Shown: in pieces, positions 1-42,246 of the stretch | How the letters are laid out: every line of letters starts with the position of its first letter | Numbering within the stretch: the first letter of the stretch is position 1 | Source of the DNA: Betaproteobacteria bacterium | GTDB lineage: Bacteria; Pseudomonadota; Gammaproteobacteria; Burkholderiales; SG8-41 | NCBI GenBank assembly: GCA_028291945.1 | Contig: JAQGNH010000468.1 | Location: forward strand, 1-42,246 | Direction of reading: 5' to 3' | DNA: 42,246 nucleotides | Made by a program: the position numbers and the translations under genes | Notes under the pieces: model-generated | The model's database searches: none | Told to the model about the DNA's origin: nothing | Seen by the model: only the letters and a program-made list of their open reading frames with translations

Positions 1-3
1 ATA

Positions 4-834
4 ATGGACATCATTCACTCCGTAGCAGCGCTTCGCGAGCGACTGCGGCGCGCGCCCAACAACGTCTTCGTGCCGACGATGGGCAATCTGCATGAAGGCC
101 ACATCGAGCTGATTCGAATCGCAAAGCCGCGCGCGGCCTGTACGGTCGTCAGTATTTTCGTTAACCGGCTCCAGTTCGGTCCGCGCGAAGATTTCGATCG
201 TTATCCCCGCACGTTGCCTGTCGATTCGGCGCGGCTGGAGGAAGTGGGTGTCGATGTTGTATTTGCGCCGAACGAAAAAGAAATCTATCCCGAACCGCAG
301 ACTTTCGTGGTTGAGCCATCCGATCTGCAGCACATACTCGAAGGCGCGCACCGGCCCGGCCACTTCCGCGGTGTGGCGACTGTCGTGTTGAAGCTTTTCA
401 ATCTCGTATGGCCGCACTCGGCGATATTCGGCAAAAAGGATTATCAGCAGTATCTGGTGTTGCGGGACATGGTCAAGCAGTTCGCCCTCCCGATCGAAAT
501 CATTCCTGCCGAAACAGTGCGTGCGCCCGACGGGCTCGCACTCTCTTCTCGGAACGGCTACCTCACGCCGGAGGAGCGGCAGGAAGCGCCACGTCTGTAC
601 CGCGTGTTGCGCGAAGCCCGGCGCCAGATAGCCGACGGAGCGCACGACTATCAGCGCGTCGAGCTCGACGCGATGGGCGAGCTCGCTCGCCACGGCTGGA
701 AACCTGATTACGTCGCCGTGCGGCGGCAGGCCGACTTGCAGCCCCCTCATAATGGAGACCCTCTAGTCGTGGTTGCGGCGGCGCGCCTCGGGCGCACGAG
801 GCTGATCGACAACGTGGAAGTTGCAGTCCGCTGA
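4..834 (+). CDS. panC: Pantoate--beta-alanine ligase
   Basis: Cytosolic ATP-dependent condensation of pantoate with beta-alanine to pantothenate, the last step of vitamin B5 synthesis. The 276-residue protein has the family's nucleotidyltransferase motif PTMGNLHEGH near residue 25 (the HIGH-like ATP site), FVNRLQFGPREDFDRYPRT near 52, the GKKDYQQ segment near 145 and the LSSRN motif near 180 that closes over ATP. Length matches the usual 275-285. The ATG lies three bases from the window edge, so its ribosome binding site cannot be judged; panB commonly precedes it but is outside the window. A second pantothenate-family enzyme (PanE-like) sits at 25420-26349 but in a catabolic context. Identity is very secure. 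Confidence 0.97.
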   Translation: MDIIHSVAALRERLRRAPNNVFVPTMGNLHEGHIELIRIAKPRAACTVVSIFVNRLQFGPREDFDRYPRTLPVDSARLEEVGVDVVFAPNEKEIYPEPQTFVVEPSDLQHILEGAHRPGHFRGVATVVLKLFNLVWPHSAIFGKKDYQQYLVLRDMVKQFALPIEIIPAETVRAPDGLALSSRNGYLTPEERQEAPRLYRVLREARRQIADGAHDYQRVELDAMGELARHGWKPDYVAVRRQADLQPPHNGDPLVVVAAARLGRTRLIDNVEVAVR

Positions 835-851
835 CCGGGCGCTCGACGCGC

Positions 852-881
852 TTGAAGGGCCCCTACGGGTTAAGGGATAAT
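852..881 (+). promoter_or_regulatory. Probable sigma-70 promoter of tRNA-Leu
   Basis: TTGAAG at 852-857 and GATAAT at 876-881, separated by 18 bases, end 9 bases before the mature 5' end of the tRNA. Both hexamers are near consensus and the placement would give a transcript starting about 3 bases before the tRNA. The match is by eye; no start-site data. Confidence 0.5.
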
Positions 882-890
882 CGCGCTCCT

Positions 891-977
891 GCCGGGATGG
901 CGGAATTGGTAGACGCAGCGGACTCAAAATCCGCCGGTGGCAACACCGTGAGGGTTCGAGTCCCTCCCCCGGCACCA
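891..977 (+). tRNA. tRNA-Leu, anticodon CAA
   Basis: An 87-base cloverleaf with encoded CCA end (975-977). The acceptor stem GCCGGGA pairs with CCCCGGC with one A-C mismatch at the last pair. The anticodon stem is 918-922 with 930-934, and the loop CTCAAAA places the anticodon CAA at 925-927, reading UUG. A long variable arm (GGTGGCAACACC) marks it as a class II tRNA, and the T arm is GAGGG-TTCGAGT-CCCTC. A short hairpin AGCTC/GAGCT (978-982, 988-992) follows directly, without a T run. Confidence 0.95.
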
Positions 978-1106
978 AGCTCAATCCGAGCTGTCTCGCC
1001 CTTCAAGAGTGTGAGAAAAATCACGGATTAGTTCCTCTTGCTCTTCCGAGCTGATCGTTACGATCGACCGCTACAGCTTAGGAATCGCATTGCAGGAGGA
1101 CTGAAA

Positions 1107-1232
1107 ATGGGACTGATCCGACTGATTGGTCACCACCCCGTACTGACCCTTATCGCACTCACTGCGTACGCTGTCGTGGTAACGATCTGCCTGTGGGCGG
1201 TCTTCAGCATTGCGTTAGTGTTGTTGCTGTAA
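1107..1232 (+). CDS. Small single-span membrane peptide, hypothetical
   Basis: A 41-residue peptide. The start at 1107 is chosen because a strong Shine-Dalgarno AGGAGG (1094-1099) precedes it by 7 bases; a longer reading from 1038 has no such signal. The body is almost entirely hydrophobic from residue 10 on (TLIALTAYAVVV then ICLWAVFSIALVLLL), with a basic, short N-terminus, so it should be one long or two tightly packed membrane helices. It stands alone between tRNA-Leu and the convergent PA2778-type gene. No family recognised and no function proposed. The ribosome site makes it a credible gene despite its size. Confidence 0.55.
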   Translation: MGLIRLIGHHPVLTLIALTAYAVVVTICLWAVFSIALVLLL

Positions 1233-1263
1233 ATCCGCGCGCCAAACGCCGAGGTCGATTCAT

Positions 1264-2229
1264 TTAGCGCTGCTTCGATCTCTGCAGAATCAGTGTCCGA
1301 GTCTCACTGATCGCGTTCGCGTGCGGACCGCCGGCCGCGACGGCCCGGTCGATCAGCTCGAGCGCCTCTTCAACGCGTCCCTCGTCTGAAAGCGTCTGTG
1401 CCAGATTGTTCAGCGCAACTGTTGAATTCGGGTATCGCTCGAGCGCGCGTCGCAACGCGGTTTCGGCGCGGTGGAGCTCGCCCAGTGCGTAATGCGCATT
1501 GGCAAGACCGATGTACGCACCCATGTCCTCGGGCCAGCGCTCGACAAATTTTTCGTATGCGACAGCCGCAGCCCGTGGCTGACCGGCCCGTTCCACAGCA
1601 AGTATCGCTTCGAAGTACCGATTCCGATCTGCAGTCGCAGGCATGCGGGAAGGCGGCACCGTAACCATGGCCCAGTATCCACTCGCTTTCCAGGTGTATT
1701 CGAACGCGGCCAGCGGCAGCACAAGTCTGCGGTGATCGCCTGAGCGCAGTACCACAGTACCGGAACGAGCATCGTAGCCCACGGCCACAGCGTAATGCCA
1801 TGCCGTGAAAGACCCGGGGCCGAGGTCTTGCAGCACTATAACCGGAATGCCTGCAGCGATCTCCCGCAGCACGATCTCGAGTCGCGGCTCGAGAGTGTAG
1901 GAGATGATGCCGAAGGGGCGGGCGGCAGCCAGCATCTCGATTTGTACGCTGCCCTTGCGCGCTGGAATGTATACCCGATCGATGAGGTCCACGGAGCTCG
2001 TCGCCACATTGAAATACACCAGTGTCGTTGCAAGTGCTGCGGGGCCGCACTGATATTCCGTTTGTGGGAAAAACGGGACGTCCTGCAGCTCAGCTTGGAG
2101 AGGCAGGTCACTGGGCCAGCTGTCACGTAGAATTGCGGCTTGCGGGACCATCGTTGCACAGCCGTACAGGACCGTGCACACGAAAAAAACGCCCGCAAGA
2201 CTGCGAGCGTTCCTGAACAGCGCTAACAC
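1264..2229 (-). CDS. PA2778 family C39-like cysteine peptidase lipoprotein with TPRs
   Basis: Predicted envelope lipoprotein. From a GTG at 2229, five bases after the stop of the upstream PA2779-type gene, it begins with a 24-residue type II signal peptide ending in the lipobox LYGC. An ATG at 2268 in the same frame is possible but would put 13 Gly-rich residues before the signal and overlap its neighbour. A C39/BtlC-like peptidase fold follows, with the nucleophile in QCGPAAL, the histidine in AWHYAVAVGYD and the acidic partner in the SGDHRR region. The C-terminal third holds TPR-like repeats (YIGLANAHYALGELHRAETA, then VALNNLAQTLSDEGRVEEAL). The pair PA2779-PA2778 is conserved in beta- and gammaproteobacteria; substrate unknown. 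About 321 residues from GTG. Confidence 0.85.
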   Translation of the reverse strand: MLALFRNARSLAGVFFVCTVLYGCATMVPQAAILRDSWPSDLPLQAELQDVPFFPQTEYQCGPAALATTLVYFNVATSSVDLIDRVYIPARKGSVQIEMLAAARPFGIISYTLEPRLEIVLREIAAGIPVIVLQDLGPGSFTAWHYAVAVGYDARSGTVVLRSGDHRRLVLPLAAFEYTWKASGYWAMVTVPPSRMPATADRNRYFEAILAVERAGQPRAAAVAYEKFVERWPEDMGAYIGLANAHYALGELHRAETALRRALERYPNSTVALNNLAQTLSDEGRVEEALELIDRAVAAGGPHANAISETRTLILQRSKQR

Positions 2230-2233
2230 GCGC

Positions 2234-2593
2234 TCACCGAAGGTTCCGGTACCACCACCACCAAGCAAAGATAGCGAGGACGATGATGACTACCACCAAG
2301 CCGCCGTCGGCGCCGGCCGGAACGGAGTTCACTGTGTCGGCGAGGGTGCGTGCTTCGTCGTCGGTCATCAGTGAAACGCGATCTTGCGCCGTTTTCACGT
2401 CCACACCCAACGCCTGGAGCTGATTCGCCACCTCGGCTCGCGTGAGAAGGCTCTGGATCTGCACGCGATCGCTGTGCGTCGCGGGCCTGGTCGCTTGGTC
2501 CGTACCGATCATGGCGGCGCCGGACTGGAAAGATAAAGACATCAGCGACACTATCAGTACGCGGCATAGTAATGGTACAAGTCCCGGCTTCAT
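2234..2593 (-). CDS. PA2779 family protein
   Basis: A 119-residue small envelope protein. The start at 2593 is favoured over an upstream in-frame codon at 2617 because GGGAGGT lies at the right distance before it and the product then starts MKPGLVPLL, a clean signal peptide that ends near the FQSGAAM segment. The middle carries the family's helical stretch (VANQLQALGVDVKTAQDRV, then MTDDEARTLAD), a PAGAD glycine turn and a C-terminal membrane helix ending WWWWYRNLR. It lies five bases upstream of the PA2778-type peptidase, so the two are translationally linked. No biochemical function is established for the family. Confidence 0.85.
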   Translation of the reverse strand: MKPGLVPLLCRVLIVSLMSLSFQSGAAMIGTDQATRPATHSDRVQIQSLLTRAEVANQLQALGVDVKTAQDRVSLMTDDEARTLADTVNSVPAGADGGLVVVIIVLAIFAWWWWYRNLR

Positions 2594-2689
2594 TGCGACC
2601 TCCCAAGTTAACCCCAATCGAAACGAGCCCTGCCATTATATAGCGCGCGTGTGCACACTCTGCGTTCTGGAACGAAGACGACTCCGCAT

Positions 2690-2698
2690 TGTTATAAT
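2690..2698 (+). promoter_or_regulatory. Candidate extended -10 promoter for queA operon
   Basis: TGTTATAAT: a perfect TATAAT (2693-2698) with the TG extension one base upstream. There is no good -35 hexamer at 16-18 bases, as is common for extended -10 promoters. It would give a leader of about 115 bases before queA at 2822. A TATATAAT box on the opposite strand (2635-2640 region) could serve the divergent PA2779 gene. Confidence 0.4.
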
Positions 2699-2821
2699 TC
2701 GCCGCCAGCACCTTTGCCCCAGCCGCTTCGGGCAGCGCTCTACAGTGCGCTGAGTCAACGCGCTTGAACAGTCGTATCGGATCTACTCTGCCTTGGCGTT
2801 TCTGCCGCTCTGCATACTCGC

Positions 2822-3849
2822 ATGAAGCTCGACGATTTCGACTATCACCTGCCGCATGAGCTCATCGCGCAGCTGCCTTTGCGCGAGCGCACAGCAAGCC
2901 GGCTTCTCCATCTCGATGGTCCGACCGGTGCATTGCGGGACCTGAAATTCACCGATATCGTCGAGCTAATCGCGCCGCACGACGTGTTGATTTTGAACGA
3001 TACCCGCGTCATCAAAGCGCGCCTCATGGGCCGAAAAAAATCAGGCGGTAAGCTCGAGCTCCTCGTCGAGCGCGTGCTTGGACCAAACGAAGCCCTCGTG
3101 CAGATGCGAGCCAGCCACGCACCGCGCGAAGGCTCCACGCTCGTCGTAGCGGAAGTGTTCGAGGCGACTGTTCTCGAGCGACGCGGGCAGTTTTTCAAGG
3201 TGCGCTTCGAAGCTTCTGAGGACGTGTTTTCGCTGCTCGATCATCACGGCGCCGTGCCACTACCGCCCTATATCGAACACGCCGCAGTTCCCGATGACGA
3301 AGTTCGCTACCAGACCGTCTATGCTCGGGCACCCGGAGCAGTCGCCGCACCGACCGCAGGGCTGCATTTCGACCAGGCACTGCTCGAGCAGGTGCGCTTA
3401 CGCGGCACAATCATTGCGCACGTGACGCTGCACGTGGGTGCTGGCACGTTTCAACCGGTGCGCGAGAGCGATCTCGCCGCGCATGAAATGCATGGAGAGT
3501 GGTATACCGTCCCGCAATCGACCGTCGATGCTATTTCGACTGCGCGAAAACGCGGCGGAAGCGTCGTTGCGGTGGGAACGACTACTTTGAGAGCGCTCGA
3601 ATCATCCGGAGCCGCGCAGATCGAGGCAGGGACGGGCGAGACGAAGCTTTTCATCCTACCGGGTTACGAATTCCATACCGTCGACAGGCTCATTACGAAC
3701 TTTCACTTGCCCAAATCGACGCTGCTCATGCTGGTGTCCGCGTTCGGCGGCATGAGCAACATCCGTAGCGCTTACGCGCACGCAATTGCGAACCGCTACC
3801 GCTTCTTCAGTTATGGGGATGCCATGTTGATCGAACGCGCGGGGGCTGA

Positions 3850-3853
<4 letters not shown>
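2822..3853 (+). CDS. queA: S-adenosylmethionine:tRNA ribosyltransferase-isomerase
   Basis: Transfers and isomerises the ribosyl group of SAM onto 7-aminomethyl-7-deazaguanine in tRNA, giving epoxyqueuosine; cytosolic, queuosine pathway. The 343-residue product has the QueA N-terminus MKLDDFDYHLPHELIAQLPL with the downstream RTASRLLHLD, the LNDTRVIKARL motif near residue 60, APTAGLHFD near 178, HVTLHVGAGTFQPVR near 200 and LITNFHLPKSTLLMLVSAF near 300. Length is typical. Its stop overlaps the next start by four bases (ATGA at 3850), and tgt, the base-exchange enzyme of the same pathway, lies one gene further on. Confidence 0.97.
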
Positions 3854-5416
<1,563 letters not shown>

Positions 5417-5467
5417 TGTTAAAATACAACGATTTTCGCAGCGCATGAGCGCGGAGGACTTCCACTG

Positions 5468-5791
5468 ATGTTCATAAATGAAGCGTGGGCGCAGGCCGCG
5501 GGCGGCTTTGGCGGGGGCGGTTTCGAAAGCATATTCCTGATCGTCGCGATGTTTGCGGTCTTGTACTTCCTGATGATCAGGCCGCAGATGAAACGCGCCA
5601 AGGAGCACAAGGCGATGGTCGACGCGTTGCAGAAAGGCGACGAGGTCGTCACAGCCGGCGGAGTGCTCGGACGCATCAGCAAGGTCGGCGAGGGTTACGT
5701 CGGCCTCGAAATCGCGCCCAATGTTGAAATTCAGGTTCAGCGCACTGCCGTGCAGACGGTGCTGCCCAAAGGAAGCCTGAAGAACACCTGA
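5468..5791 (+). CDS. yajC: Preprotein translocase accessory subunit YajC
   Basis: Small single-span inner-membrane partner of SecDF-YidC. The 107-residue product has a short periplasmic N-terminus rich in Gly (GGFGGGGF), one membrane helix at about 19-38 ending in the family hallmark YFLMIRPQMKRAKEH, and a cytosolic domain with DEVVTAGGVLGRI. A GGAGG lies about 10 bases before the ATG. It sits 51 bases after tgt and 91 before secD, the classical order. The stop codon is inside a 9-bp inverted repeat (see 5789-5840). Confidence 0.96.
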   Translation: MFINEAWAQAAGGFGGGGFESIFLIVAMFAVLYFLMIRPQMKRAKEHKAMVDALQKGDEVVTAGGVLGRISKVGEGYVGLEIAPNVEIQVQRTAVQTVLPKGSLKNT

Positions 5792-5880
5792 GAGGACTGG
5801 GGAAAGCCGATAGTCAACACAGCCACCTCGGGTCCTCTCACCTTTCTTTGATTTCCCCTTTAGTCTCTCGTCTCCCTCAA
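5789..5880 (+). promoter_or_regulatory. yajC-secD intergenic hairpin and pyrimidine tract
   Basis: TGAGAGGAC (5789-5797) is perfectly complementary to GTCCTCTCA (5832-5840), a 9-bp stem that includes the yajC stop. Directly after it, about 45 bases up to the secD ATG are strongly pyrimidine-rich and G-poor (TCACCTTTCTTTG, TTTCCCCTTTAG, TCTCTCGTCTCCCTC). No purine-rich ribosome site precedes secD. C-rich, G-poor RNA is the usual loading context for Rho; a regulatory role is an inference only. Confidence 0.35.
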
Positions 5881-5882
5881 GC

Positions 5883-7745
5883 ATGAATCGTTATCCTCTC
5901 TGGAAATACACTCTGATCGGCGTTGCGCTGCTCGTGGCGCTTATTTTCACCCTTCCGAATTTTTTCGGTGAGGTGCCAGCGGTGCAGGTATCGCCCGTCC
6001 GCTCGACCTTGAAAGCGGACGACGCACTACTTACGCGGGTCCAGGACATTCTTCAGAAGAACAAGATCACGGCTGACGGCGTATTTCTGGATCACCAGAG
6101 CGTCAAGGCCCGCTTCGAAGACAGCGAAACACAGTTACGTGCGAAGGACGCGCTGCAATCGGCGCTCGGCGACGATTACGTCGTGGCATTGAATCTGCTG
6201 TCTCGCAATCCGCAGTGGCTCTCTTCCATCGGTGCGCTGCCGATGTATCTGGGGCTCGATCTGCGTGGCGGCGTGCACTTTCTGCTGCAGGTTGACATGA
6301 AAGGTGCGCTCGCGAAGAAAGTCGAGGCCTACACGAACGATATCCGGAGTGCGCTGCGCGAAAAGCGCATCCAGTACAGCGGAATCGCGCGCGAAGGCCA
6401 GTCGGTCATCGTGCGCTTCCGCGATGCCGCCATGCGTGACAAGGCGCTCAACGAGATCGAGAAGTCGATGCCCGACCTCGACCTGCGCACCCAGGACGAT
6501 CCACCGGAATTTCGAATTGTCGGGACGCTCAAGCCTGAAGCGCAGAGGCGTACGCAGGACTTCGCTTTGCAGCAGAACATCACTACGCTGCGCAATCGCG
6601 TGAATGAGCTCGGCGTAGCGGAGCCCATCATTCAGCAGCAGGGCTCCGACCGCGTCGTTGTTCAGCTGCCCGGCGTGCAGGATACCGCCAAAGCCAAAGA
6701 CATTCTGGGCCGCACTGCAACCCTGGAAGTACGGCTGGTCGATGAAGAAAAGATGAACGACCCGGTGTCACTCCAGGCAGCAGTCGGAGGGCAGGCGCCT
6801 TTTGGCACCGAGCTGTACATCGAACGCGGTGGTTCCCCGGTGCTAGTCAAGAAACAGGTCGTGCTCACGGGGGACCGCATCAACGATGCGCAGCCCGGGT
6901 TCGACAGCCAGACCGGCGAGCCCGCTGTCCATATCAGCCTCGACGGGACCGGCGCGCGCATCTTCCAGCAGGTGACGCGCGAAAATGTCGGCAAACGCAT
7001 GGCGATACTGCTGTTCGAGAAGGGCAAAGGCGAGGTCGTGACCGCGCCGGTCATCCGACAGGAGATCGGCGGCGGACGCGTGCAGATCAGCGGCCGCATG
7101 ACGACGCGTGAGGCTAGCGATGTGGCGCTGCTGCTGCGTGCAGGCGCTCTCGCCGCACCCATGGACATCATCGAAGAGCGGACGGTCGGACCCTCGCTGG
7201 GCGCCGACAATATCCGCCGCGGATTTCATTCGATGTGGATCGGGTTTTCGGCGATCGCTTTGTTCATGATCGTGTATTACCGCTTGTTCGGCGTGATTTC
7301 CGTCGCGGCGCTCGCGATCAATCTGCTGCTTCTGATTTCGCTCCTTTCCATGTTGCAGGCGACGCTTACGCTTCCTGGCATCGCTGCGATCGCCTTGACA
7401 CTCGGCATGGCGATCGATGCCAACGTGCTCATCAACGAGCGCATTCGCGAGGAGCTGCGAAACGGGAACACGCCACAGGCCGCGATTGCAGCCGGTTACG
7501 AGCGTGCATGGAACACGATCCTGGACTCCAATGTGACGACTTTGATCGCGGGTCTCGCCCTGTTCGCCTTTGGTTCAGGTCCGATCAAGGGTTTTGCCGT
7601 GGTTCACTGCCTTGGGATCCTAACGTCGATGTTCAGCGCCGTCATGGTCTCGCGAGGGCTGGTCAACCTGATTTATGGCAGCCGCCGCAGGCTCGAGAAG
7701 GTTTCGATCGGTCAGGTGTGGCGACCGGCTGCGGTGAAGTCATGA
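5883..7745 (+). CDS. secD: Protein translocase subunit SecD
   Basis: Inner-membrane RND-fold subunit that uses the proton gradient to pull proteins through SecYEG at the periplasmic side. The 620-residue product has a membrane helix at about 7-27, a large periplasmic region with the motif GLDLRGG at 124-130 and the second conserved block (EIGGGRVQISGRM, then LLRAGALAAP) near 395-430. A C-terminal six-helix export domain follows, including EERTVGPSLGADNIRRG and the motif GMAIDANVLINERIREE near 510. Length is typical. It lacks a recognisable ribosome site; the leader is pyrimidine-rich. secF follows after 46 bases. Confidence 0.97.
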   Translation: MNRYPLWKYTLIGVALLVALIFTLPNFFGEVPAVQVSPVRSTLKADDALLTRVQDILQKNKITADGVFLDHQSVKARFEDSETQLRAKDALQSALGDDYVVALNLLSRNPQWLSSIGALPMYLGLDLRGGVHFLLQVDMKGALAKKVEAYTNDIRSALREKRIQYSGIAREGQSVIVRFRDAAMRDKALNEIEKSMPDLDLRTQDDPPEFRIVGTLKPEAQRRTQDFALQQNITTLRNRVNELGVAEPIIQQQGSDRVVVQLPGVQDTAKAKDILGRTATLEVRLVDEEKMNDPVSLQAAVGGQAPFGTELYIERGGSPVLVKKQVVLTGDRINDAQPGFDSQTGEPAVHISLDGTGARIFQQVTRENVGKRMAILLFEKGKGEVVTAPVIRQEIGGGRVQISGRMTTREASDVALLLRAGALAAPMDIIEERTVGPSLGADNIRRGFHSMWIGFSAIALFMIVYYRLFGVISVAALAINLLLLISLLSMLQATLTLPGIAAIALTLGMAIDANVLINERIREELRNGNTPQAAIAAGYERAWNTILDSNVTTLIAGLALFAFGSGPIKGFAVVHCLGILTSMFSAVMVSRGLVNLIYGSRRRLEKVSIGQVWRPAAVKS

Positions 7746-7791
7746 TTGCGCGGAAGTGTCCCGCCCACCCCCTTTAGCGACGGAATAGACG

Positions 7792-8730
7792 ATGGAATTC
7801 TTCAGGATCAAGCGCGACATCCCGTTCATGCGCTACGCGCTGATCTTCAACGTGATCTCGGTCATCACGTTCCTGGTCGCTGTGGGCGCGCTTGCTACGC
7901 GCGGTCTGCATCTGGGTGTGGATTTCACCGGCGGCACCGTGATGGAGCTCAAGTATCCGCAACCAGCCAATCTCGAGCAGATCCGGGAGGCGGTGTCGCG
8001 GCTGGGTTTCACTGACGCAGCCGTTCAGAACTTCGGAACGGCGAGCGACGTCCTGGTCCGACTTCCCGTCAAGCCGGGACTGACCAGCGCGAAGTTGTCC
8101 GAGACCGTGTTCACTGAATTGAAAAAAATCGATCCGGGCGTCAAATTGCAGCGGGTCGAGTTCGTAGGACCGCAGGTCGGCCGCGAACTGCTGGAGAATG
8201 GTGCGCTCGCTCTGTTGTTCGTATCGATGGGCATAGTGCTTTATTTGTGGCTGCGCTTCGAATGGAAGTTCGGCGTCGCAGCGATCATCGCGAACCTGCA
8301 CGATGTCGTGATCATCCTGGGGTTTTTCGCCCTGTTCCAGTGGGAATTTTCGCTCCCGGTGCTCGCCGCGGTGCTGGCGGTGCTCGGGTACTCTGTGAAT
8401 GAATCTGTCGTCGTGTTCGACCGAGTGCGAGAAAACTTCCGCAACCGCCGTTTCCGTAGCGTGCCTGTGCCGCAGGTAATCGACAATGCCATTACCGCCA
8501 CCATGTCGCGCACGGTGATCACCCACGGCTGCACGCAGCTCATGGTCCTTTCGATGATGATATTCGGCGGGGAGACGCTGTTCTACTTTTCACTCGCGCT
8601 GACAATAGGCATTCTCTTCGGCATTTATTCATCCGTGCTCGTGGCCTGTCCCATCGTAATGTGGCTCGGCGTCTCTCGCGAGGACTTGGCCAAGGCGGAC
8701 AAGAAATCGCAACCCGAAGCAGTCGTCTGA
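7792..8730 (+). CDS. secF: Protein translocase subunit SecF
   Basis: Partner of SecD in the inner-membrane export motor. The 312-residue protein shows the N-terminal helix (YALIFNVISVITFLVAVGAL), the motif LGVDFTGGTVMELKYP near 42, the periplasmic domain, then the export domain with EFVGPQVGRELLENGALAL, YSVNESVVVFDRVRENFR near 200 and NATITATMSRTVITHG-like residues (NAITATMSRTVITHG) near 233. The C-terminus is basic and cytosolic. It overlaps nothing and is followed after seven bases by a DedA gene, probably in the same transcript. Confidence 0.97.
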   Translation: MEFFRIKRDIPFMRYALIFNVISVITFLVAVGALATRGLHLGVDFTGGTVMELKYPQPANLEQIREAVSRLGFTDAAVQNFGTASDVLVRLPVKPGLTSAKLSETVFTELKKIDPGVKLQRVEFVGPQVGRELLENGALALLFVSMGIVLYLWLRFEWKFGVAAIIANLHDVVIILGFFALFQWEFSLPVLAAVLAVLGYSVNESVVVFDRVRENFRNRRFRSVPVPQVIDNAITATMSRTVITHGCTQLMVLSMMIFGGETLFYFSLALTIGILFGIYSSVLVACPIVMWLGVSREDLAKADKKSQPEAVV

Positions 8731-8737
8731 GAACGCC

Positions 8738-9379
8738 GTGGAGTTGATCACCGGCTTCATTGACCTCGTTCTTCACCTCGATGTCCACCTGCAGGCGCTG
8801 GTGGCGAACTATGGTGTTTGGGTTTATCTGATTCTGTTCGCGATCATTTATTGCGAGACGGGGCTGGTAGTCACGCCGTTCCTGCCCGGGGATTCTCTTC
8901 TGTTTGTTTCGGGCGCCATCGCCGCAGGCGGCGGTATGGACGTACACACATTGTTTGCGGTGCTGGTGCTGGCGTCCTTTTCCGGCGACAACACGAATTA
9001 CTGGATCGGACGATTCATCGGGCCGCGCCTTTTCAGCCGGAGCGGTTCTCGTCTGCTGAATCCCGCACATCTCGAGCGCACTCAACAGTTCTACGCACGC
9101 CACGGTGGAAAAACGATCATCATCGCGCGCTTCGTTCCGATCGTGCGCACCTTCGCTCCGTTCGTCGCAGGCATGGGCCGCATGCTGTATCCGCGCTTCC
9201 TGCCGTACAGCTTCGCCGGAAGCGTGCTGTGGATCGGCTCGATCACGTACGCGGGGTACTACTTCGGCAACCTGCCGATCGTTCGCCAGAACCTGTCGCT
9301 CGTCATCGTGGGTATCGTGGTGCTATCGATTCTTCCTGGTGTCATCGAGTTCCTCCGCAGCCGCTCACGGACCGCGTAG
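8738..9379 (+). CDS. DedA family (SNARE-associated/VTT) membrane protein
   Basis: A 213-residue polytopic inner-membrane protein starting at GTG 8738, seven bases after secF. Family signatures: ETGLVVTPFLPGDSLLFVSGAIA near 43, with the conserved acidic E and PGD; the N-Y-W-I-GR motif (DNTNYWIGRFIG) near 85; and the basic helix block KTIIIARFVPIVRTFAPFVAGMG near 125, with the essential arginines. DedA proteins act in lipid (undecaprenyl-phosphate or phospholipid) scrambling and affect membrane potential; which lipid this one handles is not readable. No strong ribosome site, so translation may be coupled to secF. Confidence 0.93.
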   Translation: MELITGFIDLVLHLDVHLQALVANYGVWVYLILFAIIYCETGLVVTPFLPGDSLLFVSGAIAAGGGMDVHTLFAVLVLASFSGDNTNYWIGRFIGPRLFSRSGSRLLNPAHLERTQQFYARHGGKTIIIARFVPIVRTFAPFVAGMGRMLYPRFLPYSFAGSVLWIGSITYAGYYFGNLPIVRQNLSLVIVGIVVLSILPGVIEFLRSRSRTA

Positions 9380-9440
9380 TTCTCCTCCGCGCCTGTGCGT
9401 GCGGCCGGCTTATGCCCATGAGTGAGTTGCGCTCGGCGTT

Positions 9441-9974
9441 GTGAACCTTTATCTCCGCCTCCTGTTTCTGCTCGTGCGGCTCATGAACGTGCAGCGCCGC
9501 AGCGTGCTCGAAGATTCCCGCGTCTCGTTTCGCGTCATGCCGAATGACTGCGACATCAATCTGCACATGAACAACGGCCGTTACCTGTCGTTCATGGATC
9601 TCGGCCGTCTGCATCTCGTTGCACAGGTCGGCCTTCTGCGCGTCGTCATCAAGAACCGCTGGAAACCTGTCCTGGCTGCGGCCGAGATCAACTTCATCCG
9701 CTCGCTCGCGCCGTTCGAGAAATTCGATATGGTCACCCGCGTGGTGACGTGGGATGACAAGTATGTCTACATGGAACAGCGCTTCGAAACGCGCGAGGCG
9801 CTGTGTGCGCATGCGTTCGTGAAAGGCTTATTTCTGGCAACGGAAGGCCGCATCAGCAATCCGGCAGTCCTGCGGATGCTCGGTTATGACGGCACGGCTC
9901 CTCCTATGCCGGACGAGCTTCGAATCTGGGCGGAGCTCGGAACCGCGAAAAGGCAGCGCGCCGAAGATTCTTAG
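9441..9974 (+). CDS. Thioesterase-like superfamily protein (THEM6-like)
   Basis: A 177-residue hotdog-like protein with an N-terminal hydrophobic segment (LYLRLLFLLVRLMNV) that may anchor it to the membrane. The motif MPNDCDINLHMNNGRYLSFMDLGR near residue 33-55 is the thioesterase-like (PF13279-type) active-site region, in which MNN replaces the HVNN of classical 4HBT enzymes. Later parts (EINFIRSLAPFEKFDMVTRV, then KYVYMEQRFE) fit the fold. The GTG at 9441 lacks a good ribosome site; an ATG at 9483 would remove the hydrophobic segment. Probable acyl-CoA or acyl-carrier thioesterase; substrate unknown. It is the second hotdog gene in this operon run. Confidence 0.78.
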   Translation: MNLYLRLLFLLVRLMNVQRRSVLEDSRVSFRVMPNDCDINLHMNNGRYLSFMDLGRLHLVAQVGLLRVVIKNRWKPVLAAAEINFIRSLAPFEKFDMVTRVVTWDDKYVYMEQRFETREALCAHAFVKGLFLATEGRISNPAVLRMLGYDGTAPPMPDELRIWAELGTAKRQRAEDS

Positions 9975-10093
9975 CGGAGATAACGGTTTGGTCGCCTAAG
10001 ATATCGTGGCGCCAACATGCTACCGCCAACCGGTTACGATCACGATCGCTTAGAATTCGTGGAAGGTGCGTCTAACAGGTGCAGGAGGAGGAC

Positions 10094-10572
10094 ATGAGAG
10101 CCCGCGTGCAGGCGACATTCATCGTAATCGCGCTGTGTGGTGCGCAGTCGGTCGTTGCACAGACCTATCCCACGCGAACGATCAGAATGGTGGTCGCGTC
10201 ATCGCCTGGGGGGGAAGTGACATTCTCGCCCGACTGGTCTCACCGAAGCTCGGCGACGCGCTTGGCCAGCAGGTGGTGGTGGAGAACAGGGCGGGCGCGA
10301 GCGGGATCATCGGGGTCGACGCGGTCGCCAAGTCGGCCCCTGACGGGTATACGCTGATCCTCACCCAGACCTCCCTCGCGATCAATCCCGGGATGTTTCC
10401 GAAAATGCCTTACGACGCCTTGCGAGATCTTGCACCGATCACCGAAATGGTGACGACCGGCAGCCTGCTGGTCGTGCGCGGCACGACGCCGGAGGAATTT
10501 TCTGGCCGTATCAGCTCGGAGACGCAGAAATGGGCGAAGGTCGTCAAGACTGCGGGCATCAAACCCGAGTGA
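10094..10572 (+). pseudogene. Bug/TctC solute-binding protein, frameshifted and internally deleted
   Basis: A strong AGGAGGAGGAC site precedes an ATG at 10094 and an intact signal peptide ending VVAQTYPTRTIRMVVASSPGG. At a run of seven G (10208-10214) the frame breaks: one more G would continue into GSDILARLVSPKLGDALG, QQVVVENRAGASGIIGVDAVAK and DGYTLILTQTSLAINPGMFP, the normal Bug N-domain. After TGSLLVV (about 10472) the sequence jumps directly to TTPEEFSGRISSETQKWAKV and VKTAGIKPE, which is the extreme C-terminus of the family. Compared with the intact copy at 23678-24655, about 165 codons are missing. The gene is therefore dead twice over. Its stop lies six bases from the convergent thioredoxin gene. 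Confidence 0.9.
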
Positions 10573-10578
10573 GTGCCA

Positions 10579-11439
10579 TCAATTCATGACGGTCGCAAGT
10601 TTTTTGCGGAACTCGCTCACCAGCTCGCCCTGATTGCCGAGCAGCTCGAACACTTTCAGCATCGTCTTGCGGGCAACATCTTTTCCGTAAGTGCGATCGC
10701 GCCGCACGACTTCGAGAAGTTGATCCAGAGCGGAACGGTAGTCTTGCCGAGCCACGTACTGGTGTGCGAGCTGCAGCCGCGCTTCGAGGTCGTTCTCGTC
10801 ACGTGCGATTCGTTCCTTGAGCACGGCTTCGGATGGCGCTTCGGCAGCGCCCTGCGCCAGGTCGAGCCGCGCCTGTAGCGCATTGACACGCTCATCCATT
10901 CGGGCGAGGGGAGAAAGGCTTTCGATCAGCTTGCGTGCCTCATCGTGTCTTCCGGCATCCATCAGGATTGCCACCCGGTCGATGCGCGCATCCTCGTTTT
11001 TCGGATCGAGCTTCTCAGCCTGCGATAGCAGATCGAGCGCTTGCTGGACATCGCGCGTCTGGGCATACACGCGCGCCGCACTGTCGCGCAGCTCCTCTGA
11101 AGGAGAAGGCACCACGCGCTCGATGAAAGCGCGCACGCCGCTTTCGGGAAGCGCCCCCGTAAACTCGTCGACGACCTCGCCGCCTATGAACGCTTTCACG
11201 CTGGGAATGCCGCGCACGCCATAGCGCGCCGCTATCTCCTGATTGTCGTCCGAGTTGACTTTGGCAAGCGTAAATCGCCCGTCGTACTCGTCCGCGACCT
11301 TTTCCAGCACGGGCCCGAGGGCACGGCAAGGGGCACACCACGGCGCCCAGAAGTCGACGACAACGGGTGCCTGTTTAGAGCCTTCGATCACTATCGTATC
11401 GAAGTTGTTCTTGTCGACGTCTACAGTGTGCGTGCCCAT
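10579..11439 (-). CDS. Thioredoxin-TPR co-chaperone, CnoX/YbbN type
   Basis: A 286-residue cytosolic protein with an N-terminal thioredoxin domain (about 1-110) and a C-terminal TPR-like helical region (about 120-286, e.g. ARVYAQTRDVQQALDLLSQA, LEARLQLAHQYVARQDYRSA). This is the architecture of CnoX (YbbN), which protects clients from oxidative aggregation and hands them to GroEL/DnaK. The active site is WAPWCAPC, a full CxxC, whereas E. coli CnoX lacks the first cysteine, so this protein should be redox-active. VRGIPSVKAF supplies the cis-proline. The next minus-strand gene is purB; the trx start follows it by about 97 bases. Confidence 0.9.
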   Translation of the reverse strand: MGTHTVDVDKNNFDTIVIEGSKQAPVVVDFWAPWCAPCRALGPVLEKVADEYDGRFTLAKVNSDDNQEIAARYGVRGIPSVKAFIGGEVVDEFTGALPESGVRAFIERVVPSPSEELRDSAARVYAQTRDVQQALDLLSQAEKLDPKNEDARIDRVAILMDAGRHDEARKLIESLSPLARMDERVNALQARLDLAQGAAEAPSEAVLKERIARDENDLEARLQLAHQYVARQDYRSALDQLLEVVRRDRTYGKDVARKTMLKVFELLGNQGELVSEFRKKLATVMN

Positions 11440-11535
11440 AGGAGCCTCGGATCAATTAATTGCGATGCGCTCGCTTTGCAAGAGCGGGGCCGACTGAACG
11501 GCGCATCTCCACCTCAGCGGCGCGTGATCAGCCCC

Positions 11536-12924
<1,389 letters not shown>

Positions 12925-12961
12925 CTAAGATCTCAATTTTAACACGCGTCTCCTATCAGCC

Positions 12962-14305
12962 ATGACATCAGCCGCCCGCACTCTCGCCGAATTCGCTGTC
13001 GGACTGCGCTACGAAGTCATTCCGAATGCGGTTATCGATCGCGCCAAGACGTGCATCATCGATACAGTCGGTGCCATGACTTTCGGCGCTGGTCTTCCAT
13101 GGAGCCGCATCATCATCGAGTATGTGCAGCGCACGAGCGCGCCGGGCAAAGCATCACTGGTGGGAACGGAGTACAAAGCGCGGGGACAGCTCGCGGCGCT
13201 CGCCAATGGAGTGCTCGCGCACGCTTTCGAGCTCGATAGCCTGTGCGATCCGAGCGTGGGCGTGCACCCGGGCGCATCGCTCACGGCTCCGGGCATTCCC
13301 GTGGCGCAGGCGCAAGGTCGGAGCGGCAAGGAGCTGCTGACGGCTTTCGTCGCCGGATTCGAAGTCATGTATCGCATCGGGGATGCCGCACGCCATTCAA
13401 GTGAGAAAATCGGTTTTCACGCGCCTGGCCTGACAGGCGTGTTCGGTGGCGCAGTCGTTACAGGTCTTCTCATGAAGCTCGATACCGATCGCATGACGAA
13501 CGCGCTCGGCATCGCGGGCTCACTCTGCTCCGGGCTACTCGAATTTTCGAGGTCCGGCGGGGGTATGGTGAAGCGCCTGCATTTGGGCCGGGCGGCCGAA
13601 GGGGGGGCTCTGGCTGCCACACTTGCACGCGAAGGCTACACTGGACCGGAAACAGTCCTCGAGGGCAAGTTCGGCTTTCTCAATGCTTTCGCACGAGAGA
13701 TCGATCCGCCGCGACTGACTCGCGGACTCGGAGAGGACTGGTACACGCTCAGAACCATGCTCAAGCGTTTTGCCTGCCACATCACTGCACACGTCCCCGT
13801 CACGGCAGCACTCGAGCTGAAAGCGAAGCACGATTTCAAAGGCTCGGACATTGCATCCGTTGCGATCGCGACGAACGAGAAAGTGGTGAGCCACCATAAC
13901 ATCACCGAACCGCAGGATACGATGATGGCGCAATACAGCGTGCCATTCTGCGTCGCGCTTGCGCTGCATCGCGACCCAGTCGATCCACGCGTGTTCAGTG
14001 AGGAAGCGCTCAACGACGCTTCCATTCGTGCGGTGTGCCGCAACACCACGGTAACCGAATATCCGTCGACTCAGGCGCGCTCGCGCTTTTCTACGCTTCT
14101 TACGGTCACGTTGAAGAACGGAAGTCAACTTTCGGTCGAAGCACACGATTTCGAAGGCATGCCTGCGCGTCCGCTCTCGCGCGAGCAGCTGCGTGCAAAG
14201 TTTTTCAAGCTGACTGCAGGCACGAAGGCGTATCGGCCCGAAGCAGTGCTCGAGCGCTTGGAGGCTCTGGAACGTCTGGAGAGCGTCACGCCGCTGTTCG
14301 ACTAA
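12962..14305 (+). CDS. MmgE/PrpD family protein
   Basis: A 447-residue member of the 2-methylcitrate dehydratase/cis-aconitate decarboxylase fold. Recognised from the N-terminal helical region (TLAEFAVGLRYEVIPNAVIDRAK, then DTVGAMTFGA), HAFELDSLCDPSVGVHPGAS near 80 with the conserved Asp and His, GFEVMYRIG near 137, GSLCSGLLEFSRSGGGMVKR with the downstream LHLGRAAEGG near 185, and TEPQDTMMAQYSVPFCVALAL near 315. Members act as dehydratases, decarboxylases or isomerases on tricarboxylates and related acids. This one is not with prpB/prpC, so it is probably not the methylcitrate enzyme. Such genes often neighbour Bug receptors; here the nearest Bug gene (10094) is dead. Confidence 0.9.
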   Translation: MTSAARTLAEFAVGLRYEVIPNAVIDRAKTCIIDTVGAMTFGAGLPWSRIIIEYVQRTSAPGKASLVGTEYKARGQLAALANGVLAHAFELDSLCDPSVGVHPGASLTAPGIPVAQAQGRSGKELLTAFVAGFEVMYRIGDAARHSSEKIGFHAPGLTGVFGGAVVTGLLMKLDTDRMTNALGIAGSLCSGLLEFSRSGGGMVKRLHLGRAAEGGALAATLAREGYTGPETVLEGKFGFLNAFAREIDPPRLTRGLGEDWYTLRTMLKRFACHITAHVPVTAALELKAKHDFKGSDIASVAIATNEKVVSHHNITEPQDTMMAQYSVPFCVALALHRDPVDPRVFSEEALNDASIRAVCRNTTVTEYPSTQARSRFSTLLTVTLKNGSQLSVEAHDFEGMPARPLSREQLRAKFFKLTAGTKAYRPEAVLERLEALERLESVTPLFD

Positions 14306-14309
14306 GACG

Positions 14310-14606
14310 GGCCTAATGTGCTGAAGCAATCGGGCCGCGAGTGAGCTCGCGCACGGGGCCCGACGCGCTGCTGAATGCTGATGCCGCTTGCCATCGGTTT
14401 CGCACAAGCAGATCTCCGCTGTGGGTGAATGCCATTGTTTTCGTTCGTCTGCTCGCGATAGCGCGAAATCACACCAGCAGAATCGAGCCGGTGTATGCGG
14501 CTCGCGCGAAGATGCCCGAATAGGAGTCCGCCGTCCGCGATGCCGACGGTCCTTCGGTGAATTTGAAACCAGCACGAGCTCCACTCGCGCATCCGAACTC
14601 AGCACG
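14310..14606 (-). pseudogene. SMP-30/gluconolactonase family remnant
   Basis: Read on the minus strand from about 14606 down, short stretches in all three frames line up in the order expected of an SMP-30/gluconolactonase beta-propeller: SSDARVELVLV, then GFKFTEGPSAS, then GIADGGLLFGHLRASRIH followed by RLDSAGVISRYREQTNENNG, then GDLLV, then CETDGKR, then SASGPVRELTRG before a stop. At least four frame changes separate them. Only roughly the first 100 residues of a usual ~300-residue protein survive, and the rest is absent where the convergent MmgE/PrpD gene ends. FTEGP and NNGI...CETD are the recognisable family blocks. A clearly decayed gene, not expressed as one protein. Confidence 0.7.
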
Positions 14607-14818
14607 CCACGAATGCCGCCGTCAGTCTGAGGTGCCGCGCAACCGCACCGCAAGACGAAGCAATAAGTTTGAAGTGCCCATCGTTGCTTATCGCATTCTC
14701 GCGGTGACCCACTTGCCTTCTGGCACTTTTTTATCGTGTATGCTTCCGTCAAGAACAATCCCTGAGCCGCAGCACGACTGCCATGGCGAGCGTGCGGCGC
14801 GGCTCACGTCGAATCTGC
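14607..14818. other. Leader region of DMT permease, nothing certain recognised
   Basis: Spacer between the SMP-30 remnant and the DMT permease start. On the minus strand one frame reads GSGIVLDGSIHDKKVPEGK followed by WVTARMR and a stop (about 14770-14690), which looks protein-like and may be further debris, but I cannot assign it. No convincing promoter or terminator seen. Confidence 0.3.
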
Positions 14819-15709
14819 ATGTCACAACAACGCACCCTTACTGAATGGGCGCTTCTCCTCGCGCTCGTTGCGATGTGGGGCTCGTCATTCATGTTCAACA
14901 AGCTGGGCGTAGCAACGGTGCCGCCGGCTACGCTTGTCGCGGCGCGCCTTACGCTCGGCACGCTCGCGATGCTTGCGCTCCTGCATGCTCGGGGCCTACG
15001 CTTGCCGCCGATCGGGCCGATCTGGGGTGCATACGCCGTGCTCGGCATCGTTGGCAATGCCGCGCCGTTCTTTTTGATCACGTGGGCGCAGCAGGTCGTC
15101 GACAGCGCGCTCGCCGGAATTTTGATCGCGGCAATGCCACTGGGAACACTGGTGCTTGCGCATTTACTCGTGCCTGGCGAGCGCATGACCTCGAATCGCG
15201 TCCTGGGATTCTTGTTGGGTTTCGGCGGCATCGTTTTCCTGATGGAGCCGGCTGCGGTCGCCGGCGTCGGAGGCTCGGCGATACAGATCCTGTCGCAGTT
15301 GGCTGTGCTGTGCGGTGCGCTGTGCTATTCGGCCAACAGTGTTATGGCGCGGCTTCTCATAAAGAGCGACTTCATGGTGGCTGCGGCGGGCACGCTCCTC
15401 ATTGCCGCGGCGCTCATGTTGCCCATTGCGGTCGTGCACGACCAGCCGTGGACGCTGCACCCGAGCTTCACGTCTGTCTCGGCGATCGTGTGGCTGGGCG
15501 TGGGTCCCACAGCGGTCGCAACCATTCTCTATTTCAGGCTGATCAGCTCGGCGGGGCCTACTTTCATGTCGCTCGTGAATTACCTGAGCCCCGCCGTCGC
15601 CGTATTCCTGGGTGTGACGCTGCTCGGGGAGCAGCTCGGCGTTTCAGCGTACACCGGCCTCGCGCTCATTCTGGCTGGCATTGCACTGAGCCAATGGCGT
15701 CGCCGCTGA
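14819..15709 (+). CDS. EamA-domain DMT superfamily permease
   Basis: A 296-residue inner-membrane carrier with ten predicted helices arranged as two EamA repeats. The first opens with TEWALLLALVAMWGSSFMFN and includes PPATLVAARLTLG; the second includes FLMEPAAVAGVG, then GALCYSANSVMARLLIK, and ends VNYLSPAVAVFLGVTLLGE. The ATG at 14819 puts the first helix close to the N-terminus. An in-frame ATG at 14783 would add 12 basic residues; neither has a strong ribosome site. Members export metabolites or amino acids or import small solutes; the substrate is not readable. It stands alone. Confidence 0.88.
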   Translation: MSQQRTLTEWALLLALVAMWGSSFMFNKLGVATVPPATLVAARLTLGTLAMLALLHARGLRLPPIGPIWGAYAVLGIVGNAAPFFLITWAQQVVDSALAGILIAAMPLGTLVLAHLLVPGERMTSNRVLGFLLGFGGIVFLMEPAAVAGVGGSAIQILSQLAVLCGALCYSANSVMARLLIKSDFMVAAAGTLLIAAALMLPIAVVHDQPWTLHPSFTSVSAIVWLGVGPTAVATILYFRLISSAGPTFMSLVNYLSPAVAVFLGVTLLGEQLGVSAYTGLALILAGIALSQWRRR

Positions 15710-15798
15710 GGCGGAAATCCGTCACATTTGCTTACACCTTGCAGCCATCACTCTGTATGCCGCCGCACAGACCGCGCGTTTATTTCACTGTAGGCTGC

Positions 15799-15828
15799 TT
15801 GAAAATGTCGTGCTCCGCCCAATATTTA
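15799..15828 (+). promoter_or_regulatory. Candidate promoter of the DUF3567 gene
   Basis: TTGAAA (15799-15804) is followed after 18 bases by TATTTA (15823-15828), about 75 bases before the DUF3567 start. The -35 is good and the -10 is moderate. By-eye match only. Confidence 0.35.
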
Positions 15829-15904
15829 GATGCGGGTACCACGTTTGCTACAGGTGGGCGGGGCTTGACGAATGCCGCGAAGCGGTGGAGATAAAGGACA
15901 CGCC

Positions 15905-16138
15905 ATGAACGTCATCTACAACAGCGAGAACTACTACGTGGTCGAGTATCCAGCTCAACACGGGTACGAACTCGTCGACAAGCACGCGGCGCGCGGCACC
16001 TACTTGCACGGCGATGCAGCGGATCGATTTCTCGAGTCGATGAAGCACGCGATTTCGGAGGACGCTTCAGCAGAGCACGTGGACGAGTTTCTCGATCAGT
16101 TCGACGTGTTACTCAATCAACCGGTCGTGTTTCACTGA
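15905..16138 (+). CDS. DUF3567 (BTH_I0359 family) protein
   Basis: A 77-residue acidic protein. The ATG at 15905 follows TAAAGGAC at good spacing; an in-frame ATG at 15872 lacks one and would extend the protein beyond the family start MNVIYNSENYYVVEY. The family hallmarks are the N-terminal MN-IYNS-NY-VVE block, YELVDKHAARGTYLHGDAAD in the middle and the C-terminal VDEFLDQFDVLLNQPVVFH. The family is essentially betaproteobacterial and of unknown function, so the gene also supports the taxonomic call. Monocistronic, convergent with the aldolase gene. Confidence 0.85.
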   Translation: MNVIYNSENYYVVEYPAQHGYELVDKHAARGTYLHGDAADRFLESMKHAISEDASAEHVDEFLDQFDVLLNQPVVFH

Positions 16139-16220
16139 AGTCGGTGATATTCGCTTCGGAGCGGTAGGCCACAAGCCGATCAAAAACCGGAATTCTTGTT
16201 TCCTCACGGCTCCAGCGTAG

Positions 16221-16955
16221 TCATCCTCGCCATCCGGGTTCGTCCCTGTCCAGCAGGCGTTTAAGAGCTTCGAAATGAAGCTCCGCTTGCGCTGATTCGC
16301 CCGCCATCTGCCGGCCGGTCTTGGCTGCGATCGCTTCTGGCACCGTAGCCAAAGCGCGGCCGGTCGTTGTGCCGAGCACCTGCAGCATGCAGGCCCGCTC
16401 TAGGTAATACAAGTCATCGAACGCCGTCGCAATGTTTTGACCCGTAACGATCAAGCCATGGTTCGCTAGAAATAGCACATCGGCATGCCCAAGCTGCGAG
16501 CACATCCGGTCGCCCTCCGCTTCGTCGAGAGCGAGTCCGTTGTAGTGATCATCGTATGCGACGCGACCGTAGAACTTCAGCGCGTTCTGACTTATCCATT
16601 CGAGGCGGCCATTTTGGATCACGGTGAGCGTAGTGGCGTAGGGCATGTGTGTGTGGAGGACGCATCTCGCGGTGGGCTTTCCACGATGTATGCAGCCGTG
16701 AATGAAGAATGCCGTGGGCTCGACGTTATAGCGGCCCGAAAGCTTGCGGCCATGCGCATCAACGGCGACAAGATCGTCTGGCATGACTTCAGACCAGTGC
16801 CGGCCTTGAGGGTTGATGAGAAAGCGTCCGGGCGTGTCGGGCACTTCCATGCTGAAGTGGTTGCACACGCCTTCACCGAATCCTAACCGTGACGCCCAAC
16901 GCAGCGCAGCCGCGAGGTCGACGCGTGCCTGCAATTCGAGCTCAGTGTCTGCCAT
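16221..16955 (-). CDS. Class II aldolase/adducin family protein
   Basis: A zinc-dependent aldolase, epimerase or decarboxylase of the fuculose-phosphate aldolase superfamily, 244 residues. The start at 16955 (MADTELELQ) follows AGGAGA by 8 bases; a GTG at 16976 in frame has no such site. Motifs: LGFGEGVCNHFSMEVP near 28; NVEPTAFFIHGCIHRG with the acidic catalytic position near 85; CVLHTHMPYAT (the metal HxH) near 107; ANHGLIVTG with the third His near 167. Last gene of a minus-strand cluster with a Bug receptor and an IclR regulator, which suggests a role in breaking down a hydroxy- or sugar-acid taken up by that system. Confidence 0.88.
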   Translation of the reverse strand: MADTELELQARVDLAAALRWASRLGFGEGVCNHFSMEVPDTPGRFLINPQGRHWSEVMPDDLVAVDAHGRKLSGRYNVEPTAFFIHGCIHRGKPTARCVLHTHMPYATTLTVIQNGRLEWISQNALKFYGRVAYDDHYNGLALDEAEGDRMCSQLGHADVLFLANHGLIVTGQNIATAFDDLYYLERACMLQVLGTTTGRALATVPEAIAAKTGRQMAGESAQAELHFEALKRLLDRDEPGWRG

Positions 16956-16972
16956 ACGTGTTGTCTCCTGAT

Positions 16973-17533
16973 TCACGGTTTTGGGGCATTTATCAGCAGT
17001 GCCTTGAGCTCGTTCATCAATGCTTCTCCTTTGAGTGTCTCAGCAACGATGACGCGTTTGTGGCGCCGCATATCCCGCGCGACGAGCTGATACACGGGAT
17101 CCGAGCTGAACAGGCTTTGGTAGCGCGAAGCGATCTCCGGATCGATGGACGTAATGTCGCTGCGCAAGATTATGCGCCGGCGGATGACGATTCCGAAAAG
17201 CACACGCGCGGTGACGATAGCATTACCGTCGACGTGCACCATAAGCGCGTTGCACAGCATATAAAATGCGAGCATCACGAATGCTGCTCCGAATAAACCG
17301 AACGGCAGCACGAATGACGCCATCAAAACCGCGCTCAAAACCCCCGATGGGACGGCGAGGGCGGGGAGCAATCCGCCGATCGCAAGTGCGGGTAACGTCG
17401 TTGCGATCACGCCGAACACGGCAAGCGGCAACGCGACTTCAGGCATGCGGAGCGGCGGGAAATACAGATCCAGATGATCGGATGCCCGCGTCACCCGAAC
17501 CGTGCGTGGCGACAAGGCTTTGCCATCAGTCAA
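16973..17533 (-). CDS. Hypothetical integral membrane protein
   Basis: About 186 residues if begun at the TTG at 17533, which overlaps the end of the Bug gene (stop 17526-17528); a GTG a few codons further in is an alternative. The open frame continues upstream to 17680 but there it is antisense-like debris of the Bug frame. The protein has two to three hydrophobic segments (VALPLAVFGVIATTLPALAI, GVLSAVLMASFVLPFGLFG, AFVMLAFYMLCNALMVHV) followed by a soluble tail of about 85 residues rich in beta-like alternation (GNAIVTARVLFGIVIRRRII), reminiscent of bacterial PH-like membrane proteins, though I cannot assign it. It lies between the Bug receptor and the aldolase. Confidence 0.6.
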   Translation of the reverse strand: MTDGKALSPRTVRVTRASDHLDLYFPPLRMPEVALPLAVFGVIATTLPALAIGGLLPALAVPSGVLSAVLMASFVLPFGLFGAAFVMLAFYMLCNALMVHVDGNAIVTARVLFGIVIRRRIILRSDITSIDPEIASRYQSLFSSDPVYQLVARDMRRHKRVIVAETLKGEALMNELKALLINAPKP

Positions 17534-18497
17534 GCTGGATCTTGGCGAATTTCGCCACCTTCGACCACTTGTCTGCTTCGGCCTTGATGAAAGCGGCGAA
17601 TTGCGCCGGCGTATTACCTGCAGCGAATCCGCCATTTTTAAGTAACTGCTCTTTGCCCGCAGGCGAGCGCAGCTCGGCAACGATTGGCGCGTGTATTTTG
17701 TTGATGATGTCCTGCGGCGTGCCGGCCGGCATCACGACGCCGTTCCACGAGCCTCCGTCGAATCCCTTGACCCCGCTTTCATCGACGCTGGGGAGGTCCG
17801 GCATTACCGGAAAACGCTCTTTCGTCGATATGGCGATTGCTCTCAGACGCCCTTGCTTCACTTGGGGGATGACGCCGATTGCGGTGTTGAACGCCAGCTG
17901 GATCTGTCCCGACATCTGATCGAGCACTGCGGGCGCCTGCCCCTTGTAGGGGACGTGCACGAAATCAGTACCGGTCATGAACTTGAACATTTCCATGAGC
18001 ATGTGCGGACTGGAGCCGTTCCCGGTCGATGCGTACGACATCTGTCCCGGTTTCGATTTCGCGAGAGCGACGAGCTCTTTCACCGTCTTAGCGGGTAGCG
18101 CAGGGTGTACGGTCAACAGGCTGGGCAACTGTGCCGCCAAAGTGACGTGCGCGAAATCCTTGACGGGGTCGAAAGGAAGCTTTCGATAGATCGCCGGAGC
18201 AATGCTCTGGGCGACCGTCATGATGCACACCGTGTAACCGTCAGGTGGAGATTTGGCGCAGACCTCCATACCGATGTTGCCGCCAGCGCCCGCACGGTTG
18301 TCCGCGATGAACTGCACGCCGTACGCTTTTGTAAGCGTGTCTACGACCATGCGTCCAATGATGTCGGTCGGGCCGCCTGGTGGAAAGGGAATGATCACAC
18401 GCACAGGTTTGCTCGGGTATTGCTGTGCATGCGTTGAAAAAGATGCTGCGATCATGGCAGCAGCTGCAATAGCAGCCATCCTGCGCGCAATAATCAT
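17526..18497 (-). CDS. Bug/TctC-type tripartite tricarboxylate receptor
   Basis: Periplasmic solute-binding protein of the Bug family, 323 residues. The start at 18497 follows CGAGGAGATAAC and gives a clean signal peptide (MIIARRMAAIAAAAMIAASF, cleavage after THAQ). Signatures: YPSKPVRVIIPFPPGGPTDI near 27, DNRAGAGGNIGMEV near 68, SPPDGYTVCI near 85, PYKGQAPAVLDQMSGQIQLA near 178, WNGVVMPAGTPQDIINKIH near 255. No TctA/TctB membrane subunits are nearby, as is usual for orphan Bug proteins. It is co-oriented with a membrane protein and a class II aldolase downstream and an IclR regulator upstream. The ligand is unknown, probably a carboxylate. Confidence 0.93.
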   Translation of the reverse strand: MIIARRMAAIAAAAMIAASFSTHAQQYPSKPVRVIIPFPPGGPTDIIGRMVVDTLTKAYGVQFIADNRAGAGGNIGMEVCAKSPPDGYTVCIMTVAQSIAPAIYRKLPFDPVKDFAHVTLAAQLPSLLTVHPALPAKTVKELVALAKSKPGQMSYASTGNGSSPHMLMEMFKFMTGTDFVHVPYKGQAPAVLDQMSGQIQLAFNTAIGVIPQVKQGRLRAIAISTKERFPVMPDLPSVDESGVKGFDGGSWNGVVMPAGTPQDIINKIHAPIVAELRSPAGKEQLLKNGGFAAGNTPAQFAAFIKAEADKWSKVAKFAKIQLD

Positions 18498-18662
18498 GTT
18501 ATCTCCTCGGATCGCCCTTCGGGCAAACACATTATGCCGTAGGTATCACGCCGCGGTCTTGTGCTCCGCGAGGCTGAACGAACAGAGAAAATAAGCCGCC
18601 TGTGTAATCTCCGGTTCCTTCACGATCGCACCGCAGTATGCATTGACGCTTAGAAGCTACAG

Positions 18663-20096
18663 TCAGCTCCGGTCGAACAGCCGCGACTCACGTGCGTCGA
18701 GCGCGACGATCTCGCAGCTGCGCGGGAGCAACTTGAACAATCGTCTCAGCATCTTGTACGTGTCCAGATCGAACGGCGCTTTGCGAGTGCTCTCCTTAAG
18801 CTCATGGACCTCCGCTTCTGTTCTTCCGGTGCCCAGATAACACCATTCATCCACGACGTGAAGCTCCGAGCGTTCGGTGTGGGGATCCGTCTCGCGCAGT
18901 CCGACGCGACCGCGATACGGCCACGGTTTGATGCGCAATTCCGAAAGCGCCTGCACGACGCGCATGGCATGGCGAATGGCACTTTCGGCCCCGGTGCACG
19001 CGCCGCGACAGCAATCGAGCGGATAAGCCGAGCACGCGCCGTTTGCTGACCGCGGCTCGAGCCCGAGCATCACCAGACACAGTCCATGCGTACTAGCGAG
19101 CGCTCTGAGTGCTTCGCACGCGCTCGCGCGCGATCTGAACAAACCGTAAACATTGCGAAGCGCGTCTGACTCCAGTTCGCTTGCGTCGACCAGTTCCGGG
19201 GGTGCTTCCGCCTGCTCGGGCCGCCAACGCCAGGCGCACAGCTCATCAGCGCGACGCGACTGGCGGTTGTAAACCGGCGCGAGTTCCTTCAGGAGCTGCG
19301 ATTGCTGGAGGTACGCGCCGAGCTCCCCCGCAGTCTCGCTCCAGTCGACACGTTGTACTTCTCTGGCCATGTGCATGTCCATGCGCGCCGGCGGATCTCC
19401 CGCGAAATGCGCGAGCACGCGAGAACGGATGTTCGCGCTCCTGCCGACGTAGAGCGCGAGATCATTTGCGCCATAAAGTATGTAAACGCCGGGCACTTCC
19501 GGAAGCCGATCGAACGCGTCCTGCGGCAAGCCTGCGGGTATCGTGGGCTGCCTGAGGAGCTCGGCGCACGCGGCGTTCACGCTGCCATCGTCGAGCTCTC
19601 GCCGCCAGATCTGCGCGAGCTCCCACAGGACTTGCGCGTCCCCCAGTGCGCGGTGCCGGTTGATGCAGAAAATTGCGTGGCGCACGATGAGTGCGTCGAG
19701 GTTGTGCCTGCCGTGCTCGGGAAAGAGGCGCCGGGCCAGCTTTACCGTACACAGAACCGGCGCGCTATAACTCAGTCCCGCGCGCCGAAATTCGCTCCTG
19801 AGAAAACCATAGTCGAAGCGCGCGTTGTGGGCAGCCAGCACCTTGCCATCGAGACGCTGCGCGAGTGCACCGCTCACTTCATCGAAAGCGGGCGCCGACT
19901 CGACCATTTCGTCGGTGATACCCGTAAGGGTCTGAACGCCTTGGGGGATATGCCGGTGCGGGTTGATGAGCGTCGACCACTCGCCTACCCACCGCCCGCG
20001 GTCGATTTCGACCAGCCCGATCTCGATGATGCGATCGAACGTTGGACTGCCGCCGGTCGTCTCGAGGTCGAGGAAGACGACGCGATCGTTGAACAT
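18663..20096 (-). CDS. DnaQ-like exonuclease fused to GIY-YIG (UvrC N-terminal-like) nuclease
   Basis: A 477-residue nuclease fusion. Residues 1-170 form a DEDDh exonuclease like the DNA polymerase III epsilon subunit (VFLDLETTGG, HNARFDYGFL, HRALGDAQVLWEL supply the metal ligands and the His). Residues about 205-290 form a GIY-YIG domain (GVYILYGANDLALYVGRSAN with the following IRSRVLAHF). The C-terminal part has the UvrC/Cho-like cysteine segment CRGACTGAES. Proteins of this architecture are thought to act in DNA repair as alternatives to, or helpers of, UvrC. The start is nine bases after the IclR stop, so they are probably co-transcribed despite unrelated roles. It lacks a strong ribosome site. 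Confidence 0.9.
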   Translation of the reverse strand: MFNDRVVFLDLETTGGSPTFDRIIEIGLVEIDRGRWVGEWSTLINPHRHIPQGVQTLTGITDEMVESAPAFDEVSGALAQRLDGKVLAAHNARFDYGFLRSEFRRAGLSYSAPVLCTVKLARRLFPEHGRHNLDALIVRHAIFCINRHRALGDAQVLWELAQIWRRELDDGSVNAACAELLRQPTIPAGLPQDAFDRLPEVPGVYILYGANDLALYVGRSANIRSRVLAHFAGDPPARMDMHMAREVQRVDWSETAGELGAYLQQSQLLKELAPVYNRQSRRADELCAWRWRPEQAEAPPELVDASELESDALRNVYGLFRSRASACEALRALASTHGLCLVMLGLEPRSANGACSAYPLDCCRGACTGAESAIRHAMRVVQALSELRIKPWPYRGRVGLRETDPHTERSELHVVDEWCYLGTGRTEAEVHELKESTRKAPFDLDTYKMLRRLFKLLPRSCEIVALDARESRLFDRS

Positions 20097-20105
20097 GAAA
20101 ACCGT

Positions 20106-20870
20106 TTACCCGTGGTAGCCGATTGCTCGCGAAATCCTGTCCGCGGTCTGCCGAACTTGTAGCGCCCAGTCTTTCTTCAACCGATCGGACGGCGCCGACA
20201 CCGACAGACCCGCGACGAGCCGTCCTTCATCATTGAAAATACCAGCGCCGATACATGACACACCCTTCTCGGCCTCCTCATTATCGAATGCGTAGCCTTG
20301 ACTGCGCACGGCCTCGATCTCCCGACCCAGACGGTCGCCATCGGTGAGCGTATTGTCGGTAAAACGCGGCAGCCCCGTACGTTTTGCATATTCCGTACAA
20401 CTACCCACGCCATCCTGCGCCAGAAAAACCTTTCCGACCGCGGTGATGTGCAGCGGGGCGCGCGCGCCGATGATCTGTACGACCCGCATCATCGAATGGC
20501 CGGGTGCGGTGCGTTCGATGTACACGACTTCGTCAGCGTGACGCACGCTCAGGTTTACCGTTTCCCCGAGCTCCTGGTGCAGCTGTTGCATGAAGGGTAG
20601 TGCTTCGTGTCGCACGCCGATCCGCGATTTAACGAGATTGCCGAGCTCGAGGAGCCGGATGCCCAGCCGGTAAGTGCCGGGCTCGATGCGATCGACGAGG
20701 CGGCTGTCCACCATGACACCGAGGATGCGGTGGGCCGTGGAAGGATGCAGCGTCGTTTCGCTCGCGAGCTGTTTCAGGTTGACCGCGCTCGTGTGGCGTG
20801 CGAGAGCATCGAGCAGACTCATCATCCGTTCGATCACCTGGATAGACGATTTTGCTTCTTTGAGCGCCAC
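20106..20870 (-). CDS. IclR family transcriptional regulator
   Basis: A 254-residue regulator starting at GTG 20870. The N-terminal winged helix-turn-helix (VIERMMSLLDALARHTSAVN, LKQLASETTLHPSTAHRILG) is followed by the effector-binding IclR domain (GTYRLGIRLLELGNLVKSRI, TAVGKVFLA, GYAFDNEEAEKGVSCIGAGI, GLSVSAPSDRLKK). IclR proteins usually control adjacent catabolic operons in response to small organic acids. The likely targets here are the Bug, membrane protein and aldolase genes downstream, and possibly its own promoter. The upstream spacer shared with greB contains TATAT-6-ATATA (about 20898-20915), a possible operator, weakly supported. Confidence 0.92.
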   Translation of the reverse strand: MALKEAKSSIQVIERMMSLLDALARHTSAVNLKQLASETTLHPSTAHRILGVMVDSRLVDRIEPGTYRLGIRLLELGNLVKSRIGVRHEALPFMQQLHQELGETVNLSVRHADEVVYIERTAPGHSMMRVVQIIGARAPLHITAVGKVFLAQDGVGSCTEYAKRTGLPRFTDNTLTDGDRLGREIEAVRSQGYAFDNEEAEKGVSCIGAGIFNDEGRLVAGLSVSAPSDRLKKDWALQVRQTADRISRAIGYHG

Positions 20871-20990
20871 GGCCGATGAGGAAATTATGCCCCGATTTTA
20901 TATGATGAAATATAGCGCGACAACACGGCGCTGGGGACACCTTCCGGGGTCCGGCGGGTTGTGGCTTCGTTTTAGCTAAACTAGACCGCG

Positions 20991-21533
20991 ATGGCTGTAC
21001 AACAGAACCGCACGGGTAGTCGGCGCCGCACGTCTCCGAGCGGGAGTGGCGGTCCGCCCAACTACATGACCCCGCAGGGTTATGCGCGGCTCAAAGCGGA
21101 GCTGACGCAGCTGCTCGACAGCGACAGGCCGGAGCTTGTAAAAGTCATTTCCTGGGCTGCGTCAAATGGCGATCGTTCGGAAAATGGCGATTACATCTAC
21201 GGTAAGAAGCGCCTGCGCGAGATCGACCGGCGCATTTATTACCTCGGAAAACGCCTCGACAGCGCCCTCGTCGTCAATCCAGCTGAACGCGGTGAAACGG
21301 AACAGATCTTTTTCGGCGCGACGGTCACCTACATGACGTCGTCGCGCGAAGAGCACACGGTCAGCATCGTCGGTATGGACGAAGTTGAGCCGGGACGCGG
21401 CCGGGTCAGCTGGATTTCACCGATAGCAAAAGCGCTGCTGCGCAAGCAGCCGGGCGATGTCGTGCAGCTCGCGACGCCTGGCGGTGTGGAGGACATCGAA
21501 GTTGTCGACGTGCGGTATGAGGCTCTTCCGTAA
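20991..21533 (+). CDS. greB: Transcription elongation factor GreB
   Basis: Rescues backtracked RNA polymerase by stimulating transcript cleavage through the secondary channel. The 180-residue protein has a GreA/GreB N-terminal coiled coil (MTPQGYARLKAEL, WAASNGDRSENGDYIYGKKR then LREIDRRIYYLGKRL). The tip carries the acidic pair D-x-x-E of the DRSENGDY loop, and the YIYGKKRLREIDRRI form is the GreB rather than GreA variant. The C-terminal FKBP-like domain includes FGATVTYM, WISPIAKALLRKQPGDVV. An N-terminal basic, Gly/Ser-rich extension of about 25 residues precedes the fold. Divergent from the IclR gene. Confidence 0.95.
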   Translation: MAVQQNRTGSRRRTSPSGSGGPPNYMTPQGYARLKAELTQLLDSDRPELVKVISWAASNGDRSENGDYIYGKKRLREIDRRIYYLGKRLDSALVVNPAERGETEQIFFGATVTYMTSSREEHTVSIVGMDEVEPGRGRVSWISPIAKALLRKQPGDVVQLATPGGVEDIEVVDVRYEALP

Positions 21534-21613
21534 AGAGTGTTGAGCACGACTCGCGTTTTCACAGCGATCGTCATGGACGACTGATCACCAACTCGGGCCA
21601 CGATCCCTCCCCA

Positions 21614-22597
21614 ATGCCTCTCTCTTTCTCTACCGCTGCGCAAGCAGCCTGGCGCGCGACCTATGCCGAGCTGCCTGGCGCCAGCGATACGCCCGATGTC
21701 AGTGAAGGCGTCGTAAAGCTCAGCATCAAAGCTGCCGCCAATGCACGCACGGCGGATACGCTCGGCGCGGAGCGCGAAGGCACCGGCATTGTCATCGACA
21801 AGAAGCGTGGGCTGATTCTTACGATCGGGTATCTGGTACTGGAAGCGGCTTCGATTCTGGTCATGACGAAGGATGCCCGCATCTACCCGGCGAGCGTAGC
21901 AGGCTTCGATCACGCGAGCGGCTTCGGCCTCGTGCGTGTATTGAGCGGGCTTTCCAGTGCGATCGAGCTTGGCGATTCCGGGAGGGTGCGCGAGCTTCAT
22001 ACGCTGACGGTGCTCGCTCACGGCAGCGCCGGCGGCGCGTCGCACGCGGCGGTCGTGGCACGGCGTCGTTTTACCGGCTGGTGGGAATACATGATCGAAG
22101 ATGCGATCTTCACCGCGCCGCCGCGGTATGAGCATAGCGGAGCGGGGCTGCTCGATGGCGATGGCAAGCTCGTGGGCATCGCGTCCTTATGGGTAAGCGA
22201 TGCTCTCGAGGTCGGCGCGGCCTTTCCTGGGAATATGTTCGTGCCTATCGACTTGCTCAAGCCGCTGCTCGAAGACCTTGTGACCGCAGGTCGTCGGCGC
22301 GGACCGGCGAGGCCCTGGCTGGGAGTCTATTCCGAGCAGCACGAGGGGCACGTCTTCGTCTCCCGCACTTTGCCCGATTCGCCTGCTGAACGCGCGGGGC
22401 TCAAACGCGGTGATGTGATCCTCGGCGTTGCGGGACAGTCGATCGGCGGGCAGGGCGACTTCTACTACAAACTGTGGTCGAGCGGCGAAGCGGGTTGCGA
22501 TGTTACGTTGCAAGTGCTGCACGATAAGGCTGTCAGACAGGTGACCGTGCGGACCGCCGACCGAATGGATTATCTGAGGCCTTGGCGGGTCGCGTGA
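21614..22597 (+). CDS. S1C trypsin-fold/PDZ protein lacking catalytic His and Asp
   Basis: A 327-residue HtrA-like protein without a signal peptide or membrane helix. The protease-fold part (about 30-220) aligns with DegP: GTGIVIDKKRGLILTIGYLV corresponds to the strand that carries the catalytic His in T-N-N-H-V, but here it reads T-I-G-Y-L (Tyr73). The Asp position in S-D-I-A reads S-G-F-G (Gly103). The Ser loop G-N-S-G-G is E-H-S-G-A (Ser175 kept). A PDZ domain follows (about 235-312; VSRTLPDSPAERAGLKRGDV then ILGVAGQSIGGQ). It therefore probably binds peptides without classical triad hydrolysis, perhaps as a scaffold or regulator. Monocistronic. Confidence 0.82.
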   Translation: MPLSFSTAAQAAWRATYAELPGASDTPDVSEGVVKLSIKAAANARTADTLGAEREGTGIVIDKKRGLILTIGYLVLEAASILVMTKDARIYPASVAGFDHASGFGLVRVLSGLSSAIELGDSGRVRELHTLTVLAHGSAGGASHAAVVARRRFTGWWEYMIEDAIFTAPPRYEHSGAGLLDGDGKLVGIASLWVSDALEVGAAFPGNMFVPIDLLKPLLEDLVTAGRRRGPARPWLGVYSEQHEGHVFVSRTLPDSPAERAGLKRGDVILGVAGQSIGGQGDFYYKLWSSGEAGCDVTLQVLHDKAVRQVTVRTADRMDYLRPWRVA

Positions 22598-22977
22598 TAT
22601 GAGCATCGGTGATTCGCGTAAAGGTCGGTTCTTTACTTGTTCGGTGCCCGTGCGATCGTAATCGTCCAATGCACCAGGCACGATCGGCGGATATGTCTTC
22701 AGGCTTTCCTGGAAGCCGTTTATGAGACGCCGAGGGCCTGCAGGCGCAGATTGCGCTCGTGTTCGTCCGGCTCTTCCTTGGGGTCCTGGATAGGACTGAA
22801 CAGACAAGCGTGTCCATAGCGTGGGCCCAAGTGCAGCGGGCTGCTGCAACGGTGTCCGCCCACTCTGTCTCGCGTGAGGCGCCCTCAAGAAGCCCCTGAA
22901 CTGGTGCGAGCCCCTTGTGCCGTTTCGCCCGGGAGGCTACAGTCCCGCTACAGGGAGTAGCTTTGAGAAGGCGGGAT
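22598..22977. other. Non-coding stretch with a possible short minus-strand frame
   Basis: No confident gene. On the minus strand 22863-22720, a GTG-started frame of 47 codons reads VGGHRCSSPLHLGPRYGHAC followed by LFSPIQDPKEEPDEHERNLR and LQALGVS. It looks protein-like (acidic helix with a conserved-looking PIQDPKEEPDE stretch) but has no clear ribosome site and no family that I recognise. It could be a small protein or the tail of a lost gene. Confidence 0.3.
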
Positions 22978-23289
22978 ATGTCCAAACAAAACGCCCCAAC
23001 GACGATCGAGAAGTTCGTCAGCACGCATCTCGCGCAGATTGCGGTGCAGGCGTATTCACCCCCCGGTATGCGACCGGCTGCCCGTCGCCAAGCGTCTGCG
23101 CCCGCCGCGGGGTTGTCACGAAAGAAGTCATTTGTCTTGGCCGGTCGCGGCGCGCTCGTTTTTGTCTGTGGTATCGCAGTCGGATATCTCTTGAGCGCTC
23201 AGTCCGAAGTGTCGGTCCAGGCAAAAGCAAGCCAACCGGCGTTCGGCGCCGCACGACTGCGTATCGATTATGATTTGCGCGATCGTTAG
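22978..23289 (+). CDS. Hypothetical small membrane protein
   Basis: A 103-residue protein from an ATG at 22978, preceded by GAGAAGG at 7 bases. The cytosolic N-terminus includes a helix (TTIEKFVSTHLAQIAVQAYS), then an Ala/Pro/Arg-rich linker, one membrane helix (GALVFVCGIAVGYLLSA) near residues 62-78 and a short periplasmic tail. No family recognised. An overlapping frame (22917-23273) is longer upstream but has unlikely composition. It has no partner; a non-coding stretch with an intrinsic terminator follows about 200 bases later. Confidence 0.5.
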   Translation: MSKQNAPTTIEKFVSTHLAQIAVQAYSPPGMRPAARRQASAPAAGLSRKKSFVLAGRGALVFVCGIAVGYLLSAQSEVSVQAKASQPAFGAARLRIDYDLRDR

Positions 23290-23498
23290 TCTTTTCGCTT
23301 GGCCAGCGCATCATGAGCGCCTCGCGCGAAGCAGTCCGATCGTATAAACGTGAGCTGCAATAGGGAGTGGGCGCGCACGTCGTTCAAGCCCGGTCCCATG
23401 CAGGGACAACTGCCTCGCTGGCGCTCTAGCTGCTGAATAAGGTTTGAAGTGCGCGGCCTTGTGACGGTCGCGTTTACTATCTCCTTTGCAGGATCTTC
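23290..23498 (+). ncRNA. Possible small RNA or long 3' leader ending in intrinsic terminator
   Basis: No open frame of note. The stretch ends in a canonical terminator at 23499-23523 lying 210 bases past the nearest upstream gene, and contains the anti-Shine-Dalgarno-like sequence ATCTCCTTTGC (about 23479-23489) just before it. These are features of a base-pairing small RNA, but no convincing promoter was found, so it may equally be the 3' untranslated region of the 22978 gene. Tentative. Confidence 0.25.
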
Positions 23499-23523
23499 AA
23501 GCCGCCTTCGGGCGGCTTTTTTT
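23499..23523 (+). terminator. Rho-independent terminator
   Basis: AAGCCGCC (23499-23506), tetraloop TTCG, GGCGGCTT (23511-23518), leading into a run of seven T (23517-23523). A perfect GC-rich stem with UUCG loop and U tract; it functions on the plus strand only, because the complement lacks a T run. Confidence 0.88.
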
Positions 23524-23677
23524 ATCGTTGGAGTGCAGGGGCCTAACGTGCGTGTTGAGTACGGTTATCATCGGGCGGGGCGGCGGCCCAGCTCTATGTT
23601 TAGCGTGCCGAGTCTGGGTGAGCGAATAGACGCACTGGCACGAACCTATTCGATCGCGACAAATGAGAGCGGGAGTG

Positions 23678-24655
23678 ATGAAAATCGCTGAGCGAGTTTT
23701 TCGATTGTGGTGCGGGGCTTTCCTGGCGGTAGTCTCGGCCGCCGCGTGTTCGCAAACGTATCCGACGAAGCCCGTACGCATCATAGTGCCGTTTGCTCCG
23801 GCCGGCTCCACTGACATCACCGCGCGCGTGGTCGCACAGAAGCTCACCGATGCATGGCGTCAGCAGGTCATCGTCGACAACCGCGCAGGTGCTGGCGGAA
23901 ACATCGGGGCGGAAGCGGTCGCAAAGTCCACGCCCGATGGCTATACGCTCCTGCTCGCAACGACCGGCGTGATGGCGATCAACCACCGGCTTTATCGCAA
24001 TCTATCCTTCGATGCTTTGCGCGATTTTGTACCGGTGACGCGGATCGGCGCGTTGCCGCTCATCCTGATCGTTCATCCGTCGCTGCCGGCAAAGACCGTG
24101 AAAGACCTGATTTCGATTGCCAAAGCAAAGCCGGGGCAGTTGAGCTATGCCCCGTCGGGCGTAGGGAGCGCTACGCACATGACTTCCGAGCTGTTTCGCA
24201 TGATGGCAGGCGTGGACATCGTGCACATTCCGTACAAGGGCAGTGGACAGGCGATGGTGGATCTGATCAGCGGTCAGGTGGCGCTGGCCTTCGACCAGAT
24301 CACAAGCTCGCAGCCCCAAGTGGAAATGGGTAAGCTGCGTGCTCTCGCGGTCACGAGCGCGAAGCGATTTCCGTCCGTGCGCGAGCTGCCCACCGTCGCG
24401 CAAGCGGGGCTTCCAGGATATGAGTCAGTCTCCTGGAACGGACTTGCTGCGCCAACCGGCACGCCGCAAGAAATCATCATTCGTATCCAGGAACAGGTTG
24501 CGCGCGCGTTGCAGTCGCCCGACATCAAGGAACGCTTCTTCAAAGACGGCATAGAACCCGTGGCGTCCACCCCGGAACGGTTCGCAGCGCACATCAGGTC
24601 CGAACGCGCGAGGTGGGAGAAAGTCGTCGACACGGCCGGCATCAAGCCGCTCTGA
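23678..24655 (+). CDS. Bug/TctC-type tripartite tricarboxylate receptor
   Basis: Periplasmic binding protein, 325 residues. The ATG at 23678 is preceded by GGGAG and begins MKIAERVFRLW, followed by a signal peptide that ends near AACSQ; an ATG at 23663 adds five residues. Signatures: YPTKPVRIIVPFAPAGSTDI, DNRAGAGGNIGAEAVAKSTP with DGYTLLLATTGVM, PYKGSGQAMVDLISGQVALA, VSWNGLAAPTGTPQEIIIRI, and the C-terminal RWEKVVDTAGIKPL. It heads a plus-strand run with LutA-, PanE-, LutB-, MMSDH- and LutC-like genes, 15 bases before lutA, so the ligand is plausibly the acid oxidised by that set. No TctAB subunits nearby. Confidence 0.94.
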   Translation: MKIAERVFRLWCGAFLAVVSAAACSQTYPTKPVRIIVPFAPAGSTDITARVVAQKLTDAWRQQVIVDNRAGAGGNIGAEAVAKSTPDGYTLLLATTGVMAINHRLYRNLSFDALRDFVPVTRIGALPLILIVHPSLPAKTVKDLISIAKAKPGQLSYAPSGVGSATHMTSELFRMMAGVDIVHIPYKGSGQAMVDLISGQVALAFDQITSSQPQVEMGKLRALAVTSAKRFPSVRELPTVAQAGLPGYESVSWNGLAAPTGTPQEIIIRIQEQVARALQSPDIKERFFKDGIEPVASTPERFAAHIRSERARWEKVVDTAGIKPL

Positions 24656-24670
24656 ACGGGCTTTCGCCCT

Positions 24671-25423
24671 ATGCGCGTCGGACTGTTCGTCACCTGTCTG
24701 GTCGACCTGATGCGTCCACGCATCGGTTTTGCAGCGCTCGAGCTGCTCGAATCGGCCGGATGCGAAGTTGTGGTCCCCGACACTCAGACGTGCTGCGGCC
24801 AGCCGGGGTACAACTCGGGCGATCGCGCTTCGGCATTGGCTCTCGCGCGCAAAGTCATTGCCGAGTTTGAAGCCTGCGAATATGTAGTGGCGCCGTCGGG
24901 TTCCTGTGCCGGCATGATACGCACGCACTATCCGGACCTGTTTCGTGACGCGCCGGAAGATTTCGCGCGCGCGCAGCGCTTCTGCGCGAAGACTTACGAG
25001 CTCACCGATTTCCTTGTGAATGTCGCGAAGCTTGAACGGGTGCCTGGCCGCTACAATGGCACTGCGACGTATCATGACTCGTGTGCGGGCTTGCGTGAGC
25101 TGAAAATCAAAGCGCAGCCGCGCGAGCTGCTTGCCAAGGTGTGCGGACTCACCCTTATCGAAATGAAAGAGCCAGAACAGTGCTGCGGCTTCGGTGGCAC
25201 GTTCAGCATCAAGTTCGGCGAGGTTTCTTCGCATATTGCCGAGCGCAAGTGCGCTGATATCGAGGCCGCAGGTGCGGACGCGGTGGTGCTGGGTGATCTT
25301 GGCTGCATGCTCAATATCGAAGGGCGGATGCGCCGACGCGGCGACATGAAGACACAGGTTCTGCACGTCGCTGAGGTTCTCGTGCGCGATGTGACGGCAG
25401 AGAAAGAGCGCGGCATCAAATGA
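24671..25423 (+). CDS. lutA: (Fe-S)-binding protein, LutA/YkgE family
   Basis: Subunit of the LutABC iron-sulfur hydroxyacid (L-lactate) oxidase; 250 residues. It carries the two CCG cysteine-rich domains of the family: DTQTCCGQPGYNSGDR near residue 37 and EQCCGFGGTFSIKFGEVSSH near 172, with further cysteines in PSGSCAGMIR near 77, TYHDSCAGLRELK near 137 and GDLGCMLNIEGR near 215. These domains bind heterodisulfide-reductase-type clusters. The ATG follows a tight hairpin GGGC-TTTC-GCCC (24658-24669) instead of a ribosome site. The stop overlaps the next ATG by four bases. Confidence 0.92.
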   Translation: MRVGLFVTCLVDLMRPRIGFAALELLESAGCEVVVPDTQTCCGQPGYNSGDRASALALARKVIAEFEACEYVVAPSGSCAGMIRTHYPDLFRDAPEDFARAQRFCAKTYELTDFLVNVAKLERVPGRYNGTATYHDSCAGLRELKIKAQPRELLAKVCGLTLIEMKEPEQCCGFGGTFSIKFGEVSSHIAERKCADIEAAGADAVVLGDLGCMLNIEGRMRRRGDMKTQVLHVAEVLVRDVTAEKERGIK

Positions 25424-26349
25424 AAATTGCAGTATTGGGTTCCGGCGGCGTCGGTGGCTTTTACGGTGGCCGGCTTGCCAACGCCGGATACGACGTTTCG
25501 TTTGTCGCGCGCGGTGCGCATCTGGCAGCGATGCGTTCTCGAGGCCTCACGATCGAGAATGCGGCGCAGGGCAACATCCATGTGCCGCGCGTGAAAGTGA
25601 CCGATGACCCCGCCACCATCGGTGAGGTCGACCTGGTGCTGATCGCGGTGAAACTGTGGGACACCGAAGCAGCGGCGCGTGCGGTGAAGCCAATTGTCGG
25701 AGCGCACACAGCCGTGCTGTCACTCCAGAACGGCGTGATCAAGGACGACATCATGAGGCGCGAATTCGGCGCCGCTGCAGTCATAGGTGGTGTCGCATAC
25801 GTCGGCACGCGCATTGCGCGGCCCGGCGTGATCCTGCAGACCGGCACGTTGCAGCGCCTCGTGTTCGGCGAATACGATGGTGCACGATCAGTTCGCGCGG
25901 GCGAACTGCTGGACGCGCTGCTGCGTGCAGGCATACAAGCCGAGTTATCCGAAGACATTCGCCGCACGCTGTGGGAGAAGTACGTTTTCCTGGTCGGGTT
26001 GTCCGGCACGACGACGACCATGCGCATGCCCATAGGTCCGATCCGCGAGAATCCGCAGACACGCGCGTTTCTGCTCGATCTCATGAAAGAGACCGTAGCC
26101 GTCGGCCGCGCGCATGGGGTGCACTTGCCTGAGGACTACGCCGAGCAAAGGCTCGCATTTGCCGACACCGTTGCGCCCGACATGAGCTCGTCCATGCACC
26201 ATGACCTCGAGCATGGCAATCGTCTGGAAGTCGCGTGGCTTTCCGGCGGCGTCGTTCAGCTGGGCCAAGCGGCTGGAGTAGAAGCGCCGGCAAATCGCGC
26301 TGTATGGGACATTCTCGCCCTTCATGCAACAGGCAAACGCACGGCTTGA
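25420..26349 (+). CDS. 2-dehydropantoate 2-reductase (PanE/ApbA) family protein
   Basis: An NAD(P)H-dependent ketoacid reductase, 309 residues. The Rossmann motif KIAVLGSGGVGGFYGGRLA opens the protein. The central AVKLWDTEAAARAV and LSLQNGVIKDD segments, the catalytic lysine in TLWEKYVFLVG near 187 and the helix SSMHHDLEHGNRLEVAWLSG near 255 with its Ser and Glu all match the ketopantoate reductase family. True PanE reduces ketopantoate. Here the ATG overlaps the lutA stop (ATGA) and lutB follows 83 bases later, so a role on a 2-keto or related acid of the same catabolic route is more likely than vitamin synthesis. Many paralogues of this family are uncharacterised, so I give no symbol. Confidence 0.88.
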   Translation: MKIAVLGSGGVGGFYGGRLANAGYDVSFVARGAHLAAMRSRGLTIENAAQGNIHVPRVKVTDDPATIGEVDLVLIAVKLWDTEAAARAVKPIVGAHTAVLSLQNGVIKDDIMRREFGAAAVIGGVAYVGTRIARPGVILQTGTLQRLVFGEYDGARSVRAGELLDALLRAGIQAELSEDIRRTLWEKYVFLVGLSGTTTTMRMPIGPIRENPQTRAFLLDLMKETVAVGRAHGVHLPEDYAEQRLAFADTVAPDMSSSMHHDLEHGNRLEVAWLSGGVVQLGQAAGVEAPANRAVWDILALHATGKRTA

Positions 26350-26432
26350 AACGGGCAGCGTTCAAAGTCCTCGCCGCTATCGATGCGTGACACCGCTGTG
26401 ATAAGTCAGCTGCCTTCAAGGATGACAGCCCT

Positions 26433-27851
26433 GTGCAGCTGACGTCGAACCGATTCAAGCAGACCGCGCGTGCAAAGCTCGCGGATACGGATCTGCAGGC
26501 TGCGCTTAACAAGCTGCAAACAAACTTCGTCAAAGGCCGCGCGGACCGGGTTGCCGAGCTCGATAACTTCGAAGCGATACGGGACGCGGCTACGGCGATA
26601 CGCGACCGGGCGCTGGCGCATCTTGACGTTTACCTCGCCGAGTTCGAACGCAATGCGACGGCGCAAGGTACAGTCGTACACTGGGCCGAAACCACAGTCG
26701 ACGTCAATCGCATCGTGTGCGAGCTGGCGGCACGTTACGGTGTGCGCAAGGCCGTTAAGTCTAAATCGATGGTGAGCGAAGAGTGCGCGCTCAACGATGC
26801 ACTTGAAGCCGCCGGTATCGAAGTCGTCGAGACGGACCTCGGTGAATACATCCTGCAGCTTGCGAAAGAGCCGCCCTCGCACATCGTCGCGCCTGTCGTG
26901 CACAAGACGCGGGAGCAGGTCTCAGACCTTTTCGAAGCCAGGCACCACCGCCCGCGAACTACGGTGATCGCCGATCTCACGCGGGAAGCGCGCGAAGTGC
27001 TGCGGCCGCATTTTCTGTCGGCGCAAATGGGCATCACTGGAGCCAACTTTGTAGTTGCCGAGACGGGCTCGACGCTGATCGTGACCAACGAGGGCAACGG
27101 CCGCATGGTAACGAGCCTGCCACGCGTCCATGTTGCGATTACCGGCATCGAGAAAGTGGTGCCGACGCTCGAAGACGTGACGACGCTGCTGCGCCTGTTG
27201 CCTCGACACGGTACCGCGCAGACGACGACGAATTACGTTTCGGTAACCACAGGGCCGCGGCGGGCCGACGATTCCGAAGGTCCCGAGCATTTCCACGTCA
27301 TTCTCGTGGATGCGGGCCGCAGCCGGCTTCTCGGCGGCGACATGGAGGCGATGCTGCGCTGCATCCGGTGCGGCGCGTGCATGAATCACTGCCCGGTGTA
27401 CCAGAGCATCGGCGGTCACGCCTACGGCTGGGTCTATCCGGGTCCCATGGGCTCCGTGCTCACGCCGACGTACGCCGGCCTGGAAAATGCGCTCGACCTG
27501 CCGCATGCGTCGACGTTATGCAATCAGTGCGGGGTCGTGTGTCCGGTTAAAATACCCCTGCCGGACCTGCTGCGGAAACTCCGCGAGAAACAGTTCGCGC
27601 GCGGTCTGCGCCCGTGGAGTGAGCGCGCCGGCCTTGCAATCTGGGGCTGGACCGCGCGTCATCCGAGAGTGTATGCGTTGCTATCAGCCGTGGGCGCCCG
27701 GCTATTGAACTGGCTCGGCGGGACTGACAAGCGCATTCGAGATCTGCCCGGCGGCAAGGGTTGGACAGTTGGACGGGATATACCTGCACCGGAAGGCAAA
27801 ACGTTTCGTGCGCTGTATGCCGCGCGACGCGCTGAGAACGTTCGCAAATAG
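26433..27851 (+). CDS. lutB: Iron-sulfur LutB/YkgF family protein
   Basis: A 472-residue subunit of the LutABC oxidase, started at GTG 26433 with AAGGATG upstream. Residues about 60-300 form the LUD domain (GMTGANF-like MGITGANFVVAETGSTLIVT, then NEGNGRMVTSLPRVHV). Residues about 305-375 hold the ferredoxin-like clusters: CIRCGACMNHCPVYQSIGGH with YGWVYPGPMGSVLTP, then LCNQCGVVCPVKIPLPDLLR. The C-terminus is a helical tail. The motifs are complete, so the enzyme should be active. It is separated from lutA by the PanE-like gene and from lutC by the MMSDH gene, unlike the usual contiguous lutABC. Confidence 0.94.
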   Translation: MQLTSNRFKQTARAKLADTDLQAALNKLQTNFVKGRADRVAELDNFEAIRDAATAIRDRALAHLDVYLAEFERNATAQGTVVHWAETTVDVNRIVCELAARYGVRKAVKSKSMVSEECALNDALEAAGIEVVETDLGEYILQLAKEPPSHIVAPVVHKTREQVSDLFEARHHRPRTTVIADLTREAREVLRPHFLSAQMGITGANFVVAETGSTLIVTNEGNGRMVTSLPRVHVAITGIEKVVPTLEDVTTLLRLLPRHGTAQTTTNYVSVTTGPRRADDSEGPEHFHVILVDAGRSRLLGGDMEAMLRCIRCGACMNHCPVYQSIGGHAYGWVYPGPMGSVLTPTYAGLENALDLPHASTLCNQCGVVCPVKIPLPDLLRKLREKQFARGLRPWSERAGLAIWGWTARHPRVYALLSAVGARLLNWLGGTDKRIRDLPGGKGWTVGRDIPAPEGKTFRALYAARRAENVRK

Positions 27852-27904
27852 GCAGGTACTTCGCGGATTGCAGCGGTCAATGCAGAGCGCGACTAGGAGA
27901 CACC

Positions 27905-29422
27905 ATGAACAAGCCGACTGACATGAAAGCCGAGAGCGTGCCACTGTGGATCAACGGACGCAGACACGCCGCGTCGAGCTCGCGCTCCGGAGATGTGACG
28001 AACCCGGCGACGGGCGAGATCGTGCGTCAGGTGCCATTCTGCAACGCCGAGGACATTGCAGCCGCAGTGGGCGCGGCCAAAGCCGCTTTCCCCGGCTGGC
28101 GCGATACGCCGCCGCTGCGCCGGGCCCGCATCCTCATGCGCTATCGCGAGCTGATCGAAGCGCACCGCGACGAGCTCGCAAAGCTGATTACGGAAGAGCA
28201 TGGTAAAACACTGCCGGACGCTGCGGGCTCGGTACAGCGCGGCCTCGAAGTGGTCGAATTCGCCACGGGCATACCGCACCTGATGAAAGGCGAGTACAGC
28301 GAGGAGGTCGGTACCAACGTCGATACGCACTCGCTACGGCAGCCGCTGGGCGTATGCGCCGGCATCACCCCCTTCAACTTCCCCGCCATGGTGCCGCTGT
28401 GGATGTATCCAGTCGCCATTGCATGCGGCAATACGTTCGTTCTGAAGCCCTCGGAGAAAGTGCCTTCCACCGCGATGCGCCTGGCGGAGCTTTTCAAGGA
28501 AGCCGGCCTGCCGGATGGCGTGCTGAACGTCGTGCACGGCGATAAACCCGCGGTCGACGCGCTGCTCACCCACCCGGACGTAAAGGCGGTTTCTTTTGTT
28601 GGCTCTACGCCGATTGCGCGTTACATCTACGAGACTTGCGCCAAGCACGGCAAGCGAGTGCAGGCGCTCGGCGGCGCGAAAAATCACGCGGTCGTTCTGC
28701 CTGACGCGGACCTCGATTTCGCCACCGATGCGCTCATCGGCGCGGCATATGGCTCCGCCGGAGAGCGTTGCATGGCCATATCAGCCGTTGTCGCAGTAGC
28801 CGAAGCGGGAGACCCGCTGGTCGCCAAGCTCAAGGAACGCGCTTCCAAGCTCAACGTCGGACCCGGTACTGGAAAAGACGTCGACATGGGTCCGCTGGTG
28901 ACGTGCGCTCATCGCGATAAGGTTTCCGGTTATGTCGACAAAGGTGTCGCGGAAGGCGCGAAGCTCGTGCTGGACGGACGCAACCACAAGACACCCGCGC
29001 ACGAGGACGGGTTCTTCCTCGGGGCATCGCTTTTCGATCAAGTGAAGCCGGAGATGACCATCTACAAAGAGGAGATCTTCGGTCCGGTCCTGGTCGTGCT
29101 GCGCGCAAAAACGCTGGATGAAGCGATCGCGCTCATCAATGCGAATCCATACGCGAACGGCACAGCGGTATTCACGCGCTCCGGCGGCGCGGCACGCAAA
29201 TTCGAGCGCGAGATCGAAGTTGGCATGGTCGGCATCAACGTACCGATTCCGGTGCCGATCGCGTTTTTCTCGTTTGGTGGATGGCGCAACTCGCTTTTCG
29301 GCGACACGCATGTGCACGGCATGGAAGGCGTGCGCTTCTATACCCGTGGCAAAGTGGTAACCACGCGCTGGCCTGACGCGAACGCCTTGCCAAGCGGGTT
29401 CAATATGCCCACTTTGGGGTGA
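27905..29422 (+). CDS. mmsA: CoA-acylating methylmalonate-semialdehyde dehydrogenase
   Basis: NAD- and CoA-dependent aldehyde dehydrogenase that converts methylmalonate or malonate semialdehyde to propionyl- or acetyl-CoA plus CO2. The 505-residue product has the MMSDH hallmarks NPATGEIVRQVPFCNAED near 35, HGKTLPDAAGSVQRGLEVVE near 100, PLGVCAGITPFNFPAMVPLW near 145, the cofactor site VSFVGSTPIARYIYE, and the catalytic cysteine in GSAGERCMAISAVVAV near 290, then KEEIFGPVL near 390. AGGAGACACC precedes the ATG. It lies between lutB and lutC, implying that the pathway passes through a 3-oxo-acid semialdehyde or a similar aldehyde. The iolA product is a close relative. Confidence 0.93.
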   Translation: MNKPTDMKAESVPLWINGRRHAASSSRSGDVTNPATGEIVRQVPFCNAEDIAAAVGAAKAAFPGWRDTPPLRRARILMRYRELIEAHRDELAKLITEEHGKTLPDAAGSVQRGLEVVEFATGIPHLMKGEYSEEVGTNVDTHSLRQPLGVCAGITPFNFPAMVPLWMYPVAIACGNTFVLKPSEKVPSTAMRLAELFKEAGLPDGVLNVVHGDKPAVDALLTHPDVKAVSFVGSTPIARYIYETCAKHGKRVQALGGAKNHAVVLPDADLDFATDALIGAAYGSAGERCMAISAVVAVAEAGDPLVAKLKERASKLNVGPGTGKDVDMGPLVTCAHRDKVSGYVDKGVAEGAKLVLDGRNHKTPAHEDGFFLGASLFDQVKPEMTIYKEEIFGPVLVVLRAKTLDEAIALINANPYANGTAVFTRSGGAARKFEREIEVGMVGINVPIPVPIAFFSFGGWRNSLFGDTHVHGMEGVRFYTRGKVVTTRWPDANALPSGFNMPTLG

Positions 29423-29589
29423 AATGCGTGATGCGTGATGCGTGATTTGTGATTCGAAAGGTTCGTTTTGGTGTTTAGCGCCCGATCCCGAGATTCCGTG
29501 AAGCGTCTGGCGCCGTTAGGCCTCTGCTCGCCTCTTGTGCTGGAGCGGATCACAGCTCACCAATCACGGATTACGGTGTTAGCTTCAGT
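29423..29589 (+). repeat. Intergenic short repeats between mmsA and lutC
   Basis: Three tandem copies of the heptamer ATGCGTG (29424-29444) run into degenerate copies (TGATTTGTGATTCG), and about 110 bases later comes an inverted match (CCAATCACGGATTACGG, around 29559-29576). Nothing else is recognised here. Its layout resembles the repeat pair at 35104-35179. Confidence 0.5.
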
Positions 29590-30240
29590 ATGAGCGCGCG
29601 AGAGCGCATCCTCGCCCGCATCCGCGAGCGTCAGGGAAAACCTTACGAGATCGACCCCGTTGAGCTCGCAGCCGTGCGGACTCATCTTGCAGCGCATCCG
29701 CGAAGTCCCGGTCCGCGTGACGCATGGGACGTGAACGTGCGTTTCCGCGAGCGCGCAACGTCTCTCGCGTCTACGATCGATGAAGCGGCGGTGCTGAGTG
29801 ACGTGCCCGCGCTTGCAGCACAGTATTTGCGCGGCCGCGAGGTTCCTCCGCGCGCGGTGTGCTGGCGGGAGCTCGGCGAGCTCGACTGGCGTGGCGCCGG
29901 ACTGGACGTGGAAGTGCGCCCAGCACATGGCGATGACCTTGTTGGTATCACCGGCGTGTTTTGCGGCATCTCCGAGACGGGGACTTTGATGACGCTTTCA
30001 AGCCCTCACTCTCCCTCCACCGTGAGCCTGTTACCCGAGACACACATCGCAGTCTTGCAACAGGCCCGGATCGTGCGTTCGATGGAAGACGCGTGGGCGC
30101 TTGTGCGGACTGAAGTCGATGGCCTGCCGCGGGCGGTAAGTTTCATATCGGGACCCTCCCGAACCGCAGACATCGAGCAAACAGTTACGCTCGGTGCGCA
30201 CGGGCCTTATCGCGTCCACATCATCATCGTCGGCGGCTGA
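29590..30240 (+). CDS. lutC: LutC/YkgG family LUD-domain protein
   Basis: A 216-residue third subunit of the Lut hydroxyacid oxidase. N-terminal helices (MSARERILARIRERQGKP) are followed by a LUD domain with the typical GITGVFCGISETGTLMTLSS near 117, LLPETHIAVLQQARIVRSME near 144 and the C-terminal signature ISGPSRTADIEQTVTLGAHG, then PYRVHIII, near 182-214. The family has been linked to lactate use with LutA and LutB, although its exact role is less clear. It lies 167 bases after mmsA across a repeat-bearing spacer, so it may be less tightly coupled than the other genes of the run. Confidence 0.92.
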   Translation: MSARERILARIRERQGKPYEIDPVELAAVRTHLAAHPRSPGPRDAWDVNVRFRERATSLASTIDEAAVLSDVPALAAQYLRGREVPPRAVCWRELGELDWRGAGLDVEVRPAHGDDLVGITGVFCGISETGTLMTLSSPHSPSTVSLLPETHIAVLQQARIVRSMEDAWALVRTEVDGLPRAVSFISGPSRTADIEQTVTLGAHGPYRVHIIIVGG

Positions 30241-30460
30241 GCGGCCGCTGTACAAAAAGTTAACTCGAACGGAAAGCTTTGCACCGGCTTGCTGTAACAA
30301 TTACCCGCCTGTACGCGCCTTCTTGTGCAGCGAGGTACGACAACTGCGCGCGTCTGCGGTCTAACCCAAAGCAGTGCCCTTCGAATCAGCGCTCGTGCGA
30401 TGAAAGCGCCGCTGGTGCGAAGGTTGCTAATGCATCGCGAACAACACACGGAGCCTTCTT

Positions 30461-31261
30461 TTGCAGGTTTTGACACCGCGCGTCGACCTGGCCGGTTTTA
30501 TCGCGCGCATTGCGCACGCACCGGCACGCGTGCTCATGCTCGATTACGACGGCACGCTGGCACCCTTTCACGTGAAGCCCGATCAAGCGGTGCCAACGCC
30601 AGCGGTCGCTGCTGTGCTCGAAGAAATCATTCAGGCGGGGGGCACGCGTGTCGTGCTCGTCAGCGGCCGGCCGGCCGAAGAATTGCCGCCGCTACTCAAC
30701 TTGAGCGAACGACCAGAAATCTGGGGCTCCCACGGCTGGGAGCGTCTGCTGCCGGACGGCCGACGCATAGTCGAGGAGCCCGCCGACGAAGTACGCCAGG
30801 CACTGGCACGAGCTGCGGCGGCCATTCGGGCCGTCATGCCCGCCGGAGGGCGGCTCGAAGAAAAACTTGCAAGTGTAGCGGTGCACTGGCGAGGGCTTCC
30901 CGAGGAATTGGCGCGCGCACTGCAGCGGGAGGCGAGCGCGTGCTTCCAAGGATTTGCCGGCGTGAATGACGTCGAAGTGCTGTCTTTCGACGGTGGCGTC
31001 GAGCTCAGAGCGGTCGGTTGCAACAAGCAGTATGCTGTAAAAGCAGTGCTGTCGAAAACGAAGGACGACAGTGCCGTTGCCTATCTCGGCGACGATATCA
31101 CCGATGAGGATGCATTCCGCGCGGTGAAACCTCGCGGACTTGGTGTTCTGGTGCGCGGAGAGTTCCGGAAAACCGAAGCCGACGTTTGGATACGGCCTCC
31201 GCACGAGCTGGTCGAGTTCCTCGGACACTGGCGCGTGAAAGGGGATCACGGTGTGCAATAG
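30461..31261 (+). CDS. otsB: Trehalose-6-phosphate phosphatase
   Basis: Dephosphorylates trehalose-6-phosphate to trehalose; HAD superfamily, cytosolic. The 266-residue product starts at TTG 30461 with GGAG seven bases upstream. Motif I is LMLDYDGTLAPF with both catalytic aspartates near residue 28, motif II VVLVSGRP near 66, GSHGWERLLPDG near 90, the basic motif KQYAVKAVL near 188 and motif IV YLGDDITDEDAF near 209. It precedes otsA by 186 bases, together forming the OtsAB route for this osmo- and desiccation protectant. No general-stress promoter could be read with confidence. Confidence 0.95.
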   Translation: MQVLTPRVDLAGFIARIAHAPARVLMLDYDGTLAPFHVKPDQAVPTPAVAAVLEEIIQAGGTRVVLVSGRPAEELPPLLNLSERPEIWGSHGWERLLPDGRRIVEEPADEVRQALARAAAAIRAVMPAGGRLEEKLASVAVHWRGLPEELARALQREASACFQGFAGVNDVEVLSFDGGVELRAVGCNKQYAVKAVLSKTKDDSAVAYLGDDITDEDAFRAVKPRGLGVLVRGEFRKTEADVWIRPPHELVEFLGHWRVKGDHGVQ

Positions 31262-31447
31262 CACGCGCACGAGCGACTCCGAGACTACCGGACTGCGTGG
31301 TACCACTATAGCTCTGGGTGTTATATCCCGCCGCACTGAATTCGCTTATGCTAGAGGAGCGCTCACCCGGGATGCAGGGCGGCGAAATAACGCAAGCCGC
31401 TGGATGTGCGTGAAGCACATCCTATGAGCGCAAGCAGGGGTAGCCGA

Positions 31448-32947
31448 ATGAAACGTAGTAAAGAGCGACTGATCGTCGTATCGAACCGCCTGCCATATGT
31501 GTTCGCGCGAACTGCGGACGGCGGTTGGAAAACCGAAGGCGGGTCAGGCGGTCTGGTGAGCGCTCTCGTGCCTGTGCTGCGCGATCGCGGCGGCACGTGG
31601 ATAGGCTGGCCGGGTACCTCGGAGAACGGCGCGGGTCTGGATGAGGCGCTTCTCGCTTCGAGCCGCAAGCTTGGTATCAATCTGCGCGGCGTGCAACTCG
31701 ACGCTGCGGACGTCGACAACTTCTATCATGGGTTTTCGAACGAGATCATCTGGCCGCTGTTCCACGATTTTGCATCACTGTGTCGCTTCGATCCGAAGTA
31801 CTGGAACAGCTATAAGGAAGTAAACCGCCGCTTCGCACAAGCCGTCGTCGAAGAATGCGGCAAAGCCGATTTCGTGTGGGTGCACGATTACCATCTCATG
31901 AACGTTGCGGCCGAAGCGCGCTTGCTCGGCTGCAAAGTCCGCATGGGGTTTTTTCTGCACATCCCGTTTCCGCCACCGGACATTTTCTTCAAGTTACCGT
32001 GGCGCTCGATGCTGCTGCACGCACTGCTGCGCTACGATCTGCTCGGCTTCCAGACGATGCGTGATCGCCGCAACTTCATTCAATGCCTGCGCCTCGCAGA
32101 AGGACAGGTAACGGTGCAGGGCAAGGGTAACGTCGTGAAGGTTACGGCGGGATCGTACACGACGCGAGTCGGCAACTTCCCGATCAGCATCGATTACGGC
32201 AACTTTGCGCGCCAGGCTGCCGCTCCAGACGTTGCAGCGCGAGCGAACGAGCTGCATCGCTTGCTTCCTAATCGTAAGCTGATCCTCGGCGTGGACCGCC
32301 TGGACTACACCAAAGGGATACCGCATCGCCTTCAGGCTTTTCGGACCGCGCTCGATCGTTACCCTGAACTGCGCGAGCGCGTTTCGTTGATACAGGTCGT
32401 GGTACCGAGCCGCGTCGACATTCCCCAGTATCACGAGCTGAAGACGCAGATCGAGCAGCTCGTGGGCGAAATCAACGGCACGTTCATGCGTCCGGGTGGC
32501 TGGGTACCCGTCTGGTACGTGTACAGCAGTCTGAGCCGCAACGACCTGCTCGCGTACTACCGCGCCGCCCACATCGCACTCGTGACGCCGCTCAAGGACG
32601 GTATGAATCTCGTCGCGAAGGAGTATTGCGCCTGCAGCATCGAGGAAGAGTGCGTGCTCATCTTGTCAGAGTTTGCGGGTGCCGCGGCACAGCTGCAGCG
32701 CGGTGCGCTTCTCGTCAATCCGTACGATACCGAGGGTGTTGCCGATGCGATTCATCGCGCATATACGATGAGCGACGATGAGCGGCGCAACCGCATGCGG
32801 CGGCTGCGCCGGGGTGTGCGCGAATGCGACATCTTCTGGTGGGTCGACTCCTACCTGCAGGCCGCCATCGAGCGCGATCTCTCCGACTATCCTCAGCCGG
32901 AGCAGGACTATGTTCCTGAAGTAACACCGGATTACGTTCCGATATAG
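31448..32947 (+). CDS. otsA: Trehalose-6-phosphate synthase
   Basis: Retaining GT20 glycosyltransferase joining UDP-glucose and glucose-6-phosphate. The ATG at 31448 (MKRSKERLIVVSNRLPY) is preceded by AGGGGT; in-frame ATG 31424 and GTG 31406 are alternatives. Signatures over 499 residues: TEGGSGGLVSAL (nucleotide loop) near 28, WIGWPG, the acceptor-site VWVHDYHLM near 140, GFFLHIPFPPPDIF, ILGVDRLDYTKGIPHRLQAF near 280, and LVTPLKDGMNLVAKEYCACS near 380, with the DGMNLV donor site. The C-terminus ends in a short acidic, Pro/Tyr tail (YPQPEQDYVPE). Length is slightly longer than E. coli OtsA. The 186-base spacer upstream contains the palindrome GTGGTACCAC at 31297-31306. Confidence 0.96.
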   Translation: MKRSKERLIVVSNRLPYVFARTADGGWKTEGGSGGLVSALVPVLRDRGGTWIGWPGTSENGAGLDEALLASSRKLGINLRGVQLDAADVDNFYHGFSNEIIWPLFHDFASLCRFDPKYWNSYKEVNRRFAQAVVEECGKADFVWVHDYHLMNVAAEARLLGCKVRMGFFLHIPFPPPDIFFKLPWRSMLLHALLRYDLLGFQTMRDRRNFIQCLRLAEGQVTVQGKGNVVKVTAGSYTTRVGNFPISIDYGNFARQAAAPDVAARANELHRLLPNRKLILGVDRLDYTKGIPHRLQAFRTALDRYPELRERVSLIQVVVPSRVDIPQYHELKTQIEQLVGEINGTFMRPGGWVPVWYVYSSLSRNDLLAYYRAAHIALVTPLKDGMNLVAKEYCACSIEEECVLILSEFAGAAAQLQRGALLVNPYDTEGVADAIHRAYTMSDDERRNRMRRLRRGVRECDIFWWVDSYLQAAIERDLSDYPQPEQDYVPEVTPDYVPI

Positions 32948-33046
32948 CACGGGCTCGGCGTTTGCTACATGGATAGCAGGGCGCTACACGGGCTGCAATC
33001 CCGCGTAGCTGTTCGCCATGTGCAAAATCAATACAGGAGCATCCGT

Positions 33047-33625
33047 ATGCATAAGCTCTCAGCAGCATTCTTGACGGTCGCGCTCGCCACGACAACGGCC
33101 TGGGCGCAAATGAGCGATCAGTCCACTGCGCGCAAGCCAGGAACGGACGGCGCGCGGGGTGTGGTCACCGGTGGGACTGGAGACGGCGGCATCGCCCTCA
33201 AGAGCGACGCGGCGAAGGCGAATTCCAGTGTGCCCACGGTTTCCGGTGGGGTCAGCCTGAACGCGCGCGACAATCTTCGCGCACAGCCGTCGGACCACAA
33301 CGTCAAGATGGTGTTTTCGCTGAACACCGGCAATTACGTGTCCGACGTTCAAGTGAAAGTGACAGATGCCAGCGGCCGCACGATCATCGACGACACATCG
33401 AACGGCCCGTGGCTGATGGCTAAGTTGCCCCCGGGAAACTACACGGCGACTGCAACGTATAACGGGAAGCCGGTGACGCAGCGTTTTTCAGTGGCTAAGA
33501 CCGGCGTCAAGACGGCTAATTTCCGCTGGCCTGCAAGCGTGGAAGCGCAAAGTGTAGGCGCAGTAGACAACGACGCCAGCGGGCAGATCCTCGGCACCGG
33601 GCCGCAGGAGCCGCAACAGCGCTAA
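33047..33625 (+). CDS. Secreted hypothetical protein with beta-sandwich-like domain
   Basis: A 192-residue exported protein. The ATG at 33047 follows CAGGAG at seven bases and gives a clean signal peptide (MHKLSAAFLTVALATTTAWA, cleaved before QMSDQ). A Gly/Ser/Thr-rich low-complexity stretch precedes a C-terminal domain of about 100 residues (KMVFSLNTGNYVSDVQVKVT, GRTIIDDTSNGPWLMAKLPP, GNYTATATYNGKPVTQRFSV) that looks like a carboxypeptidase-regulatory or DUF4198-type immunoglobulin-like fold. Function unknown. It lies between otsA and nfeD and probably has its own transcript. Confidence 0.75.
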   Translation: MHKLSAAFLTVALATTTAWAQMSDQSTARKPGTDGARGVVTGGTGDGGIALKSDAAKANSSVPTVSGGVSLNARDNLRAQPSDHNVKMVFSLNTGNYVSDVQVKVTDASGRTIIDDTSNGPWLMAKLPPGNYTATATYNGKPVTQRFSVAKTGVKTANFRWPASVEAQSVGAVDNDASGQILGTGPQEPQQR

Positions 33626-33676
33626 ATCCTATGCGGCGCGCGCTTGAAGCGCCCCATCCTGTAGGCATATAGTCCA

Positions 33677-33710
33677 TGAGCCGCCCAGCCGCCAGGTTGA
33701 GGGCGGCTCA
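33677..33710 (+). repeat. Perfect 10-bp inverted repeat before nfeD
   Basis: TGAGCCGCCC (33677-33686) pairs perfectly with GGGCGGCTCA (33701-33710), loop 14 bases. No T run follows, so it is not a standard terminator. It covers the first possible ATG of nfeD (33676) and would hide it, which favours a start further downstream. Confidence 0.6.
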
Positions 33711-33738
33711 ATCGCGTATGGGGGCGCGCAATCCGTTG

Positions 33739-35100
33739 ATGATGTCCGTGCTATCGATCAGGCGAGCGCTTGCGGCGATTGTCGTGTTCGCGGTCGTTTC
33801 GCTTGCCGCGAGTCTTGGCATGGGCGCAACCACGCAAGTCGTGGTCGTCGAGCTCGATGGCGCAATCACGCCGGCTGCCGCAGATTACACCGTTCGCGCA
33901 ATACGCAAAGCGGCTGAAAGTGACGCGGCGCTCGTCGTGCTGAAGCTCGATACGCCGGGGGGGCTCGACACGTCGATGCGTTCCATCATCAAGGCGATCC
34001 TCGCTTCACGTGTGCCGGTTGCAACCTTCGTTGCGCCCGACGGCGCGCGTGCCGCCAGCGCTGGCACCTATATCCTTTATGCCAGTCACATTGCGGCGAT
34101 GGCGCCGGCGACCAATCTCGGCGCGGCCACACCCGTATCAATCGGCGGTGAGGATAGTGGACCGGCCGCCGGAGACAAAGCGGCCAGGAGTAAGGACAAA
34201 GCGCAGCCGACGAGCCGTGAAAGCCTGCGCAGCAAGCAGATCAACGACGCCGCGGCTTATATCCGCAGTCTTGCGCAGATGCGCGGCCGCAATGGCGACT
34301 GGGGCGAGAAAGCCGTGCGCGAAGCGGTGAGCCTTTCGGCCGCTGAAGCGCACAAGCTCAAAGTAATCGATTTCGTGGCGATCGACGTGCCTGATCTGCT
34401 CAAGCAGCTCGACGGCCGCAAAGTGCGCCTCGCAGGCGGCGAACGCTTGCTCAAGACGGCTGATGCGACGATCGTCGAAGTCGAACCGGACTGGCGTACG
34501 CGGCTCCTGATGGTTGTTACAAACCCCAGCGTCGCCGTGATCCTGATGATGATCGGGGTTTACGGGCTCATCTTCGAATTCATGAATCCGGGTTTCGTTC
34601 TGCCGGGCGTACTTGGCGGAATCTGTCTTTTGATCGCGCTCTATGCATTCCAGTTGCTGCCGATTAATTACGCCGGAATCGCATTGATGTTGCTTGGCAT
34701 CGTCTTCATCGTCGGCGAAGCGTTCATGCCCAGTTTCGGCGCGCTCGGCATCGGGGGCATCGCTGCGCTCGCGATTGGAATGTTCGTGTTGATCGATCCT
34801 GAGACCGCGCCAGGCTATAACATCCCGTTGAGCTTCATCGCGGGTTTCGTCACGCTGATGGGCATCACGATATTCGCGACCGCATGGATCGCGTTGAAGG
34901 CTCGCCGCAGACCCGTTGTGACCGGGCGCGAGGATCTGCAAGGCGCGCAAGCGATCGTACTTGGCGACTTCGAGCGTGAAGGATGGGCCCGGGTGCATGG
35001 CGAAACATGGCGCGTGGTGAGTCCGGTACCGATGAAGGAAGGCGAGCGGGCCCGCGTGGTGGGTATAAACGGGCTTACGTTGACAATTCAAAAAGCGTAA
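33739..35100 (+). CDS. NfeD family ClpP-class membrane serine protease
   Basis: A long-form NfeD protein (about 453 residues from ATG 33739; ATGs at 33676 and 33718 are in frame, the first buried in a hairpin). After a signal segment (RRALAAIVVFAVVSLAASLG) comes a ClpP-class protease domain with LKLDTPGGLDTSMRSIIKAI, the nucleophile Ser in ARAASAGTYILYAS and the general-base Lys in SKQINDAAAYIRSLAQMRGR. Then come four to five membrane helices (VAVILMMIGVYGLIFEF and on) and a C-terminal OB-fold NfeD domain (DLQGAQAIVLGDFEREGWAR). The 1510-N orthologue cleaves stomatin C-termini. The slipin gene follows 111 bases later, the classic NfeD-stomatin pair. Confidence 0.94.
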   Translation: MMSVLSIRRALAAIVVFAVVSLAASLGMGATTQVVVVELDGAITPAAADYTVRAIRKAAESDAALVVLKLDTPGGLDTSMRSIIKAILASRVPVATFVAPDGARAASAGTYILYASHIAAMAPATNLGAATPVSIGGEDSGPAAGDKAARSKDKAQPTSRESLRSKQINDAAAYIRSLAQMRGRNGDWGEKAVREAVSLSAAEAHKLKVIDFVAIDVPDLLKQLDGRKVRLAGGERLLKTADATIVEVEPDWRTRLLMVVTNPSVAVILMMIGVYGLIFEFMNPGFVLPGVLGGICLLIALYAFQLLPINYAGIALMLLGIVFIVGEAFMPSFGALGIGGIAALAIGMFVLIDPETAPGYNIPLSFIAGFVTLMGITIFATAWIALKARRRPVVTGREDLQGAQAIVLGDFEREGWARVHGETWRVVSPVPMKEGERARVVGINGLTLTIQKA

Positions 35101-35103
35101 GCG

Positions 35104-35179
35104 GTCAGCGTCAGCGGTAAACTCCAATCCCTTCTGCGAGGTCTGACACTCTCACTTCTGTCCCCCGCTGACGGCTGAC
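35104..35179 (+). repeat. Imperfect 14/15-bp inverted repeat between nfeD and slipin genes
   Basis: GTCAGCGTCAGCGG (35104-35117), itself a direct repeat, is the inverse complement of CCGCTGACGGCTGAC (35165-35179) except for one extra base; the loop is 47 bases. No T run follows. It could fold as a long hairpin in the nfeD-slipin transcript. Confidence 0.6.
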
Positions 35180-35211
35180 TACTGACGAATCACTACCCGA
35201 GGAGATACGAA

Positions 35212-35988
35212 ATGATCTGGAACATGGGTCTCGGCGGCATCGCCGTCATCATCATTTTCATTCTGCTCGTCTCCGCGCTGCGCGTTCTGCGCGAGTATGA
35301 ACGCGGAGTCGTGTTTACCCTCGGCCGGTTTACTAATGTCAAAGGCCCCGGATTGGTCCTGGTGATTCCCGGTATCCAGCAGATGGTGCGCGTCGACTTG
35401 CGCACGATCGTAATGGACGTGCCCAGCCAGGACGTCATTTCTCGCGACAACGTCTCCGTCAAGGTGAACGCAGTGGTGTACTTCCGCGTGATCGAGCCGG
35501 AAAAAGCGATCATTCAGGTGGCGAACTTCTACGAAGCGACGAGCCAGCTTGCCCAGACGACGCTGAGGGCGGTGCTCGGCAAGCACGAGCTCGACGAAAT
35601 GCTAGCGGAGCGCGACAAACTCAACCTCGATATCCAGCGTATCCTCGATGCGCAGACGGACGCGTGGGGGATCAAGGTCGCTAACGTCGAGATCAAGCAC
35701 GTGGATATCAACGAAACAATGGTGCGCGCGATTGCGCAGCAGGCTGAAGCCGAGCGAACACGCCGCGCCAAGGTCATACATGCTGAAGGAGAGCAGCAGG
35801 CGGCGGAGAAACTGCTCGAGGCCGCGCGCATGCTCGCGCAGCAGCCCGAAGCGATGCAGCTGCGTTTTCTTCAGACGTTGTCTTCCATCGCAGGCGACAA
35901 AAGCAACACGATCGTATTCCCGGTGCCCGTCGACATGATCACACCGATTGCCGAGGCGATCACGCGCATGCGCGAGCCCAGACACTAA
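35212..35988 (+). CDS. Slipin (stomatin/SPFH family) protein
   Basis: A 258-residue membrane-anchored SPFH protein with GAGGAGAT before the ATG. An N-terminal helix ([19 protein letters not shown]) is followed by the SPFH core ([76 protein letters not shown]) and a long coiled-coil region rich in Ala, Glu and Arg ([20 protein letters not shown]). It ends with the C-terminal hydrophobic motif [12 protein letters not shown], close to the site that NfeD cleaves in archaeal stomatin. Slipins form oligomeric rings and organise membrane microdomains. Partner of the upstream NfeD. Confidence 0.94.
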
Positions 35989-35991
35989 CTA

Positions 35992-37410
35992 TTGCCCTGG
36001 GGACGGAATACAAGAATCGCGGACTCGGCGGCGGGCCAAGGTGTGCTTCAAGAGAAACGCCGCAAACCGGCACTGGTCTTCTGCGTCTTGCTTGGTTCTG
36101 TAACTCCGCTTTGTGCGCTCGCCGCGGTACGCCTCGACCATTCAGGTCCACAAATGTTCGGCATACCACTCGAGTTCTTCTTGTTTGCCTTGACGTTGCT
36201 CGGCGTGGCCGTGTTCCATCACCACACGCTCGCCGTGGCTGTCATTGGTCTGCTGGTTATCATCACCTACAAACTGCTGTTCACCGGTTTCACTACGGGC
36301 CTGGGTTTTTACGGTCTAGGCCAGCATCTTTTGCAAGAGTGGGTGATCCTCACGAATCTGCTCGGACTGCTGCTCGGCTTCGCGCTGCTGGCGAAGCACT
36401 TCCAGGAAAGCCGCATTCCCGAAGAGCTGCCGCGCTTCCTGCCCGACGACTGGAAAGGCGGGCTTGCTCTGCTCGCCATCATATTCGTCTTATCGAGCTT
36501 TCTCGATAACATCGCCGCGGCCATGATTGGCGGTACGATGGCGATGACCGTATTCCGGGGAAAGGTCCACATCGGATATCTTGCCGCAATCGTCGCAGCA
36601 TCGAACGCGGGTGGCTCCGGGAGCGTAGTCGGCGACACGACCACGACGATGATGTGGATAGATGGAGTGGCGGCAGAAGACGTGCTGCACGGCTATGTCG
36701 CCGCAGTCGTTGCGTTGCTGGTGTTCGGAATTCCGGCCGCTCTCCAGCAGCAGCGTTATTCGCCCATCACCAAACACGCAAAGCGCGGCATACGCGTCGA
36801 CTGGGTGTGCGTCGGAGTCGTGGCGGCCATACTTGCCGCTGCGATCGTTACGAACGTGATCGTCAATCTGGAGTTTGCATCGATCTCGGACCGCTTCCCA
36901 TTCGTAGGTGCTGCCGTCTGGGTTGCGATCCCGTTGGCAGCGCTCGTGCGCCGGCCTGACTGGAGCCTGCTTCCTGGCGCGTTCAAAGGCAGCGTCTTTC
37001 TACTGTCGCTGATCCTGTGTGCGTCGCTCATGCCGGTCGAGCATTTGCCTGCGGCCTCGTGGCCGAGCGCGCTGGCTCTGGGCTTCGTCTCCGCGGGATT
37101 CGACAACATACCGCTGACCTCGCTCGCTCTGCGGCAAGGCGGTTACGACTGGGGGTTCCTGGCTTATGCAGTCGGATTCGGCGGCTCGATCATCTGGTTT
37201 GGTTCCTCTGCCGGAGTTGCGCTGTCGAACATGTTTCCGGAAGCGAGATCGGTGGGTCCCTGGCTGCGCCATGGATGGCATGTCACTCTTGCTTACATCA
37301 TTGGGTTTTTCGCGCTGCTCGCGTTTGTCGGCTGGACGCCGCACGACAGGCACAAGCCGGCGCCCGCCACGCCCCAGACGGTGCCTGGCGCCCATCAGCG
37401 TATCTCTTGA
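35992..37410 (+). CDS. Sodium/proton antiporter-like carrier (NhaD/ArsB-type IT superfamily)
   Basis: A 472-residue polytopic inner-membrane protein with about 12 helices. The frame opens at TTG 35992, three bases after the slipin stop; GTG 36043 is an alternative and neither has a good ribosome site. The motifs LLGFALLAKHFQESRIPEEL, FVLSSFLDNIAAAMIGGTMA and ASNAGGSGSVVGDTTTTMMW in the first half, and GFVSAGFDNIPLTSLALRQG with GGSIIWFGSSAGVALSNMFP in the second, are the paired re-entrant SFLDN/GDTTT-type signatures of NhaD, citrate and arsenite carriers (ion transporter superfamily). Probably Na+/H+ exchange, but a dicarboxylate or other anion cannot be excluded. Confidence 0.85.
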   Translation: MPWGRNTRIADSAAGQGVLQEKRRKPALVFCVLLGSVTPLCALAAVRLDHSGPQMFGIPLEFFLFALTLLGVAVFHHHTLAVAVIGLLVIITYKLLFTGFTTGLGFYGLGQHLLQEWVILTNLLGLLLGFALLAKHFQESRIPEELPRFLPDDWKGGLALLAIIFVLSSFLDNIAAAMIGGTMAMTVFRGKVHIGYLAAIVAASNAGGSGSVVGDTTTTMMWIDGVAAEDVLHGYVAAVVALLVFGIPAALQQQRYSPITKHAKRGIRVDWVCVGVVAAILAAAIVTNVIVNLEFASISDRFPFVGAAVWVAIPLAALVRRPDWSLLPGAFKGSVFLLSLILCASLMPVEHLPAASWPSALALGFVSAGFDNIPLTSLALRQGGYDWGFLAYAVGFGGSIIWFGSSAGVALSNMFPEARSVGPWLRHGWHVTLAYIIGFFALLAFVGWTPHDRHKPAPATPQTVPGAHQRIS

Positions 37411-37746
37411 AGCACCGGGGCGAAGTTGGACCCGAGGTCTCGTCAACTGGGCATGATAAATCAGCAGATGTTTATCACGATGGTTACCGGACGACGCTGG
37501 TCGCTCGGATTGCGCTCCTGTCGCAACCGCCATGACGAACGTATACGACAGCCGAAAGCAGGGCTTACCTTCGGTAAAGGCCTGCTTGATTTAGACTATT
37601 ACGGGGTATAGGATTACCGCGCCGTACCAATAATGATCCAAGAAATAGAGCGGCTGTCCGCCCTGGAATACGAGAGCGCTTCTCGGTGTTTTCATGCGGA
37701 TCAAGCTGATCGACTAACGCGCTAGGCAACGTTCCTCGGAGGAAGC
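37411..37746 (+). other. Intergenic region before TRAP genes: hairpin and candidate promoter
   Basis: No gene. A two-part hairpin, GCAGG/CCTGC (37558-37562, 37581-37585) with TTACC/GGTAA inside (37565-37569, 37573-37577), is followed by TTGATTT and may weakly end the antiporter transcript. TTGATT (37586-37591) and TAGGAT (37609-37614) with a 17-base spacer form a possible promoter for the TRAP genes, about 120 bases before the receptor start. Both by eye. Confidence 0.35.
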
Positions 37747-38934
37747 ATGTCGAAGAAGTCCCGCAATCCCGTGCACGACAATGGCAGTCCATCCCGCCGC
37801 AAATTTCTGACGCGCGCTGCGGCGGCGGCCACGGTGGTACCGATGTTTGCCATGGCCCAGCAACAGAAGCCCGCGGCGCCTGCGGTCGTATCGTCCACCG
37901 GACCTGTCAACATGCGTTTTCAATCGACTTGGCCGGCCAAGGATATCTTCCATGAGTACGCGCTCGACTACGCCAAAACCGTGAACGATATGACCGGCGG
38001 CGATCTGCGCATCGAAGTGTTGCCTGCGGGGGCGGTAGTGCCGGCCTTCGGTCTTCTTGAAGCCGTCTCGAAAGGCACGCTCGATGGCGGGCACGGCGTG
38101 CTGGTCTACTCCTATGGCAAAAGCAATTCTCTCGCGCTCTGGGGATCGGGCCCGGCATTCGGCATGGATGCCAACATGCTGCTCGCGTGGCACAAGTGGG
38201 GCGGAGGAAAGGAGCTGCTCGAAAAAGTATATGCATCCATCGGTGCGAATGTAGTTTCATTTCCCTATGCACCGCTTTATACGCAGCCGCTGGGATGGTT
38301 CAAGAAGCCGATTACGAAGTGGGAAGATTTCAAGGGCCTCAAGTACCGCACAGTCGGCATTTCGATCGACGTGTTCACCGGCATGGGTGCGGCGGTAAAT
38401 GCCCTGCCCGGTGGCGAGATCGTTCCGGCGATTGACCGGGGCCTGCTTGATGCCGCCGAGTTCAACAATACCTCGTCCGACCGTGCGCTCGGCTTTGCCG
38501 ACGTGTCCAAGACATGCATGCTGCAGAGCTATCACCAGAACGCCGAGCAGCTCGAGATCACCTTTAATAAAACTAAGTACGATGCGCTGCCTGCCAAGCT
38601 CAAGTCGATCATCGCCTACGCGGTCGACGCTGCGTCGGCGAACATGATGTGGAAGGCGATCGACCGCAACTCGCAGGATTACATTACGCTGCAGACCACG
38701 GACAAGGTCAAGTTCTATAGGACTCCGACGTCGGTCCTGCAGAAACAGCTGGAGGTCTACGATCAAGTAGTCGCGAAGAAAGGCGAGGGCACCCCGTTCT
38801 TCAAGGAGATCATCGCCTCGCAGAAGAAGTTCGCGGAGCGCGCGGTGAAATGGGAGCAGGACGTCGTCGTGAATCGCCGCATGGCTTACGACCACTATTT
38901 CTCGTCAACAAAACCGGCCGCGAAAAAGGCCTGA
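37747..38934 (+). CDS. TRAP transporter solute receptor, DctP-type, Tat-exported
   Basis: Periplasmic receptor of a tripartite ATP-independent transporter, 395 residues, start preceded by GGAGGAAGC. The N-terminus carries a twin-arginine signal (PSRRKFLTRAAAAATVV). The mature part shows the DctP fold: RFQSTWPAKDIFHEYALDYA, GDLRIEVLPAGAVVPAFGLL, GTLDGGHGVLVYSYGK, FKGLKYRTVGISIDVFTGMG near 195 (the ligand-contacting Arg of the family in KYR) and AAEFNNTSSDRALGF. It resembles the branch annotated as mannitol/chloroaromatic or keto-acid (TakP-like) receptors. Tat export suggests folding before secretion. The permease genes follow beyond an intrinsic terminator. Confidence 0.92.
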   Translation: MSKKSRNPVHDNGSPSRRKFLTRAAAAATVVPMFAMAQQQKPAAPAVVSSTGPVNMRFQSTWPAKDIFHEYALDYAKTVNDMTGGDLRIEVLPAGAVVPAFGLLEAVSKGTLDGGHGVLVYSYGKSNSLALWGSGPAFGMDANMLLAWHKWGGGKELLEKVYASIGANVVSFPYAPLYTQPLGWFKKPITKWEDFKGLKYRTVGISIDVFTGMGAAVNALPGGEIVPAIDRGLLDAAEFNNTSSDRALGFADVSKTCMLQSYHQNAEQLEITFNKTKYDALPAKLKSIIAYAVDAASANMMWKAIDRNSQDYITLQTTDKVKFYRTPTSVLQKQLEVYDQVVAKKGEGTPFFKEIIASQKKFAERAVKWEQDVVVNRRMAYDHYFSSTKPAAKKA

Positions 38935-38953
38935 TCCCTGTTTTGGAAACTCG

Positions 38954-38993
38954 GGCACCATCCGGGCCTCGATCCTGGGTGGTGTTTTTTTTT
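38954..38993 (+). terminator. Intrinsic terminator between TRAP receptor and permease genes
   Basis: CACCATCC (38956-38963) pairs with GGGTGGTG (38977-38984) with one G-U pair over a 13-base loop, followed by nine T (38985-38993). It sits 20 bases after the receptor stop and 28 before the small permease ATG, where it could let most transcripts end after the receptor gene and a minority read through. Confidence 0.75.
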
Positions 38994-39020
38994 GGAACAG
39001 CCTCTCCATAGCGCCGCCGT

Positions 39021-39692
39021 ATGAAAGTCCAGAATTTTCTGCTTGCCGCCGACCACATCAGTACCTGGGCGGGCAAGACCACCGCTTGGCTGATCATGCT
39101 ACTCATGGCGGCGGTATGTATCGAGGTGTTCAAGCGCTACATCCTGAACGCGCCGACGGCGTGGATTTTCGACCTCGATAACATGCTTTATGGCACGCTG
39201 TTCATGATGTGCGGCGCCTACACGCTTGCGCAGGACGCTCACGTCAGAGGCGACTTCCTCTACGGCTCGATGAAGCCGCGCACCCAGGCCTCGCTCGACT
39301 TGGTTCTATATATATTGTTCTTCCTCCCCGGAATCGCTGCCCTGATCTACGCGGGAATCGACTACGCGGGCGAGTCGTGGCGCATCAATGAACACTCGAA
39401 TGTCACGTCGGAGGGGCCTCCCGTCTATCCGTTCAAGACCGTCATCCCGATTGCTGGAGTTCTGGTGCTGATCCAGGGACTGGCCGAAATCGTGCGTTGC
39501 GTAGTGTGTCTGAAGACCGGGGCATGGCCCGAGCGCCTCAAGGACGTCGAGGAGATCGATGTGATCGAGCAGCAGCTCGCCGGCAGCACACTCGTGGACG
39601 AGGAATCCCGACGGCGTGCGATCGAAGGCGCTCACCAGATCGACGAAGCTGCGCACCAGCGCATCGGTTCAAGGGGAGCGGAACGTGAGTGA
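39021..39692 (+). CDS. TRAP transporter small permease subunit, DctQ-type
   Basis: A 223-residue inner-membrane protein with four helices (WLIMLLMAAVCIEVFKRYIL, LYGTLFMMCGAYTLAQDAHV, LVLYILFFLPGIAALIYAGI, VIPIAGVLVLIQGLAEIVRC). The family signature is the conserved FKRYILNAPTAWIFDLDNML and HVRGDFLYG. A hydrophilic, Glu-rich C-terminal tail of about 55 residues is longer than usual. The tail overlaps the next gene by eight bases (GTG at 39685). No ribosome site is evident. Works with the receptor and large permease to import an organic acid using the sodium gradient. Confidence 0.9.
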   Translation: MKVQNFLLAADHISTWAGKTTAWLIMLLMAAVCIEVFKRYILNAPTAWIFDLDNMLYGTLFMMCGAYTLAQDAHVRGDFLYGSMKPRTQASLDLVLYILFFLPGIAALIYAGIDYAGESWRINEHSNVTSEGPPVYPFKTVIPIAGVLVLIQGLAEIVRCVVCLKTGAWPERLKDVEEIDVIEQQLAGSTLVDEESRRRAIEGAHQIDEAAHQRIGSRGAERE

Positions 39693-41562
39693 TCCGGCAC
39701 TGGGCCTGACCATGCTCGCGCTGATCGTCGTCGTGATCATGATGGGCTTTCCGACGGCATTCACGCTGATGGGTCTCGGCATGGTGTTCGGCTACATCGC
39801 GTTTTATGACCCGTCGCATTCGTGGGCGGACAACCGGGTCTTCGACTTGATGGTCGAGCGCACCTATGGCGCGATGAACAACGACGTGCTGATCTCGATT
39901 CCCTTGTTCGTGCTCATGGGCTACGTGATGGAGCGAGGCGCGCTGGTGGACAAGATGTTTTACAGCATCCAGCTCGCGTTCCGGCGGGTGCCGGCTTCGC
40001 TCGCGGTCGCCACTCTGATCGTGTGCACGTTCTGGGGCATCGCGAGCGGCCTGGTAGGCGCGGTCGTCGTGCTGATGGGCGTCATCGCGTTCAATCCGAT
40101 GCTGAAAGCCGGCTACGACGTGAAGCTTGCTTCGGGTGTTATCACGGCCGGAGGGACACTCGGGATCCTCATTCCGCCCTCTGTGATGATCATCGTCTAC
40201 GCTGCAGTCGCCGGCCAGTCGGTGGTCAAGCTCTATGCATCGGCGATGTTTCCCGGGTTCTTCCTGTCGTTCCTCTATCTCGTATACATCGTCGGCTGGG
40301 CGCTGATCAATCCGAAGATTGCTCCAAAACTGCCGGAGTCCGAGCAGAAAGTGCCGGTGTCCGAATGGGTACCGAAGTTCCAGCAAGCCTATTCCCGCAA
40401 CATGCTGGTTGGTTTGTTTGCCGCTCTATTCATGCCCCGTAAGGCGCTCGCGATCGAGAGCGACGGCCGCCGGTTGTCCTATGTGGCGGTATGGAAGAAT
40501 TTTCTCGCGGCGCTGTTTCCGCTCATGCTCACGGCGGTGACCGTGTGGGGAATCTGGTGGTACGTGGTCATCCACCCGCAGGCCAATGTCGAGCCGGTGA
40601 CGAGCGTCACACAAAAACAGGCCGCACCAGTCGCTCCTGCCCCTCAGACGTCGCAGGCGGGCGAGGATAAGCCGCAAGAGCTCGGCAACGCCGAAGCTGA
40701 AACAGCCTCAAGGACGGTGCGCGAACCTGAAGGCGTAGAGCAGGTAGGCACTCCGGAGCTTTTGCAGCAAGGACAAGCGGCGCCCGCGGAAGCAGGTCCG
40801 CCGTCCGCTTTTTATACTTATTTCTGGATTATTGTTGCAGCGACGACCCTTGTGCTCATCTGGTATTACTGGAAGCTACAGGCCGAATCGTTCGAGTTGC
40901 TGAAGATGCTCATCTCGTCGGTGATGCCGCTGGGCATCCTGACGATCGTGGTCCTTGCCGTCATCCTCTTCGGGATCACTACTGCCACCGAATCGGCAGG
41001 TATTGGCGCCGCAGGGGCGTTCCTGCTTGCGCTGCAAGCGGGGACGTTCGACTGGGAGCGCACCAAGCAATCCGTCTTCCTGACCGCCAAGACCACTGCG
41101 ATGGTGTGTTGGCTGTTCATCGGCTCGGCCCTCTTTTCCGGCGTATTCGCGATTCTGGGTGGCCAGCAGCTGGTCGAGACATGGGTCCTCGGTTTAAATT
41201 TGTCGCCGATCCAGTTCATGATCCTGTCGCAGGCGATCATTTTCGTGCTCGGCTGGCCGCTCGAATGGACTGAAATCATCGTCATTTTCGTGCCGATATT
41301 TCTGCCGCTGCTGAAGCATTTCAACATCGATCCGATTCTGTGGGGCACGCTCGTGTTCGTGAACCTTCAGGCGGCATTCCTCTCGCCGCCAGTGGCGATG
41401 TCGGCGTTTTATCTGAAGGGCGTTGCACCGAAGCACGTCACGCTCAATCAGATTTTCGCAGGCATGATGCCGTACATGCTGATCGTGATTGTGTGCATGG
41501 TTATCATGTACGTTTGGCCCGGCATGACGCTGTGGTTGCCGCACTACCTCTACGGAAATTGA
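39685..41562 (+). CDS. TRAP transporter large permease subunit, DctM-type, with central insertion
   Basis: The GTG at 39685 follows GGGGAGCGGAAC and overlaps the DctQ stop; an ATG at 39616 in frame is within dctQ and unlikely. The 625-residue product has DctM signatures in the first 210 residues (IMMGFPTAFTLMGLGMVFGY, NDVLISIPLFVLMGYVMERG, CTFWGIASGLVGAVVVLMGV, GGTLGILIPPSVMIIVYA) and in the last 210 (GITTATESAGIGAAGAFLLA, GWPLEWTEIIVIFVPIFLPL, FLSPPVAMSAFYLKGVAPKH). Between them lies an insertion of about 200 residues with extra hydrophobic helices and a Gln/Ala/Glu-rich low-complexity segment (APVAPAPQTSQAGEDKPQEL). Usual DctM length is about 430. Confidence 0.92.
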   Translation: MSDPALGLTMLALIVVVIMMGFPTAFTLMGLGMVFGYIAFYDPSHSWADNRVFDLMVERTYGAMNNDVLISIPLFVLMGYVMERGALVDKMFYSIQLAFRRVPASLAVATLIVCTFWGIASGLVGAVVVLMGVIAFNPMLKAGYDVKLASGVITAGGTLGILIPPSVMIIVYAAVAGQSVVKLYASAMFPGFFLSFLYLVYIVGWALINPKIAPKLPESEQKVPVSEWVPKFQQAYSRNMLVGLFAALFMPRKALAIESDGRRLSYVAVWKNFLAALFPLMLTAVTVWGIWWYVVIHPQANVEPVTSVTQKQAAPVAPAPQTSQAGEDKPQELGNAEAETASRTVREPEGVEQVGTPELLQQGQAAPAEAGPPSAFYTYFWIIVAATTLVLIWYYWKLQAESFELLKMLISSVMPLGILTIVVLAVILFGITTATESAGIGAAGAFLLALQAGTFDWERTKQSVFLTAKTTAMVCWLFIGSALFSGVFAILGGQQLVETWVLGLNLSPIQFMILSQAIIFVLGWPLEWTEIIVIFVPIFLPLLKHFNIDPILWGTLVFVNLQAAFLSPPVAMSAFYLKGVAPKHVTLNQIFAGMMPYMLIVIVCMVIMYVWPGMTLWLPHYLYGN

Positions 41563-41628
41563 CCGAGTAGCTGCCTTTCGAGCACGCGGCATTCTCGAAC
41601 GCAACGTCATGTGTGTGGTGCGGTCGTT

Positions 41629-42246
41629 ATGACGCGGCCGCGCCTGCGCTGGTTCGTATTTGGGCTCGCGGTCAGCGCGTTCTGGTTGTCGTTCTTCCAT
41701 CGCGTCGCACCGGCCGCGCTGGCCGGTGAGCTTACGAGAACCTTCCACGTAAGCGGCGCCGCTCTCGGTGCGCTCGCGGCGACCTACTTCTACGTTTACG
41801 CATTGATGCAGCTGCCGACTGGCGTACTGGCCGATACGGCCGGCCCAAGGCGCGTACTGGCTGGCGGCACGCTGGTTGCCGGCATTGGTTCACTTCTATT
41901 CGCATCAGCCGAATCGATCGTCGCTGCCGCACTTGGCCGCACGCTGGTCGGCCTTGGTGCGTCGGTCGCGTTCGTCTGCGTGCTCAAGATCAATGCCAAC
42001 TGGTTTGACGAGCGCCGCTTCGCGACGGCGACCGGTTGGGCAAACGTCATCGGAATCACCGGTGCTTTTGGTGCGACAGCCCCACTCGCCTGGCTGATCG
42101 CGTTCGTCTCGTGGCGTACCGTTTTTACCGGCATTGGGTTGTTCTCGCTCGTGCTCGCTGTATTGATCCTGTGGAAAGTGCAAGACGCGCCGCGCGATGG
42201 GAATTCGCCTGCGCGTGTGCGGACAACTCCGGACGTGCATTGGTAT
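41629..42246 (+). CDS. MFS transporter, incomplete at window end
   Basis: Open from ATG 41629 to the last base, 206 codons with no stop, so the gene continues outside. The part seen is the first half of a major facilitator carrier: helix 1 LRWFVFGLAVSAFWLSFFHR, the helix 2 region SGAALGALAATYFYVYALMQ, the loop motif GVLADTAGPRRVLAGGTLVA (the D-R-x-G-x-R/K motif A, here GVLADTAGPRR), helix 4 GRTLVGLGASVAFVCVLKIN, and helices 5-6 (ATGWANVIGITGAFGATAPL, VSWRTVFTGIGLFSLVLAVL). It resembles the nitrate/nitrite-like or organic-acid MFS group, but the substrate is not readable from half a protein. It lies 66 bases after the TRAP permease. Confidence 0.88.
   Translation, partial: MTRPRLRWFVFGLAVSAFWLSFFHRVAPAALAGELTRTFHVSGAALGALAATYFYVYALMQLPTGVLADTAGPRRVLAGGTLVAGIGSLLFASAESIVAAALGRTLVGLGASVAFVCVLKINANWFDERRFATATGWANVIGITGAFGATAPLAWLIAFVSWRTVFTGIGLFSLVLAVLILWKVQDAPRDGNSPARVRTTPDVHWY

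Follow-up and report, generated by a model that had tools for sequence, protein, structure and literature searches.

Organization of the locus

The question raised by this locus is why the three subunit genes of a LutABC-type iron-sulfur complex are interrupted by the genes for a ketopantoate-reductase-fold enzyme and a semialdehyde dehydrogenase. The window (the whole stretch of DNA analysed, 42,246 nt in length) contains the following features.

20106-20870, minus strand: IclR-type regulator (Pfam IclR_C)
23499-23518, plus strand: terminator-like hairpin upstream of the cluster (8-bp stem and T tail; a consensus match only)
23663-24655, plus strand: Bug/TctC periplasmic receptor (PF03401, 243.5 bits; alternative ATG at 23678)
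24671-25423, plus strand: lutA, iron-sulfur protein of the CCG family (CCG domains in two stretches)
25420-26349, plus strand: panE-like gene, ketopantoate-reductase-fold oxidoreductase (ApbA and ApbA_C)
26433-27851, plus strand: lutB (LUD domain, 4Fe-4S dicluster and LutB_C; TIGR00273, 448.9 bits against a cut-off of 444.8)
27905-29422, plus strand: mmsA, CoA-acylating (methyl)malonate-semialdehyde dehydrogenase (TIGR01722, 754.5 bits against a cut-off of 448.5)
29423-29589, plus strand: mmsA-lutC spacer of 167 nt, with a GTGATGC-type repeat
29590-30240, plus strand: lutC, LUD-domain protein (LUD domain, 103.2 bits)
36154-37410, plus strand: membrane gene, transporter-like by eye, without a Pfam or NCBIfam match
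37747-41562, plus strand: TRAP transporter, a recurrent lutC neighbour in relatives (dctP, 37747-38934; dctQ, 39021-39692, named from position only; dctM, 39685-41562)

All six plus-strand genes from Bug to lutC were found by profile matches where the preliminary description had placed them and under the names given there. The short gaps or ATGA overlaps described for them were seen between Bug and lutA (15 nt) and between lutA and panE (ATGA overlap), but not between mmsA and lutC (167 nt); neither this spacer nor those of panE-lutB (83 nt) and lutB-mmsA (53 nt) was counted as tight. The terminator-like hairpin lies directly upstream of Bug, and the number of such sites in the entire window (12) is uninformative because 8.6 (sd 2.4) were obtained in shuffles. 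No sigma-70 promoter match was given by the scan. Contamination or misassembly of the contig is unlikely, since the gene order is common to same-genus genomes (htrA-lutA-panE in G001, G002 and G003, and also iclR-greB in G001 and G003).

As in the L-lactate operon lutABC (lldEFG, ykgEFG), three subunits with their respective domains are encoded in the window (CCG in LutA, LUD and the Fer4 dicluster in LutB, LUD in LutC). In contrast to that operon, the order lutA-lutB-lutC is broken by the panE-like gene and mmsA, an adjacent LutP/Lactate_perm gene is lacking, the nearest conserved regulator is the IclR protein and the recurrent transporter is the TRAP system. No published description of a lutB-mmsA-lutC arrangement was found in the literature searched, and the locus is regarded as a known lut locus in a new variant form.

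Conservation of lutB-mmsA-lutC

The family-level group of the window comprised 60 genomes, mostly of uncultured relatives of Burkholderia, and the locus was read in 57 of them. Neighbours were counted by tblastn with the window proteins at self-chosen identity thresholds, with unrelated genes in between ignored and fragments at contig ends included (G002 was assembled from two contigs); on this basis lutB, mmsA and lutC were consecutive in 42 of the 57 loci, and mmsA adjoined one lut gene in a further 10. In 19 of the 57 the panE-like gene belonged to the locus or adjoined it, and a mandelate-racemase-like gene often accompanied it. Thus the interruption of the lut genes noticed earlier is conserved for mmsA, and for the panE-like gene in a third of the genomes only; being conserved, it is not accidental. 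Restriction to this genome, which had been taken beforehand as an argument against the system, was found for the exact six-gene order (the window genome alone, 1 of 57 loci) and not for the core. The stable core is the trio lutB-mmsA-lutC, and its arrangement exceeds chance and is not a quirk of the window genome.

In the LutB tree the window fell within a set of 49 rows (support 96), of which 42 had mmsA beside lutB, 6 were unreadable or of another kind and 1 was unbroken; over the 87 readable rows, four changes were needed for the trait of mmsA beside lutB. Both this tree and that of MmsA came from a quick search, with SH-aLRT values as the sole measure of support. The LutB tree was built without LutB proteins shorter than 400 aa, seven duplicate loci and L130 (G035, near G006); the MmsA tree was built without the same seven duplicates, rows shorter than 400 aa, one further duplicate and one short locus. 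The trio was retained across nine genera while the flanks changed, with LutB and most lut-linked MmsA proteins about 70-86% identical to those of the window; the arrangement is old and retained in the family. In our own gene calls, lutB and mmsA share a 4-nt overlap in 9 family loci, and an overlap of lutA with panE was seen in 5; these counts depend on a codon-score caller that misses some genes (e.g. lutB in L161 and L198).

The arrangement differed in some genomes: lutABC was unbroken, with mmsA elsewhere near aptA, in G006 and G035; mmsA was present and lutB of this type absent genome-wide in G037 and G042; and several kb of other genes separated lutB from mmsA in G004 and G050. Around the core the neighbourhood is a mosaic, in which Bug, greB/htrA, otsBA and exonuclease genes are variably present.

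lutA, transport and regulation

The looser part of the locus is lutA, which is distant from lutB in many relatives. In 25 of 57 genomes it was found on the retrieved stretch, with 86 to 6125 nt separating it from the lutB that follows; in 8 it lies on the strand of lutB, 14-25 kb upstream, and in 16 on another contig, and joint transcription of the three subunits is therefore doubtful in many genomes.

The Bug protein carries the TctC domain, and its best solved relatives are 5oei and a terephthalate-binding protein. The notion of a cluster headed by a Bug receptor fared poorly, as Bug was absent from that place in all three same-genus genomes. Of the 25 genomes with lutA on the retrieved stretch, three (G000, G050 and G059) have a Bug gene no more than 300 nt from lutA, and three genomes (G004, G049 and G059) have another Bug-family gene no more than 100 nt from lutB; Bug thus recurs around the locus at no fixed position and was rejected as a core part. 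Nor is there much to suggest that a binding protein replaces the permease, as one Lactate_perm match was found in the window genome on contig C432, away from the locus. Both the TRAP system with the membrane gene, found after lutC in 21 of 57 family loci, and the IclR regulator recur more than Bug. The window DctP resembles ketoacid- and lactate-binding proteins. IclR matches among the predicted proteins of the retrieved loci numbered 54 (the window protein included), with 45 directly beside lutA and 7 beside greB; the window IclR belongs to the same family as the lutA-adjacent IclR of many Burkholderiales loci, and in its genus greB and htrA separate the gene from lutA.

MmsA and its likeliest substrate

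MmsA is the only member of its enzyme kind in the window genome, and it matched the solved structure 5tjr with 695 bits. In the MmsA tree, where the GMC and iol labels, like those of two among the six mmsB rows, were assigned by eye or by weak similarity, it was placed outside the mmsB-linked (valine-type) clade (support 100) and also outside a clade of 18 rows (support 97) with links to aptA, GMC oxidoreductase or iol genes, to which it is nevertheless nearer. Because it is a single copy and is grouped away from the mmsB-linked enzymes, malonate semialdehyde would be its likeliest substrate. The portion of PMC6572756 available describes the aptA- and hpdH-linked MmsA enzymes of C. necator as thought to be mainly active on malonate semialdehyde, and the MmsA enzymes of that organism as taking both semialdehydes, so that the subtype leaves the substrate unfixed. 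The window MmsA resembles those of the aptA-mmsA1 (beta-alanine) and hpdH-mmsA2 (3-hydroxypropionate) operons of C. necator H16, as given in the same portion, in being outside the mmsB-linked clade and nearer to enzymes with such neighbours; unlike them, it has lutB and lutC as partners, with aptA on another contig.

AptA, an omega-aminotransferase, is encoded on contig C487 of the window genome (71% identical to the query) and in 34 of 36 family genomes, and could there be a source of malonate semialdehyde independent of the Lut and PanE-like enzymes. The valine operon (mmsA3/mmsAB) shares the enzyme family TIGR01722 with the window; the family genomes searched lack an mmsB of the 3-hydroxyisobutyrate dehydrogenase type over the cut-off. 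Valine catabolism is unlikely to be the reason for mmsA here because no 3-hydroxyisobutyrate dehydrogenase above the TIGR01692 cut-off was found in any of the 36 family genomes and because MmsA stands outside the mmsB-linked clade, though at the enzyme level a role with the valine-derived semialdehyde may still exist, given that the C. necator enzymes take both. Genes of the 3-hydroxyisobutyrate dehydrogenase type below the cut-off are many in the family, with 19 matches in the window genome. An annotation trap follows: the family's sole "methylmalonate-semialdehyde dehydrogenase" lies outside the valine mmsAB setting and more likely acts on malonate semialdehyde.

PanE-like and racemase-like enzymes

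Ketopantoate reductase PanE has 2-hydroxyacid dehydrogenase relatives. The window protein has both PanE domains and exceeds the cut-off of the subfamily TIGR00745 (248.4 bits against 141.35), but does not reach the cut-off of any NCBIfam equivalog listed. In the motif K-x3-N-x3-N, the Lys was kept and Asn was absent at both positions in all 16 clustered PanE-like proteins; the two Asn are presumably functional in PanE, and the motif is present in 3hwr and 3hn2 and absent in 2qyt, which is also labelled 2-dehydropantoate 2-reductase. A housekeeping ketopantoate reductase role is thought unlikely because the genome carries several other PanE-fold genes.

The mandelate-racemase-like gene occurs in 13 of 57 family loci. 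It is absent from the window locus, the best match in that genome being 50% identical and on another contig. Mandelate racemase is the best solved relative of the G003 protein (340 bits), which differs from it by an Arg at the position we take to be Lys166 of the racemase.

Interpretation of the arrangement

The reading preferred here, tentatively and at somewhat less than an even chance, is that of a remodelled lut locus serving C3 organic acids, in which 2-hydroxyacid oxidation and malonate-semialdehyde removal would be expressed together. LutABC would oxidise an L-2-hydroxyacid, with lactate the most probable candidate, to its 2-oxoacid and pass the electrons on, and MmsA, now between lutB and lutC, would turn malonate semialdehyde into acetyl-CoA and CO2. 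The semialdehyde might come, e.g., from beta-alanine via AptA encoded elsewhere, with pyruvate as the amino acceptor. The PanE-like enzyme, together with the racemase-like one in sister genomes, would probably interconvert the opposite stereoisomer or the corresponding 2-oxoacid. Such shared expression does not require one linear pathway. LutABC need not be the lactate enzyme of the window genome, since the family of FMN-dependent 2-hydroxyacid oxidases is represented there by eight full-length genes and a split one. At minimum, the arrangement hints at which acids the mostly uncultured family members use together, and, with lutA drifting away, the persistence of a semialdehyde dehydrogenase between lutB and lutC is a concrete, testable hint to LutB/LutC function.

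It is rather unlikely that unrelated genes (the single dehydrogenase, a spare reductase and Bug) were inserted in the lut region and kept there by the rarity of rearrangement. The mosaic flanks, the other genes between lutB and mmsA in G004 and G050 and a lutA-lutB interval grown to 14-25 kb with the strand still shared would fit this, and the finding of lutA elsewhere in relatives strengthens it and weakens the preferred reading; against it stand a trio kept across nine genera despite changing flanks, the 4-nt overlaps and the four changes only on the LutB tree. Clearly unlikely is a linear pathway in which LutABC or the PanE-like enzyme oxidises a 3-hydroxyacid, e.g. 3-hydroxypropionate, to malonate semialdehyde for conversion by MmsA to acetyl-CoA, the Lut complex occupying the place of HpdH, MmsB or AptA in other mmsA operons. 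Elsewhere mmsA indeed adjoins its substrate-making enzyme, namely aptA in 8 retrieved non-family loci, an oxidoreductase assigned by eye to the GMC type in L215, L221, L224 and L227, and a 3-hydroxyisobutyrate dehydrogenase over the cut-off in 4 genomes (with a similarity-only candidate in L222 and L231); its regular partners in the family are lutB and lutC, and a 3-hydroxyisobutyrate dehydrogenase over the cut-off was not found in the 36 family genomes. However, the known LutABC substrate in the portion of PMC3924224 available is L-lactate, a 2-hydroxyacid, AptA could supply the semialdehyde in nearly all of these genomes, mmsA is retained in G037 and G042 in the absence of lutB, lutA is frequently distant from the trio, and the many sub-cut-off dehydrogenases also count against it. 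We consider it very unlikely that the family Lut complex is, instead of or besides a lactate oxidase, a flavin-free iron-sulfur dehydrogenase making malonate semialdehyde from a 3-hydroxyacid for an MmsA encoded between its LUD subunits, with the PanE- and racemase-like enzymes handling stereoisomers; a 3-hydroxyacid-oxidising Lut, if real, would be a further solution beside AptA, HpdH and MmsB.

Highly doubtful, too, is a hub modelled on the mandelate pathway, in which the PanE-like enzyme, the racemase-like enzyme and LutABC would turn a longer or branched 2-hydroxyacid, in either isomeric form, into a 2-oxoacid, whose breakdown would yield a semialdehyde for MmsA. A decarboxylase is absent among the cluster's own genes, the window locus lacks the racemase-like gene and the Arg replacement in G003 also speaks against it. 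In its favour are the racemase-like gene of the sister loci, an Ldh_2 dehydrogenase added in L120 and L121, and other lutB/lutC junctions holding a D-2-hydroxyacid dehydrogenase (L042, L065 and L067) or a class I aminotransferase (L109), the latter kind of gene also being found after lutB in L090.

Organization of the locus

The six plus-strand genes from Bug to lutC reported in the preliminary description were all recovered by ORF and domain searches.

Genes of the locus in the window (ORF and domain searches)
23663-24655, plus strand, Bug
24671-25423, plus strand, lutA
25420-26349, plus strand, panE-like
26433-27851, plus strand, lutB
27905-29422, plus strand, mmsA
29590-30240, plus strand, lutC

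The intergenic distances were, in order, 15, -4, 83, 53 and 167 nt, and the lutB and lutC pair represented the only two LUD-domain genes of the genome. A GTGATGC-type repeat was located at 29426-29456 within the 167-nt mmsA-lutC spacer and, because its 17-base form occurred in 6 copies in the genome (0 for the reversed control), it may be a piece of a dispersed repeat. The upstream edge of the cluster was marked in the site scan by a terminator-like hairpin (23499-23518); 12 terminator-like sites were obtained over the whole window versus 8.6 in shuffles. No recognisable gene was found in the htrA-Bug interval of about 1 kb (22598-23662), whose ORF at 22915-23289 had no Pfam match. Directly 3' of lutC, as in several family loci, lay otsB and otsA for trehalose synthesis (30461-32947). 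The minus strand at 16221-18530 carried a second Bug receptor gene, with a class II aldolase gene and an ORF of no assigned function close by.

Conservation of lutB-mmsA-lutC

The family sample consisted of 60 genomes (the window's own, 3 of the same genus and 56 of the same family). The locus was fetched for 57 of them (missing: G012, G019 and G039), and gene order was scored by tblastn with the window's proteins as queries. An arrangement confined to this genome would have spoken against the preliminary description; the exact six-gene order was indeed seen only in the window, but its lutB-mmsA-lutC part was consecutive in 42 of the 57 loci (G002 joined from two contigs). A single junction was visible in 9/57 (G004, G017, G018, G024, G029, G038, G043, G054 and G057), and in G016 the mmsA-lutC pair sat on a separate contig. 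lutB and lutC were uninterrupted in two loci (G006 and G035). G037 and G042 carried mmsA, and no lutB of the window type was found across their whole genomes (best E of 7.8e-6 and no match, respectively); in G050 mmsA was separated from lutB by about 13.6 kb. Of 46 lutB-mmsA distances measured, 43 did not exceed 379 nt, and of 47 mmsA-lutC distances 43 did not exceed 332 nt, with a 4-nt mmsA/lutB overlap in nine family loci (L113, L125, L126, L139, L141, L142, L145, L149 and L155). Beyond the family, the same order was detected in G064 and G095 and in L038, L042 and L048, contigs known by title and not placed in a family; a locus titled Gammaproteobacteria (L044) had the variant order lutB-lutC-mmsA. 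The arrangement is real and conserved across a family. No published account of lut genes interrupted by mmsA was found in the titles and abstract openings of the listed matches from the open-licence literature; to that extent it is undescribed in print, but it is a variant lut operon assembled from known parts.

In a quick-search LutB tree of 121 rows, the window's LutB fell within a 49-row set (support 96) comprising 42 rows with mmsA, 6 unreadable or other and 1 unbroken, and the insertion trait required 4 changes across the 87 rows of readable state. These data are best matched by a single early gain in the family that was rarely lost afterwards, plus a few independent gains or transfers elsewhere, quick trees not being proof.

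Position of lutA

lutA was visible on the fetched stretch in 25/57 loci, 86-6125 nt 5' of lutB, and was not found within the at least 7 kb read upstream of lutB in 15 of the remaining ones. By whole-genome search (E <= 1e-70) it was detected in 48/60 genomes. Among these, it lay on the contig and strand of lutB, 14.5-24.5 kb upstream, in eight (G004, G007, G015, G026, G031, G036, G040 and G044), and on a different contig in 16. At this threshold it was absent from G012, G018, G019, G024, G028, G030, G033, G037, G039, G042, G043 and G057 (12/60), though a fragment below threshold was present in G018. Since lutA is often remote while the trio stays close, lutB-mmsA-lutC is a tight unit, beside which lutA, sometimes with the panE-like or a racemase-like gene, forms a second, movable one; in G011 the racemase-like gene began about 50 nt after the distant lutA. 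The lutA-lutB interval of the eight genomes seems to have been swollen by insertions, the trio remaining tight.

Receptor, transporter and regulator genes

The Bug receptor, earlier taken to head the system, did not prove to be a fixed part of it, as Bug lay 5' of lutA in 0/3 same-genus genomes. Bug-family genes recurred nearby, at no more than 300 nt from lutA in the window, in G050 (65% identical) and in G059 (50%), and at no more than 100 nt from lutB in G004, G049 and G059. A membrane gene or dctP was the next query gene after lutC in 21/57 loci; the window's membrane and TRAP genes were at 36154-41562, beyond otsBA and other genes, and its DctP resembled 2hzk, the ketoacid-binding 7ug8 and 2zzv (TTHA0766, 'lactate-binding' in fusion entries). 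The IclR gene (20106-20870) gave 54 matches, itself included, in the predicted proteins of fetched loci, 45 directly adjoining lutA and 7 adjoining greB.

MmsA and its relatives

MmsA was the sole MMSDH of the window's genome, other long aldehyde-dehydrogenase matches being at most 32% identical and one 55-residue fragment 40% identical. Exactly one match (E <= 1e-150) was obtained in 55/60 family genomes and none in five (G012, G018, G019, G039 and G057), although mmsA fragments were present in G018 and G057. In a quick-search MmsA tree (89 rows, backbone poorly resolved), 6 mmsB-labelled enzymes formed a separate clade (support 100), and an 18-row clade (support 97) comprised 8 rows linked to aptA, 4 to GMC genes and 3 to iol genes, besides 3 others. 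The window's MmsA lay within a 42-row set (support 98), 39 rows of which were lut-linked; those of G006 and G035, with aptA neighbours, clustered with lut-linked rows (support 82), outside the 18-row clade.

HIBADH above cut-off was found in 0/36 family genomes searched (own included) and in 4/60 relatives, all outside the family and all with a nearby mmsA that shares 51-54% identity with that of the window. AptA (E <= 1e-160) was detected in 34/36 family genomes, on contig C487 in the window's genome; the first 1786 proteins predicted in the fetched loci included no match to it. The two genomes with unbroken lutABC, G006 and G035, had aptA on the strand opposite to mmsA, at a distance of about 1.3 kb. 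According to PMC6572756, the three MmsA of C. necator H16 were told apart genetically as aptA-linked, hpdH-linked and valine-linked, the former two being able to substitute for the latter; the window's mmsA, in contrast, neighbours lutB and lutC. Its product is most likely acetyl-CoA, from malonate semialdehyde.

Proposed link between LutABC and MmsA

The omega-amino-acid:pyruvate aminotransferase takes pyruvate as amino acceptor. LutABC would oxidise L-lactate to pyruvate, which would serve this aminotransferase, and MmsA would convert malonate semialdehyde to acetyl-CoA; we infer that joint use of C3 acids is the simplest link of the two enzymes. A direct pathway, in which a semialdehyde made by the Lut side feeds MmsA, draws mainly on the observation that in other loci mmsA adjoins the gene of its substrate-producing enzyme; it is nevertheless unlikely, as G037 and G042 keep mmsA without lutB, the position of lutA drifts, AptA is present, and the known specificity of LutABC is for 2-hydroxyacids. 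LutABC has been connected with the oxidation of L-lactate to pyruvate (PMC3924224). Lactate is not necessarily the Lut substrate here, because eight full-length and one split FMN_dh-family genes and a lactate permease gene separate from the lut locus were present in the window's genome.

Accessory enzymes

A panE-like gene was in or adjoining 19/57 family loci (fragments included, and G037 counted despite having no lut genes), immediately 3' of lutA in 13, and the sole query-set gene between lutA and lutB in five (G000, the window's genome, G002, G021, G023 and G025). The protein scored above the TIGR00745 cut-off, yet below every equivalog cut-off listed. All 16 clustered members retained Lys and were without Asn at both positions occupied by Asn in 3hwr and 3hn2; this absence is suggestive only, because 2qyt, labelled 2-dehydropantoate 2-reductase, likewise lacks the two Asn.

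A mandelate-racemase-like gene was found in 13/57 loci, after panE in 10; the best match of the G003 protein among solved structures was mandelate racemase (340 bits). It was missing from the window's locus, the genome's best copy being 50% identical and on another contig. One such enzyme, encoded inside a lut locus (L115, 9402-10493), had Arg where the KxK motif has its second Lys. An Ldh_2 dehydrogenase gene was added in L120 and L121. The lutB/lutC junction was occupied by a D-2-hydroxyacid dehydrogenase gene in L042 (after mmsA), L065 and L067, and by a class I aminotransferase gene with 4-nt overlaps in L109; in L090 a class I aminotransferase gene followed lutB close to the contig end. 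For each of these enzyme types one member was domain-scanned and the rest were assigned by clustering. As such genes are found there in other loci, carboxylic-acid enzyme genes seem to have been repeatedly taken up at this junction. In G037 (L200/L243), a family genome without lutB, a racemase-like fragment, an Ldh_2-type enzyme, PanE-like, Bug, MmsA and a TRAP transporter were clustered, and a flavoprotein of fumarate-reductase type, named by eye, adjoined the racemase fragment.
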